Assembly: GCF_004101845.1 (NCBI RefSeq)
Contig: NZ_CP026116.1
Span: 620,001-684,000 of the forward strand
Reading direction: 5' to 3'
Source of the DNA: Latilactobacillus curvatus JCM 1096 = DSM 20019
GTDB taxonomy: Bacteria; Bacillota; Bacilli; Lactobacillales; Lactobacillaceae
DNA: 64,000 bases
The first letter of the stretch is position 1. Every line of letters starts with the position of its first letter. A program made the position numbers and the translations under genes. Shown here in pieces: positions 1-64,000 of this stretch. The notes under the pieces were generated by a model. It had not been told where the DNA came from, made no database searches, and worked only from the letters and a program-made list of their open reading frames with translations.

Positions 1-4
1 ATCT

Positions 5-46
5 AAAAATTCCGTTAATCCTAAAACCTGAATTAACGGAATTTTT
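5..46. terminator. Inverted repeat, probable bidirectional terminator
   Basis: A 15-bp perfect inverted repeat (arms AAAAATTCCGTTAAT and its complement) has A/T runs on both outer sides, so it could end transcription in either direction. The gene it serves lies outside the window on the left, or it is a second stop after valS. Confidence 0.6.
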
Positions 47-77
47 GTATTGATGCTCAGTTGCTACCCGCAACCAA

Positions 78-223
78 TCACACTTCTTTCACTAACGTGC
101 TCCTCGAGCAGCCTTTTCCGGTTAACTGCAAAATGGGCATCATGGCAAAAAACGCCACAATGCCCATTTTACTGTTAATCCTCAAAGCCTAACCAGCTCG
201 AGTCGCACTTCTTTTTTAACGTG
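78..223. repeat. Two diverged copies of a ~21-nt intergenic motif
   Basis: The stretch 47-330 has no gene. It holds two similar words, at 78-98 and 203-223, both reading CACTTCTTT or CGCACTTCTTT, then a short variable part and TAACGTG. Each has a CTCGAG nearby. A small GGCGC/GCGCC hairpin lies at about 273-289. I see no coding potential. The role is unknown. Confidence 0.3.
130..170 (-). terminator. Long hairpin downstream of valS
   Basis: The arms AAAATGGGCAT and ATGCCCATTTT pair perfectly over 11 bp, and a short GGC/GCC pair lies inside the loop. It sits 160 bp after the valS stop codon and is the best candidate for ending the valS transcript, though there is no long T run. Confidence 0.45.
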
Positions 224-330
224 TTTTCATCAACAGCTTCCTGTGCTTTGCTACACTTATCAAATCGGCGCTTACAGCGCCAATTCGCTAAGTTAGGCAA
301 ATGCTCAGAAGCTAACCGTTGATGATGCAC

Positions 331-2976
331 TTATGCATTTTTTAATTCTGCTACTCGTTTTTCGACTGATTGGTATTGTTGTTCGTAGTCTGCTTGTTTG
401 TCGCGTTCTTCTTGGACCACTTTTTCTGGTGCGCGGTCTGTGAAGCCCTTGTTTGACAACTTGCCTTTAGCACGTTTGATTTCACCGTCTAAACGTTTCA
501 ATTCGCCTTCTAAACGGGCGATTTCTTCGTCTAAGTCGAGCAATTCAGCCAATGGCACATAAACTTCTGCACCACTGATAATGGCTGTCTTCGCCAATGC
601 TGGTGCTGTTAAACCTTCAGCAATTTCAAGTGACTTAGGATGTACGAAGCGTTCGATGAAGTCTTGGTTTTGTTTGAAGATCGTCATTAATGGCGCATCT
701 TGAATGTTGACCAAGACATCAATTGGCTTGCTTAGTGGTGCATTGGCTTCGGAACGGATATTCCGGACACTTCTAATTAGATCGATTAACGCATTCATTT
801 GCGTTGTTGCTTCTGGATCGTCTAATTCAGCGTGCACTTCTGGATAAGCCGCATTGACGATTGAATCGCCAGTATGTGGCATACTTTGCCAGATTTCTTC
901 CGTGACAAATGGCATCACTGGGTGTAATAGACGCAATGTTTGGTCTAAAACATAAGCCAAGTTATAACGTTTATTGGCAATGGCTGCTTGGTCGTCTCCG
1001 TAAAGGACTTCCTTCGCCATTTCAATATACCAGTCACAGAAATCGTTCCAGATAAAGTTATACAATGTCCGGCCCGCTTCACCAAATTCGAAGCTTTCAT
1101 AAAGCCGTGTAACATCTGCCACCGTTTGGTTCAATTGGCTTAAGATCCATTTGTCCGTTAAATCAAGGTTAGCGGCATCTGGCATCTTCGTTGGCGCTGG
1201 TGTGTCTTCAAGGTTCATGATGACGAAACGACTTGCGTTCCAAATCTTATTGATGAAGTTCCAGGCAGCATCCATCTTCGTGTAACTGAAACGAACATCT
1301 TGGCCTGGTGTTGAGCCACTCGTTAAGAACCAACGCAATGCATCGGCACCGTATTTTTCAATGACTTCCATTGGGTCAATCCCATTACCAAGTGATTTAC
1401 TCATCTTACGGCCTTGTTCATCGCGGATTAAACCGTGAATGAGGACGTGTTCGAATGGGCGTTGTTCTGTAAATTCGAGACTTTGGAAAATCATCCGTGA
1501 GACCCAGAAGAAGATGATATCGTAGCCAGTTACCAACGTATTGGTTGGGAAGTAGCGTTTGAAGTCAGGCGCTTCAGTGTTTGGCCAACCCATTGTTGAA
1601 AATGGCCATAAGGCACTACTGAACCATGTGTCTAGGACATCAGAATCTTGAGTCCAGTTTTCGATATCTTTTGGTGCTTCTTCGCCGACATACATTTCAC
1701 CAGTTTGTTTATGGTACCAAGCTGGGATTTGGTGCCCCCACCATAATTGACGCGAAATAACCCAATCATGAACGTTTTCCATCCATTGTGTGAAGGTATT
1801 TTCGAATCGTTCTGGCACAAAGTTCACCTTTTGATCGGTTGCTTGGTTCTTCAAAGCCATTTCAGCAAGTGGCTTCATCTTAACAAACCATTGCGTTGAA
1901 AGCCGGGCTTCAACTTGTACACCGGTCCGTTCAGAATGACCAACACTATGTGTCATTGGGTCGACTTTAATCAAATAACCTTGTTCCTTCAAGTCAGCAA
2001 CAATCGCTTTACGTGCTTCAAAACGATCCATGCCGTTATACTTGCCGGCACTTTCATTCATGCTGGCATCTTCGTTCATGACATTGATCCGTGGTAAGTC
2101 ATGCCGATTACCGACTTCAAAATCGTTAGGGTCGTGTGCTGGTGTAATCTTCAAAGCACCAGTACCGAAATCCTTATCGACATAGTGATCAGCGATAATC
2201 GGAATTTCACGATTCATTAATGGTAATGTGACCGTCTTGCCAACAAGGTCCGCATACCGTTCATCATCTGGATGTACAGCGATAGCAGTATCACCAGGTA
2301 ATGTTTCAGGACGTGTTGTGGCAATTTCGATGCTCCCAGAACCATCGGTCAATGGATAGTTAACATGATAGAAGGCCCCTTCATCATCTTGATGCAACAC
2401 TTCGATATCTGATAAAGCCGTCCGTGCTTTTGGATCCCAATTGATGATGTATTCGCCACGATAGATTAAGCCCTTGTTGTATAAGGTAACAAAGACTTTA
2501 CGAACAGCGTCTGATAAGCCATCGTCTAATGTGAACCGTTCACGTGAATAATCAAGTGATAAGCCCATCTTAGCCCATTGTGCGTGGATGGTTGCGGCAT
2601 ATTCATCTTTCCAGTCCCAGACTTGTTCGATGAATTTTTCACGACCTAAGTCATAACGTGAAATCCCTTGTTCAGCTAATTTTGCTTCCACTTTAGCTTG
2701 AGTTGCAATCCCGGCATGATCCATCCCTGGCAACCAGAGTACATCATACCCTTGCATCCGTTTTTGCCGGATTAACATATCTTGTAAGGTCGTATCCCAG
2801 GCATGGCCTAAATGGAGTTTACCCGTAACATTTGGCGGTGGAATAACGATTGAATAAGGTTTGGCATCTGGATTGGCATTTGGCTTGAATAAATCAGCGT
2901 CTAACCAATCTTGATAACGACCGGCTTCAACTTGATTTGGATCATATTTGGTTGACATTTCTTTGTGATCAGTCAT
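331..2976 (-). CDS. valS: Valyl-tRNA synthetase
   Basis: Class I aminoacyl-tRNA synthetase that charges tRNA-Val in the cytoplasm. The HIGH signature is HLGHA at residues 55-59 and the KMSKS loop is at 524-528. The middle carries the editing (CP1) domain with the TTRPET-type motif, and the C-terminus is a charged coiled coil, as in bacterial ValRS. The product is 881 residues, the normal length. An upstream in-frame GTG at 2985 overlaps the Shine-Dalgarno AAGGAG, so I take the ATG at 2976, which lies 8 nt from it. The gene stands alone behind a T-box leader; folC, its usual neighbour, would lie outside the window. Confidence 0.96.
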
Positions 2977-3017
2977 CTTGTTCACTCCTTTAAAATATTG
3001 CGTTTAATGGCAAACAA

Positions 3018-3281
3018 AAAAGCATTCCTCACAATAGGACGAATGCTTTTTCGCGGTACCACCTAAATTAGGACTAGACTAGTCCCCAACTCATGATTTG
3101 TTAACGAACGAAATTGTCCGGTTAGCCCTACTTAATTTCAGGTTAACAGCTCACAAGCTACCGATTAATTGGTCATTGGAAGACGTCTCAGCCATGCATC
3201 TTCTCTCTAAACTAGCCCAATCTTAATCGCTCTTGTTCAACGCGTTGTTAATAGTTTAGCTGAGTGAACGCCAAAGGTCAA
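3018..3281 (-). promoter_or_regulatory. T-box leader and promoter of valS
   Basis: The transcript carries the T-box word AGGTGGTACCGCG (complement of 3053-3065). The next element is an intrinsic terminator with 10-bp arms (3018-3027 and 3041-3050) and a U run. A promoter TTGACC-17 bp-TAAACT (3276-3281 and 3253-3258) would start the RNA near 3246, giving a leader of about 230 nt. The AGAGAG element of Stem I is present. In this family uncharged tRNA binds the leader and prevents termination. The neighbour implies tRNA-Val. The specifier could not be placed with certainty; a GUC triplet at 3182-3184 is one candidate. Confidence 0.92.
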
Positions 3282-3329
3282 GCGTCACCGGCGTTCATTC
3301 TGAAAATAAATCCCGAATCTTCTCCCCAA

Positions 3330-3370
3330 AAAAATCCTGAGAACAACATACTGTTATTCTCAGGATTTTT
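3330..3370 (-). terminator. Terminator of the desulfurase-thiI operon
   Basis: Fourteen-bp arms (AAAAATCCTGAGAA and complement) flank a short loop, with a T run on the minus-strand side just after the thiI stop codon. Confidence 0.85.
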
Positions 3371-3375
3371 ATAGT

Positions 3376-4593
3376 TTACAATAGTTCAGCAATGATTTCT
3401 TCGTCTTGATTTAAGAATTGATCGCCAGCTTTGATTTCTGTCACTTTAATTCCAGCAAGTGAGCGTTCAATCAAGGCATCCACATCGATGCGTTGTTCGT
3501 AGAACCGGGTCTTATCTAAGTTAGGCCGGGTCTTCGGTGCTGGTGGTGCAAAAATGGTACAGCAATCTTCGAATGGCATGATTGATAATTCGTACGTATC
3601 AATATCCTTCGCAATTTCAATGATTTCATTCTTATCCATTGTCGCAACTGGCCGCACGATTGGCGTTGTTGTGACATCATTGATAGCCATCATACTTTCA
3701 AGTGTTTGTGAGGCCACTTGACCGACAGATTCCCCATTAAAAATGGCTAAACCTTGGCGCTTAGCACGGATTTGATCCGTTAAACGCAACATCATCCGCC
3801 GTTGAATGGTCATTAAGTAACCTTCTGGCACAGAATGCTTCACTTCTTCTTGAATTTCCGTGAATGGGACTTCGATAAACTTAATCCCACCAACGTATGG
3901 CACCAATTTCGCCGTTAATTCTTTGGCCTTATTCAAGGCATTGTCGCTTGTGTATGGTGGGCTAAAGAAATGCACCATTTCAATGTCGACACCCCGTTTG
4001 AGCGTTAAGTAACCTGCTACTGGTGAATCAATCCCACCAGATAACATCAACATTCCTTTACCGGCAGAACCGACTGGTAAGCCACCAGCCCCTTGAATCA
4101 CTTGGTTGGTTAAGTAAATCGCATCTTGGCGAATTTCAACCCGCAAAGTAATGTCAGGTTTTTTCATTTGCACTTCTAATTCAGGTAATTCATCTGATAA
4201 GTAACCACCTAATTCGCGGTTCATATCATTCGTATCCAAGAAGAAATTGTGATCAGAACGACGTGTGTTAACTTTGAAAGACATCCCAGGTTTGCCGATT
4301 TCTTTCATCATGGCAAGCGCCATTTCTTTAACAGAATCTAAATCACGATCAACTTGGATACTTGGTGAGAAGTTTTGGATGCCGAAGACGTGACGGAGAC
4401 GTTCGATAACGCCTTCTGCATCGTCGCCGTTTAAAACGATATGCATCCGGTCACGTTTAGGGTGAATCCGGAGTTGTTTATACTCGTGAAGCGCCTTTGT
4501 GACGTTCCCGTTTAACCGACCGATAAAATCGTTCCGGTTTTTACCCTTTGTCGAAAGTTCGCCGTAGCGAACCATAATTTCAGTGTATTGCAT
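3376..4593 (-). CDS. thiI: tRNA 4-thiouridine synthase ThiI
   Basis: Adenylates U8 of tRNA and transfers sulfur to form 4-thiouridine. The N-terminal THUMP region covers roughly residues 60-165. The PP-loop SGGIDS at 185-190 binds ATP, and the FEDCC motif near residue 343 carries the conserved cysteines. At 405 residues it lacks the C-terminal rhodanese domain of the enterobacterial protein, as is normal for Firmicutes. It starts 24 bp after the upstream cysteine desulfurase stop, with AGGAG before the ATG. Pairing with a dedicated desulfurase matches the NifZ-ThiI arrangement known in Bacillus. Confidence 0.95.
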
Positions 4594-4617
4594 GCCTATC
4601 TCCTTTTAGATGGTAGT

Positions 4618-5766
4618 TTACGAATTAATTTTTTTGAAGCGTTCGTTAATTTGATCGAACGCTTTGATGAATGCATCCGCTTCTTCTAGCGTATTGTATT
4701 CATCGAGGGATACCCGAATGGCGCTTGGCGCAATTTTTTCATTGACGTGCATTGCCTTTAAGGTACTAGATTCAGTCCCTTTCTTCGAAGAGCAAGCACT
4801 TGTCGTTGAAATATAGATTTCGTGTTCTTCAAACGCATGAACCGTTGTTTCACCGCGAACACCTTTAATTGCGAAGCACAAAATATGCGGCGCAAAATCA
4901 GGCGTCAGTTGTGAAAACATAACCGTTTTATCCGATTGACTGATATGGTTAAAGAGTCGTTCTCGAATAGCTGCTTGGCGGTGTACTTTTTCAGTCTCAT
5001 CGGTCAATAACAAACGTAAGGCTTTGGCCATTGCCGCGATGGCTGGCACATTTTCGGTTCCAGAACGTAAATCATGCTCTTGGCCCCCACCGGTTAAAAG
5101 CGGCGCTAAATGACGCCCGCGTTTCTTATACAAAATCCCAGTCCCCCGTGGGCCGTGGAACTTATGCCCTGATAAGGTCACAAAATCAACGCGTTCGTTG
5201 AAAATCGCCTCTTGAATGCCTTTGCCAATCCCTTGAACGGCATCAACGTGGAAATGAATATTAGGATAATCCTTCAAAATATCAGCAATGGCTTCAAGTG
5301 GCTGACACGTTCCGATTTCGTTATTAATGGCCATGATCGAAACTAAAATGGTATCAGGCCGCAATGCTGCTTTTAAGTCAGCCGGATCAATTCGACCAAA
5401 CTGATCAACGGGTAGATAAGTCACATCAAAGCCTAATTTTTCCAGTTGCTGCATGGATTTAATGATGGCTGGATGTTCAACCGATGTCGTAATTAAATGT
5501 TTCCCAAACGCCCGTTTTTCAATTGCCGTGCCTTTTAAGACCCAGTTATCGCCTTCTGTTCCACCGCTGGTAAAGAAGATTTCATCGTGGTCTACGCCTA
5601 ATAAATCAGCGATTTGTTGGCGTGATTGTTCTAAAATATGAAAGGCTTTTTCCCCAATCACATGTAAACTAGAGGGGTTGCCGAAGAACTGTTCACTAAC
5701 CGCTTGATAGGTCTGAAGTGCGCCTGGCGCGATTTTAGTGGTGGCACTATTGTCAAAATAAATCAT
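4618..5766 (-). CDS. Cysteine desulfurase (IscS/NifS type), sulfur donor for ThiI
   Basis: PLP enzyme that takes sulfur from cysteine as a protein persulfide. The PLP lysine is K202 in SGHKFHGPRG, and the active cysteine is C325 in STTSACSSKKG. At 382 residues it is a class I type desulfurase, distinct from the SufS encoded at 31.1-32.4 kb. It sits directly upstream of thiI in the same operon, so its most likely job is delivering sulfur for tRNA thiolation. This family member is often called NifZ or IscS; I leave the symbol open. The ATG is preceded by AAGGA. Confidence 0.92.
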   Translation of the reverse strand: MIYFDNSATTKIAPGALQTYQAVSEQFFGNPSSLHVIGEKAFHILEQSRQQIADLLGVDHDEIFFTSGGTEGDNWVLKGTAIEKRAFGKHLITTSVEHPAIIKSMQQLEKLGFDVTYLPVDQFGRIDPADLKAALRPDTILVSIMAINNEIGTCQPLEAIADILKDYPNIHFHVDAVQGIGKGIQEAIFNERVDFVTLSGHKFHGPRGTGILYKKRGRHLAPLLTGGGQEHDLRSGTENVPAIAAMAKALRLLLTDETEKVHRQAAIRERLFNHISQSDKTVMFSQLTPDFAPHILCFAIKGVRGETTVHAFEEHEIYISTTSACSSKKGTESSTLKAMHVNEKIAPSAIRVSLDEYNTLEEADAFIKAFDQINERFKKINS

Positions 5767-5860
5767 ATCGATCCTTCTTACTAAAAATTAGTGTTTTAAC
5801 GTTGTACATTATAGCAAATTGGTTATTAAAGACAACCAATTAATCTTTAACAAAACAAAT

Positions 5861-5886
5861 CCGAGACAAAATGCGTCTTGTCTCGG
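5861..5886 (-). terminator. Terminator after ezrA
   Basis: Nine-bp arms CCGAGACAA and TTGTCTCGG, with a T-rich tail on the minus strand, lie 20 bp beyond the ezrA stop. Confidence 0.8.
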
Positions 5887-5906
5887 ACTGGTGAGCATCT
5901 AAGTGA

Positions 5907-7619
5907 CTAATTAGTTGCGTCTGACTTTTGGTCGTAATAGGCCTTTTCAACTTGTGTGTAAGCACCTGGATCAACCTTTTCAAGGGCCGTTGCCAATAAG
6001 TCGACAGCTTTAGCATAGTCGTATTCTTCATTAAAAATGGTTTGGACCGTCACACAGGCTTCCTGGATGGCGGGAAAATCTGCACGATATCGGTTGGCAT
6101 ATTGTAACAATTGCTCCGTAATCAATGCACTGTCAATTAAGGTATCCGTCTTGGCCTTCAATTCATCTAAATCCTCTTGAACGAGAATTAATTGCTTCGC
6201 GATATCGTCTAAATTAATCTTAATTTGATTCAAATCATGATCAAGTTTTTGAATCTCATCAGAAACAACGAAGAAGAAATCCAAATATTTCTGTTGTAAA
6301 CCAGGTAAATTAACCTTTTCAACAGCGCGCTTCAAGTTACGTAGTTCAAGTTCAAACTGGCGTAAGTTTTCATTAGCGACGACTTCGCCTTGATGCAAAC
6401 TAGCAACCTGATCATGAATTGCTTGTTGTTTTTCTTCGATGACAGTTAGCCGTTCGTCAATCCCGGTCAAATCTTCAGCAATCGCCGTGTAAACCGCTTC
6501 GTGGTTGGCAATCTTCGCTTGGTGCCCTTCAACTAACGCCTGTTCTTCACCAATTTGCTTTTGTAATTGTTTGGCGCTTGCCAACTCACCATGTGTGAGT
6601 GCATAACTCTGATTGAGATGATCGAGTTCCAATAATAGCTCATGGTTCTGACGTTCAGCATGTTGCACGAATGTCGCGGTGGTTGGCAATTGCGTCGCGA
6701 CTGCCTTCTTGGCAGTCATCTCAGCTTCTAATTGATCATATAATTGATCAATGCCACGTGCAATTTCATCGTTATTGGCTTCAACCGACTCAATGGCCAA
6801 ATCACTTAACAAGGTAGTGCTCTTATCAAGTTGATCCATTAGTTGTTGTTGTTTGACTTCAATCTGCCGATCATCAAATTGATAATGTTCTTTTAACATT
6901 TGATGGTAGGTATCATTAATTTCAACCAGTTGTTCGGGAAACTCGTTAGCTAATTCGTTATAGCGCTTTGGAATCCGTTCCATCTGGTCTTCTAATTGCG
7001 TTGTTTCAGTAATTAATTTCTGCAAAATGGCCTTAGCCCCTAGATGGTCGCCGGCTGTTGTTAGTTCGTTGGCTTCGTCAAAATCCACCTCTAAGCGACC
7101 TAACGTTGCTTCAAGCACATCTAATGCAGGTCCAAACGAAAAACTCTTAGTCAACAAACGTTTACGTAGTTGTTGATATTGTTCTCGTAGACGCTGAATT
7201 TTTTGACGTGTATCGGCTTCATTGGCAAGTAGATTTTCTAAAGCATCTTGAACATCCAGTAAATCTTGATCCGTTTCAGTCAAGTACGCCCGCAATTGTT
7301 TGAGAATCCGTGCAACCTGAATGAATTGGTATTTGGCATTGGCCGTTTCCGCATCAAAAAGATAGCCTTCAATCGTGCTGAAGTTATGGTTGGTAATCTG
7401 CTCATATTGTTTTTCCCAACGATCAAAGTTTTGCAAACTTTCGCCCGTCAAATGTAACGACCGTAACTTCGTTAAGCGTTCCGGAATCGGCAACGCCATT
7501 AAGTCGCCTTTATGTGCTTCTAGTTGTTTAATTTGTTTGATAAAATAACGTTGATAAAAAACAACACTTAGGTAGCCAATCAGTGCGACGACTACGATTC
7601 CAATGAGAATGTAAAACAT
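5907..7619 (-). CDS. ezrA: Septation ring formation regulator EzrA
   Basis: Membrane-anchored negative regulator of FtsZ ring assembly. One N-terminal transmembrane segment (about residues 2-23) is followed by about 545 residues of almost continuous helical coiled coil, the spectrin-like layout of EzrA. The 570-residue length is typical. A likely promoter on the minus strand has an extended -10, TGCTATAAT, at 7697-7705. The gene is monocistronic here, next to the desulfurase-thiI pair and divergent from rpsD, the same neighbourhood as in Bacillus. Confidence 0.93.
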   Translation of the reverse strand: MFYILIGIVVVALIGYLSVVFYQRYFIKQIKQLEAHKGDLMALPIPERLTKLRSLHLTGESLQNFDRWEKQYEQITNHNFSTIEGYLFDAETANAKYQFIQVARILKQLRAYLTETDQDLLDVQDALENLLANEADTRQKIQRLREQYQQLRKRLLTKSFSFGPALDVLEATLGRLEVDFDEANELTTAGDHLGAKAILQKLITETTQLEDQMERIPKRYNELANEFPEQLVEINDTYHQMLKEHYQFDDRQIEVKQQQLMDQLDKSTTLLSDLAIESVEANNDEIARGIDQLYDQLEAEMTAKKAVATQLPTTATFVQHAERQNHELLLELDHLNQSYALTHGELASAKQLQKQIGEEQALVEGHQAKIANHEAVYTAIAEDLTGIDERLTVIEEKQQAIHDQVASLHQGEVVANENLRQFELELRNLKRAVEKVNLPGLQQKYLDFFFVVSDEIQKLDHDLNQIKINLDDIAKQLILVQEDLDELKAKTDTLIDSALITEQLLQYANRYRADFPAIQEACVTVQTIFNEEYDYAKAVDLLATALEKVDPGAYTQVEKAYYDQKSDATN

Positions 7620-7776
7620 TCAAAGACACACCCTTTTACAATTTAAATCAGATTTGTTAGTCCGTTCATCCACTTCAATTCATTAAACTATGTTTGATTA
7701 TAGCATGAATAAGATAACGGTTCAGCAATAATTAGCGATAAACTTTAGAAAAGCTACAATTTTAATCTGAATTTGC

Positions 7777-7990
7777 TTGACGTTGCCGCACACCGTACGC
7801 TATACTAGCCATTGTGTAAAATAATGCAGCAGTAAACGGTAAAGCCGTCAACAGTTCATTTGCCCAGAGTTTTGGTTCAATTGTGTAACCTTGCGGCTGC
7901 AAAGGTGAAGATTGTTAATAAGTGAACTGAACGATTACTAAGTTTACATCGGATTATTTTACTCCAAAACATTTATTGGAGGATTTTTTT
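7777..7990 (+). promoter_or_regulatory. rpsD promoter and structured leader, predicted S4 autoregulatory RNA
   Basis: The promoter is TTGACG-18 bp-TATACT (7777-7782 and 7801-7806), which leaves a leader of about 178 nt. I see a 10-bp perfect closing stem (7816-7825 with 7953-7962) just before the Shine-Dalgarno and a 10-bp stem (7852-7861 with 7920-7929, one G-U). An ACGG/CCGT hairpin lies at 7836-7848. TGCAGC (7825-7830) can pair with GCTGCA (7896-7901), which crosses the second stem and makes a pseudoknot. Ribosomal protein S4 is known to repress its own mRNA in Firmicutes through such a leader. The fold here is drawn by eye. The gap 7620-7990 holds nothing else apart from the ezrA promoter. 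Confidence 0.65.
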
Positions 7991-8596
7991 ATGTCACGTT
8001 ATACAGGTCCAAAGTGGAAACTTTCACGTCGTTTAGGAATTTCACTATCAGGCACAGGTAAAGAACTTGCTCGTCGCCCTTACGCTCCAGGCCAACACGG
8101 TAACGACCGTCGCGGTAAGATTTCAGAATATGGTATGCAATTGAGCGAAAAACAAAAACTTCGTTTAATGTATGGTTTAACAGAACGCCAATTCCGGAAC
8201 TTATTTGCTCGCGCTGGTAAAATCCGCGAAGGCAAGCATGGTGTTAACTTGATGATCTTGCTAGAACAACGTTTAGACAACATTGTTTATCGTTTAGGTT
8301 TAGCAAGCACTCGTGCACAAGCTCGTCAATTAGTAAACCATGGTCACGTAACTGTCGATGGCAAACGTGTTGATATTCCTTCATACGAAGTAAAACCTGG
8401 TCAAGAAATTTCAATCCGTGAAAAATCTAAGAACCTTGTAATCGTTAAGGCTGCAATCGAAGGCACAGTTGGTCGCCCTTCATTCGTTAGCTTTGATGCT
8501 GACACAATGAAAGGTTCACTTGTTCGTTTACCAGAACGTTCAGAATTAGAACCAGAAATCGACGAAGCCTTAATCGTTGAATTCTACAACAGATAA
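7991..8596 (+). CDS. rpsD: 30S ribosomal protein S4
   Basis: Primary 16S rRNA-binding protein that nucleates assembly of the 30S body. The sequence opens [16 protein letters not shown], and the C-terminal half contains the S4 RNA-binding domain (about residues 92-155). The product is 201 residues. A longer reading from 7976 would start inside the Shine-Dalgarno region; the ATG at 7991 follows TTGGAGG. It is monocistronic with its own leader. The last codons and stop form the hairpin AACAGATAA/TTATCTGTT (8588-8609), just before the terminator. Confidence 0.98.
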
Positions 8597-8614
8597 GCAG
8601 TTATCTGTTCAATT

Positions 8615-8647
8615 AAAAGAGTCAGACTTAGGTCTGGCTCTTTTTTT
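8615..8647 (+). terminator. rpsD terminator
   Basis: Arms AAAAGAGTCAGAC and GTCTGGCTCTTTT surround a TTAG loop and are followed by a run of seven T. Confidence 0.9.
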
Positions 8648-8658
8648 GCGCATTTAAA

Positions 8659-8685
8659 GACGCGTGCCTACTTAGCACACGCGTC
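8659..8685 (-). terminator. Terminator after the DUF1054 gene
   Basis: Eight-bp GC-rich arms GACGCGTG and CACGCGTC, followed on the minus strand by TTTAAATG. It lies 10 bp after the stop of the minus-strand gene at 8695. Confidence 0.7.
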
Positions 8686-8694
8686 TGATTTAAT

Positions 8695-9300
8695 CTATTT
8701 AGTCTGTACCAACTCATATAAAGGCACCATCTTCATCAAGGTCGTTTGAATATCGGCCATGAGAGCTTCGGGTTGGTCGAATAATGGGTTGTCTTTCAGA
8801 TAAACTTTTCCGAGGAGCCACTCCCCTTTTTTGGTCTTAGCAAACTTATCTTGAATCAGTTTCAAGTTCTCCGATGACATTGGGAATTTTTGCTTGGTCA
8901 TGTGATCGTAGCTTAAATCATAGTCGGCAAAGTCCCTTAAGAGGCTTTCTGTTTGGCTTGCCAATAACGGTGCGTAATCCGTCTTATCTGGCATCTCAGC
9001 CATTAAAGCAAACCAAACGAAGATCCGATCATCCCAAAAACCGACTTCAAAGTGCGGTATCATCTTATACCCGCGTGAGCTCTCACTAAGTGCCATCCAA
9101 GTATTCATTGGTGGATTTTTGAAGCGGCGTAAATGCTTGGCAATATGCAACGAGAATTCGCGTTTTGTTTCTACTACGAGTTCTGCTTGCAATTGCGTAC
9201 CAAATACTTCAAACTTTGGATCAAGTTGCGTATAAATCTTGTCTAACCGGCCCTTTAAGGTTTGGTCATCAAAAATATCAAAATCAGCACGTGTAAACAT
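8695..9300 (-). CDS. DUF1054 family protein (UPF0637, YktB-like)
   Basis: A 201-residue soluble protein of the DUF1054/UPF0637 family, recognised from its overall sequence, including the N-terminal FTRADFDIF segment and the central HFEVGFWDDRIFVWFA segment. No enzymatic function is established for the family, and I see no catalytic motif or membrane segment. The ATG follows TTGGAGG. It is divergent from the DUF1694 gene; their start codons are about 70 bp apart. Confidence 0.85.
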   Translation of the reverse strand: MFTRADFDIFDDQTLKGRLDKIYTQLDPKFEVFGTQLQAELVVETKREFSLHIAKHLRRFKNPPMNTWMALSESSRGYKMIPHFEVGFWDDRIFVWFALMAEMPDKTDYAPLLASQTESLLRDFADYDLSYDHMTKQKFPMSSENLKLIQDKFAKTKKGEWLLGKVYLKDNPLFDQPEALMADIQTTLMKMVPLYELVQTK

Positions 9301-9370
9301 CTTTTTCCTCCAACATGGTATACTTAGGTTTAATTCTAATATAGCACAATTCAGAAATGAGGCGACTATT

Positions 9371-9814
9371 TTGTCAGATAATGATCAATTACAACAACAC
9401 TTGGATAGTGCCATGCACGGCGCACCACAAACCAATCCCGATGAACGCCGCCGCTACCTCGGCTCATTACGTGAACGCGTCTTCTTAGGCATTACTAACC
9501 AGGAACTCGCCACTGCGCAAGCTAAATTCGAAGCGCATCTTACGGATTATAAGCCCTATTCCGTCTTATTAAACGGCAAGAACCCCGCTGCTACCGATTA
9601 TTTAGTGGCCCTTTCAGCACACGGGATTCCGTTCACGCTCGTTAACAACGAAACAGTCAAAACCGAACCAACGGCCTTCGGTTTGTTAGTGGTTGCCAAA
9701 GACGCGATTAACCATGAGGCAATTACGCTCGATACACTATACCCTGATCCAAAAACCACAACGCAAGATGCACCCACCAAAAAAGGTGGTTTCTTAAAAC
9801 ATCTTTTCGATTAA
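9371..9814 (+). CDS. DUF1694 family protein (YueI-like)
   Basis: A 147-residue cytoplasmic protein resembling the YueI/DUF1694 family. It has an N-terminal QxHLDSAMHGAPQTNPDERRRYLG segment typical of the family and a lysine-rich C-terminus. I chose the TTG at 9371, which follows GAGG and gives the family length. A reading from 9239 would overlap the divergent gene. Function unknown. Confidence 0.82.
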   Translation: MSDNDQLQQHLDSAMHGAPQTNPDERRRYLGSLRERVFLGITNQELATAQAKFEAHLTDYKPYSVLLNGKNPAATDYLVALSAHGIPFTLVNNETVKTEPTAFGLLVVAKDAINHEAITLDTLYPDPKTTTQDAPTKKGGFLKHLFD

Positions 9815-9818
9815 CACT

Positions 9819-9857
9819 AAAAAGGCCCGCACAGTTTAACTTGTGCGGGCCTTTTTG
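9819..9857. terminator. Bidirectional terminator between the DUF1694 gene and gshF
   Basis: Fifteen-bp arms AAAAAGGCCCGCACA and complement have A and T runs on both sides and sit between two converging genes. Confidence 0.92.
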
Positions 9858-9864
9858 CATTACT

Positions 9865-12162
9865 TTAGTCGGTTTCAATCGCTAATTCTGGGAAAAGTAA
9901 TTGTAAGACAGTCATTGAAACGCGCCGCGCTTGACCCATCATTGGGAACAAGTGCATCAACATCGCTGGATTGTAGTTTGCTTCTAGCACAACCGTCATC
10001 TCAGGGTGCTCCGGATCATATGGTTGGTATAAGTTTGGCACAATGATATCGATTCCCGTGATATTGAGGTTCAAAATTTCAGCAACCTGTTCAGCAATCG
10101 CAAAGTAACTTTGATCCATCTCATCGGTCACGTCAACCGAATCACCACCATTTGAGACGTTGGAATTTTGTAGTAAGAAGACCTGTGAACCACGCAATGG
10201 CACATCTTCAGGGCGGTAACCTTGTTGTTTCAACATGAGCAATTCCCGTTCACCGAGGCGAATGTTTTGCAACGGTGTCAGGTGCGCTTCGCCGCGTAAT
10301 GGGTTGTCGTTTTTCTTAGCAACAAGTTGGGCGATTGTTGAACGACCATCCCCCACGACATTGGCTGGAATCCGTTCTAAAACAGCCTGGACCTTATGAT
10401 TCATCACTAAGAAACGGTATTCCGAACCCGCAATGAATTCTTCAACTAAAATTTGCTGATCGTACGTTTGTGCCAGTTTAAAAGCAGCAATGAAGTCCGC
10501 TTCACTTGGACGCGTTAAAAATGTGGTAATGCCCGCCCCCATGTTACTGTGTTTTGGTTTAATGACAATCGCGCGCTGACCAAACGCCGCTTGATAATCT
10601 GCTACTGCCGTCTCTAAAGCGGTATATTCGGCACCCGCTGGCACCCGCATACCATGACTTGCCAATAAAATTTTAGTCACTACCTTATTATCCACTAACG
10701 GCCCACTAATTAGCTGATCTAAACTCGTTATATTCCCATTTTTGACTAATTCATGATGATGTTGATAGGTCAGCTCAATAAATTGTTCATCGCGATCCAA
10801 AACAGCCACATGCAGCCCTTTTTGGAAAGCGTCAAACATCAGCATTTGTGTTGATAATTCCATATCCGTGTATCCCTGTAACTGATAGGGAGTCTCTGTC
10901 AGCTCACATTTAAAACGTTTTGCCTGTTTGAGGGCAAATGCCTTTAGCGAGTCCTCTTCAATCGCTTGTGTTAAGCGATAACTCAAGGTTTGTCGATGGT
11001 CCTGAACACGCTCATTCATCACTGTCCAAGCTTGTTTAAAACGCTCATTCAGATGATAATCCGTAATGAATTGGGCCAAATCGGCCATCACAGTTTCCAA
11101 TTGTGTTTGGAGCTGCGATGGCTGCAGCGGATTCTCTAATGCTACTGTGTCATTTAACTGACGACCCGTCTGAATCTGAGTGGCTAAATCACCGGATAAT
11201 TTCGGCAAGGATAATAAGTACATAAAGAATAAGTGTAAGAAGTCTAGCTGTTGTTGATCAATCCCCGTCGCAGTATACGGGTTAATATCAAACCCCCGAA
11301 ATTCTAAATAATCCACACCAGTCTCTAACATCTGATCCAATGAGTGACTCCGTAACCGCACAGTTCCGTAAAATTCGCGTTCCGAAATTAAGTCGCCATT
11401 AGCAATCGCTTGGCGCATTGAATCAACATATGCGGCAACTGAATCAAAATGAATTAATAATTGCTTATTGCTGTAGCCGAATAATTCACTCGAGCGTAAA
11501 CTCCGTACAGGGTGTTCTGGTAATTTCGTCATATCTTCTAAAAAGCCTGGTTCCGCTATCGGACTCGCACCAAATAAATACGTTAAAACATAGTGATAAC
11601 GCACGTAATTTTGCGCAATCTGGATGTACAACGCATCGCTAAAATCTTTTAGACTCACATAGTGATCATGATAGTATTCATCAAATAAACGCACAATTAA
11701 CGTCGATGACAGGCTAAAATTATAATGGATGCCAGAGACCATCTGTAGACGTCGACCGTAGCGCTTCGTCAAATAGTCACGATAGGCTTTTACCGCCGGT
11801 GTGTATTCTGAAATTGGAATGGTTAATTCATCGTCTGGTAACAACGGTGGCATGCTGAGGGGCCAAATATATTCCGAATCGGCCATACTTGATTGCAATA
11901 CTTGTTCGAGCGCTAATAATTGTTGTTGGACATCTACGGTCTGTTCGAAGGTATCCGTAACCAGTTCCGTTTGCATCTCTGCAAAATCAGTCGCAATGTA
12001 TGGATGAAACGTTCGCGATCCTAACTCACTGGGGTGCGGTTGTTGACTCAATGCGCCCAATCCGGTCACTCGCTGCCCCTCTTTTTCGACCCCAAAAGCA
12101 CCTTGGTTCAATAAAGGTGTTAAGCGTAATTGTTTAATGTTCTCAAATAATTGATTAGGCAT
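9865..12162 (-). CDS. gshF: Bifunctional glutamate-cysteine ligase / glutathione synthetase
   Basis: Makes glutathione from glutamate, cysteine and glycine in one polypeptide. Residues 1 to about 470 are a GshA-type gamma-glutamylcysteine ligase. The remainder is an ATP-grasp domain with conserved stretches such as KPKHSNMGAGI and VVLEANYNPAM. The 765-residue length fits GshF proteins of Gram-positive bacteria. The longer reading from 12255 has no ribosome-binding site; the ATG at 12162 follows AGAAGAGG. The gene is monocistronic and gives the strain its own thiol buffer against oxidative stress. Confidence 0.93.
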   Translation of the reverse strand: MPNQLFENIKQLRLTPLLNQGAFGVEKEGQRVTGLGALSQQPHPSELGSRTFHPYIATDFAEMQTELVTDTFEQTVDVQQQLLALEQVLQSSMADSEYIWPLSMPPLLPDDELTIPISEYTPAVKAYRDYLTKRYGRRLQMVSGIHYNFSLSSTLIVRLFDEYYHDHYVSLKDFSDALYIQIAQNYVRYHYVLTYLFGASPIAEPGFLEDMTKLPEHPVRSLRSSELFGYSNKQLLIHFDSVAAYVDSMRQAIANGDLISEREFYGTVRLRSHSLDQMLETGVDYLEFRGFDINPYTATGIDQQQLDFLHLFFMYLLSLPKLSGDLATQIQTGRQLNDTVALENPLQPSQLQTQLETVMADLAQFITDYHLNERFKQAWTVMNERVQDHRQTLSYRLTQAIEEDSLKAFALKQAKRFKCELTETPYQLQGYTDMELSTQMLMFDAFQKGLHVAVLDRDEQFIELTYQHHHELVKNGNITSLDQLISGPLVDNKVVTKILLASHGMRVPAGAEYTALETAVADYQAAFGQRAIVIKPKHSNMGAGITTFLTRPSEADFIAAFKLAQTYDQQILVEEFIAGSEYRFLVMNHKVQAVLERIPANVVGDGRSTIAQLVAKKNDNPLRGEAHLTPLQNIRLGERELLMLKQQGYRPEDVPLRGSQVFLLQNSNVSNGGDSVDVTDEMDQSYFAIAEQVAEILNLNITGIDIIVPNLYQPYDPEHPEMTVVLEANYNPAMLMHLFPMMGQARRVSMTVLQLLFPELAIETD

Positions 12163-12295
12163 TTTGAAACCTCTTCTTAATTCAGTCTTATACAACTCAT
12201 TATACACATCCCTAAAACCTTTTAAAACGATAATCACTACGAATTTGCGCGACATGTTATACTAGGAACAACCTAAACATTAAAGGATGAACGCT

Positions 12296-13576
12296 ATGCA
12301 ACAACCTCTCGCATTTCGCATGCGTCCGACTAACATCGATGAAGTTGTCGGTCAGACGCACTTAGTGGGGCCGCAAAAAATCATTCGCCGAATGGTTGAT
12401 GCCAAACTCCTCTCATCAATGATTCTCTACGGACCGCCTGGTACTGGTAAAACGAGTATCGCTAGTGCCATCGCCGGTAGTACCCAGTACGCTTTTCGCA
12501 TGCTGAATGCTGCCACTGATAGTAAAAAAGATTTACAGATTGTCGCTGAAGAAGCCAAAATGAGTGGCACCGTGATTTTACTCCTCGATGAAATTCACCG
12601 CTTGGATAAAACCAAACAGGATTTTCTCTTACCACATCTAGAAAGTGGCCGCATTATCTTAATTGGTGCAACTACCGAAAATCCATATATCAGTATCAAC
12701 CCTGCCATTCGGAGTCGGGCCCAAATTTTTGAAGTCAAGCCCCTCACTGAAGCCGACATTCATGTTGCCATTCAACGGGCACTGACAGATAAAGAAAAAG
12801 GCTTAGGTGCACTAGCCATCAATCTCGATGAAACGGCTGAACAATACCTTGCCCGCGTCACAAACGGTGATTTACGGAGTGCTTTAAACGCCCTCGAACT
12901 CGCTGCTCGTTCAACACCAGCGAATCCAGACACCAACGTCATCGACATCGATATTGACGTTATTGAAGAATGCGTGCAGAAAAAAGCCATTACTCATGAT
13001 AAAGATGGCGATGCCCATTACGATGTCATCTCCGCCTTTCAAAAATCAGTCCGTGGCAGTGACGTTGATGCTGCGCTCCATTATATGGGCCGTTTGATTG
13101 AAGCCGGTGATTTAATGTCGATTAGTCGGCGCTTGATGACAATGGCCTACGAAGATATCGGCCTCGCCAACCCTCAAGCCTGTGCCCGTACAGTCGAGGC
13201 AATTGCTGCGGCTAAACAACTTGGTTTTCCCGAAGCCCGGATTCCACTGGCCGTAGCAGTGATTGATCTCTGCTTATCTCCAAAATCAAATTCGGCCATC
13301 ACCGCAATTGATAACGCGTTAGCTGATATTCGCGCTGGCAAAGCCGGTGAAGTCCCCGATCATCTCCGTGATGCCCATTATGCAGGGGCTGAAAAACTTG
13401 GCCACGGTGTCGACTACAAATATCCTCATAATTATCCCAACGACTGGGTCGCGCAAGATTACCTACCAGATAAGCTCTTAGGTAGTCATTATTACGAAGC
13501 AAAAGCAACTGGTAAATACGAGCAAGTCCTCAAACAACAGCTAGAACGCTTGCGCCAAGCCAGTCCGCATAAGTGA
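12296..13576 (+). CDS. rarA: Replication-associated recombination protein RarA (MgsA)
   Basis: AAA+ ATPase acting at stalled replication forks, related to clamp-loader subunits. Walker A is GPPGTGKT at residues 46-53, Walker B is LLLDEI at 95-100, and the C-terminal tetramerisation domain follows residue 240. The product is 426 residues. The ATG at 12296 is preferred over one at 12287 that overlaps the AAAGGA site. Divergent from gshF and followed by 6S RNA, a context also seen around B. subtilis yrvN. Confidence 0.95.
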   Translation: MQQPLAFRMRPTNIDEVVGQTHLVGPQKIIRRMVDAKLLSSMILYGPPGTGKTSIASAIAGSTQYAFRMLNAATDSKKDLQIVAEEAKMSGTVILLLDEIHRLDKTKQDFLLPHLESGRIILIGATTENPYISINPAIRSRAQIFEVKPLTEADIHVAIQRALTDKEKGLGALAINLDETAEQYLARVTNGDLRSALNALELAARSTPANPDTNVIDIDIDVIEECVQKKAITHDKDGDAHYDVISAFQKSVRGSDVDAALHYMGRLIEAGDLMSISRRLMTMAYEDIGLANPQACARTVEAIAAAKQLGFPEARIPLAVAVIDLCLSPKSNSAITAIDNALADIRAGKAGEVPDHLRDAHYAGAEKLGHGVDYKYPHNYPNDWVAQDYLPDKLLGSHYYEAKATGKYEQVLKQQLERLRQASPHK

Positions 13577-13629
13577 ACGGTTACAAAAGTGTTGTGTTAA
13601 CATCACGAGCGTGCTACTATAATAGTAGG

Positions 13630-13866
13630 ATTTCTAAGGTGTGCGCGTCTTCCCACCTTATGTTGACCGATCAAGTAATTCGTTAATGGGACGGATGAGT
13701 TATTAGCGAGTGTAGACTTTTTCGCGAAGGAACCAAGTCTAATAATAATCTGACCCACCTGCATTTTCTAGCGGGCTCAACTATCGGGAAGCATCTACGG
13801 CACCACTAGATTTCCCAAAGTCCAACGACTTTGACCGGGCTAACGTTTACGTTGGTCCTTTTTTGT
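13630..13866 (+). ncRNA. ssrS: 6S RNA
   Basis: A 300-nt gap after rarA begins with TATAAT at 13618-13623, so transcription should start near 13630. A closing stem pairs TCTA-AGGTG (about 13632-13641) with CACCACTAGA (13801-13810). The stretch ACCTGCATTTTCTAGCGGGCTC resembles the corresponding part of B. subtilis 6S-1 RNA. A second hairpin (AAAGTC/GACTTT, 13817-13832) is followed by a terminator with 9-bp arms and a T run (13837-13866). 6S RNA binds sigma-A RNA polymerase and damps transcription in slow growth. Assignment rests on structure, partial similarity and its place next to rarA. Confidence 0.75.
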
Positions 13867-13889
13867 TGATTATTTTAGGAGGTTGCACA

Positions 13890-14165
13890 TTGATTCAAAT
13901 CGCCATAATCGTTTTTTTAATCATTATCGCCCTACTTGGTGCGATTTTATGTTACTACCAAGACAAGAAGTTCCTACTCTTTGATTTAACTGAAAACCGG
14001 CATTTAGGTCGATTGATGTACTTTTCAGGGATTGCACTCATCGGTGTAGCGATCTGCGGGGCTTTGATTTACTGGCTATTGCCACTAGTCTGGACATTGG
14101 TGACGCTCGTTGCTGCCAGTTTAATCGCCGGCTTAGTCGGCCTTAGCTTTGCAACTAACCTTTAA
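13890..14165 (+). CDS. Small membrane protein, unknown function
   Basis: A 91-residue protein with three likely transmembrane segments (about residues 2-22, 41-60 and 63-86) and a short polar loop containing DKKFLLFDLTENRHLGRL. I use the TTG at 13890, which follows AGGAGG by 7 nt. A reading from 13863 would begin inside the 6S terminator. I do not recognise the family with confidence. It lies between 6S RNA and a universal stress protein and has its own ribosome-binding site. Confidence 0.7.
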   Translation: MIQIAIIVFLIIIALLGAILCYYQDKKFLLFDLTENRHLGRLMYFSGIALIGVAICGALIYWLLPLVWTLVTLVAASLIAGLVGLSFATNL

Positions 14166-14227
14166 GATTTACTTTTGGCACTGAACTAGCGTATAATAAA
14201 GATGTAAAATTAAATGAGGTGATGACA

Positions 14228-14725
14228 ATGTTACAACAATACAAGCACATTTTGGTCGCAATCGATGGTTCTTATGAAGCTGAACTCGCTTTCCGTAAAG
14301 CAGTTGAAGTTGCCCTTCGGAATAACGGACAACTCCACTTGATTCACGTTATCGATACCCGCGCCTTCCAAAATATCTCTAGTTTTGATTCCGCAATGGT
14401 TGAACAAGTCACAGAAACAGCTAAGAAAACAATGGACGAATACATCGTGACTGCCAATGAACTTGGCTTAAAAGATGTTGACTATAGCATTGAATATGGC
14501 GCACCAAAGAGTTTAATTGCCCGCGAAGTACCCGAAAAGAAAAATATCGATCTCATCATGATTGGTGCAACTGGTTTAAACGCTGTTGAACGTCTCTTGA
14601 TTGGTTCTGTAACGGAATACGTTACTCGGACCGCCGTTTGCGACGTGCTCGTTGTGCGGACAGATTTAGATAATAAACACGCACTCAACAAGAAACGCAG
14701 TAGCATTGGTCACGAAGAAGCATAA
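14228..14725 (+). CDS. Universal stress protein (UspA family)
   Basis: A 165-residue single Usp domain. It opens with YKHILVAIDGS and ends with the ATP-binding pattern GATGLNAVERLLIGSVTEYV, so it should bind ATP and dimerise. The start at 14228 sits 6 nt after TGAGGTGA; two earlier in-frame starts overlap that site. It is a single gene with its own terminator. Confidence 0.93.
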   Translation: MLQQYKHILVAIDGSYEAELAFRKAVEVALRNNGQLHLIHVIDTRAFQNISSFDSAMVEQVTETAKKTMDEYIVTANELGLKDVDYSIEYGAPKSLIAREVPEKKNIDLIMIGATGLNAVERLLIGSVTEYVTRTAVCDVLVVRTDLDNKHALNKKRSSIGHEEA

Positions 14726-14735
14726 ATTAGCAATC

Positions 14736-14768
14736 AAAAAGCCGGGACGCTTATGTCCCGGCTTTTTT
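14736..14768. terminator. Bidirectional terminator, usp / XRE-TPR gene
   Basis: Arms AAAAAGCCGGGAC and GTCCCGGCTTTTT lie between converging genes, with a long T run. Confidence 0.92.
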
Positions 14769-14782
14769 TAGTGGTTAACCAC

Positions 14783-15625
14783 TTATTCAGCCAATTGTTG
14801 ATCAACTTGCACAATAATCTCTGGATGATGCCGGATTAACGCCAATGTTTTAGCAACCGTTAAATCCTGTAAGGCGTTCTCTCGATGAAGCACATGTTCT
14901 GCACGACCAAGAATGAAATACAATGCATCAAGTAAGTAAAGACTTTGCTTATCGATTGCTTCGTCAATCGCAAGCTGAGCGTACTTAATCGCACCTTCAT
15001 AATCCTTCAATTCAAAAAGAATTCCCGCTAAGTGATTATAAATCTGCAACTCAACTTGGAAATCGGCCATAGCAAGTGGATCAGAATTCTCCAACATTTC
15101 AACGGCTTGTTCTGCATAAATCCGTACACGCTCTAAAGCGCCCTTCATCAAATAGGACTTGCTAATGCCGATAATACATAGAATACCGTAAACATCCGTC
15201 TGAGAAACAACGTATTGATTGAAGGCACGATTGAAAAAGAAAAGTGCATCGTCCGGTTTATTCTCCAGCAATAACTTAATTTGACCTTGGAAATAATAAT
15301 ACCGTTTGTAATCATCTGCTTTGACCAGTTGATCTGTGTAGATCTGCTGAATCAAATCACGTGCTTTTTTGAATTCATTGGTAAATAACAATGCTTGCAC
15401 ACGACTCAACAAGACGTGTAATTGATCATCTTCTTGCACAATCACTGAGTCCAACGTAATTTCAAGCCGCTTACAAATTTCCAAGAGAATCTTTGTGCTT
15501 GGCACCTGTTCTTTTTTCTCAATTAAGCTAATTGTTGCTTGCGTACAAATCCCCTTAGCTAACTCCGCTTGAGACATCCCCCGTGCTTTACGGATTTGTT
15601 TTAGTTTATCCCCTAATATTCTCAT
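14783..15625 (-). CDS. XRE-family regulator with TPR-like C-terminus (RRNPP-like)
   Basis: A 280-residue regulator. Residues 5-60 form a helix-turn-helix of the XRE class with the segment GICTQATISLIEKK. The remaining ~220 residues are helical repeats that look like tetratricopeptide units, the architecture of Rgg/PlcR-type peptide-responsive regulators. A paralogue with the same HTH wording lies at 25461-26291. An IS30 element starts 33 bp upstream of the ATG, so the native promoter is probably cut off. Peptide sensing is an inference from architecture only. Confidence 0.85.
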   Translation of the reverse strand: MRILGDKLKQIRKARGMSQAELAKGICTQATISLIEKKEQVPSTKILLEICKRLEITLDSVIVQEDDQLHVLLSRVQALLFTNEFKKARDLIQQIYTDQLVKADDYKRYYYFQGQIKLLLENKPDDALFFFNRAFNQYVVSQTDVYGILCIIGISKSYLMKGALERVRIYAEQAVEMLENSDPLAMADFQVELQIYNHLAGILFELKDYEGAIKYAQLAIDEAIDKQSLYLLDALYFILGRAEHVLHRENALQDLTVAKTLALIRHHPEIIVQVDQQLAE

Positions 15626-15658
15626 TTTAAATACTCCAATTACATCATTATTTAATTT

Positions 15659-16691
15659 GGCAAATTCTATAATTAATCCGAACAGAAATTAAAAAGCCCA
15701 AAGCAATCACTTACAATGGTAGTAGCTAATTCCAACCAATATAGGGAGTGATTACTTTGGGTACATCTACTTTATCACGTTTTCAACGTGGCGCACTAGC
15801 ACAACTGGTCAATGAGGGGAATAAATCTTACCAAGTAATGGCTGACGCCTTAGGCGTCGCCAAAGCTACGATTAGCTATGAGTTGGACCGAGTTAAACCT
15901 TATGATCCAGAATTAGCTCAGCAAGATGCAGATCGCAAAAGGCGGAATTGCGGTCGTCGTTCGATGCTGACGGCAGCATTAGCGACTTTAATTACCAATC
16001 ACTTACGATTAACCTGGTCACCAGAAACCATTGCGGCCGCTTATAACTTGAGCACTGCGTCAATTTATAATTGGCTTAATCGTGGCTGGCTCCCCTTCAA
16101 ATTGACTGATCTACCCAATCGGAATGTCCGCCAGCACCGAGTGAGCGAAAATCGTGGGAAATTTACAAGTGGGACTTCCATCGAACAACGGCCAACAACT
16201 GTTAATCAACGGTTAGCTTTTGGTCATTGGGAAGTAGATACGGTGCTTTCTAGTCGAAGTGAGTCACGATCATGTCTGGTTACATTCGTAGAACGTAAGA
16301 CCCGACTTCTATGGGCCATCAAAGCCCCTAATAGAACGGCTAAGGCTCTAAACACCGCCTTTGGCAAGTTTATGGGGGCCTTCGGTCCCCAAGTAAAATC
16401 CATTACTGTTGATCATGGTAAAGAGTTTGCCAATTATCAGGCCTTAGAACAGGATTATCAGATCAAAGTTTATTTTTGCCATCCATATTCACCATGGGAG
16501 CGAGGTTCCAATGAATATTTTAATAGACGGTTACGCTGGTTCTTCCCGAAAAAGACCAATTTTAGCCAAGTAACGACTGATGAGATCCTAGCAGCACTTG
16601 AACTAATTAATCAACGACCATTAAAAATACATCATCAACAGACTGCCATTGAAAGATTCCGGGCTTGTTCGGATTAAACTTGTAATTTGCC
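15659..16691 (+). mobile_element. IS30-family element, copy 1
   Basis: A complete 1033-bp element. The ends begin GGCAAATT and contain TTAATCCGAACA on both sides as imperfect inverted repeats. The duplicated target is ATTT (15655-15658 and 16692-16695). A second copy with the same length and transposase lies at 27706-28738. Insertion is 33 bp before the start codon of the XRE-TPR gene. Confidence 0.93.
15757..16677 (+). CDS. IS30-family transposase
   Basis: A 306-residue DDE transposase. It has an N-terminal HTH (YQVMADALGVAKATISYEL) and a catalytic core starting at FGHWEVDTV, with a later D in TVDHGKEF and E in PWERGSNEYFNR. The TTG start at 15757 follows GGGAG by 8 nt. Reading frame and ends are intact, so the element may be mobile. 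Confidence 0.93.
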   Translation: MGTSTLSRFQRGALAQLVNEGNKSYQVMADALGVAKATISYELDRVKPYDPELAQQDADRKRRNCGRRSMLTAALATLITNHLRLTWSPETIAAAYNLSTASIYNWLNRGWLPFKLTDLPNRNVRQHRVSENRGKFTSGTSIEQRPTTVNQRLAFGHWEVDTVLSSRSESRSCLVTFVERKTRLLWAIKAPNRTAKALNTAFGKFMGAFGPQVKSITVDHGKEFANYQALEQDYQIKVYFCHPYSPWERGSNEYFNRRLRWFFPKKTNFSQVTTDEILAALELINQRPLKIHHQQTAIERFRACSD

Positions 16692-16898
16692 ATTTAAAAT
16701 TAATTTCCGGAAAATATAACCCAATTAAGTAATTTACATCAATTAGCAATGACGCTACTAGTTGCGTTTATTATACACTATGAACTAGTTATGTGGCATT
16801 ACTTATTTTTTTATCCAATAAGTATTTTACACTACATACTAAACATTACCAAACATTTATCTTTAATTAATTGTTAAGGTGTTGTTCGATAGTACGAC

Positions 16899-16933
16899 AA
16901 AAAAACGGCTTCCTGCAGCGGAAGCCGTTTTTT
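16899..16933 (-). terminator. Terminator after the HAD gene
   Basis: Arms AAAACGGCTTCC and GGAAGCCGTTTT overlap the stop codon of the minus-strand gene. The stretch 16692-16898 holds no convincing gene; a TTGATG-18 bp-TATATT promoter candidate points toward the disrupted XRE-TPR gene (-10 at 16713-16718). Confidence 0.85.
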
Positions 16934-17579
16934 ATAACGTTGCTAATATTGCCGGAACTTCTTTTAATGATTCAATTTGATAATCCGCTGCCGATTGATC
17001 AATCGCGAAAAGTGGATCAAATGGTTTTAATGCGATGACGGTTAAACCAGCCGCCTTCCCCGCTTGAATCCCCAGTGCAGAGTCTTCAATCGCAACCGCC
17101 TCGGTTGGTTCTAAATGCATTCTTTTAAGCGCTTCTAGATACACATCTGGTGCTGGTTTATTATGCGCAATCTCTGCACCACTAACAACCGTTTCAAAAT
17201 AAGGTTCTAACGCGGTTTCCAACAACATTTGTTGAATAATTCCGCGCTCACCAGCGGACGCCAAACCGATTTGATATGTCGGTGCAACGGTTGCTAATAA
17301 CGGTTGCGCGTCTGGGTTCATGATATTTTTAAAAACGATTGGATGAGCCGCTTTATACGACGTATAGCCGTTTTTAATTGCCGCTCGTTCCAAAACAGTA
17401 TGGTTTGGAAACAACTGTTTTAAAACGGCATTCATATTGGAACCAATTTGTTTACGACTTTCCTCTGCCGTTAGTCGTGCGCCAATTGCATTCAAAAATG
17501 CTAAGCGTTGTTCAAAATAGTACGGTTCACTATCCACTAAAACGCCATCGACGTCAAAAATAATCCCTTTTACTGTCAT
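16932..17579 (-). CDS. HAD-family phosphatase/phosphomutase (beta-phosphoglucomutase-like)
   Basis: A 215-residue HAD hydrolase with the nucleophile pair D9 and D11 in FDVDGVLVDSEP, a helical cap from about residue 15 to 80, and the downstream KPAPDVYLEAL and IEDSALGIQAGKAAG motifs. These fit the beta-phosphoglucomutase / sugar-phosphatase branch. The substrate cannot be read from sequence, and no maltose or trehalose phosphorylase lies next to it. It follows the DUF2785 gene by 24 bp, probably in one transcript. Confidence 0.85.
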   Translation of the reverse strand: MTVKGIIFDVDGVLVDSEPYYFEQRLAFLNAIGARLTAEESRKQIGSNMNAVLKQLFPNHTVLERAAIKNGYTSYKAAHPIVFKNIMNPDAQPLLATVAPTYQIGLASAGERGIIQQMLLETALEPYFETVVSGAEIAHNKPAPDVYLEALKRMHLEPTEAVAIEDSALGIQAGKAAGLTVIALKPFDPLFAIDQSAADYQIESLKEVPAILATL

Positions 17580-17603
17580 CTTCTCTCAATCCTATCTGGT
17601 TAA

Positions 17604-18578
17604 TTAAAATAAATCTGAAATCTTCCGTAAGTAATCCGCAATTTTATCAGGTAATTCAGGTTGTAGCAACAATGACTGTAAAAAGCGATTGCGGTTATAC
17701 CACCGATTCCAAAAACCAACGGTCTCCTGTGGTGCCATAGTCAACAATGAACGCTGCCACTCCTGTAAGACGATTAAACAATAATCGACATAGAGTTGAT
17801 GCTTGTTCATTAAACTGATTAGAACGTTCGTCAGATGACTATCTTCACCATATGCGAGTGCGTTATCAGAGAAGCGATACGCCTGTAGCACAATTGCCAT
17901 CATCAAAATCTTATCCGCACGTTGGATTTCAGGTGTTTCGTTAAGTTCTGACCAGACATTGATGATATGCGTCATCGCATGCGCCCAGCCTTTACCATCA
18001 ACGTATCCTCGTGAATCTAATTCGATGACTGTATAAGCCATTACTCGCCGTTCAATTGCCAATAATTCGGCCGTACTTAATACATGATAAAAAGTGCGGT
18101 TAGCATATAAAATCCCGGCCAAAAACATCGCGCTAAACGAACGTAAAAAAACAGCGTCATTTTCAGGTTCTAAAATATGCGCGAATAAATAATCATCTTG
18201 CAATAAGCGGTCCTTGACCCAAATCAATTGGGCTGGGGTTAAAACCGTCTGCCGTAATAATCGATTGAATAAGTAAAAAACACCTTTATCGCGCACTTGC
18301 GAATCTGGGCTTGCAAGATGCCTTAATAAATCATCGAGCTCTTCATCGCTGATGGTCGCTTCTTTGCCTTTGGTTTTAATTCGCTCATCAATTGCTGTGA
18401 TTCGTTGCAAGACTGACTCGTTGTCCTCAGGTACTACGACATGTGTCCGCCGCGTCTTATATTGGACGCCATCCATGACGACCAATACTTTTTCCGGAAT
18501 TGATTGATAGATGTCCCCTTTAATCAATGCACTACGAATCGCGTCTAACTGTTGCATCACATTTTGAACTTCCTTCAT
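17604..18578 (-). CDS. DUF2785 domain protein
   Basis: A 324-residue protein of the DUF2785 family, recognised by the central segment SRGYVDGKGWAHAMTHI and its helical repeat character. No enzymatic role is known for the family. No signal peptide or membrane segment is seen. The ATG at 18578 is preferred to the in-frame TTG just before it. It leads a two-gene unit with the HAD protein. Confidence 0.8.
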   Translation of the reverse strand: MKEVQNVMQQLDAIRSALIKGDIYQSIPEKVLVVMDGVQYKTRRTHVVVPEDNESVLQRITAIDERIKTKGKEATISDEELDDLLRHLASPDSQVRDKGVFYLFNRLLRQTVLTPAQLIWVKDRLLQDDYLFAHILEPENDAVFLRSFSAMFLAGILYANRTFYHVLSTAELLAIERRVMAYTVIELDSRGYVDGKGWAHAMTHIINVWSELNETPEIQRADKILMMAIVLQAYRFSDNALAYGEDSHLTNVLISLMNKHQLYVDYCLIVLQEWQRSLLTMAPQETVGFWNRWYNRNRFLQSLLLQPELPDKIADYLRKISDLF

Positions 18579-18783
18579 CAATCATCACCCACTCTCTACT
18601 GAAAACATCTCATAACTAACTATTATAATGCATTCGGCCACAGACATAAACTATCAATCCTTAAACAGGCCCACGATATGACAAAATCGTCACCTCGCTT
18701 AGAATAAATTCCACCTTTAGACTGAATCAATGTAACTTCTAGCTTGATACGATTAAGACATCAATTCACAAGGAGTGTCAATC

Positions 18784-19164
18784 ATGAAAAAAATCATTCT
18801 ATTACTGTTCTCACTTGGACTAATTGTTATCGGCGGTCCAATTATCGGATCAGCCACAACTCAGAATATGACGGACGGCAATGACCTTGCCCAACAGTGG
18901 GACCGGTTCAACCTCTTAATTCCCAGAGAAGCCGTCTATGTTAAAACAGCACACCAATACGGGACACAACAAGCACATGGCGATTACCTTTACCGGCAAC
19001 CTGCTTACCGTGCTGATGGCAGTCATTACGAAGTCGTTTTCCAAGCGCCGCGCGCACTAAAACCTAATCACTACTTAAAATTAGATGCCAAGGGGCGCTT
19101 CGTCAATTCTTGGACTGTCGTTTCAAAATCTGAATTGCCCGTTAAACTGCAGTCTAGTCTATAA
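18784..19164 (+). CDS. YxeA-like (DUF1093) secreted protein
   Basis: A 126-residue protein with a classic signal peptide (KK, then about 18 hydrophobic residues, cleavage near GSATT). The mature part has the YxeA-type pattern, including the segment YLYRQPAYRADGSHYEVVF. The family is small, secreted and uncharacterised. The ATG at 18784 follows AAGGAG. Single gene with a terminator at 19199-19229. Confidence 0.78.
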   Translation: MKKIILLLFSLGLIVIGGPIIGSATTQNMTDGNDLAQQWDRFNLLIPREAVYVKTAHQYGTQQAHGDYLYRQPAYRADGSHYEVVFQAPRALKPNHYLKLDAKGRFVNSWTVVSKSELPVKLQSSL

Positions 19165-19198
19165 TTGTAAAATACAATCGAACTAAATGCTGTTAATT

Positions 19199-19229
19199 GC
19201 GAAATACAAACGAGGGATTTCGCTTTTTT
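19199..19229 (+). terminator. Terminator after the YxeA-like gene
   Basis: Arms GCGAAAT and ATTTCGC are followed by TTTTTT. Confidence 0.7.
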
Positions 19230-19305
19230 CATTGCTTACATTTAATAAGTATGCTATATTATTCGCATGCACTGATAAAAACGATTTCACAAGGGAGTAA
19301 TGAAC

Positions 19306-19908
19306 ATGACAGAATTATTCGATTTACAACAAACACGCCGGACAATTTATGCACTTGGCAAAAACGTTTCAATGAGCGAAGCTGAATTATCAGAATTAAT
19401 CTTCAACACCATTAAAGAAACACCAACTGCTTTTAACGCCCAAGGTTCACGCGCCATTATTCTCTTTGGAAAAGCAAATGAAACACTTTGGAACGATATT
19501 ACAGCAACTGCCTTAAAACCATTAACACCTGCGGAAAACTTCCCAAGTACACAAGCTAAATTGGCTTCATTCACCGCTGGTGTCGGGACAATCTTGTTCT
19601 TTGAAGATCAAGACGTTGTTAAGAATCTTCAAGAAAACGTGCCATTATATGCCGAAAACTTCCCAACATGGTCAGAACAAGCTTCAGGCATGGCACAATA
19701 TGCCACTTGGTTAGCCCTCGCAGAAAAAAATGTGGGTGCTAGCTTGCAACATTATAACCCAGTAATTGATGAAGCCGTTACTGCAAAATGGAACATTCCA
19801 TCAAACTGGAAACTTCGTGCGCAAATGCCATTTGGTTCAATCGAAAATCCAGCCGATGCTAAAGACTACAATACCGATGCAAGTCGTTTCCAAACCTACA
19901 CAAACTAA
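19306..19908 (+). CDS. Nitroreductase family protein (putative NAD(P)H oxidoreductase)
   Basis: A 200-residue FMN-dependent nitroreductase of the short HBN-like branch. It opens FDLQQTRRTIYALGKNVSMSE with the RRT/RRS FMN-phosphate site and has the ETPTAFNAQGSRAIILFG and QYATWLALAEKNVGASLQHYNP segments. The physiological substrate is unknown. The ATG at 19306 lies 8 nt after GGGAG. Monocistronic, with a terminator at 19924-19952. Confidence 0.88.
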   Translation: MTELFDLQQTRRTIYALGKNVSMSEAELSELIFNTIKETPTAFNAQGSRAIILFGKANETLWNDITATALKPLTPAENFPSTQAKLASFTAGVGTILFFEDQDVVKNLQENVPLYAENFPTWSEQASGMAQYATWLALAEKNVGASLQHYNPVIDEAVTAKWNIPSNWKLRAQMPFGSIENPADAKDYNTDASRFQTYTN

Positions 19909-19923
19909 TTTTAAACCGAATCG

Positions 19924-19952
19924 ACCAGAGTGCGCATGCACTCTGGTTTTTT
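19924..19952 (+). terminator. Terminator after the nitroreductase gene
   Basis: Ten-bp arms ACCAGAGTGC and GCACTCTGGT, followed by TTTTT. Confidence 0.88.
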
Positions 19953-19965
19953 ATTTTACCCAACA

Positions 19966-19998
19966 AAAAAAGCGACTCGCATCCGCGAACCGCTTTTT
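19966..19998 (-). terminator. Terminator of tRNA-Ser
   Basis: Arms AAAAAGCG and CGCTTTTT enclose an inner GCG/CGC pairing. The T run faces the minus strand, just beyond the tRNA 3' end. Confidence 0.75.
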
Positions 19999-20004
19999 AC
20001 TTTA

Positions 20005-20095
20005 AGGAGAATGAGAGATTCGAACTCTCGCGTGGGCAGAACCCACCTGACGGTTTTCAAGACCGTTCCCTTCAGCCAGACTTGGGTAATTCTCC
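20005..20095 (-). tRNA. tRNA-Ser (anticodon UGA)
   Basis: The minus strand folds into a serine tRNA. The acceptor pair is GGAGAAT/ATTCTCC, the anticodon loop is CTTGAAA with TGA, there is a long variable arm, and the T-loop is GTTCGAATC. The discriminator base is U and no CCA is encoded; the next bases are TTA. A strong promoter TTGACA-17 bp-TATTAT lies just upstream (20143-20148 and 20120-20125). It reads UCA, UCG and possibly other UCN codons. Confidence 0.95.
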
Positions 20096-20119
20096 ATATC
20101 AAATCTTACAACGTTTATT

Positions 20120-20148
20120 ATAATATCAAGTTCGCTAATCACTGTCAA
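20120..20148 (-). promoter_or_regulatory. Promoter of tRNA-Ser
   Basis: Consensus TTGACA and TATTAT hexamers are 17 bp apart. The -10 ends 24 bp before the tRNA 5' end. Confidence 0.85.
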
Positions 20149-20296
20149 GCCTGTTTTTTAAAAATAACTGCTATTTACACCCGCCCACCAACTCGGTATC
20201 ATAAAGGGGTGCATTTAAAATCAAGTAAAACTACTTGGACTGGTTCGGAAACTTCCCAGAATAAAAAACTAAGGATCTCAAGGAGGTTAGAAATAA

Positions 20297-21271
20297 ATGC
20301 AAACTCGCAAAATCATTATCGATTGCGATCCAGGCATCGATGACACGCTCGCTTTGAATTTGGCCATTCAATCGCCAGCCGTGGAAGTCGTTGCAATCAC
20401 CATTGTTTGCGGCAACGTTCCCGTCCAAATCGGCGTGGACAATGCCTTTAAGTGTCTTGAACGCCTCGGGCGGCTCGACATTCCCGTTTATGTTGGTGCG
20501 GATAAACCGCTCCATAAACCATTTGTCAGTGCGCAGGATACGCATGGCATGGATGGTTTAGGTGACAGCCATATCCCGCGCCTATCCACTATTCAACCGG
20601 CACAACAATCCGCCGCTGATTTTTTAGCAGCCACTTTTAGTCAACCGAGCGATATCAGTATTATCGCACTCGGACCATTGACCAATATTGCGACTGCGCT
20701 CCAGCGAAATCCAGATTTAGGTCGGCACTGTGCCCGCTTTGTTTCAATGGGTGGGACCTATAAGAGTCACGGTAACTGCTCACCCGTTGCTGAATTCAAC
20801 TACTGGAGCGATCCGGATGCCGCACTGTTGGTATTCGACCAACTCGATCAAAAGATTGAAATGGTTGGCTTAGACGTGACCCGCGAAATTGTCTTCACGC
20901 CAACATTGCTGGCTTATTGTCAGCGTGTCAATCCTGAAGTCGGCGACTATCTAAAAGCCATCACCCAGTTTTATTTTGATTTTCATTGGCAATATGAACA
21001 CATTATCGGCTGTGTGATCAATGATCCATTAGCAGTCGCCTATTTTATCGATCCAACCCTTTGTCACGGCTTTGAAAGTTATACCACCGTCGAAACAACC
21101 GGCATCAGCATTGGCCAAACACTGGTTGACCGGTTCGATTTCTGGCACCGTCCTGCCAATAGCCTCATCTTAACTAAGGTGGACACCAATCGTTTCTTTG
21201 AACAGTTTTTGACCGTCGTTTTAAATGCACAAGCAACCCTCATTAAAACGGACTTACCAAAACTTAGATAA
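20297..21271 (+). CDS. Inosine-uridine-preferring nucleoside hydrolase
   Basis: A 324-residue ribonucleoside hydrolase that splits nucleosides into base and ribose. The calcium-binding DCDPGIDDTLAL motif is at residues 9-20, and the family motif SMGGTYKSHGN follows. D263-type C-terminal metal and base contacts are plausible but not checked. The start follows AGGAGG. It is followed 10 bp later by an ECF S component, suggesting salvage of an imported nucleoside or its products; ribose from nucleosides is a relevant carbon source for meat lactobacilli. Confidence 0.9.
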   Translation: MQTRKIIIDCDPGIDDTLALNLAIQSPAVEVVAITIVCGNVPVQIGVDNAFKCLERLGRLDIPVYVGADKPLHKPFVSAQDTHGMDGLGDSHIPRLSTIQPAQQSAADFLAATFSQPSDISIIALGPLTNIATALQRNPDLGRHCARFVSMGGTYKSHGNCSPVAEFNYWSDPDAALLVFDQLDQKIEMVGLDVTREIVFTPTLLAYCQRVNPEVGDYLKAITQFYFDFHWQYEHIIGCVINDPLAVAYFIDPTLCHGFESYTTVETTGISIGQTLVDRFDFWHRPANSLILTKVDTNRFFEQFLTVVLNAQATLIKTDLPKLR

Positions 21272-21281
21272 GGAACCTATT

Positions 21282-21827
21282 ATGCGAAAATTTAAAACAC
21301 AACACTTAACCATTCTGGCACTTGCCATTGCACTCAATTACGTAGGCGCTAACATTGCCCTATTTTTACGGTTACCAATCTATCTCGATAGCGTCGGCAC
21401 CATTTTAGCCAGCACCCTATTAGGTCCTCTGGCAGGCGCATTAACTGCCACTTGTAGTAGCATCATCAGCGGTGTCACGACCGACTTATTTGCGCTTTAT
21501 TACTTGCCAGACGGTCTATTAACCGGCTTACTCGCTGGATGGCTCTTATACCACCACCAACGGACGAAACGCGAGTTACCCCTTGTTGCTTTAGGTGTCG
21601 CCATTCCCGGCACAATTGTCAGTTCATTAATCACTTACTTCTTGTTCCACGGTATCACCTCTTCAGGGTCAAGTTTAATTGTACAACTACTAAGCGGCTT
21701 GGGACTAAATCAGTTTGTCAGCATTACACTGGTTCAAGCCGGTACGGATTATCTGGACCGGCTCTTGGCAATCATTGTGGTGACACAGGTTTGCGTCCAC
21801 CTCAAACAAAAAATCAAGACACTCTAA
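21282..21827 (+). CDS. ECF transporter S component, substrate unknown
   Basis: A 181-residue integral membrane protein with five or six transmembrane helices. It has the S-component type N-terminal region (ALNYVGANIALFLRLPIYLDSVGTILA). It would work with a shared EcfA-EcfA'-EcfT module encoded elsewhere. The ATG at 21282 follows AAGGAA and lies 10 bp after the nucleoside hydrolase gene. Coupling to that gene suggests a nucleoside, nucleobase or ribose-related substrate; this is inference. Confidence 0.78.
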   Translation: MRKFKTQHLTILALAIALNYVGANIALFLRLPIYLDSVGTILASTLLGPLAGALTATCSSIISGVTTDLFALYYLPDGLLTGLLAGWLLYHHQRTKRELPLVALGVAIPGTIVSSLITYFLFHGITSSGSSLIVQLLSGLGLNQFVSITLVQAGTDYLDRLLAIIVVTQVCVHLKQKIKTL

Positions 21828-21836
21828 TTAATTAAA

Positions 21837-21886
21837 AAAAAGCAAGTGTGCTTCTAACATCAATTAGAAACGCATTTGCTTTTTTT
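21837..21886. terminator. Bidirectional terminator between ECF gene and fRMsr gene
   Basis: Imperfect arms AAAAAAGCAAGTGTG and its near-complement end in GCTTTTTTT. It lies between converging genes. Confidence 0.75.
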
Positions 21887-22352
21887 AGTTTTGCATCAGT
21901 AACGTGACATACTGTTCTAGATAATCTCGGTCGACCTCATCGTAAGCGCCAACGACGCGGTTATCAAGATCCAAAACACCGATTAGTTGATTAGCCTTGA
22001 TCATTGGCACAACAATCTCAGAACGTGCAGCCGAATCACAAGCGATATAATTCTGATGTTGCGCCGTGTCTTCTACAATTAACGTTGTGTGCTTTGCGGC
22101 GGCTTCACCACACACCCCTTTACCTAGTGCAATGTGCATACACGAGACGTTTCCTTGAAATGGGCCTAAAATCAGCTCAGCATCTTGATACAGATAATAA
22201 CCCGCAAAAACAGTCTCCGGTAATATTTGATTTAATAACGCCGAAGAATTTGCTAGATTAGCAATTAAATTCGTTTCACCTGCCAGCAAAGCAGCTTGTT
22301 GTTTTAAGAGCATTTCGTAAGCCTCGACTTTAGCTTCTTTTGATTTAAACAT
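21885..22352 (-). CDS. Free methionine-(R)-sulfoxide reductase (GAF domain)
   Basis: A 155-residue single GAF-domain protein. Three cysteines, C71, C81 and C105, sit where the catalytic and resolving cysteines of fRMsr are found, in contexts VSCMHIALGKGVCGEAA and YIACDSAARSEIVVP. The enzyme reduces free methionine-R-sulfoxide with thioredoxin. The ATG at 22352 follows GAGGAAG. Single gene. Confidence 0.87.
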   Translation of the reverse strand: MFKSKEAKVEAYEMLLKQQAALLAGETNLIANLANSSALLNQILPETVFAGYYLYQDAELILGPFQGNVSCMHIALGKGVCGEAAAKHTTLIVEDTAQHQNYIACDSAARSEIVVPMIKANQLIGVLDLDNRVVGAYDEVDRDYLEQYVTLLMQN

Positions 22353-22433
22353 CACAATCACTTCCTCTTTTCAAGCTATTATAGTGGAAGCTTGCTGCGT
22401 TAGCAATTCAAAACATCCCTTAATTTCGACATT

Positions 22434-22463
22434 AAAAAAACCGCACATCGGCGGTTTTTTTAA
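22434..22463 (-). terminator. Terminator after the adenosyltransferase gene
   Basis: Arms AAAAAACCGC and GCGGTTTTTT overlap the stop codon of the minus-strand gene. Confidence 0.8.
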
Positions 22464-23014
22464 TGAAAAATTGTTTTATTTCTTCGATAAACTGTCTCTG
22501 GTTCGCCCTCTTCATGATTGACGTACCGCGCAATCGCGTATAAATAATCAGAGAGCCGATTCAAGAAAGTTAATACAGCTTCGTTAATCGGTTCTACTTC
22601 CTGCAAGGCGACGACTTGGCGTTCAACACGCCGCGCAATTGTCCGACAATATTGTAGTTTCGCTGCTGATGGTACTCCCCCAGGTAAAATAAATTCTTTT
22701 AAAGCAGGTGGAACATCTGCATACTGATCAATCTTAGCTTCTAACCATTTCGTGTATGCGTTGTCTGTCCGATACCCCCGCGAATCATCCGGCGTCGCTA
22801 AATCTGTCCCACAGTCAAACAGAATTTGTTGAATCTCAACCAATTCCATTCTCAATGCCGGATAATCAGGTAAATCACTGATGACGACACCTAAGTATGA
22901 ATTTAACTCATCAACACCCCCGTATGCTTCCACACGAATTGCGTTTTTGCGCACTTTTTGACCGCCGATAATTCTGGTTAATCCCTTGTCACCGGTCTTT
23001 GTATATAGTTTCAA
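22460..23014 (-). CDS. Corrinoid adenosyltransferase (PduO/MMAB type)
   Basis: ATP:cob(I)alamin adenosyltransferase that makes adenosylcobalamin. It has the N-terminal YTKTGDKGLTRIIGG ATP loop, the VEAYGGVDELNSYLG segment, and the C-terminal RRVERQVVAL and LNRLSDYLYAIARYVN helices. At 184 residues it is the standalone form. The TTG at 23014 follows TAGGAGG. No cobalamin-dependent enzyme or B12 synthesis gene is nearby, so its partner is not evident in this window. Confidence 0.88.
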   Translation of the reverse strand: MKLYTKTGDKGLTRIIGGQKVRKNAIRVEAYGGVDELNSYLGVVISDLPDYPALRMELVEIQQILFDCGTDLATPDDSRGYRTDNAYTKWLEAKIDQYADVPPALKEFILPGGVPSAAKLQYCRTIARRVERQVVALQEVEPINEAVLTFLNRLSDYLYAIARYVNHEEGEPETVYRRNKTIFH

Positions 23015-23095
23015 TCCGTAGCCTCCTAAAACTGTCATCCATTATCAATTTTAGTGTACCACGTTTGAAAGCGAATTTTTGGCGTTGCTTAATTT

Positions 23096-23854
23096 TTAAC
23101 ACTTGTCTGCTTGTATCAATTTAAGTAATGCCTCAATTCGACGGTACGAAACATCACATGTATCGCCATTTGCAAATATCACTTGATGCGTCTCCTTATC
23201 AATCCGTACGACTTTGTCCGGATTCACTAGGATACTCTTATGGGCTCTGAAAAATTGTGGCAATTGCGCTTGAATCGTCACGATTTTCCCTACAAATTCA
23301 CTTAACCGATGATCACTGTGTAAGAAGACGTGCCGTGCTTTATACGCTGTTTCGAAATAATTAATCTCTTGAATTGCCACTTTTTCAAACGATAATCCAT
23401 CATCATATTCAAAATGAGCTGGTTCTTCAGCTAATGGCACCTGTTGTTGTCGTAACTTAATGGCATCGTTAATGGTTGCTTGAATATCTGCACGAACCTG
23501 TGCTAACCCGCGATCCTTCAAAATAAAATTCAAAACATTAATTCGGCGTTGAATGGTTTCCATTAAAAGTTCGTCATGTGTTGAAACGAACACAATCTGT
23601 GCATATGGATCCAATTCACGAATTTTAAGCGCCAATTCCATCCCATCCAGCACGTCATTCTCTAAATCAATATCAAGAAAGTAAACGCCCCCTTGCGTTT
23701 GACTTTCTTGTAAAAAAATTAATAGGTCATAGCCATTCTTAGTCTTCAAACGCACCTGAGCATCCAATATATTTTGTTGAATATATGCCGTTATAATCTC
23801 TTCATAACTATCTAGTAAAACCTGTTTATCATCACATAAAAAAATATCAACCAT
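23096..23854 (-). CDS. LytTR-family response regulator (AgrA-like)
   Basis: A 252-residue regulator. The receiver domain (1-125) has acidic D8/D9 and phospho-acceptor D61 in YFLDIDL. The C-terminal LytTR DNA-binding domain (about 145-250) contains YFETAYKARHVFLHSDHR and FFRAHKSILVNPDKV. The start at 23854 follows AGGAGGAG and overlaps the kinase gene by 8 bp, so the two are translationally coupled. Predicted targets are the direct repeats at 25383-25412. LytTR proteins usually act on peptide-pheromone or bacteriocin circuits. Confidence 0.92.
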   Translation of the reverse strand: MVDIFLCDDKQVLLDSYEEIITAYIQQNILDAQVRLKTKNGYDLLIFLQESQTQGGVYFLDIDLENDVLDGMELALKIRELDPYAQIVFVSTHDELLMETIQRRINVLNFILKDRGLAQVRADIQATINDAIKLRQQQVPLAEEPAHFEYDDGLSFEKVAIQEINYFETAYKARHVFLHSDHRLSEFVGKIVTIQAQLPQFFRAHKSILVNPDKVVRIDKETHQVIFANGDTCDVSYRRIEALLKLIQADKC

Positions 23855-25223
23855 GGGTCTCCTCCTGTTCAACAACAAGCATTGCAACGAAATAGTCTCC
23901 ATCTTGTTTTAACATTAAGCTAAAATCTGAGCGCATATCCGTGATTTCTTTAGCAGTTGTGAGCCCAAGCCCGCGATTAATCCCCTTCGTTGAATAACCA
24001 GCCTGATAAAGCTGACCAAATTCTACTGGTGTATTAATCGTATTTTTGACACAATAGACCATCTTACCCTTTTGCTCGAATAAACTGACACTGATTGAAC
24101 CATCTTTAATATCATTTACCGCGTCAATTGCATTATCCAAAAAGATTCCCAGAATCCGTAATTCATCAAAATACTGTTGTTGTTGCTTAAATAAATCCGG
24201 TTGAACCTCTAAATTAAAGGGAATCCGATTATTATGTGCTTCAATATACTTGCTAAAAATAATGCCTTTAATATAAGCATTATTAATCTCTTGAAACCGT
24301 CCAATTGCCTGATCTTGAATCGTGTCAAAGTTATAATGCGTTAGTAAATCATGAAAATCCTGCATTAAAACTGGGCTCCCTTGTTCATTGATAATTGTCT
24401 CTAAAGCCAATAAAGCATTGGCGATATCGTGGCGAAACTTGCGTATTTCACGGTAGTTACGCTCTAACTGTTCAACATACAGCGTTAGATTTCGCTGACT
24501 TTCTTGTTCTACGTTGATTCTATTTTGGCGAATCACAGCTTTCGTATACAAAAGCATTCCCACAATCACCAAAACTAATAGTAATAGCACAAGTCCTAAC
24601 ACAAGGTACAAATATTCAACCGGCAGATTCGCATGCTTAAAGCTATCAAAAAGCACCATCACTGCCACCACAAATAACGCGAGACCGGCTAAAATCGTGC
24701 CGGCCACGCACATACCGTATGAAGCAATGGATGCTTTAATAAGCTGATCTAACCGTTGGACAATTAATCCTAATCCGGCTGCAATCAATAATTGACTCAA
24801 CATAATTAAACACACCATTTGCCAATTAAACTGGCTACTCATCAGATTATCAAGGCCCTTTAAGTGAGTATACCCAATTAACCCCACCGTTGTCAGAACC
24901 GATGATAGCATCACGATGATGTAACTAAAGATGGTTGCGATAATTAACGCATAACTTGTCTTTAATTTACGCAGATTTTTAAAGCCATTTAACCAACCAT
25001 ATAATCCAACAGTTGCCAAAATCAGCCATAGCTCTTCAAGAAAATTTCCAATTAATAAATCCATTCCCTGAATAAAAGCAATGCCGACTCCAACTGATAA
25101 TAGTAGTTGAAATCTGTTCGTTCGTTTCAACTTCCCCGTCAAAAATAATACTAATAGTAGAAACGAACTAAACGTACTTAGATTAATGATAATCTGCATT
25201 GCCAGCGGCATTTTCATTGCCAT
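23847..25223 (-). CDS. AgrC-like sensor histidine kinase
   Basis: A 458-residue HPK10-type kinase. About seven transmembrane segments occupy residues 8-230, followed by a coiled linker, the phospho-acceptor H265 in RKFRHDIAN, an N box around LDNAIDAV and a glycine-rich NRGLGLTTAKE. This is the layout of kinases that sense secreted peptides. The ATG follows GGGAG by 8 nt. It is 23 bp downstream of the short peptide ORF and overlaps the response regulator gene. The signal is unknown; it is not the usual agr locus because no AgrB is present. Confidence 0.92.
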   Translation of the reverse strand: MAMKMPLAMQIIINLSTFSSFLLLVLFLTGKLKRTNRFQLLLSVGVGIAFIQGMDLLIGNFLEELWLILATVGLYGWLNGFKNLRKLKTSYALIIATIFSYIIVMLSSVLTTVGLIGYTHLKGLDNLMSSQFNWQMVCLIMLSQLLIAAGLGLIVQRLDQLIKASIASYGMCVAGTILAGLALFVVAVMVLFDSFKHANLPVEYLYLVLGLVLLLLVLVIVGMLLYTKAVIRQNRINVEQESQRNLTLYVEQLERNYREIRKFRHDIANALLALETIINEQGSPVLMQDFHDLLTHYNFDTIQDQAIGRFQEINNAYIKGIIFSKYIEAHNNRIPFNLEVQPDLFKQQQQYFDELRILGIFLDNAIDAVNDIKDGSISVSLFEQKGKMVYCVKNTINTPVEFGQLYQAGYSTKGINRGLGLTTAKEITDMRSDFSLMLKQDGDYFVAMLVVEQEETHG

Positions 25224-25246
25224 GCATAAAACTCCCTACTCGAACC

Positions 25247-25291
25247 TTAATTCCAAAACCAGAAAATTAAATTTTGAATGTTACTCATCAT
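25247..25291 (-). CDS. Candidate signalling peptide, 14 residues (MMSNIQNLIFWFWN)
   Basis: A very short ORF encodes MMSNIQNLIFWFWN. The strong Shine-Dalgarno AAAGGAGGGG (25299-25308) is 9 nt from the ATG, far better than chance upstream sequence. It ends 23 bp before the kinase gene in the same orientation and lies downstream of the LytTR-type operator. The C-terminal half is hydrophobic and aromatic (LIFWFW), like linear pheromones, and it lacks the cysteine needed for an Agr thiolactone ring. A leader peptide controlling kinase translation is the main alternative. No family recognised. Confidence 0.6.
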   Translation of the reverse strand: MMSNIQNLIFWFWN

Positions 25292-25344
25292 TATCATACC
25301 CCTCCTTTCATATTATGAATACCCATGATTGGTGACTCATTTCG

Positions 25345-25412
25345 ATTTTATCACGTAATTTTTTTAAAAGGATTAAATGTCATAAACGTATACTTGTCTG
25401 CATTAAACGTAT
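25345..25412 (-). promoter_or_regulatory. LytTR-type operator and promoter of the peptide-kinase-regulator unit
   Basis: Read on the minus strand, ATACGTTTA occurs twice (25404-25412 and 25383-25391) with exactly 12 bp between copies. That 9-12-9 direct repeat is the layout of operators bound by AgrA/PlnC-type LytTR dimers. A -10-like GATAAAAT lies at 25345-25352, about 30 bp downstream of the second repeat, with no good -35, as expected for an activated promoter. The upstream repeat also touches a TATAAT (25412-25417) facing the divergent XRE-TPR gene. Confidence 0.65.
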
Positions 25413-25460
25413 ATAATTAATCATAAATATAGATAAATAATTACTATTTGGAGGCTAAAA

Positions 25461-26291
25461 ATGTTTTTAGGCCAATTGATCCATCAACAGCGACTCAACA
25501 AGCAACTGACACAGTCTGAATTAGCAGCGGGGATTTGCACGCAAAATACAATCAGCAAAATTGAAAAGAAAAATCTGCCCCCCACAATCCCAATTCTAAT
25601 TAAGATTTGTACACGGCTTGGATTGACATTAAATGAACTTTTCACCGAATTTAACGCGCTCGACACTGCCAGTGACGAAGGCGTGATTTCTGCGGAAGTT
25701 GCTTTATTAGCAGGCGATTCTGGCCCTGCTGCCGCATTAATTACCGATATCGACTTCAAGGCAACCGAACATCCTTATCCCGCCATCTTCTTCTTTTTCA
25801 ATGGCTATTTAAGTTACCTTGACCATCAATCTGAATTACAGATTTTTTCCGCTTATAACTCGTTCACAGCGGCCATCGGTGACGACACTTCAACGTTGAA
25901 GTTACTTCTAAATACCGGTATGGGTTTAATTTACCAAGAAGCTGGCGAGGAATTAGCTGATTTTTATTTCAATAATAATATCAATTTCATCAACCAACTT
26001 GATCACATCAATGTCATTGATGTTCAACGCGTCCTATTTGCTTCGCGTCACACAGCAGCCTATATGATTAACCAACACCGCATTGATGCAGCTATCGAGT
26101 TTTTGACGAAAGCCCTCAAACTGAGTCAAAAAAATCAAATCATCAAACAAGTCGATCATTTGTATTACCTCCGTGCTCGGGCACGCCAACAAAGCGGTCG
26201 AGACTATGCAGAAGATCGCGAAACCGCGTTAGTTTTTGCCAAATACCTTAAAAATAACGCGTTAATCGCGAAAATTAAAGCGTTAAACTAA
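25461..26291 (+). CDS. XRE-family regulator with TPR-like C-terminus (RRNPP-like), second copy
   Basis: A 276-residue regulator with an XRE helix-turn-helix (residues 5-60, including GICTQNTISKIEKK) and a C-terminal helical repeat domain. It is related to the regulator at 14783-15625. It is divergent from the peptide-kinase-regulator unit and shares its intergenic region with the LytTR repeats. The ATG follows TTTGGAGG. It may be a second receptor or a target of the same circuit; that is inference. Confidence 0.85.
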   Translation: MFLGQLIHQQRLNKQLTQSELAAGICTQNTISKIEKKNLPPTIPILIKICTRLGLTLNELFTEFNALDTASDEGVISAEVALLAGDSGPAAALITDIDFKATEHPYPAIFFFFNGYLSYLDHQSELQIFSAYNSFTAAIGDDTSTLKLLLNTGMGLIYQEAGEELADFYFNNNINFINQLDHINVIDVQRVLFASRHTAAYMINQHRIDAAIEFLTKALKLSQKNQIIKQVDHLYYLRARARQQSGRDYAEDRETALVFAKYLKNNALIAKIKALN

Positions 26292-26323
26292 AAAACACTA
26301 TCCGATTGGATAGTGTTTTTTTA
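26289..26323 (+). terminator. Terminator after the XRE-TPR gene
   Basis: Arms AAAAACACTATCC and GGATAGTGTTTTT, loop GATT, then a T run. Confidence 0.92.
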
Positions 26324-26410
26324 ACTAATTGGATGTAAGCTGATTCCTGAGACAACTTTTAAGAGAGGGTATAATGAATAAATCATCTCTCAAAAGGAAG
26401 GAATTTTTAC

Positions 26411-26662
26411 ATGCCAACTCGTTACGACAAAGAATTCAAACAAAACATTATCAACCTATATAAGCAAGGCGAATCAGCTGCCCAACTGGCCAGAGAATAT
26501 GGCATTGGCTATTCAACAGTTCATAAGTGGATCCAGGGCCAGGCCAAAACTCAATCCGGTAAATCGCCAGACGAAATCAAAGCGATGGAAAAGCGACTGG
26601 CTTCGCTGTCTGAGGAGAACGAAATCCTAAAAAAAGCCCTGGGCTTCCTTGCGCAGAAGTAA
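26411..26662 (+). CDS. IS3-family OrfA
   Basis: An 83-residue protein with an HTH (AAQLAREYGIGYSTVHKWIQ) and a leucine-zipper tail. Near its end is A7 (26629-26635). A -1 slip there opens the frame straight into orfB, the usual way IS3 elements make the OrfAB transposase. Confidence 0.92.
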   Translation: MPTRYDKEFKQNIINLYKQGESAAQLAREYGIGYSTVHKWIQGQAKTQSGKSPDEIKAMEKRLASLSEENEILKKALGFLAQK

Positions 26663-26715
26663 CCAATATCTTTGATTACATTCACCAAGAAAGCCATCAC
26701 CACCAGGTAACCAAG

Positions 26716-27558
26716 ATGTGCCGAATCCTCGGTGTTTCCAGAGCTCAGTATTATCGTTATCGATCCCCCAAACCTTCAAAACGCCGGGCCGAAGATGCGG
26801 GCTTGAAACAACGGATTCTGCGGATCTTTGCGGAATTTAAGCAGCGATACGGTGTTATGAAGATCCACCATGAATTGAATCTGGAACTTCAACCACTGCA
26901 GCTTCGGTGCAGTCCACGACGGATTTCCCGGCTCATGAAGGAACTGGATAGCCACTCCGTTACCGTCAATAAGTGGAAAGCGGCTTCGGCTTCCAAAACC
27001 AAGGTTGAACAGCGTCCCAACTTACTTAAGCAGGATTTCTCGACCACTGGTTTAAATCAAAAATGGACCGCTGATATGACCTATATTCAAACGAAGGGTA
27101 ATGGCTGGTGTTACTTATCAACCATCATGGACCTGCACTCACGACGGATTATCGGCTATTCGTTCTCAAAAAAGATGGCTACTGATTTAGTCTTAAAGCC
27201 CCTTGAAAGCGCGGTTAAAAATCGAACCATTACTGGGGACCTGATTATCCATACGGATTTAGGATCACAGTATACCAGCGATGATTACAATCAACGTTTA
27301 ACTGAGCTACATATCCGCCACTCATACAGCCGTAAGGGTTGTCCGTATGATAATGCGCCAATGGAATCCTTTCACGCTTCCCTCAAAAAGGAATGTGTTT
27401 ATCCAGTGCCGGTCTTTGAAGATTATGAAACTGCCGCTGCCGTCCTTTTTGAATATGTGCATGCTTTCTACAATAAGAAGAGAATTCATAGTTCACTGGG
27501 CTACCAGACCCCCTTACAAGTTGAAATTGCAACACTTACGAGCCAAATGGCCGCCTGA
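26716..27558 (+). CDS. IS3-family OrfB (DDE integrase core)
   Basis: A 280-residue catalytic part. It has the N-terminal HTH-21 region and a DDE core with D in WTADMTYI, D in IHTDLGSQYTS and E in APMESFHASLKKE. The C-terminus KKRIHSSLGYQTP is complete. Its frame is open upstream to the slippery A7 in orfA, so a fusion product is possible. Confidence 0.92.
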   Translation: MCRILGVSRAQYYRYRSPKPSKRRAEDAGLKQRILRIFAEFKQRYGVMKIHHELNLELQPLQLRCSPRRISRLMKELDSHSVTVNKWKAASASKTKVEQRPNLLKQDFSTTGLNQKWTADMTYIQTKGNGWCYLSTIMDLHSRRIIGYSFSKKMATDLVLKPLESAVKNRTITGDLIIHTDLGSQYTSDDYNQRLTELHIRHSYSRKGCPYDNAPMESFHASLKKECVYPVPVFEDYETAAAVLFEYVHAFYNKKRIHSSLGYQTPLQVEIATLTSQMAA

Positions 27559-27705
27559 TTTAATGCTTTCCAGGGTTCAAATAAGTTATTAATCGCGATT
27601 AATGATTTATTTGAGCTGTGGAAGGTAAACGCGGTTCTGAATGTCTCTTAAAATCTGTCTCAAATATTGACTTCAATCCAAATTATTTTATTTAGGTTTA
27701 ACAAT

Positions 27706-28738
27706 GGCAAATTCTATAATTAATCCGAACAGAAATTAAAAAGCCCAAAGCAATCACTTACAATGGTAGTAGCTAATTCCAACCAATATAGGGAGTGATT
27801 ACTTTGGGTACATCTACTTTATCACGTTTTCAACGTGGCGCACTAGCACAACTGGTCAATGAGGGGAATAAATCTTACCAAGTAATGGCTGACGCCTTAG
27901 GCGTCGCCAAAGCTACGATTAGCTATGAGTTGGACCGAGTTAAACCTTATGATCCAGAATTAGCTCAGCAAGATGCAGATCGCAAAAGGCGGAATTGCGG
28001 TCGTCGTTCGATGCTGACGGCAGCATTAGCGACTTTAATTACCAATCACTTACGATTAACCTGGTCACCAGAAACCATTGCGGCCGCTTATAACTTGAGC
28101 ACTGCGTCAATTTATAATTGGCTTAATCGTGGCTGGCTCCCCTTCAAATTGACTGATCTACCCAATCGGAATGTCCGCCAGCACCGAGTGAGCGAAAATC
28201 GTGGGAAATTTACAAGTGGGACTTCCATCGAACAACGGCCAACAACTGTTAATCAACGGTTAGCTTTTGGTCATTGGGAAGTAGATACGGTGCTTTCTAG
28301 TCGAAGTGAGTCACGATCATGTCTGGTTACATTCGTAGAACGTAAGACCCGACTTCTATGGGCCATCAAAGCCCCTAATAGAACGGCTAAGGCTCTAAAC
28401 ACCGCCTTTGGCAAGTTTATGGGGGCCTTCGGTCCCCAAGTAAAATCCATTACTGTTGATCATGGTAAAGAGTTTGCCAATTATCAGGCCTTAGAACAGG
28501 ATTATCAGATCAAAGTTTATTTTTGCCATCCATATTCACCATGGGAGCGAGGTTCCAATGAATATTTTAATAGACGGTTACGCTGGTTCTTCCCGAAAAA
28601 GACCAATTTTAGCCAAGTAACGACTGATGAGATCCTAGCAGCACTTGAACTAATTAATCAACGACCATTAAAAATACATCATCAACAGACTGCCATTGAA
28701 AGATTCCGGGCTTGTTCGGATTAAACTTGTAATTTACC
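27706..28738 (+). mobile_element. IS30-family element, copy 2
   Basis: A 1033-bp element in the same orientation as the copy at 15659-16691, with the same transposase. The target duplication is CAAT (27702-27705 and 28739-28742). The right tip reads AATTTACC instead of AATTTGCC in copy 1, a one-base change in the outer inverted repeat. Confidence 0.93.
27804..28724 (+). CDS. IS30-family transposase
   Basis: A 306-residue transposase with the same protein sequence as the one at 15757-16677, from the TTG start after GGGAG. It has an intact HTH and DDE core. Confidence 0.93.
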   Translation: MGTSTLSRFQRGALAQLVNEGNKSYQVMADALGVAKATISYELDRVKPYDPELAQQDADRKRRNCGRRSMLTAALATLITNHLRLTWSPETIAAAYNLSTASIYNWLNRGWLPFKLTDLPNRNVRQHRVSENRGKFTSGTSIEQRPTTVNQRLAFGHWEVDTVLSSRSESRSCLVTFVERKTRLLWAIKAPNRTAKALNTAFGKFMGAFGPQVKSITVDHGKEFANYQALEQDYQIKVYFCHPYSPWERGSNEYFNRRLRWFFPKKTNFSQVTTDEILAALELINQRPLKIHHQQTAIERFRACSD

Positions 28739-28793
28739 CAATGCAAAAACACACCTTCTCTCCCAAAGAATCTTTTCCTATCGAAAATACAAA

Positions 28794-29084
28794 TTAAAAT
28801 AAATCAGGTCGTACTTGGCTGAAGTAATAGGGTCTTCTTTCAATAAAATCAATCGCATCAGATCCTGTTAAGATTTCTACTTTTTCGTCAGTTTCCCATT
28901 CATTTTCCTTACCATCGAAAAACTTATTTCTATAAATAGTCGTAACCTCGATTTCACTACCTAAAACTTTCATTTTAGTTTGATATGTTTCATGTTTTCC
29001 ATATCCATCAACAGGTTGGTAAGAATGATTCACACCATCAAATTCATTATTGTTTAAAGCTTTTAAAACTGCATCTCTATTCAC
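28794..29084 (-). CDS. Small hypothetical protein
   Basis: A 96-residue acidic protein without signal peptide or membrane segment; I do not recognise it. It starts with GTG after GAAGG and has codon usage richer in A/T than the neighbouring suf genes. It is enclosed between an IS30 element and the suf operon terminator, so it may be the remnant of a horizontally acquired segment. The strongest local pattern is VEILTGSDAIDFIERRPYYFSQ. Confidence 0.5.
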   Translation of the reverse strand: MNRDAVLKALNNNEFDGVNHSYQPVDGYGKHETYQTKMKVLGSEIEVTTIYRNKFFDGKENEWETDEKVEILTGSDAIDFIERRPYYFSQVRPDLF

Positions 29085-29207
29085 TTTTCAATACCTTCTA
29101 TAATTTTTATTTTATCATACCATTTAATACTGCATACTAGTTAAATCTCTCTAAAAATTTCTATCCAAATGGTGTTACTTTTGGTGTTACTTTCTACATG
29201 CACAAAC

Positions 29208-29248
29208 AAAAAAAGCCAGAAACGCCTTCAAATAAGCATTTCTAGCTT
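29208..29248 (-). terminator. Terminator of the suf operon
   Basis: Imperfect arms, AAGCTAGAAATGC paired with GCGTTTCTGGCTT on the minus strand, followed by TTTTTT, 12 bp after the sufB stop. Confidence 0.8.
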
Positions 29249-29259
29249 ATGCAATTCAA

Positions 29260-30659
29260 TTACCCCACACTGCCTTCCATTTCATAACTAATCAGTCGAT
29301 TTAATTCCACCGCGTATTCCATTGGGAGTTCCTTGGTGAATGGTTCGACGAAGCCCATGATGATCATTTCGGTTGCTTTGGCTTCCGAGATGCCACGGCT
29401 CATCAGATAATAGAGTTGTTCTTCAGAAATTTTAGAGACTTTGGCTTCATGTTCCATTGAGACGTTGCCGTTTAGAATTGTGTTGTACGGAATCGTATCA
29501 GAGCTGGAGCGGTCATCCATAATAATCGTATCACATTCGACATGGGCAAACGAACCGTCACTGTCGCGTTCAAAACGAACAGTCCCGCGGTAATCAACGG
29601 CCCCGCCATCTTTGGCAATCGATTTTGAAACGATTGAGGATGACGTATTCGGTGCGGCGTGAATCATCCGCGCGCCACTGTCTTGGTCAACGCCTTCGCC
29701 GGCGACGGCGATTGAGAGCATTGTCCCCCGTGCACCTTCACCATCGAGGTAGACACTTGGGTATTTCATGGTCATTTTTGAACCGAGATTCCCGTCGACC
29801 CATTCCATTGTCGCATTTTCCATGGCTTGGGCCCGTTTAGTTTCCAAACTATAAACGTTCTTTGACCAGTTTTGAATGGTCGTGTAACGGCAATAGCCAT
29901 CCCGTTTCACAAAGACTTCAACGACCGCTGCGTGCAAGCTATCACTTGAATAGCTTGGTGCAGTACAGCCTTCAACGTAGTTCACGCTGGCGCCTTCATC
30001 GACAATAATCAATGTCCGTTCGAATTGACCTGAATTTTCGGCGTTAATCCGGAAGTACGATTGGATTGGAATATCCGTCCGCACGCCTTTTGGAACGTAG
30101 ATGAACGTGCCACCTGACCAAACGGCCGAGTTAAGCGCTGAGAATTTATTATCAGTTGGTTTGACCAACGTACTGAAGTATTCCTTCACAATTTCAGGGT
30201 ATTCGCGTAAACCGGTATCCATATCGGTAAAAATGATCCCAAGTTTTTCGAATTCTTCACGCATGTTGTGATAAACCACTTCTGATTCATATTGCGCACT
30301 GGAACCTGCTAAATACTTACGTTCGGCTTCAGGCACACCTAAGCGATCAAACGTTTCTTTGATTTTGTCGGGAACATCTTCCCAATCGCGGTATTGCTTG
30401 TCCGTTGCCTTTTGATAATACAACATGTGTTCTAAATCAAGATCGGATAAGTCCGGTCCGAAATCTGGCATTGGCATTTTTTCATAAGCGTGAAATGATT
30501 TTAAGCGGAAATCTAACATCCATTGTGGTTCCTTTTTCTCACGCGAGATGGCGCGCACAACGTCTTCCGTTAAACCGCGCCCAGTTGAAAAGACGGGCTC
30601 TACATCGTCGCTAAAGCCGTAGTCGTACTCTTCAAATTGGGGCATCGTTGTCTCTTCTG

Positions 30660-30663
<4 letters not shown>
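29260..30663 (-). CDS. sufB: Fe-S cluster assembly scaffold protein SufB
   Basis: A 467-residue scaffold subunit of the SufBCD complex, with the C-terminal beta-helix core ending around [20 protein letters not shown] and the conserved [19 protein letters not shown] segment. It is the last gene of the operon. Its ATG overlaps the sufU stop (ATGA), with GGAGG upstream. It assembles Fe-S clusters on sulfur supplied by SufS-SufU. Confidence 0.97.
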
Positions 30664-33658
<2,995 letters not shown>

Positions 33659-33670
33659 CAGAATCGCCCC

Positions 33671-34453
33671 CTATTTACTTTCGTCGTCAGTCAGTTTGAT
33701 ATCCAAGCCTAATTCGTCACGAATCCCGACATAACCTTCGTCTTCCAAACGTTTTGCAAGTGACGCATCACCAGTCGTGACGATTTTGCCACCCATCATG
33801 ATGTGCACATAATCTGGCACGATGTAGTTTAAGAGCCGTTGATAATGTGTGATGATTAATGAGCCAAAATCAGCCCCGCGCATTTCGTTCACGCCTTTTG
33901 AAACGACTTGCAAGGCATCAATATCAAGTCCGGAATCAATTTCGTCTAGGATGGCGAATTTGGGTTCAATCATCATCAATTGCAGAATTTCATTCCGTTT
34001 CTTTTCACCCCCAGAAAATCCTTCGTTTAAGTAACGTTCTGACATTTCTTCCGTCATATCCAAGAATGCCATCCGTTGATCTAATTTTTTCAAGAAAGCC
34101 ATCACTGAAATCTGATCATCTTCAGCCCGACGTGCATTAATCGCAGCGCGCATGAATTCAGCGTTCGTTACCCCTTGAATTTCAGCAGGGTATTGCATCG
34201 CCAAAAATACCCCCGCGCGGGCGCGTTCATCAACCGGCATTTCTAAAATATTTTGGCCATCTAGTTTGATCTGACCTTGCAGTACCTCATACTTGGGATT
34301 GCCCATAATCGTTTCCGAAAGCGTCGACTTCCCAGTCCCGTTAGGTCCCATGATCGCGTGAATTTCACCCGTGTTCATTTCCAGGTTAACACCTTTTAAA
34401 ATTTCCTTACCGTCGATGCCGACGTGCAAATCGATAATCTCTAATTTAGACAT
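33671..34453 (-). CDS. sufC: Fe-S cluster assembly ATPase SufC
   Basis: A 260-residue ABC-type ATPase. Walker A is GPNGTGKS at residues 36-43, the signature is FSGGE at 146-150, and Walker B is FAILDE at 166-171. It is soluble and drives conformational change in SufBD. It is the first gene of the sufCDSUB operon. Confidence 0.97.
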   Translation of the reverse strand: MSKLEIIDLHVGIDGKEILKGVNLEMNTGEIHAIMGPNGTGKSTLSETIMGNPKYEVLQGQIKLDGQNILEMPVDERARAGVFLAMQYPAEIQGVTNAEFMRAAINARRAEDDQISVMAFLKKLDQRMAFLDMTEEMSERYLNEGFSGGEKKRNEILQLMMIEPKFAILDEIDSGLDIDALQVVSKGVNEMRGADFGSLIITHYQRLLNYIVPDYVHIMMGGKIVTTGDASLAKRLEDEGYVGIRDELGLDIKLTDDESK

Positions 34454-34486
34454 AGATGACCCTCCAAGAATCGCATTCTAGCAATT

Positions 34487-34530
34487 ATTATACGCTCTTA
34501 ATTCTATGCTAATTGAGAACTGTTTTCAAT
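34487..34530 (-). promoter_or_regulatory. suf promoter with a 19-bp palindrome
   Basis: A TATAAT -10 (complement of 34487-34492) lies upstream of sufC, with no good -35. Over the -35 position sits ATTGAGAACTGTTTTCAAT (34512-34530), a near-perfect palindrome (8 of 9 bp). It looks like a repressor or activator site. I cannot match it to a known regulator. Confidence 0.5.
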
Positions 34531-34544
34531 GCTTGAATGCATGA

Positions 34545-34573
34545 AAAAAGACCACGCAGGCGACGTGATCTTT
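34545..34573 (-). terminator. Terminator beyond the CRISPR array
   Basis: The minus strand reads AAAGATCACG, a loop, then CGTGGTCTTTTTT. It lies 28 bp past the terminal degenerate repeat, in the right place to end the pre-crRNA. Confidence 0.75.
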
Positions 34574-35682
34574 ATCAATAGCTTTCCTGGGGAAATAGGT
34601 AAAAAATAACTTATTGATTTGATACTCTTCTAAAACATGCTAAGAGCACCCATAGCAGTTAATGCGGTTGAACTACTCATTGATTTGATACTCTTCTAAA
34701 ACCCGATGAAATTCAAAACTACTATCTAAACAGTTGAACTACTCATTGATTTGATACTCTTCTAAAACGATGGCATTGAATACTTGTATAAGTAATTGGG
34801 TTGAACTACTCATTGATTTGATACTCTTCTAAAACACAACACCATAGCCAAACATTGCTGGATAAGTTGAACTACTCATTGATTTGATACTCTTCTAAAA
34901 CCCTAACTGGCGACGTTGGTTTGGAAAGCATGTTGAACTACTCATTGATTTGATACTCTTCTAAAACCCAGCTGTTGGCCTTGTCTGATAATGGTTAGTT
35001 GAACTACTCATTGATTTGATACTCTTCTAAAACCCATCATATCTTAACAATACTGGCTTACCAGTTGAACTACTCATTGATTTGATACTCTTCTAAAACT
35101 CATCGACAGATAAATCAAGGGTAATTTTTGTTGAACTACTCATTGATTTGATACTCTTCTAAAACACGTTTTAATTCTTCCCAAGGAATCCAGTAGTTGA
35201 ACTACTCATTGATTTGATACTCTTCTAAAACCGTTCATACTCTTGGTGGCGGTTGGTTAGAGTTGAACTACTCATTGATTTGATACTCTTCTAAAACACA
35301 TGGTTTGATTGTTTCGACAGTCGATGAGTTGAACTACTCATTGATTTGATACTCTTCTAAAACTAGAATGATCCTCCTAAAATCGCGACTTTTGTTGAAC
35401 TACTCATTGATTTGATACTCTTCTAAAACCGAATAATAGGTTTGTGGTTAGTTGCAAGCGTTGAACTACTCATTGATTTGATACTCTTCTAAAACAAAGG
35501 CTAGAGGCATCAACTGGCTGGCTGAGTTGAACTACTCATTGATTTGATACTCTTCTAAAACAGGCAAACATATTGAGGATTCAAGAAAATCGTTGAACTA
35601 CTCATGCTCCTATCCTAGTATTTGGTACATAAATTTCTGAACAGTTGTGCCATAATTAATAAAACAAGATAGGAGCATTCCA

Positions 35683-35946
35683 ATGAAACGATATCAAGAT
35701 GATTTTAAAGCCAGCATTGTGAAGATGCATCGTGAAGAGAAAAGATCTATTCGCTCGCTTTCCGAGGAATACGGTGTTTCTCCAGCCGCAATTCATAACT
35801 GGGTTAAAGGCGCTAAATCAGTTGAGCTAGAAGACGGTACTGAAGTAACGTCCAAAGAATTCAAACAACTTCAAAAGGAAAATCAGCGATTAAAGGAGGA
35901 ACTCGAAATTTTAAAAGCTGCGGCGGTGTTACTGGGAAAGCATTAG
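35683..35946 (+). CDS. IS3-family OrfA (array element)
   Basis: An 87-residue HTH protein (RSLSEEYGVSPAAIHNWVKG) with a C-terminal leucine-zipper-like helix. A slippery heptamer T TTA AAA at 35910-35916, in the orfA frame, is followed by an open -1 frame into orfB. Confidence 0.9.
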   Translation: MKRYQDDFKASIVKMHREEKRSIRSLSEEYGVSPAAIHNWVKGAKSVELEDGTEVTSKEFKQLQKENQRLKEELEILKAAAVLLGKH

Positions 35947-35984
35947 GACGAATTAATTGCCTTGTCTTCATAGAAGATCAGTTA

Positions 35985-36752
35985 TTGCGACACCGCTTAT
36001 CAATTATTCTTTCGGCACTGAAATTACCGCGCAGCACCTATTACCATTGGAAAAGATATCAACCTAGTCAACACGAACGTGTTGATAATCAACTCAAAGA
36101 AAAAATTAAATTGATTTGGGAAAATAATTATCGTGCCTATGGTTATCCACGAATAACGATGGTGCTTCGCAAGTCAGGCATCTGTGTTGGGTCAAAACGA
36201 ATTTTACGATTAATGAGGGAAATGGAGATTCACTCTTTAATGAATCGGCGATTTAAAAAACCTGGCACTCATGTGGATCATTCACAACGCCCCAATTTAA
36301 TCAAGCACCAGCCCAATGCAAGGATATGGCGTGCTGACATTACTTATTTGGAATTACGTCCAGGAACCTGGGTTTATCTCAGTTCTATTTACGAACCAAA
36401 GGTTCATCAAGTTCTTGCTTTCAAGATTGGTCGTCAGATGGAGGCGACGTTAGTTGTAGAAACGATTAATCAGGCGCTTGAATATCATCAAAAGCCACAA
36501 TATTTTCACTCTGACATGGGTTCACAGTACACCAGCAACGAAGTTGAAACTTTACTTGAACGGCATCAGATTAGCCACTCATACTCAAAACAAGGTTATC
36601 CTTATGATAATGGGCCAATTGAAGCTTTTCACTCATTGTTGAAGAGAGAGTTTGCCTTTCAAACAACTTTTTCCAATTTTGAGGACTTGGTAATCCGAAC
36701 CTCAAATTACATCAGTTGGTTTAATTCCGACAGAATTAGAACGAGTGTTTAG
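35985..36752 (+). CDS. IS3-family OrfB (array element), short C-terminus
   Basis: A 255-residue DDE core with D in WRADITYL, D in HSDMGSQYTS and E in GPIEAFHSLLKRE. It ends WFNSDRIRTSV, roughly a dozen residues earlier than the usual LGxLSPxEF-type tail of IS3 integrases. It may therefore be weakened, or simply a short family variant. The frame is open upstream to the orfA slippery site; the TTG at 35985 is only a possible internal start. Confidence 0.85.
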   Translation: MRHRLSIILSALKLPRSTYYHWKRYQPSQHERVDNQLKEKIKLIWENNYRAYGYPRITMVLRKSGICVGSKRILRLMREMEIHSLMNRRFKKPGTHVDHSQRPNLIKHQPNARIWRADITYLELRPGTWVYLSSIYEPKVHQVLAFKIGRQMEATLVVETINQALEYHQKPQYFHSDMGSQYTSNEVETLLERHQISHSYSKQGYPYDNGPIEAFHSLLKREFAFQTTFSNFEDLVIRTSNYISWFNSDRIRTSV

Positions 36753-37760
36753 AAAAAGATGTGCCATTTATTGACATAGGAGCATCATTGATTTGATACT
36801 CTTCTAAAACGAGCCATCTGCAAACTCGCCTGCTTTTTCAGTTGAACTACTCATTGATTTGATACTCTTCTAAAACAAACTACCTAACTCAAAGGAAAAA
36901 GAAAAAGTTGAACTACTCATTGATTTGATACTCTTCTAAAACTTTGTAAAGATGATTCGTTGAGTGTAATAAGTTGAACTACTCATTGATTTGATACTCT
37001 TCTAAAACCGCTACCGACTCTTCAACCTGTCTTTGTGTGTTGAACTACTCATTGATTTGATACTCTTCTAAAACACTAATCCCTTATCCCAACTATCATA
37101 TTCCGTTGAACTACTCATTGATTTGATACTCTTCTAAAACAATTTGAAAGTGCGAAGAAAACAGCGGAATGTTGAACTACTCATTGATTTGATACTCTTC
37201 TAAAACGTACAGTCAATCAGACTAGCAGTACAGTCAGTTGAACTACTCATTGATTTGATACTCTTCTAAAACAATGAAGGTGTACCAAATGACAAATCTT
37301 CAGTTGAACTACTCATTGATTTGATACTCTTCTAAAACCTGCTGGAGCAATGGCATTTTTAACCGTGTGTTGAACTACTCATTGATTTGATACTCTTCTA
37401 AAACATGGTAAAAGCAGTTAATGAGCATATTAAGGTTGAACTACTCATTGATTTGATACTCTTCTAAAACTGACGCTTTGTTTGCTGGTATTGGTTACAC
37501 GTTGAACTACTCATTGATTTGATACTCTTCTAAAACAAACGGGTAACGCCACCCAGTCTGCTAAAGGTTGAACTACTCATTGATTTGATACTCTTCTAAA
37601 ACCCATAGCCGGTTGCTGTCGACATACACCTTGTTGAACTACTCATTGATTTGATACTCTTCTAAAACGCACCAGCAATCAATACCAGCTATAAGGATGT
37701 TGAACTACTCATTGATTTGATACTCTTCTAAAACCATCGTTTTTTCATCAGAATTTCATT

Positions 37761-38432
37761 TTATTCATAGCGCCATTCGACATAATCATTATCGATGTGA
37801 TAATAATAACATTTCTGGTACTGATCAGATTTAACCTCTTCTGAAAATTCAATGAGAAAGAGTTTCACATTCAATGTCGCCACCAACCTCACCAATTCAT
37901 TAAATTGGTTGATACTGAGATAGTGCGAAACGTTGATCAACGTGATTATTTTTGATTCATTTAACTCTACTGCTGTCTGTACTATACTCTCAATTATACC
38001 ATATGGGTCATGTTGGACGACAGTCGAAAATTGTAAATTATAGAACTTAATCATTCTTTGAAGATCCCATTCCTGATTGACATCTAAGGTCAATTCATAC
38101 ATAAAGGCCGCATCCAAAATCGTTAAACGAATCTCACTATCTAACTGAGTTAATTTCTGGCGCTGCTGATCCGTTAAGTCGGCGGCGAATTTTTTAATCA
38201 ACCGATTTTGAAATAGATGATTCAAATTAATTGCTGCCACATCCCCACCCCAAATAACAGCCTTTGAATAATCCATTAATTCGTATTGATCATTGCTAAA
38301 TTTAACGGTCTCTTGTGCGCCGGACATTCCAATAATGAGTTTGGTATACACTTCTGGACTACTTGTACTGCAAACCGTTATTTTCTTATTCTGAACGCTA
38401 AAGGGTTGGTATGGATAAAAAGTAATGTTCAT
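37761..38432 (-). CDS. csn2: CRISPR adaptation protein Csn2
   Basis: A 223-residue Csn2, the subtype II-A marker. It forms a tetrameric ring that binds DNA ends during spacer acquisition. The sequence fits the family in length, N-terminal TFYPYQPFSVQNKKITVCS pattern and C-terminal helical part. Its ATG overlaps the cas2 stop (ATGA). Because cas2 is interrupted by an IS in the opposite orientation, translational coupling and perhaps transcription from cas1 are lost. Confidence 0.92.
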   Translation of the reverse strand: MNITFYPYQPFSVQNKKITVCSTSSPEVYTKLIIGMSGAQETVKFSNDQYELMDYSKAVIWGGDVAAINLNHLFQNRLIKKFAADLTDQQRQKLTQLDSEIRLTILDAAFMYELTLDVNQEWDLQRMIKFYNLQFSTVVQHDPYGIIESIVQTAVELNESKIITLINVSHYLSINQFNELVRLVATLNVKLFLIEFSEEVKSDQYQKCYYYHIDNDYVEWRYE

Positions 38433-38632
38433 AAAATTAACGTCCTCTCAGCAGAATTACGGACGTCATCACTCGATTCGCCCACTAAGAAATGCATTTT
38501 ATTATATTGTTGCTCAGTAACCATCAACGTTTGTACTAAGCCTGCAGGCGGAGTAAAGCCAGCAATTCGGTTCTCGATAAACTGCGCCGATTGTTTGCTG
38601 ACACAAACTCGAACATAAACAGAATATTGAAT

Positions 38633-39675
38633 GGTAGATTGTAAAATTAATCCGAACGCTGTTCGGACAAAAAAGATCAGCTTCCTTTAAAATGGTGTTT
38701 ACCACAAACCCATCTTTTAGGAGCTGATCTTTTGTCTAGTATAACCTATTCCGAACGAATTAAAATCGAAACCTTTTGTGAACTAGGGCTGTCCAATATC
38801 CAAATGGGCGTTCGGCTGAACCGATCACCGTCAACAATTTCTTATGAATTATCTCGATGTCAACCTTATCAGGCTGAATTAGCACAAACAGATGCCGAAT
38901 ACAAGCGATCACGATGTGGTCGGAAAACTAAGCTGAGCGATGAGTTAAAGCAAAAAATTCTCAACCATTTACGTCTAAGCTGGTCACCAGGAATGATTGC
39001 TCACGAATTTAAACTAGCTACTAAATCTATTTATAATTGGCTAAATCAGGGGAGAATTGGTTTCTCCTTGAATGATCTACCTGAACATGGCGTACGCCAA
39101 CGGCGTAACGTTGACCAACGATCCAAATATAATCAATCCTTGGGGCGATCAATTGAACAGCGTCCCATGATGATTAATCAACGTAAGCGCATCGGCGATT
39201 TTGAACTAGATACAGTCGTTGGTCCTCGTGGGCATAGTAAGGCAGTTTTATTAACTTTAATCGATCGCAAATCACGGTTCCTTTGGGCATACCGGTTAAA
39301 AGATCGGACGACAGCGACTGTTAATGAAGCACTAACTAAGTTCCTAACCACTTTTAATGGTCCGGTGCACAGCTTTACTGTGGACCGTGGCACTGAGTTT
39401 AGTGGGCTAGTATCACTTGAATCACAATATGGTATTAAGACCTATTACTGCCATGCTTATACTCCAGCTGAACGTGGTAGTAATGAACGCTTTAATCGGA
39501 ATTTACGTTATTTTTATCCTAAAGGGACTCGTTTTGAGCACATTAGTGCTCAAGATTTAACGACGACGTTACTCCAAATTAACCAGCGACCGCTTAAAAT
39601 ACTCGACTGGCAAACACCGTATCAGGTTATGCTGACAAATTTGTCCAAAAATTCGGATTAAATTTGCAATCTACC
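38633..39675 (+). mobile_element. IS30-family element inside cas2
   Basis: A 1043-bp element with ends GGTAGATTG...TTAATCCGAA, two mismatches between the terminal repeats over 24 bp. The target duplication is GAAT (38629-38632 and 39676-39679). It is a different IS30 type from the two copies at 15.7 and 27.7 kb. Confidence 0.95.
38732..39661 (+). CDS. IS30-family transposase (cas2 element)
   Basis: A 309-residue transposase with an HTH (NIQMGVRLNRSPSTISYELSR) and a DDE core (FELDTVVGP; FTVDRGTEF; PAERGSNERFNR). The TTG start follows TAGGAG. Frame and ends are intact. About 45 percent of its pattern resembles the other IS30 transposase in this window by eye, so it is a separate lineage. Confidence 0.93.
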   Translation: MSSITYSERIKIETFCELGLSNIQMGVRLNRSPSTISYELSRCQPYQAELAQTDAEYKRSRCGRKTKLSDELKQKILNHLRLSWSPGMIAHEFKLATKSIYNWLNQGRIGFSLNDLPEHGVRQRRNVDQRSKYNQSLGRSIEQRPMMINQRKRIGDFELDTVVGPRGHSKAVLLTLIDRKSRFLWAYRLKDRTTATVNEALTKFLTTFNGPVHSFTVDRGTEFSGLVSLESQYGIKTYYCHAYTPAERGSNERFNRNLRYFYPKGTRFEHISAQDLTTTLLQINQRPLKILDWQTPYQVMLTNLSKNSD

Positions 39676-39758
39676 GAATCATTAAAAAACCTTCGTTAAG
39701 CAGCGCTTTTCTAAAATGACGGTATGCCTTGCGATCCTCGCTCGTTTCAACTGGTAAA

Positions 39759-40664
39759 TCAAACATGACTAATAAGCGCATTATTCGGTACCTCGTGAGT
39801 CATTACCACCTTTACTTCAAACTCTTCTTTCGGAGTTGTCATGAATTTCAAACAATTCTGTACGTGTTTAGTGAGTGCGTTTCTAAGAATTGTGATCTGT
39901 CCATTATATTCTAGCTCAAGATTCAGTAACTCCACTAAACCAAATTTAACATCAGGGGTTAATTCATTAAACTTTTGATGTGCCACCCAATAATCAATCA
40001 CTGGTCGAAAAGGTTCCATTAGATCGGAACCCAAATTAAAATCACTGACGCCATTGTGATGATGAATGCCAAACTGTGTTAAATAGCCATTACAAACAAT
40101 TTCGCGATTAACGGCTGATAACAACAAACTATAACCATAATTAAGGGCTGCATTAATGGGACTGTACTCCGTTCGAACAAAGTCTTTATCAAAAACTAAC
40201 TGAAAATACTTGCGCGCAATCACGGCTTCTCGATTTGTTCGATCAGCAAATACCATTGCATCAGCTTCTGTTGTTAAGTCTTCAATATCCTTTCCTAACA
40301 ATTGTGCACATTGAATTTGCATCGCTATTTTGGCTTGAATAATCGCCGTCCATAAGGTTTCTTTCAACCCCGTTCCCCATTCAACCTGTTGCTGGATCGA
40401 CGCGAGACTACGATTTCCTGGATAATCCGCAATTGTTTCGCAAGTTGGATTACCGTCTTTGCCTGTAAAAATAATCTTAGCGCCAGCTTCACTCAACTCA
40501 GTAATCGCCGATGCCGTTAAAACGGCCTGTGTAGTCGCAACTAACAAAATTTGGATATCATCAATTGGTACTTGGTGTGTTGCATCTTTTGTCTGGACAA
40601 TAATCTTCCGTCCAGAATAAGAAACCTTTGCATGTTGTGAAATCACAACTGTTCGCCAACTCAT
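39759..40664 (-). CDS. cas1: CRISPR integrase Cas1
   Basis: A 301-residue Cas1 of the type II lineage with catalytic residues E146 ([11 protein letters not shown]), H202 or H203 (FGIHHHNG) and E217 (DLMEPFRP). It integrates protospacers together with Cas2. The frame is intact. RBS AGGGGGT precedes the ATG. It is separated from cas9 by the tracrRNA gene and the cas9 terminator, so it probably has its own promoter. Confidence 0.96.
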
Positions 40665-40685
40665 AAAAATTTACCCCCTACATCC

Positions 40686-40834
40686 TTGTTTTCAAAATGA
40701 TAACATGCTATAATGCTGTTGTTGAGCTTGATACACTCAATCGAAATACTCATTGATTTGATACTCTGAGTTAAAATCAAACAAGGTCTTCGGACCAAGT
40801 TTTCTATTCTGAGCCTCTTATGAGGCCTTTTTTT
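40686..40834 (+). ncRNA. tracrRNA with its promoter
   Basis: The promoter is TTGTTT-17 bp-TATAAT with an extended TG (40686-40691 and 40709-40714), start near 40721. The anti-repeat 40747-40767 is identical over 21 nt to the plus strand of the CRISPR repeat. Then come a GAGT bulge and TAAAA, the classical lower stem. A GGTC-TTCG-GACC nexus hairpin is at 40785-40796. The terminator is GCCTC/GAGGC (40813-40826) followed by a T run. It is transcribed opposite to the cas genes, between cas9 and cas1. It pairs with crRNA for RNase III processing and Cas9 loading. Confidence 0.93.
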
Positions 40835-40847
40835 ATGCCTTCAAACC

Positions 40848-40889
40848 AAAAAGCTAGCCCATCATTACACTAATGACAGGCTAGCTTTA
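40848..40889 (-). terminator. cas9 terminator
   Basis: Ten-bp arms AAAGCTAGCC and GGCTAGCTTT with a T run on the minus strand, just after the cas9 stop. Confidence 0.85.
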
Positions 40890-40894
40890 TTTAT

Positions 40895-43800
40895 TTATAA
40901 ATCCCTTAAAGCTACTCGTCGTTCGAATAAACCGGTTGGAGATTGATAGATAATTTGGGTGTCAGGTGTGAATGTAATGCCCGATGTTTGCGTTAACAGT
41001 CCAAAATCATTCTTAAAGCCTAGTTCTGAAATTTTAATTCTGGCAGCGTTAGCATGTAATCCTATTAATATTCTGTTTAGGATCGTCTTTTGACCTACAT
41101 TTATCAGCTTTCTATTCCGCCATTGATCATTCCACGTTAAATTCTCAAAAATCTCCTTCGAACTATTTAGCACTTCTCTAGACTTGTAAATATCGTACAC
41201 TGGAAAGTATTGATTGACCTGCTCTAATATATGATTAAACAGGTTAATTACCTGCTTATTAGAATTATTAACTTTGATAGCCCCATTCAATATTTTAATG
41301 TCAGACTTATCCAATACTAGTTCTTGTTCATTATGAAGGTAGAATTCGGAAGCAATAGAAATATCCTGCCCTCTGCTATAAAATTTCTGGTTAATCAAAA
41401 TCCTTGGTAAGATAATCTTGAAATCCTTAGTAACAGGGACTGGCTCTCCTTTTTTCTTTTTATTAATCGTAAGCTGAGGTGTTAACAACTTCTCTAATCT
41501 TACAAGTCTCTCAGCAGGATCTTGTATTTGCTTTAATTCGCTACTCCACGATGTATTTACTCCAAATATTCTGTAAATATACTCACTCTTATTTTTAATT
41601 TTAACTAGACATAAGTATGCAGACGTCTTCCCCGAGTACCCACCATAGAGCGCAGTTGGTCGATCTTGTTTAGCGGGAATCAATTGCTTGCCGCCCTGCC
41701 CACTTGCTTTATCATCTTTAGCCGCATAGAGCGTTTGATTAAATAGCGCTCCCGAATTTTCATGCACTTCGCGAGTCACTAGAATCTTCTTAAACTGATA
41801 AATTTTATTCAAGTAAGCTAGACCGGATTCTTTATCCCAAATAACCGCTTCAGTATTTTCATCAACCAATTCGTCTTTCTTTAGACCATTTAAAAAATTA
41901 AAGTTACGCCACTTATCTTGCTGACTTGCCTTCTGATACTCACCGTATACAAAATAAGGTTTTAATTTAGGATAGCGCTTCAATAGATACAGACCAACGA
42001 ATGCGGTCAGATAAGCATCGAATGCATGATGATGGTTATTTAGATTACGATTCTTCGGAAAATCGAATTCTGTTCGCATTTGATGGGTTAACCCACTCTT
42101 AACAGTAATTAACTCAATGTTATCTTCACCATACTGTTCCATCAATAAATTCGTTGCTAACTTAATGACTTGACGTGTTTCTACTAATTGCCGATTAATA
42201 AAGCCCTTCATGGCGTATTTACTGATGTGATCAGGATTTAACGTTAAGTTATCGTATTTCTTCTTAGTAATTAACCCAGCACGCAACATTTGTTCCCACT
42301 GAAGCTGCATCTTCTTACCAAGTTCAACGCTTGTAAAGTCGGTCGGTACTTGATCTGCTTTGCTACGGTTCATTTTTTGAGAAACTAAAACTCGGTTATC
42401 TAACGAATTATCCTTCACAAACGACTGTGGCAAGATATGATCAATATCGTACGTCGATAAACGATCAATATTCAACGAATCACCCGTATACATATCCCGA
42501 CCACCCTGCATGAAGTACAAGAATAAGCGCGTATTGCTCAATGCAGAATTCGATAAATCCTTAAGTTCATTTCTGATTTCAGTATTATTTAGCAATTCAT
42601 TGCTGATATTTTGATAGACTTGTTCAACTTGGCGCTTACGTTGCACCGAAAGTCGTGGATTCACTTCATCTTCGCGCGCAAATTCAATCAATATCCGTTC
42701 TGGCGCCTGGCCTTTCATGGCCTTTTGAATGTCATTGACAACAAGCAGAATCTGGCGGAGCGCTTTTTTATTCTGTGGTGACGTATATAAATCATTGATA
42801 ACATCTTGTACATCATTTTCAGCTAGCATCATTTGATTAGCTTCAGTAATTAATTTATCAAAGTCTTCAGAGTGCACAATCCGCATGAAGTTATCCGTTG
42901 TATCCCAGAGTAAGTCCATAATTCGTTGTCCATTCGCATTGACGATTTGCGTTAATAATTTAGCCGACAAACGACCCCAACCGCGGTAGCGTTTAGCAGC
43001 TAATTGCACACGTTGCTGATCCGTTAACCAATCGATTTCATTCAATTTGGCGCTATATATTTTGCCGTCTTCAAAAATCGTTGACCATTCAATACATTTT
43101 TCCAAATCGGCTTGTTTATCAACATCATCAACCGCATCTCCAACAATCATCTTTAAGTCATGATACGTGCTTAATCGACTATTAAATTTGTTCTCATCGG
43201 ATAGACCAGTAATTGCGGGACGACTTGCATAGCGCTTTTCTGATACCAAGTAATCCTGAATATTTTTCACTGTTACACTTATTTTTTGCATAAATAAATC
43301 CGTAAATATTGCTTGTTTCAACTCCGTCGTAATCGGTTGGTCATCAATCTTAAGTCCGTTTAATTCATTCAACACTTCAAACCGTTGATAAATTAAGCTC
43401 TGTTTAGGGAGTACATCTTCAGCCAATAAATAAGTATCAGTCGTTGTCATGCGCTTAATGAATTCATTAGCGGATGCTTGACGGTCCACTTTATCATCGA
43501 AGTTCCACGGTGTAATCCGGCCTTCTGCTTTACGAATCAGCCACGCAAATTTCGCATCGGAGCTTTGTCGTTGCTGCTCAGCCGTAATCAGGGGCCCCAC
43601 ATAGTACGGCACTCTAAAGGCCACTAATTCGTCCAATTTATATTTAGCGACTGTTTGCCGTTTAGAATTGGGATTAAGTTCCGCTAACCAGGGGTAATAT
43701 TGTTGTTGGTTCTCGATAATCCGGTCTAATTCCTGTTGATGTAGTTGATGCGGGATTGCCCCATTATCTTTGGTCCGTTGTTTTGGCATAAATTGATCAA

Positions 43801-45001
43801 GTTCAATTAATTTTTTAATTTCACTCACAATCGGATGATCTGGGTTGTTCTTTAAGGCTTTTGTGATATCTCCATAAAAATCTTCCTTCGAATAGGCCTT
43901 CGTATTTTCTTGACCATCAACATATTGGTCATAAGCCTGCTTTAATCTCTGTCGGTCTTCAGGTGCTAACGCTTCCCGTACCGCTTTTAGCATTTTTAAA
44001 TGCTTTTGATGATCGTCATACTTCGTGATCATCGCTTGCGACAATGATTGATTTTCGGGAACGATTCCCGCCAATAGAACACCAGAATAAAGTTCCTGTA
44101 GGCTTTCGATAATTTGGTGGGCATTATCATCAAGACTACTCTCTAACTTGACCATTTCTTCATCAAAGTTTTCTGCATTAAAAGTGAGTGTCCATGCTTT
44201 AACATCTTCGGCTTCGATCCCAGTAAGCACATTAAACTTCGCTTTTAACCCCAAGATTGCTTTTAATAATTCTGTCGCAATCGCCTTATTCTGCTTTTCA
44301 ACTGCCTTATTCGTACTTGGCGTATAAATCAGTGATAATGCTTGTCTTTGCCGATTGCTAGCACTTTGTTGATTATCCAATAAGAGCGCTTTGACCTCCG
44401 CCAATTTATCCGTCTCTAGTTGAAAGCCAGATTCACTGAACAAGTCAGCAAAAATCGTGTTTAGTCTGTCAAAATGAGCCACTAAATTAATTTCGCTACT
44501 CTTAAAGGATGAGACGGGCGCTTCATTTAAAAAGTGCCCGCGATACTTCACAATATGATGCATCGCTAAATAAATCTCGCGAATATCAAATTGACGTTTC
44601 TCGGTCATTAGCTTATATCTTAAATGGTAAATCGTTGGATAATCGTCATAGAATGCCCGATCTGTTCGATCATTAAATAAACTTGTCTGTGGATATAACT
44701 TTCGCTGATCCTTCGGACTTAGGTTTGATTGTTTTTGCCGCAAGAAAAAAGTATCATCAACCGGCGTGATATAGGGTTCAAAGATTTCTCTTAACAATCC
44801 TAACCGCCATTTACGTCGTTTTAATCGGCGACGTGTTGTTCTAAAGCTGCGCCGTTCTGCGGCTGTTTGTCCTTCATCGTATAAACGAACCCCATAACCA
44901 TATTTACCTCTTACACTGACCAACTTACTTTGGTCATCAACCACTGACCACCCAATTGAACTAGTACCAATATCTAAACCAATATTATACGGACGACTCA
45001 T
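40895..45001 (-). CDS. cas9: CRISPR effector nuclease Cas9 (type II-A)
   Basis: A 1368-residue Cas9. RuvC-I has D10 (IGLDIGTSSIGWSV), followed by an arginine-rich bridge helix (about 55-85). RuvC-II has E773 (LIEFARED), the HNH domain has H855 (YDIDHILPQSF), and RuvC-III has H992 and D995 (HHHAFDAYL). All catalytic residues are present, so double-strand cutting is expected. The C-terminal ~270 residues include the PAM-interacting region; the PAM cannot be read off. GGGGGAG precedes the ATG. The promoter is listed separately. Confidence 0.98.
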   Translation of the reverse strand: MSRPYNIGLDIGTSSIGWSVVDDQSKLVSVRGKYGYGVRLYDEGQTAAERRSFRTTRRRLKRRKWRLGLLREIFEPYITPVDDTFFLRQKQSNLSPKDQRKLYPQTSLFNDRTDRAFYDDYPTIYHLRYKLMTEKRQFDIREIYLAMHHIVKYRGHFLNEAPVSSFKSSEINLVAHFDRLNTIFADLFSESGFQLETDKLAEVKALLLDNQQSASNRQRQALSLIYTPSTNKAVEKQNKAIATELLKAILGLKAKFNVLTGIEAEDVKAWTLTFNAENFDEEMVKLESSLDDNAHQIIESLQELYSGVLLAGIVPENQSLSQAMITKYDDHQKHLKMLKAVREALAPEDRQRLKQAYDQYVDGQENTKAYSKEDFYGDITKALKNNPDHPIVSEIKKLIELDQFMPKQRTKDNGAIPHQLHQQELDRIIENQQQYYPWLAELNPNSKRQTVAKYKLDELVAFRVPYYVGPLITAEQQRQSSDAKFAWLIRKAEGRITPWNFDDKVDRQASANEFIKRMTTTDTYLLAEDVLPKQSLIYQRFEVLNELNGLKIDDQPITTELKQAIFTDLFMQKISVTVKNIQDYLVSEKRYASRPAITGLSDENKFNSRLSTYHDLKMIVGDAVDDVDKQADLEKCIEWSTIFEDGKIYSAKLNEIDWLTDQQRVQLAAKRYRGWGRLSAKLLTQIVNANGQRIMDLLWDTTDNFMRIVHSEDFDKLITEANQMMLAENDVQDVINDLYTSPQNKKALRQILLVVNDIQKAMKGQAPERILIEFAREDEVNPRLSVQRKRQVEQVYQNISNELLNNTEIRNELKDLSNSALSNTRLFLYFMQGGRDMYTGDSLNIDRLSTYDIDHILPQSFVKDNSLDNRVLVSQKMNRSKADQVPTDFTSVELGKKMQLQWEQMLRAGLITKKKYDNLTLNPDHISKYAMKGFINRQLVETRQVIKLATNLLMEQYGEDNIELITVKSGLTHQMRTEFDFPKNRNLNNHHHAFDAYLTAFVGLYLLKRYPKLKPYFVYGEYQKASQQDKWRNFNFLNGLKKDELVDENTEAVIWDKESGLAYLNKIYQFKKILVTREVHENSGALFNQTLYAAKDDKASGQGGKQLIPAKQDRPTALYGGYSGKTSAYLCLVKIKNKSEYIYRIFGVNTSWSSELKQIQDPAERLVRLEKLLTPQLTINKKKKGEPVPVTKDFKIILPRILINQKFYSRGQDISIASEFYLHNEQELVLDKSDIKILNGAIKVNNSNKQVINLFNHILEQVNQYFPVYDIYKSREVLNSSKEIFENLTWNDQWRNRKLINVGQKTILNRILIGLHANAARIKISELGFKNDFGLLTQTSGITFTPDTQIIYQSPTGLFERRVALRDL

Positions 45002-45034
45002 TCTTACTCCCCCTAAAAGTTTATATTCAATGAT

Positions 45035-45064
45035 AGTATATCCAATTTAACCCGCTTTTTCCAA
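45035..45064 (-). promoter_or_regulatory. cas9 promoter
   Basis: On the minus strand, TTGGAA and TATACT are 18 bp apart, 34 bp before the cas9 start codon. Confidence 0.7.
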
Positions 45065-45098
45065 TTAAATTAAGAATTACACATGCTAACAGCAAAAA

Positions 45099-45126
45099 AA
45101 GACAAGTCTTAATGACTTGTCTTTGA
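45099..45126 (-). terminator. metNIQ terminator
   Basis: Arms AAAGACAAGTC and GACTTGTCTTT with loop TTAAT lie next to the metQ stop codon. Confidence 0.85.
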
Positions 45127-45129
45127 TCA

Positions 45130-45951
45130 TTATTCAACTGGTAACACTGCGCCGTGCCATTTATTCTTAATCCATTCTTGCGTTGATTTTGATTTGAGCG
45201 CTTTAACGAGCTTCTTGATAGCTGGGTTATTGCGGTCTTTTTTATTTGTCACAACAATGTTGGCAAATGGCGAAGATTGCTTTTCAAGGGCCACAGCATC
45301 CTTTTCAGGGTTGAGACCGGCTTGCACAGCATAGTTCGAGTTAATCGCCACTAAGGTGCCTTCATCATTCTTCAAAAGTTCAGGCATGAGTTTTGGTTCG
45401 AATGTGTACTCAAACTTGAGGTGTTTGGGATTGCTAGCGATGTCTTTAAACGTTGCGTTTTCAGCATTTACGCCCGATTTCAAGGTGATTAAGCCACCGT
45501 CTTTTAAAATTGTTAAAACACGGCCCCAGTCTGGCTGGCTGCTTGAAACTAATACTTTCGCACCTGATTTCACATCACTCAATTTTTTAACTTGTTTACT
45601 GTATAAGCCGAGCGGTTCTAAGTGAATACTGCCAACACTGACTAAGTCGTAGCCGTTATCTTTATTGGCCTTCTTCAAAAAGGGTTTGTGTTGGTAGTAG
45701 TTCGCATCTAATTCGCCACTCGCTAAAGCTTTATTGGGTAAAACATAATCGCTGAAGACTTTTACTTTGAGGTTGATGCCTTCTTTTTTCAACTCCGGTT
45801 GAACGTGTTTCAAAATCGCGGCGTGTGGAATTGCGGATGCCCCAACGACGATTGTGTTGCTGTCTGACTTCGCTTCTTTGTTACCACAAGCGGCAAGTGC
45901 GCCCGCTAATAAGAAGACTGCTGCTAATAATCCTAAACTGTGTTTTTTCAT
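45130..45951 (-). CDS. metQ: Methionine ABC transporter substrate-binding lipoprotein MetQ
   Basis: A 273-residue NlpA-family lipoprotein. The signal peptide ends in the lipobox LAAC (residues 18-21 or so), and the mature part contains IVVGASAIPHAAIL and DANYYQHKPFL, typical of MetQ. It is tethered to the outer face of the membrane and delivers methionine. The ATG at 45951 follows AGGAGG; the reading from 45996 is an extension. Last gene of metNIQ. Confidence 0.94.
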   Translation of the reverse strand: MKKHSLGLLAAVFLLAGALAACGNKEAKSDSNTIVVGASAIPHAAILKHVQPELKKEGINLKVKVFSDYVLPNKALASGELDANYYQHKPFLKKANKDNGYDLVSVGSIHLEPLGLYSKQVKKLSDVKSGAKVLVSSSQPDWGRVLTILKDGGLITLKSGVNAENATFKDIASNPKHLKFEYTFEPKLMPELLKNDEGTLVAINSNYAVQAGLNPEKDAVALEKQSSPFANIVVTNKKDRNNPAIKKLVKALKSKSTQEWIKNKWHGAVLPVE

Positions 45952-45970
45952 GAAAACTCCTCCTTTTAAA

Positions 45971-46660
45971 TTAACGATGATCAATGTGTTGAACAACCAA
46001 GTCGCCCGTTTTTTGACAAATGAAGACGATGATTAAAATAATGACGGTTGCGACTAACGTAATCGCATTTTGGTTAGCTTGGAACCCATCTTGGTAAGCA
46101 AGATTTCCCAGCCCACCGGCACCAATCACCCCCGCCATTGCGGTATAACCAACAAGTGAAATTGCGGTGACAGTTAAGCCGGAAACAAGCGCCGGCATGC
46201 TTTCTGGTAAAAGGACTTGCCAGACGATTTGGACTTTTGAAGCGCCCATTGAACGGGTGGCTTCAAGCACACCGCCATCGACTTCCCGAAAAGCTAATTC
46301 AACGAGTCGTGCATAAAAGGGCGCGGCTGAGATGATTAACGCTGGAATCGCAGCTTTCGGGCCAATCATCGTGCCCATCAAGCCTTTTGTCAATGGAATC
46401 AACAAGACGATTAAAATGATGAATGGAATGGAACGAAAGACGTTCACTAATAAAGCCACAATACCATTCAACAGCCGATTCACTCGACCACCACTCGCGT
46501 TTGTTTGATAAAGAACTAACCCGAGTGCGAATCCAAGAACTGCCACCAATAAAACACTGACAATTGTTAACCAAACTGTTTCAAAAGTTGCTTGCCACAT
46601 ACTTGGCCAGTTCACTTGCTTAAATTGAAAATAGGATTGAAATCCGTTTACGTTATCCAT
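45971..46660 (-). CDS. metI: Methionine ABC transporter permease MetI
   Basis: A 229-residue permease with about five transmembrane helices and the EAA-type loop DGGVLEATRSMGASKVQIVWQVLLPES. It overlaps the metN stop by 8 bp. The ATG at 46660 follows GAGGTGG. Confidence 0.95.
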   Translation of the reverse strand: MDNVNGFQSYFQFKQVNWPSMWQATFETVWLTIVSVLLVAVLGFALGLVLYQTNASGGRVNRLLNGIVALLVNVFRSIPFIILIVLLIPLTKGLMGTMIGPKAAIPALIISAAPFYARLVELAFREVDGGVLEATRSMGASKVQIVWQVLLPESMPALVSGLTVTAISLVGYTAMAGVIGAGGLGNLAYQDGFQANQNAITLVATVIILIIVFICQKTGDLVVQHIDHR

Positions 46661-47687
46661 GACGTACCACCTCAACTTCGATTGTTTGTTGTGCTAATTC
46701 TGCAAGGACTGCCTTTAAATCACTTGGATTAGCTTGAATTTGAATGTATAAATAGCCAAGTGCGCCATTAATGGTTTGTTGTAAACTCCCACTGATGACA
46801 CTGATTTCGACTGCTGGGTATTGACGCATCAAGCGACCGATCACCGGTTGACTCGATTGTTCTTCGTTAAATCGCAGTTGGACGATTGTGCCATTTGGAA
46901 CCCGTTCTAACAGTTGATCAATCGAAGCGGCCGTTTCACTTGGCGACACCACTAAGGATTCAGCAACAAATGCCTTGGTTGCAGCCATTTGTGGTTTTTC
47001 AAAGATTTCGTGCACAGTCCCTTCTTCGATTAACCGCCCATTTTCCATGACCGCAATTCGTTGGCAAATCCGCCGCACCGCATCCATTTCATGGGTGACA
47101 AGAACGATTGTAATCCCCATTTCACGATTAATCTTAGCCAGTAACGTTAAGATTGAATTCGTTGTTTTCGGATCAAGGGCGCTAGTCGCTTCATCACATA
47201 ACAGAATCTTCGGGTCACTAATCAAGGCTCGTGCAATTGCGACCCGTTGTTTCTGACCGCCCGATAGTTCGCTTGGATAGGCCGCTTCTAAATGGGTCAA
47301 TTCAACAATCTTTAATAATGCGCGGGCTTTGATTTGTCGTTCTGCCTTAGGTACCCCGGCTAATTTTAGTGGCAACATGATGTTTTCTAACACTGTCTTT
47401 GACCAGAGTAAGTTAAAGTGTTGGAAAATCATGCCAATTTTCTGCCGAATCGGCCGCATTGCTTGTTCGCTCAACCCCACAATTGACTGGCCCTCAACGA
47501 GCACATCCCCAGTCGTTGGCTTTTCAAGTCCATTCAAGAGTCGGATCAACGTACTCTTACCAGCGCCGGAATAACCGATAATCCCGTAGATTTCGCCCGC
47601 TTCAATGTTCAACGAGACATCCGTTAGTGCGGCGAATGTTTTTTGTTCTCGCTCAAAGGTTTTACCCACTTGTTTTAATGTCAACAT
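46653..47687 (-). CDS. metN: Methionine ABC transporter ATP-binding protein MetN
   Basis: A 344-residue ATPase with Walker A GYSGAGKS (38-45), signature LSGGQ (141-145) and a C-terminal NIL domain (about 265-340), which senses methionine and inhibits transport in this family. The ATG at 47687 follows AGGGAG. First gene of the operon, behind a T-box leader. Confidence 0.95.
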   Translation of the reverse strand: MLTLKQVGKTFEREQKTFAALTDVSLNIEAGEIYGIIGYSGAGKSTLIRLLNGLEKPTTGDVLVEGQSIVGLSEQAMRPIRQKIGMIFQHFNLLWSKTVLENIMLPLKLAGVPKAERQIKARALLKIVELTHLEAAYPSELSGGQKQRVAIARALISDPKILLCDEATSALDPKTTNSILTLLAKINREMGITIVLVTHEMDAVRRICQRIAVMENGRLIEEGTVHEIFEKPQMAATKAFVAESLVVSPSETAASIDQLLERVPNGTIVQLRFNEEQSSQPVIGRLMRQYPAVEISVISGSLQQTINGALGYLYIQIQANPSDLKAVLAELAQQTIEVEVVRHG

Positions 47688-47728
47688 ACTAATCGCTCCC
47701 TCTTCTTTTAAAAAATGCCAAAAAAAAA

Positions 47729-48035
47729 TCCTTCCTCTCAAATAAATGAGAGAAAGGACGCTAAATGCGTGTTACCACCTTAATTTACGATTACCTCACA
47801 GTAATCGCCTTACAAAGTACCCGATTGATACTCGTTCGCTATATCGGGCAACCCCCGCATTCGGCTCAGTTAAACCTTACCAAATGAATTGCTCAAAGAC
47901 CATATTCATCTAGCTTTCACATTATCCGCTTGCACCTGACCGGACTCTCTTAAAATGCTACTGACTAAATTACTCATCTTTTCATCGCTTGTATTAAGTA
48001 GTACCTATCATAATTAAAGTTCAATTAAAAGTCAA
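47729..48035 (-). promoter_or_regulatory. T-box leader and promoter of metNIQ
   Basis: The transcript contains the T-box word AAGGTGGTAACACG (complement of about 47768-47781). A terminator with arms TCCTTCCTCTC and GAGAGAAAGGA (47729-47739 and 47748-47758) is followed by a T run. The promoter TTGACT-17 bp-TATGAT (48030-48035 and 48007-48012) gives a leader of about 280 nt with an AGAGAG Stem I element. The operon it controls implies tRNA-Met; AUG triplets occur in the right part of Stem I but I did not fix the specifier. Confidence 0.92.
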
Positions 48036-48078
48036 GCAAGACTATTCAAAAAAATCAGATTATTGTTTAAGTAATGGC

Positions 48079-48387
48079 CTAATCGACCCGAATGTCAGCA
48101 ATCCACGCATCTTTTTCGTTATCTGCATTTAATAATTCCGGATTATCAGCTAACGGTGTGTTGACGTTTACTAATTCACCAGCTAGTGGACTGTCAAGAT
48201 CTTGTACCATCTTCTCAGCTTCAATGGCCACTAAGGTTTCATTAGCCGTCAATTTTTGCCCCACGATTGGAACATCAACAAACTTGATTAACCCAAACTC
48301 ATTTTGTGCGGCTTTGGTGATCCCAATTCTTCTAATCGATGCTGCAATTTCCTCTGTCCAAAAATAATCATTATTATTCATCGTCAT
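48079..48387 (-). CDS. gcvH: Glycine cleavage H-like lipoyl protein
   Basis: A 102-residue GcvH-like protein with the lipoylation motif AIEAEKMVQDLDSPLAGE, the lysine being the attachment site. No gcvT or gcvP lies nearby. In Firmicutes a lone GcvH can serve as a lipoyl relay for 2-oxoacid dehydrogenases, so that is the likely role. It is 13 bp downstream of the rodA-like gene. Confidence 0.85.
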   Translation of the reverse strand: MTMNNNDYFWTEEIAASIRRIGITKAAQNEFGLIKFVDVPIVGQKLTANETLVAIEAEKMVQDLDSPLAGELVNVNTPLADNPELLNADNEKDAWIADIRVD

Positions 48388-48400
48388 CCGTCATTCACTC

Positions 48401-49600
48401 CTAGAAAGTATCTTCAGCTTCACTGAACATGTAACTCTTATAATGGTACCGCATCGACATGATAAACCCAACGCCAATTAGGTTCCCCAATAATGACGAG
48501 CCTCCTTGTGAGATGAACGGCAATGGAATCCCTGTCAATGGTAATAAACCAACGCTCATCCCAATGTTTTCGAAAACATGGAATAAGATCATCATGATGA
48601 CCCCAGTTGAGACATACGCGTAAAATTCATTCTTCGTATCAAATGTGACCCGAATCATTTGGTAAATCAACAAGAAGTACAAAAGAATCACAAAACATGA
48701 ACCGACAAAGCCGAAGTTCTCACCAATGACAGAGAAAATCATATCGGATTCACGTACTGGCACATGGACTTGCACTTGATTGAAGCCTTTCCCAAATAGC
48801 TGACCAGACCCAATCGCTTTTAAACTCTGCGATAATTGTAAACTGGTACTGGCAGTATTATCAAAAGGATGCAGCCAAGCATCAATTCGATTGAATTGGT
48901 ACGTTTTAAAGCCCAGATGCGTCAAGATTACCCGGCCAGGGGTCGTCGCCGCTAGTGTAAGGGCCGTGCCCCCAACAGCGACTAAGACAGCAATGGCTGG
49001 GGCTAAAATCTTCCAGGTCACACCTGAGACAAGCACAATCCCACCTAAGATGGCAACGAACACTAATAAGGTCCCAAAGTCATTTTGTAATTTCAATAGG
49101 ACCATCACTGGAAGTGTCCATAGTAACATTCGTCCAAGTAACATCCAATCCGTCTTAACCGTGTGTTCTGGATAAGCCGTATTGTGTTGAGTAACGACCC
49201 TGCCCAACATCAAAATATATGCCGGTTTCATGACTTCAGATGGTTGAAATGAGATTGGTCCAAGAGAGAACCAACTCTTTGCCCCAGTTTGCAAGGCGAC
49301 TGCCCGATTATAAAAGATTAAAACGGCAATCAAGAGGAAAATCCCTAACCCATAAGCCAGTGGTGCAATCCGCCATAGTTGTTCTGAATCAAACTGCATA
49401 ATTGCGACAATCGCAATTCCACCAATCACGTACCATGCAGCTTGCATAATAACGGCTCGAGTTGAACTCGCACCTGATGTATCATGTGACGTTGCCACAT
49501 AGATTGACATCAAGCCAATCAACGCTAGCATAAAGACTGAAAAGACGATTCCATAATCAACTCGCGAGGAATCTTCTGTTGTTTCTACTTCCTTTGGCAT
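48401..49600 (-). CDS. rodA: SEDS-family glycosyltransferase (RodA/FtsW)
   Basis: A 399-residue polytopic membrane protein with about ten transmembrane helices and the SEDS motifs KSWFSLGPISFQPSEVMK and GLLPLTGIPLPFISQGGSS. It polymerises lipid II into glycan strands. Proximity to mbl points to RodA, for elongation, rather than FtsW; sequence alone would not settle it. RBS AAGGAG. Confidence 0.85.
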   Translation of the reverse strand: MPKEVETTEDSSRVDYGIVFSVFMLALIGLMSIYVATSHDTSGASSTRAVIMQAAWYVIGGIAIVAIMQFDSEQLWRIAPLAYGLGIFLLIAVLIFYNRAVALQTGAKSWFSLGPISFQPSEVMKPAYILMLGRVVTQHNTAYPEHTVKTDWMLLGRMLLWTLPVMVLLKLQNDFGTLLVFVAILGGIVLVSGVTWKILAPAIAVLVAVGGTALTLAATTPGRVILTHLGFKTYQFNRIDAWLHPFDNTASTSLQLSQSLKAIGSGQLFGKGFNQVQVHVPVRESDMIFSVIGENFGFVGSCFVILLYFLLIYQMIRVTFDTKNEFYAYVSTGVIMMILFHVFENIGMSVGLLPLTGIPLPFISQGGSSLLGNLIGVGFIMSMRYHYKSYMFSEAEDTF

Positions 49601-49642
49601 GCTAAGTCTCCTTCAATCAATTCTGCTCTCATTATATAAATA

Positions 49643-49668
49643 ACCCGGCCAGAATTCTGCCGGGTTAC
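49643..49668 (-). terminator. Hairpin between DUF2969 and rodA genes
   Basis: GC-rich arms AACCCGGC and GCCGGGTT enclose AGAATTCT. It ends the upstream unit or attenuates read-through into rodA. Confidence 0.65.
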
Positions 49669-49693
49669 TGTAATTCTAATTAATTCTTAAGAA

Positions 49694-49924
49694 TTAACCT
49701 TGGTGTAAGTGGTACTCCCGTAGTAATTCGTTAACTGCATCGTCGTGGGTCTTAGTAATGATACTTTGACCAGTCCCTTCAACAGTTGCTTCAAAACGTT
49801 TCTTAGCGCTATCTTCTACAATCACGCCAATTTCATTTTTGCCGACCATGACGCTTGTCATTTCTTGGCCATTACGTTTGATGTCATCAATTGTGACAGT
49901 AATTTTTTGTTCTTTTTTTGACAT
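49694..49924 (-). CDS. DUF2969 family protein
   Basis: A 76-residue protein of the DUF2969 family found in lactobacilli, usually next to cell-shape genes as here. No membrane segment. Function unknown. Confidence 0.85.
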   Translation of the reverse strand: MSKKEQKITVTIDDIKRNGQEMTSVMVGKNEIGVIVEDSAKKRFEATVEGTGQSIITKTHDDAVNELLREYHLHQG

Positions 49925-49953
49925 AGTTATGTTGAACCCCTAACTTCTTTGAC

Positions 49954-50211
49954 TTACTTTTGTGACTCGTCTTGCTGTCGATTGCGCAAAACGGTGAAAT
50001 GATCTGGTACTGGATCATAGCCGCCCCGTACAAACGGGTGACAACGCAATATACGACCGATGCCCATGATTAAACCCAAAATAGCACCATGTTTTTGGAT
50101 TGCTTGAATCATGTAACTCGAACATGTTGGGTAATATCGGCAACTCGGTGGTAATAATGGTGAAATTCCCTTCTGATAGAAACGGACCAATCCAATCAAT
50201 ATTTTCCGCAA
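49954..50211 (-). CDS. yidD: Membrane protein insertion efficiency factor YidD
   Basis: An 85-residue protein with the family core [20 protein letters not shown] and [18 protein letters not shown], and the conserved cysteines. It assists YidC-dependent membrane insertion. Start TTG after GAGG. Confidence 0.95.
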
Positions 50212-50236
50212 TTTATCTGCCTCACTTTAGCGCATG

Positions 50237-50419
50237 CTACTGCAAGAAATTAATAATATGACTCCATGTGCTAGGCAAGAAAACGGCAAATGGATTCTGG
50301 CCGCCAATTGCAAAACCAATCATCTGACCAACTAATAACGCAATAATTATGAGCACGAAAACCAATAAAATTTTCTTTAAAACGGGTTTGACGTGTTCGT
50401 CAAAATTTGATTGATACAC
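50237..50419 (-). CDS. EpuA-like small membrane protein (DNA-directed RNA polymerase subunit beta-related annotation)
   Basis: A 60-residue protein with one transmembrane helix (about residues 14-38) and a basic N-terminal stretch, in the size and layout of EpuA proteins. Function unknown. GTG start after AAGGA; lies between mbl and yidD. Confidence 0.65.
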   Translation of the reverse strand: MYQSNFDEHVKPVLKKILLVFVLIIIALLVGQMIGFAIGGQNPFAVFLPSTWSHIINFLQ

Positions 50420-50451
50420 ACAATCACAATCCTTCTTTAATAGAATGCGGC

Positions 50452-51441
50452 TTAATAAGCCCGTTTATGTTCAATATTATCTAATAAGATGCCAGTCCCT
50501 AAAGCAACAGCATCCAATGGATTTTCTGCTAAGACCACCGGAACCTTCAAATGTTCTGAGAATAAGCTAGCGATATTGCGTAATAAAGCACCGCCACCCG
50601 TTAACATGATTCCCCGATCAATAATATCTGCAGATAATTCTGGTGGTGTCACTTCTAACACTTCTTTGGCAGCCGCAATAATTTCCATCATTGTTTCATG
50701 CAAGGCTGATTCAACTTCATCTGCACTAATTGAGACAGATTGTGGCAACCCACTTACCATGTCCCGGCCACGAATCTCAAGTGACTCACTCGCATCAGCA
50801 TGCCAAACGTTACCAATTGTTAACTTAATTGTTTCAGCCGTATGTTCGCCGATTAATAGATTATGTTTCTTCTTAACGTATGCGGCAATTTCACTATTCA
50901 TCTTATCGCCTGCAAGACGCAATGAACGACTTGTGACCACTTCACCCATTGAAAGCACAGCGACGTCACTGGTCCCACCACCGATATCAATAACCATGTT
51001 ACCGCGTGGTTGAAAAATATCCATGCCAGCACCTACAGCCGCGACTTTTGGTTCTAATTCCAAGAAGACTTTGCCGCCACCTGATTTTTCAGCAGCTTCA
51101 ACAATTGCTTTTTGTTCAATTGATGTAATATTTGTTGGGCAGCAAATCAAAATATTAGGTTTTGATAGGAAGCCCTTTACATTTAATTTATTAATAAAAT
51201 ACGCTAACATTTCTTCTGTAATGTCGAAATCAGCGATGACCCCATCCTTTAATGGACGGACAGCGTGGATATTGCCAGGTGTCCGGCCAACCATCCGATA
51301 CGCTTCTGAGCCAACTGCTAAAACTTTTTTGGTTTGGGTATCAATCGCAACAACTGAAGGTTCGTTTAAGACAATGCCTTTTCCCTTAACGTTAATTAAG
51401 ACGTTGGCAGTTCCCAAGTCAATCCCGATATCTTTAGCCAT
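50452..51441 (-). CDS. mbl: Rod shape-determining protein Mbl (MreB paralogue)
   Basis: A 329-residue actin-like ATPase with the nucleotide loops IDLGTANV (near the N-terminus) and DIGGGTSD, and the C-terminal MLTGGGALL. It forms membrane-attached filaments that direct cell-wall elongation. Context with rodA, yidD and murA supports Mbl rather than MreB. Confidence 0.93.
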   Translation of the reverse strand: MAKDIGIDLGTANVLINVKGKGIVLNEPSVVAIDTQTKKVLAVGSEAYRMVGRTPGNIHAVRPLKDGVIADFDITEEMLAYFINKLNVKGFLSKPNILICCPTNITSIEQKAIVEAAEKSGGGKVFLELEPKVAAVGAGMDIFQPRGNMVIDIGGGTSDVAVLSMGEVVTSRSLRLAGDKMNSEIAAYVKKKHNLLIGEHTAETIKLTIGNVWHADASESLEIRGRDMVSGLPQSVSISADEVESALHETMMEIIAAAKEVLEVTPPELSADIIDRGIMLTGGGALLRNIASLFSEHLKVPVVLAENPLDAVALGTGILLDNIEHKRAY

Positions 51442-51520
51442 TTGGTGTTGCTCCTTCCGAGAACTATATTCAGTAAATCATTATACCATAAGACAGGTAC
51501 CTTTAGTATCCTGATTTGGC

Positions 51521-51555
51521 AAAATAAAAAAGCGACGTCCGCTGAAATAGCAGGC
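51521..51555 (-). terminator. murA terminator
   Basis: A GCG-rich imperfect hairpin (GCGGCGCCTGCT paired with AGCGGACGTCGC on the minus strand) with a T run, after the murA stop. Confidence 0.75.
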
Positions 51556-51569
51556 GCCGCCAGTCTGTT

Positions 51570-52871
51570 TTATGCACGTTTTGCTTGTTTAATCCGGTGA
51601 CCGGCAGCATCAAAATCAGCTCGACTAATATGTGCCCCAAGTGCCCGTAATTTTTGATGGAAATGATAGTAACCCCGGTCCATGTATTGAAGGTTCGTAA
51701 CCAACGTTTCACCATTAGCTACTAACCCAGCAATGACAAGTGCTGCGGCAGCTCTTAAATCGGTTGCAGCCACTTCAGCCCCATTGAAATGTGTATCGCC
51801 ATAAAGCACAACTGATTGACCTTCAATTTGATAATCCGCATTCATTCGGCGGAGTTCTTCCAAATGCATGAAACGATTTTCAAATACCGTTTCGGTCATA
51901 ACACTCGTCTTCTTAGCAAGTAATTGAAGTGTCGTCATTTGTGCTTGCATATCAGTTGGAAAGCCTGGATAAGGTAGCGTCTTGATATTACATGCCTTTA
52001 ATTCAGCGGGACCAATAATTCGAACACCAGCTTCTTCGTCAATCACTTCCGCACCCATTTCCACTAATTTTGATAGGAGTGGTTTATTGTGTTCAGCAAT
52101 CGCTTCTTTAATCAAGACATTTCCTTGTGTTGCCGCAGCGGCTACCATGAAGGTTCCGGCTTCAATCCGATCTTGCACGATACTGTGATCCGTCCCGTGT
52201 AAAGCGGTTACGCCTTCCACCCGAATTGTCTCAGTTCCGGCGCCAAAAACGTTCGCACCCATCTTGTTTAAGACATTAGCAAGATCCACAATTTCAGGTT
52301 CACGAGCAACGTTTTCAATCACCGTTGTCCCTTCAGCCATTGTCGCAGCCATCATGATGTTTTGTGTCGCACCAACACTAGGAAAATCTAAGTAAATATT
52401 AGTTCCCACTAGGCGTTCTACTTTAGCTTCAATGTAACCATGATTTTGATGAATGGTTGCACCAAGTGCTTCAAAACCCTTCAAATGTAAATCAACAGGC
52501 CGCGAACCGATAGCACAACCACCTGGCATCGCAACTCGTGCGTGACCTAAGCGCGCTAATAACGGCCCCATCACAACGATGGAAGCACGCATTTTTGAAA
52601 CATATTCAAAAGCTGCTTCAAAATTCAAATCACCACTGGCATCGATTGTTAATTGGTTCCGTTGTTCATCAAACTCAACTTTAGCATCTAAACTCTTTAA
52701 TACATCTTGCATCATGAAGACATCAGATAAAATAGGAACGTTCGTTAATTGAACGGGTCCGTCGGTTGCTAGTAAGGCAGCCGCCATAATTGGTAATACT
52801 GCGTTTTTGGCGCCTTCGATTTGAACTTCACCAACTAATCGTTGACCGCCTTGTATAATCAATTTTTCCAA
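51570..52871 (-). CDS. murA: UDP-N-acetylglucosamine 1-carboxyvinyltransferase MurA
   Basis: First committed enzyme of peptidoglycan precursor synthesis, transferring enolpyruvate from PEP. The active cysteine is C119 in [11 protein letters not shown], so fosfomycin sensitivity is expected. The 433-residue length is normal. TTG start after GGAGGG. Follows the ATP synthase operon and DUF1146, a common Firmicutes order. Confidence 0.96.
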
Positions 52872-52899
52872 GAGTTTCCCTCCGAATAAGACTGCTAGT

Positions 52900-53133
52900 T
52901 TATGGGACTAAAAAAATCACATTTTTAGCCTGCGCGATTATTTCTAAAAAGAATTGGCTAACGGTGTAGCCCATCACAATAGCGAGAAATACTATGACAA
53001 TCTGTACTTGACGGATATGATTCGGTTTGAAAAATTGCTCAAACCGGATTGATTGTAAGCCATAAAAACTGATTAAAATAAAACCAATATGGCTAATAAT
53101 TGAAATAACTGCCTGTAACCCGATTGATTGCAC
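52900..53133 (-). CDS. DUF1146 small membrane protein (YwzB-like)
   Basis: A 77-residue protein with two transmembrane helices (about 5-25 and 44-66) and the central [14 protein letters not shown] segment typical of DUF1146. Function unknown; placed between atpC and murA as in other Firmicutes. GTG start. Confidence 0.85.
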
Positions 53134-53261
53134 TTAAATAACGCCCCTTTTGTGATATGCAAACATTGTAACATACCGAAATAGGATTTGTCTGCCCACC
53201 AGACTGAATCTTAAGAAACAAAAAAAGCCTTAAACCATTCAGGTTTAAGGCTTTTTGAATC

Positions 53262-53699
53262 CTACAATAAGTGATTCTTAACGTTAATCCGGTTTATCGC
53301 ACGTTGCAGTGCAATTTGAGCCCGGCGTAATTCGTCAGTATCATTATGTTCGGACGCTGTTTTAATTGCGTTTTGAGCACGTTCCTTGGCACTTTGCGCA
53401 CGCCTAATATCAATATCACGCGCCCGTTCAGCACTATCGGCAACGATTGAAGCAACGTTATGGCTCACTTCCATGAACCCACCATTGACCGCAATTGCGT
53501 CTTCACGTGCTGGATCATCAGTCCGTTTAACGCGAATCTCACCAATTTCTAAAGGGGTAATAATTGGCTCATGATTAGCCATAATACCAAGTTGCCCGGC
53601 CATCGCTGGTACAACCAACAATGTTGCGTGGTGATCATAGACAATCCCACTTGGGGTCACGATATTAACGGTTAATACCTTTTGTTCTTCTGCCATCAT
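53262..53699 (-). CDS. atpC: ATP synthase epsilon subunit
   Basis: A 145-residue subunit of the F1 central stalk that can inhibit hydrolysis. It has an N-terminal beta sandwich (MVVPAMAGQLGIMANHEP-like) and a C-terminal helical hairpin. Last gene of the operon, 12 bp after atpD. Two adjacent ATGs; either may start. Confidence 0.95.
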   Translation of the reverse strand: MMAEEQKVLTVNIVTPSGIVYDHHATLLVVPAMAGQLGIMANHEPIITPLEIGEIRVKRTDDPAREDAIAVNGGFMEVSHNVASIVADSAERARDIDIRRAQSAKERAQNAIKTASEHNDTDELRRAQIALQRAINRINVKNHLL

Positions 53700-53711
53700 T
53701 AACGCCCCTTT

Positions 53712-56118
<2,407 letters not shown>

Positions 56119-56130
56119 TTAATTCACCCC

Positions 56131-57696
<1,566 letters not shown>

Positions 57697-58239
57697 CTAT
57701 TTCAATAGTAATGACTTAATTTGATCTAAGCCATGTTTAACACTGCCATCGATCACCTTGTGATTCGATTCCAGTACAATCCCACCAATAATATCTGGAT
57801 CAACGATACTTTCCACTAAGACCTGATTGAGACCTTCGCGTTTAGCGTAGCTTTGGCTAATCTTTGCGATTTGATCACCATCTAAAGCAACGGCTGACGT
57901 TACCTTAGCGTGTGCAATCCCCATCTTTTGATCATAAAGATCTTCGTAGGCCGCAATAATGTATGGCATCTCAGCCATTCTTTGATAGTCAAAAACAAGG
58001 CTTAAAAAGTGTTGCATGAGTGTACTAAATTCACCGGAAAGGCTCTTTAGAAGCTCACGTTGTTTCAATCCAGATAAAGTCGTATCAGTCAGAACTGCAC
58101 CCAATCTTGGGTTGTCATTGAAAATAGTCTCGAGTGCTTGTATCTCTTCATGGATACTTTCAAATTGTTGCTCTTGTTCTGCAAGGGAAAATAATGCCTT
58201 TGCATAGCGTTGTCCGACTGCATATTTATCTAGTTTCAT
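57697..58239 (-). CDS. atpH: ATP synthase delta subunit
   Basis: A 180-residue peripheral-stalk subunit with the C-terminal motif [20 protein letters not shown]. It overlaps atpF by 14 bp; the shorter start (MKLDKYAVG) is chosen because it matches the family N-terminus. Confidence 0.94.
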
Positions 58240-58747
58240 TTTGCTTGTCCAACCCTTCAATATAGGAATTGATCAATGACTTTTGATCAGTAACTGACAA
58301 TTCTTTCTTAATGAGTTTAGAAGCAATTTCAATAGATAGTTGAGCAACATCATCTCTCGCACTGTTTAACGCATCTAAACGAGATTGTTCGATGTCTTTT
58401 TTAGCATTTTGTTTTAAAGTTTGGACTTCTTCTTGAGCAAGTGTGACCATGCCTTCGCGTTGTTTTTCACCATTTCGCTTGGCTGTATTCACAATTTCAA
58501 CTGCTTCTGACTTAGAATTCTTCAACTCTGTTGCGCGTTGTGCTGCTAATTTGGCAGCATCTTCACGTGATTGAGCGGCGTTATCTAAGTCGTTTGTAAT
58601 TTTGTCAGAACGAGCTTGCATCATTTTTGAAACAGGTCCGAACGCAAATTTACCAACTAAAGCGACTAAAATAATAAAGACAACTAATACGAAAAGTGAA
58701 TCTCCAAGGTAGGCTTCAGAAGCACCAACGATTAAATTACTAAACAT
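58226..58747 (-). CDS. atpF: ATP synthase b subunit
   Basis: A 173-residue subunit with one N-terminal transmembrane helix (about 15-37) and a long charged coiled coil that forms the stator. RBS AAGGAG. Confidence 0.95.
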
Positions 58748-58811
58748 CTATTGACACTCCTTCCTTGACTTACTGACTAATTTTTAAAGCGAAAATTTAG
58801 ATTCACTCGGA

Positions 58812-59024
58812 TTAACTAAATAAGATCAAGAAAGAAACGACGATAGAAAGAATTGGAACAGCTTCAATCAACCCAACACCGATAAACATTGTTGAGCGTA
58901 ATTCTGCTGATAATTCTGGTTGGCGTGCCATACTTTCGATTGTTTTTGAGATAACCTTACCGTTACCATATGATGCTGCGAATGCTGCTAAACCAGCTGC
59001 GATAGCTGCTGCTAAATAGTTCAT
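58812..59024 (-). CDS. atpE: ATP synthase c subunit
   Basis: A 70-residue hairpin of two transmembrane helices with the proton-carrying E54 in GLIEAVP and the polar loop ARQPE. It forms the rotor ring. Strong RBS AGGAGG. Confidence 0.97.
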
Positions 59025-59042
59025 GTTTTTTCCTCCTAATTT

Positions 59043-59756
59043 TTAGTCTTCCATTTCAACTTTTTCTGAAATATAGACTATCGATAATGTTACAAATACA
59101 TATGCTTGGATTGCCCCGATAAAGACGGAGAATCCTTGCCAAACCATTTGGATCGGTGCCGTCACAAGCATCGTTGCTGGTCCATGTGAGAAGGCCATTT
59201 TAACTAATAAACTTAGTAAAACTTCACCCGCAAAAATGTTCCCGTACAAACGCAAGGACAACGTTAAGAAATTGGTAAATTGTTCGATGATATTAATTGG
59301 TAAGAAAAATCCTACCGGTTTAATATAACTCTTCATGTAATTACCAAACCCTAACCGTTCAACACTAAAGTAGTGCGCAATCACTAAGACGATCATCGCA
59401 AGCGACATAGTGATAATCGGATTGGCCGTTGGACTCTTCAACCAAGTTACATCATGTACCTTAATTTGAAGAATCAAACCAAGTTGATTACTGATAAATA
59501 CGAACATGAACATGACGAATGCAAATAAGTAAAATTGTTTACCTTCTTCACCGGGCATCGCACTTTTAACGATTCCGTTCGTAAAATCAATGATCCACTC
59601 CAAAATATTCTGCCGTTTAGTCGGTTTAAGCGCAATTTTTCTTGATAAAAAGAAAACGAGTGCAAAAACCAAAACTGCACTTACTAAGACCGATAGACAG
59701 TTTGCTAAATTAAAACGAATTCCCAAAATGCTAATAATGGGATATTTATCATCCAC
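59043..59756 (-). CDS. atpB: ATP synthase a subunit
   Basis: A 237-residue membrane stator subunit with the conserved arginine in LSLRLYGNIFAGE. I start at the GTG at 59756, after GGAGGAGGG; the reading from 59795 would translate through that site. First gene of the operon; no atpI precedes it. Confidence 0.94.
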   Translation of the reverse strand: MDDKYPIISILGIRFNLANCLSVLVSAVLVFALVFFLSRKIALKPTKRQNILEWIIDFTNGIVKSAMPGEEGKQFYLFAFVMFMFVFISNQLGLILQIKVHDVTWLKSPTANPIITMSLAMIVLVIAHYFSVERLGFGNYMKSYIKPVGFFLPINIIEQFTNFLTLSLRLYGNIFAGEVLLSLLVKMAFSHGPATMLVTAPIQMVWQGFSVFIGAIQAYVFVTLSIVYISEKVEMED

Positions 59757-59896
59757 AAAATTCCCTCCTCCCTTAGGCTTATTTGTTGATTCCACTCTAT
59801 CAACGACTACGTCTACGCGAGTTGCACAACGAACCTAAAAACAGCAATATTTATGTAGAAAAATTAAGCATAAATCATCACCGCAATACAAGTATG

Positions 59897-59925
59897 ATAA
59901 TACCACCATTAAATTAAAAGTACAA
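59897..59925 (-). promoter_or_regulatory. Promoter of the atp operon
   Basis: On the minus strand, TTGTAC and TATTAT are 17 bp apart, about 140 bp before atpB. The rest of the gap 59757-60095 is A/T-rich, with a small GTTGAT/ATCAAC hairpin near 59790 and no gene. Confidence 0.65.
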
Positions 59926-60032
59926 AGCAAATACTAACTAATTTCTAATTATTTTTTTGTCAATGCACTCAAATACCATAAATATTATCATATCAAAAGA
60001 TTAAACTTATTAACGGTTGCTTTTTTGGCAAA

Positions 60033-60078
60033 AAAAACGCGTAACACAGGAAAATCAAGTGTTGCGCGCTTTTATTAT
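60033..60078 (-). terminator. upp terminator
   Basis: Imperfect arms AAAACGCGTAACAC and GTGTTGCGCGCTTTT in front of A/T-rich sequence. It lies after the upp stop. Confidence 0.7.
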
Positions 60079-60095
60079 CGGTACCTAATTAATGG

Positions 60096-60725
60096 CTATT
60101 TAGTCCCGAAAAGACGGTCGCCTGCATCCCCTAAACCAGGAACAATGTATCCATCCTCGTTTAAATGATCATCAAGACCAGCTGCATAGATGTCAACATC
60201 TGGATGGGCTTCTTGAACAGCTTTAACGCCTTCAGGTGCAGCCACTAGTACAACAAGGCGCATTGACGTTGCGCCGCGTTTTTTAAGGGCATCGATGGCC
60301 ATGATTGCTGAGCCACCAGTTGCAAGCATTGGATCAACGATGAATAGTTGTCGTTGATCGATATCTGTTGGTAATTTAACAAAGTATTCGTGGGGTTGTA
60401 ATGTTTTTTCGTCACGGTACATACCAATGTGACCAACTTTAGCGGCTGGGATTAATTCTAAAACGCCATCAACCATCCCAAGACCTGCACGCAGAATTGG
60501 CACAACGGCTAATTTTTTACCGCTCAATTGTTTTTCAATTGCAGGCCCCATTGGTGTTTCAACTTCTACGTCTTCCATTGCTAAATCGCGCGTGATTTCA
60601 TAAACCATTAATTCTGCGATTTCGTTTGCGACTTCGCGGAAAACTTTAGTACCCGTATCCTTATTCCGGATAATCGTTAATTTGTGTTGAATTAACGGAT
60701 GATTTAATACTGTGAATTTTGCCAT
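60096..60725 (-). CDS. upp: Uracil phosphoribosyltransferase
   Basis: A 209-residue salvage enzyme converting uracil and PRPP to UMP. PRPP motif [11 protein letters not shown] and uracil-binding [13 protein letters not shown] at the C-terminus. Lies between glyA and the atp operon as in Bacillus. Confidence 0.97.
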
Positions 60726-60776
60726 TTACTTTGCCCCTATTCTATTCAATGAATTTAGTCCAAATTTTTTTCGCAA

Positions 60777-60822
60777 AAAAAGAGTGACTCCAAAGAAAAC
60801 CTTCTCCGAGTCACTCTCCCTT
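60777..60822 (-). terminator. glyA terminator
   Basis: Ten-bp arms AGAGTGACTC and GAGTCACTCT with a T run on the minus strand. Confidence 0.85.
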
Positions 60823-60886
60823 CCGCGTAAAATTCTGTTTACTATTGTAGCGTAAATAGCATCAAAAAACTAGCGGTATTCATTAA

Positions 60887-62134
60887 TTAATCTAAAAATT
60901 TAGCTTGTGTGATTGGAAAACGATCCGTCAACGCTAAAACATCTGCACTAATGCGCGTCATGGCGTCTAATTGATCGTGTTTTTCAATCACTTCTAAAAT
61001 TAATTGCGCAATCAATTCACAATCCGCTTCTTTAAACCCGCGCGATGTGATTGCTGGGGTCCCAATTCGAATCCCACTTGCCTTAAATGGACTTAATTTT
61101 TCAAAAGGAATGGTATTCTTATTAACGGTAATGTGGACACTATCTAAAAATGCTTGGACTTCCTTCCCATTTAAGCCACTCTGCGTTAAATCGAGTAACA
61201 TTAAATGATTGTCAGTCCCGCCTGAAACCATACGTACTAAGTCAGATTGTTCGAAAACGGCAGCCATCGCTTGCGCATTGGCCACAATTTGTTTTGTATA
61301 TGCTGTAAATTCAGGTTGTAAATCTTCACCAAATGCAACAGCTTTCGCCGCAATGACATGTTCGAGCGGTCCACCTTGAATACCAGGGAAGATGGCAGAG
61401 TCAATTGCTTTGGCATATTCTGCTTTACACAAAATCATTCCACCACGAGGTCCACGCAACGTTTTATGCGTTGTTGTGGTCACCACATCGGCATATGGCA
61501 CTGGACTTGGATGAACACCAGTTGCCACTAAACCAGCAATGTGTGCCATATCGACCATTAAATAGGCACCGACATGATCGGCAATGGCGCGTAATCTTGG
61601 GAAGTCAATTGTCCGACTGTATGCTGATGCCCCTGCAACAATCATTTTAGGATGAATTTCATCCGCTTTAGCAGCGAGCGCATCATAATCGATTCGTTCG
61701 TTATCGTCAGCAACGCCATAACTATAGAAGTGATAAAGTTGCCCACTGAAGTTAAACGGTGACCCATGGGTTAAATGACCGCCATCTGTGAGGTTCATCC
61801 CTAAAATCTTATCACCGGGTTCTAAAAGCGCTTGGTAAACTGCCATATTAGCCTGCGAACCGGAGTGCGGTTGTACATTGGCATGTTCTGCATTAAAAAG
61901 TTGTTTAGCACGTTCAATCGCGAGTGATTCAATTTGATCGATAAATTCACAACCACCGTAAAACCGTTTGCCCGGATAACCCTCGGCATATTTATTGGTT
62001 AATACGCTACCTTGTGCTTCTTGAACAGCTCCGGAAACAATGTTTTCAGAAGCAATTAGTTCAATATTATGCACCTGGCGTTGTTCCTCTTTTTTAATCA
62101 ATTCGTAAATTTCTGGATCAGTTTGTTCAATCAT
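60887..62134 (-). CDS. glyA: Serine hydroxymethyltransferase
   Basis: A 415-residue PLP enzyme interconverting serine and glycine with tetrahydrofolate. The PLP lysine is K224 in [14 protein letters not shown]. Start after GAGGAGTGA. It supplies one-carbon units; no glycine cleavage genes besides gcvH-like are in the window. Confidence 0.97.
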
Positions 62135-62167
62135 TTACAATCACTCCTCTTCCTATTAAAATAGTGC

Positions 62168-63187
62168 CTATTTCGAAGTAAAGTATTGTTGGCCGGCAGA
62201 CTTCTCGAGGCGATTCATATACGCTAATCCGACACCCTCTTTTGCGAAGCCTTGCACTAATATAATTTTAACCTCAGGATTCAAATCAAAATACCGTAAT
62301 CCTTCAAACAAGTGTTGACTAGCAGTCACTACAGAATCACCTAAAGAGAACTGATCTTTAAACCTAACGTCAGATAACTGCCCTAACACCGTATCAACCG
62401 CCATAACACCAAATGGCACACTTTGTTGACTGGCCCATTTAACCGCCGCCGGAAATTCATCTGGCGTTGGCACTATGTAAACCTGTGCATTTGGAGCATA
62501 GTGTTTGTATTTCATGCCTGGTGCCTTTGGCGTTTCAGCTGCGCCAACTTTATGGTGGTTTGTCATAATCGGCCCAATCACACGTTCAATGGCTTCTTGA
62601 GTCACAACACCGGGTCGTAAAATAACGGGTGTCGCAACACTTAAATCAATCACCGTTGATTCCAACCCAACACCAGTTGGACCATCATCAATGACACCGG
62701 CAATCTTTCCATTTAGATCATGTAAAACGTGATCGGCAGTGGTTGGACTGGGCTTGCCTGATGTATTGGCTGAAGGCCCCACAAGTGGGACACCGGCCGC
62801 TTTAATCAAGTCTAACGTCACCGCATTGTTCGGCATTCTAAAGGCAGCGGTCTTTAAACCACCCGTCACAACTGAATCTAGTGCCGCATGTTTTAGCGGC
62901 AAAATAATTGTCAATGAACCGGGCCAAAAAGCGTCGACTAATTGCTTAAATCGATCACTAACTTCGGCTGCGTAATGCTCAACCGTCGCAACACTTGCTA
63001 CATGCACGATTAGCGGATTATCACTTGGGCGCCCCTTAGCGGCATAAACTTTCTTAACCGCTTCAGGATTCGTCGCATCTGCCCCAAGACCATAGACGGT
63101 CTCAGTTGGAAATGAAATCAATTCGCCCGCTTTTAAATCTGCTGCTGCTTGTTCAATCTGTTCTACTGTGTATCTCTTGGTTTCCAT
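62168..63187 (-). CDS. Threonylcarbamoyl-AMP synthase (Sua5/YwlC type)
   Basis: A 339-residue protein: N-terminal YrdC domain (about 10-200, with KxR-type SFPTETVYGLGADA) and C-terminal Sua5 domain. It makes threonylcarbamoyl-AMP for the t6A37 modification of tRNA. Between prmC and glyA, as in other Firmicutes. Confidence 0.94.
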   Translation of the reverse strand: METKRYTVEQIEQAAADLKAGELISFPTETVYGLGADATNPEAVKKVYAAKGRPSDNPLIVHVASVATVEHYAAEVSDRFKQLVDAFWPGSLTIILPLKHAALDSVVTGGLKTAAFRMPNNAVTLDLIKAAGVPLVGPSANTSGKPSPTTADHVLHDLNGKIAGVIDDGPTGVGLESTVIDLSVATPVILRPGVVTQEAIERVIGPIMTNHHKVGAAETPKAPGMKYKHYAPNAQVYIVPTPDEFPAAVKWASQQSVPFGVMAVDTVLGQLSDVRFKDQFSLGDSVVTASQHLFEGLRYFDLNPEVKIILVQGFAKEGVGLAYMNRLEKSAGQQYFTSK

Positions 63188-63220
63188 TATAGGCCTTCCT
63201 TACTCTACTTCTGATTTACA

Positions 63221-64000
63221 TCATACCAAATTCCGATTGAAATCGTAACCCACACGGGCCATTCTAGACCAATTAGCCATATCTTTTTTGATTGTAACCG
63301 CTACATCGGTCGATTCATGTTCGAATAACCGAACGATCGCCTCTTTTTGCTGATAACCGAACTCTAAATAAAGCTGCCCATCTGGTTTTAAATACGCACG
63401 CACTTCTTTAGCAAACCGTTCATAAAACGCTAAGCCGTTATTATCTGCAAATAGGGCCAAGTCGGGTTCGTATTTCAAAACGGACGCATCCATCACATGC
63501 CGTTCATCTTGTGCAATATATGGCGGATTAGACACAATCACATCAAACTGTTGGCCCATCACTGGGGTTAGAAAATCACCCACGATAAAGTTAACATGCG
63601 CGTTTAATTGGCGCGCATTTGCTTGTGCAACAGCAATCGCTTCTAGTGAAATATCAATTGCGGTCACTTCCCATTCTGGATGCTCACAGGCAAGGGTAAT
63701 TGCAATGGCGCCCGTTCCTGTCCCAACATCCAACACTTTAAGTGGTCGGTTCTTTGGTTGTGTAGCATCTAATATCCATTCTACCAATTCTTCCGTCTCA
63801 AGTCGTGGAATAAGCGTTGCCGGCGTCACCTTAAAATCGCGTCCGTAAAAATTAGCATATCCCAAAATGTATTGTGCCGGTTGATCAGCGATAAACGCGT
63901 TTAAGTCTGCTTGATACTGATCGTATTCGGCAGTCGGCATTTCATCGTGATAATGCAAGACCAGTTGGGTCGTCGTCCAATGTTTACGACCGAGTAGTAA
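63221..64000 (-). CDS. prmC: Peptide chain release factor N5-glutamine methyltransferase PrmC (5' end outside window)
   Basis: The frame is open to the window edge, so the start codon lies beyond 64000. The visible part has the SAM site DVGTGTGAIAITLA and the catalytic NPPY (VSNPPYIAQDE). It methylates the GGQ glutamine of release factors RF1 and RF2. prfA would normally lie just upstream. Confidence 0.94.
   Translation of the reverse strand, partial: LLLGRKHWTTTQLVLHYHDEMPTAEYDQYQADLNAFIADQPAQYILGYANFYGRDFKVTPATLIPRLETEELVEWILDATQPKNRPLKVLDVGTGTGAIAITLACEHPEWEVTAIDISLEAIAVAQANARQLNAHVNFIVGDFLTPVMGQQFDVIVSNPPYIAQDERHVMDASVLKYEPDLALFADNNGLAFYERFAKEVRAYLKPDGQLYLEFGYQQKEAIVRLFEHESTDVAVTIKKDMANWSRMARVGYDFNRNLV

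Follow-up and report, generated by a model that had tools for sequence, protein, structure and literature searches.

A candidate leaderless peptide signal beside an AgrC-like kinase in Latilactobacillus

In the 64,000-nucleotide stretch of the Latilactobacillus curvatus JCM 1096 = DSM 20019 genome analysed here (the window), a small open reading frame on the minus strand (25291-25247) encodes the 14-residue peptide MMSNIQNLIFWFWN, followed by TAA. A complete Shine-Dalgarno (SD) sequence, AAGGAGG (25301-25307, minus strand), lies 9 nt before its ATG, and its stop codon lies 23 nt before the ATG of a kinase gene. In-frame ATGs also exist at 25297 and 25288. The former would give MIMMSNIQNLIFWFWN but is only 3 nt from the SD, so the 14-mer (or the 13-mer from 25288) is the likelier product. 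The mini-ORF is followed in the operon by a gene for an AgrC-like sensor histidine kinase (23847-25223, minus strand), which has about six hydrophobic, presumably membrane-spanning segments before its FRHD motif and a GHKL ATPase domain, and for which the AgrC catalytic module is the best PDB match (E=1e-29), and then by a gene for an AgrA-like response regulator of the LytTR family (23096-23854, minus strand). Thus, the original prediction, that an unannotated cysteine-free peptide ORF with an unusually strong SD precedes an AgrC-like kinase with neither an AgrB protease nor an ABC exporter adjacent, is confirmed. However, it overlooked the divergent gene at 25461-26291 (plus strand), which belongs to the same module and encodes an HTH protein with a TPR-like C-terminal part. 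A profile of 12 homologues of this protein matches PlcR over nearly its whole length (E=3.8e-9), PlcR being the first hit among the PDB entries, with no RopB up to E=1. Its structure model, although of low confidence (mean pLDDT 62), has ComR, PlcR and Rgg2 as the best Foldseek matches, none of which is below E=0.001. A second, distant (27% identical) HTH/TPR-type regulator, paralogous to the divergent one, is encoded at 14870-15619 on the minus strand of the window. The divergent gene is followed by a hairpin with a T run and then by IS3-type (26411-27558) and IS30-like (27795-28724) transposase genes, and no mini-ORF was seen by eye downstream of it.

Between the two transcription units lies a perfect tandem repeat of the LytTR type, TACGTTTA-N13-TACGTTTA (25383-25411, minus strand; 21-bp period), which is presumed to be the operator and is the only zero-mismatch copy in the 1.92-Mb genome. 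An extended -10 box of the peptide-kinase operon, TGATAAAAT, is found at 25345-25353 (minus strand). The repeats and a TGN-TANNAT box at 29–31 nt from the right-hand repeat are conserved in all five Latilactobacillus promoters compared, from four species, as expected of a promoter activated by a LytTR protein. On the other strand, a TATAAT of the divergent gene (25412-25417), identical in the four Latilactobacillus loci, abuts the left-hand repeat, so the same operator probably also affects that gene, by activation or by exclusion. A search for a LytTR regulon elsewhere gave 34 approximate sites in the genome against 65 for the reversed control pattern, so nothing beyond the own promoter stands out. 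As no other strong site exists in the genome, we infer that the divergent regulator is the likeliest carrier of the output.

The occurrence of the mini-ORF is more than expected by chance, since an ATG ORF of 10–40 codons with a perfect AAGGAGG appears in only 0.1% of dinucleotide shuffles of this stretch. Of the six species of the genus examined, four have the locus. In Latilactobacillus fragifolii the peptide is MMNGIQNLIFWFWN with the same SD. Its last ten residues (IQNLIFWFWN) are identical, with two synonymous and no amino-acid changes, while the flanks are 69–74% identical. L. fuchuensis has MISLFRLWTWIMDLFD at the same place with a perfect SD, although its locus has been rearranged so that the divergent regulator gene lies between kinase and response regulator; both separated units carry the repeats, and the mini-ORF stays with the kinase. 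L. graminis, in contrast, has only a weak-SD ORF with an unrelated sequence and no convincing mini-ORF, which is the clearest exception in the genus. In L. fragifolii and L. graminis, a cluster with DUF4176 proteins resembling type VII secretion effector loci (1-7336 and 12917-19928 of the stretches labelled L054 and L055) lies next to the divergent regulator, and in the window its place is taken by the IS elements. A search of named genomes for the kinase by exact peptide patterns found nothing, whereas a search with the divergent regulator gave the named relatives.

Moreover, reading upstream of more distant AgrC-like kinases showed the same four-part locus (divergent PlcR/ComR-like regulator, short leaderless ORF, AgrC-like kinase and LytTR regulator) in two further genera of Lactobacillaceae. 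In the second genus (labelled g4 here), where several species have it, the peptides include MLNIFQVLSTIGKTWGLRGH, MLNIFETLIGGGNHWGIKWY, MDIYSMLISIFDGAKHR, MDIFTSFISIGSIFLHH, MFDSLQILANFDLLRDMSHH and MGLFTFFLDWGLPGSNH, and in the third (g38) the peptide is MTSFTILWLWHWGRG. One peptide (in genome G274) ends in Cys. Among 17 loci of this type, 11 have an ATG ORF of 12–45 codons with at least 5 of 7 SD matches ending near the kinase start, against 0.59 expected from shuffles. The loci share ancestry, so the nominal probability (1e-13) overstates the case, but the sequences are so diverged that inheritance of unselected ORFs is not plausible. The remaining six have weak or non-ATG candidates or, in one case (genome G315), a deletion of the upstream region. 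This loss of the promoter/SD region, and a kinase with in-frame stops behind a 40-residue ORF in genome G125, are signs of decay of the locus. In the second genus the locus is flanked by secreted SlpA-domain/glucosaminidase or other small secreted proteins, which, like the DUF4176 cluster, are possible outputs of the circuit, but nothing firm can be said. In three other genera the arrangement is different: g3 and g33 have the order regulator-response regulator-kinase and g35 has another order, with no mini-ORF seen in any of them. The kinases of a further group (g5) have possible mini-ORFs that do not align and were left out, and a collection of plasmids gave only catalytic-domain matches, below about 35% identity. 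In addition, a different cysteine-free 34-residue ORF with a good SD, MSNIASLLGTSATSSYMYGATTKDPWGQIMAIFK, precedes another AgrC-like kinase in genome G043 (about 1352-1456 of the stretch L027), which has no AgrB.

The window's genome has no hits for AgrB (PF04647) and none for the peptidase C39 of double-glycine exporters (PF03412), so neither known maturation route for ligands of AgrC/ComD-type kinases exists there. AgrB is also absent from the three other Latilactobacillus with the locus, and none was found above cutoff in 14 genomes of the two other genera. Conversely, it occurs in the two Latilactobacillus species that lack this locus (genomes G093 and G062), a reciprocal distribution. A thiolactone or lactone signal was therefore rejected, since there is no AgrB and no Cys, and Ser4 of the 'MMSN' start is not conserved in L. 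fragifolii. Compared with agr (AgrBDCA) of staphylococci and the lam/agr-like loci of lactobacilli, the locus shares the AgrC-like kinase, the AgrA-like LytTR regulator, the tandem repeats with a positive-feedback layout and the hypervariable sensor, but it has no AgrD leader or tail, a peptide of only 14 residues and a divergent RRNPP-type regulator. A double-glycine pheromone was likewise rejected. In the three-component bacteriocin/competence pheromone systems (ComC-ComD-ComE, PlnA-PlnB-PlnC/D and SppIP-SppK-SppR), a peptide gene, an HPK10-type kinase and a LytTR regulator also lie in one operon behind tandem repeats, and a linear ligand is proposed here as well, but our locus has no double-glycine leader, a much shorter precursor and no adjacent bacteriocin genes. 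EcsB, a homologue of a subunit of the PptAB exporter, which exports Rgg peptides in Streptococcus thermophilus (PMC7564271), is present in all six Latilactobacillus. Export by EcsAB is an inference, however, and export without a leader is not demonstrated for this genus.

To find out which protein is the likely receptor, we compared the divergence of the parts of the locus. The sensor half of the kinase is much less conserved than its catalytic half (63 vs 79%, 36 vs 63% and 25 vs 51% against the three Latilactobacillus relatives), whereas the divergent regulator stays at 58–74%. Across eight loci with clear peptides, peptide similarity correlates with sensor identity (r=0.79), also after removing the catalytic domain (0.58, permutation p=0.001) or the C-terminal domain of the regulator (0.71), but it does not follow the latter once the sensor is removed (-0.29). 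Although the permutation does not fully remove phylogeny, and eight to ten loci are few for such a test, the pattern is that of pherotypes with the kinase as receptor. Among the ALTERNATIVES, the closest rival is that the peptide is the ligand of the divergent regulator, being exported, re-imported by an oligopeptide permease and bound in the cytoplasm as in the leaderless communication peptide (LCP)/RopB or ComS/ComR systems, while the kinase senses something else. In its favour, the regulator is RRNPP-like and is the constant partner of the locus, RRNPP regulators in other systems are often flanked by leaderless peptides, and LCP/RopB pairs are widespread, leaderless and aromatic (PMC10518010). 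As in those pairs, an unannotated leaderless peptide with a strong SD lies beside an RRNPP-type regulator. However, here the peptide is in an operon with a membrane kinase whose sensor co-varies with it, the peptides are mostly 14–20 rather than 8–10 residues, and the regulator is closest to PlcR among solved structures. As in PlcR-PapR and ComR-ComS, an HTH-TPR regulator of that fold is next to a short hydrophobic or aromatic peptide, but there is no Sec signal, no peptide gene was seen downstream of the regulator, and the peptide is co-transcribed with a two-component system. The location on the kinase side, the linkage to the kinase after rearrangement in L. fuchuensis, the co-variation with the sensor and the small change of the regulator between loci with quite different peptides argue against this rival, which we consider unlikely, but because peptide-contacting residues evolve slowly in the LCP class (PMC10518010), it is not excluded. 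It is also conceivable, though doubtful, that one peptide feeds both receptors, the kinase outside the cell and, after re-import, the divergent regulator inside it, in a dual-sensor circuit joining the two branches of Gram-positive peptide signalling in one locus.

Two other explanations do not involve intercellular signalling. The ORF could be a translated leader that tunes translation or mRNA stability of the kinase, for instance by ribosome loading or Trp-dependent stalling, since it is very short, has a strong SD, lies 0–30 nt from the kinase start or overlaps it in some relatives, and has Trp codons in several peptides. But no stable or unusual fold (z 0.78, 1.59, -0.67), no terminator between the genes and no Rfam match there were found (a PreQ1 riboswitch aptamer lies at 20234-20278 of the window), the kinase has its own SD, Trp is absent from several peptides, and the preservation of the C-terminal residues and the co-variation with the sensor remain unexplained. 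A Trp attenuator or riboregulator is thus not supported, and a leader role appears improbable. Alternatively, the peptide could be membrane-active, either as a tiny leaderless antimicrobial or as a cis-acting peptide that modulates the kinase within the same cell. The peptides are short, hydrophobic and leaderless, and intracellular modulation would also give the co-variation, but 12–24 residues is much shorter than known leaderless bacteriocins, no immunity or dedicated exporter gene is adjacent, and variable peptides with an autoregulatory LytTR operator are inferred to fit pherotypes better. This remains possible but is the least likely of these readings.

Considering the gene order, the preserved peptide C-terminus, the recurrence in three genera, the co-variation with the sensor and the conserved promoter, we assume, with moderate confidence, that the mini-ORF encodes the autoinducing peptide of a self-contained quorum-sensing circuit, in line with the original prediction of a candidate pheromone. 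The peptide might be made without leader or modification, exported by a general short-peptide exporter such as EcsAB/PptAB and possibly trimmed, and its aromatic C-terminal part could bind the membrane sensor of the kinase as a linear ligand. The kinase would then phosphorylate the LytTR regulator, which would bind the tandem repeats, raise transcription of peptide, kinase and regulator in positive feedback, and alter transcription of the divergent PlcR/ComR-like regulator, which probably carries the output. This signalling function rests on inference from sequence. We place the locus with three-component peptide quorum sensing, with a leaderless linear peptide, an AgrC-like kinase, a LytTR regulator and a divergent RRNPP-type regulator. 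It is neither agr nor a double-glycine system, and it is not shown to be an LCP/RopB system. No description of this locus type was found in the open-access literature searched. If this reading is true, AgrC-type kinases can be driven by unmodified, leaderless peptides of 14–20 residues, which would give ligands to some of the AgrC-like kinases in lactobacilli that have neither AgrB nor a double-glycine peptide. Such peptides are easy to synthesise and could supply orthogonal inducible systems. It also shows that searching for mini-ORFs next to kinases, not only next to RRNPP regulators, can uncover signals missed by annotation.
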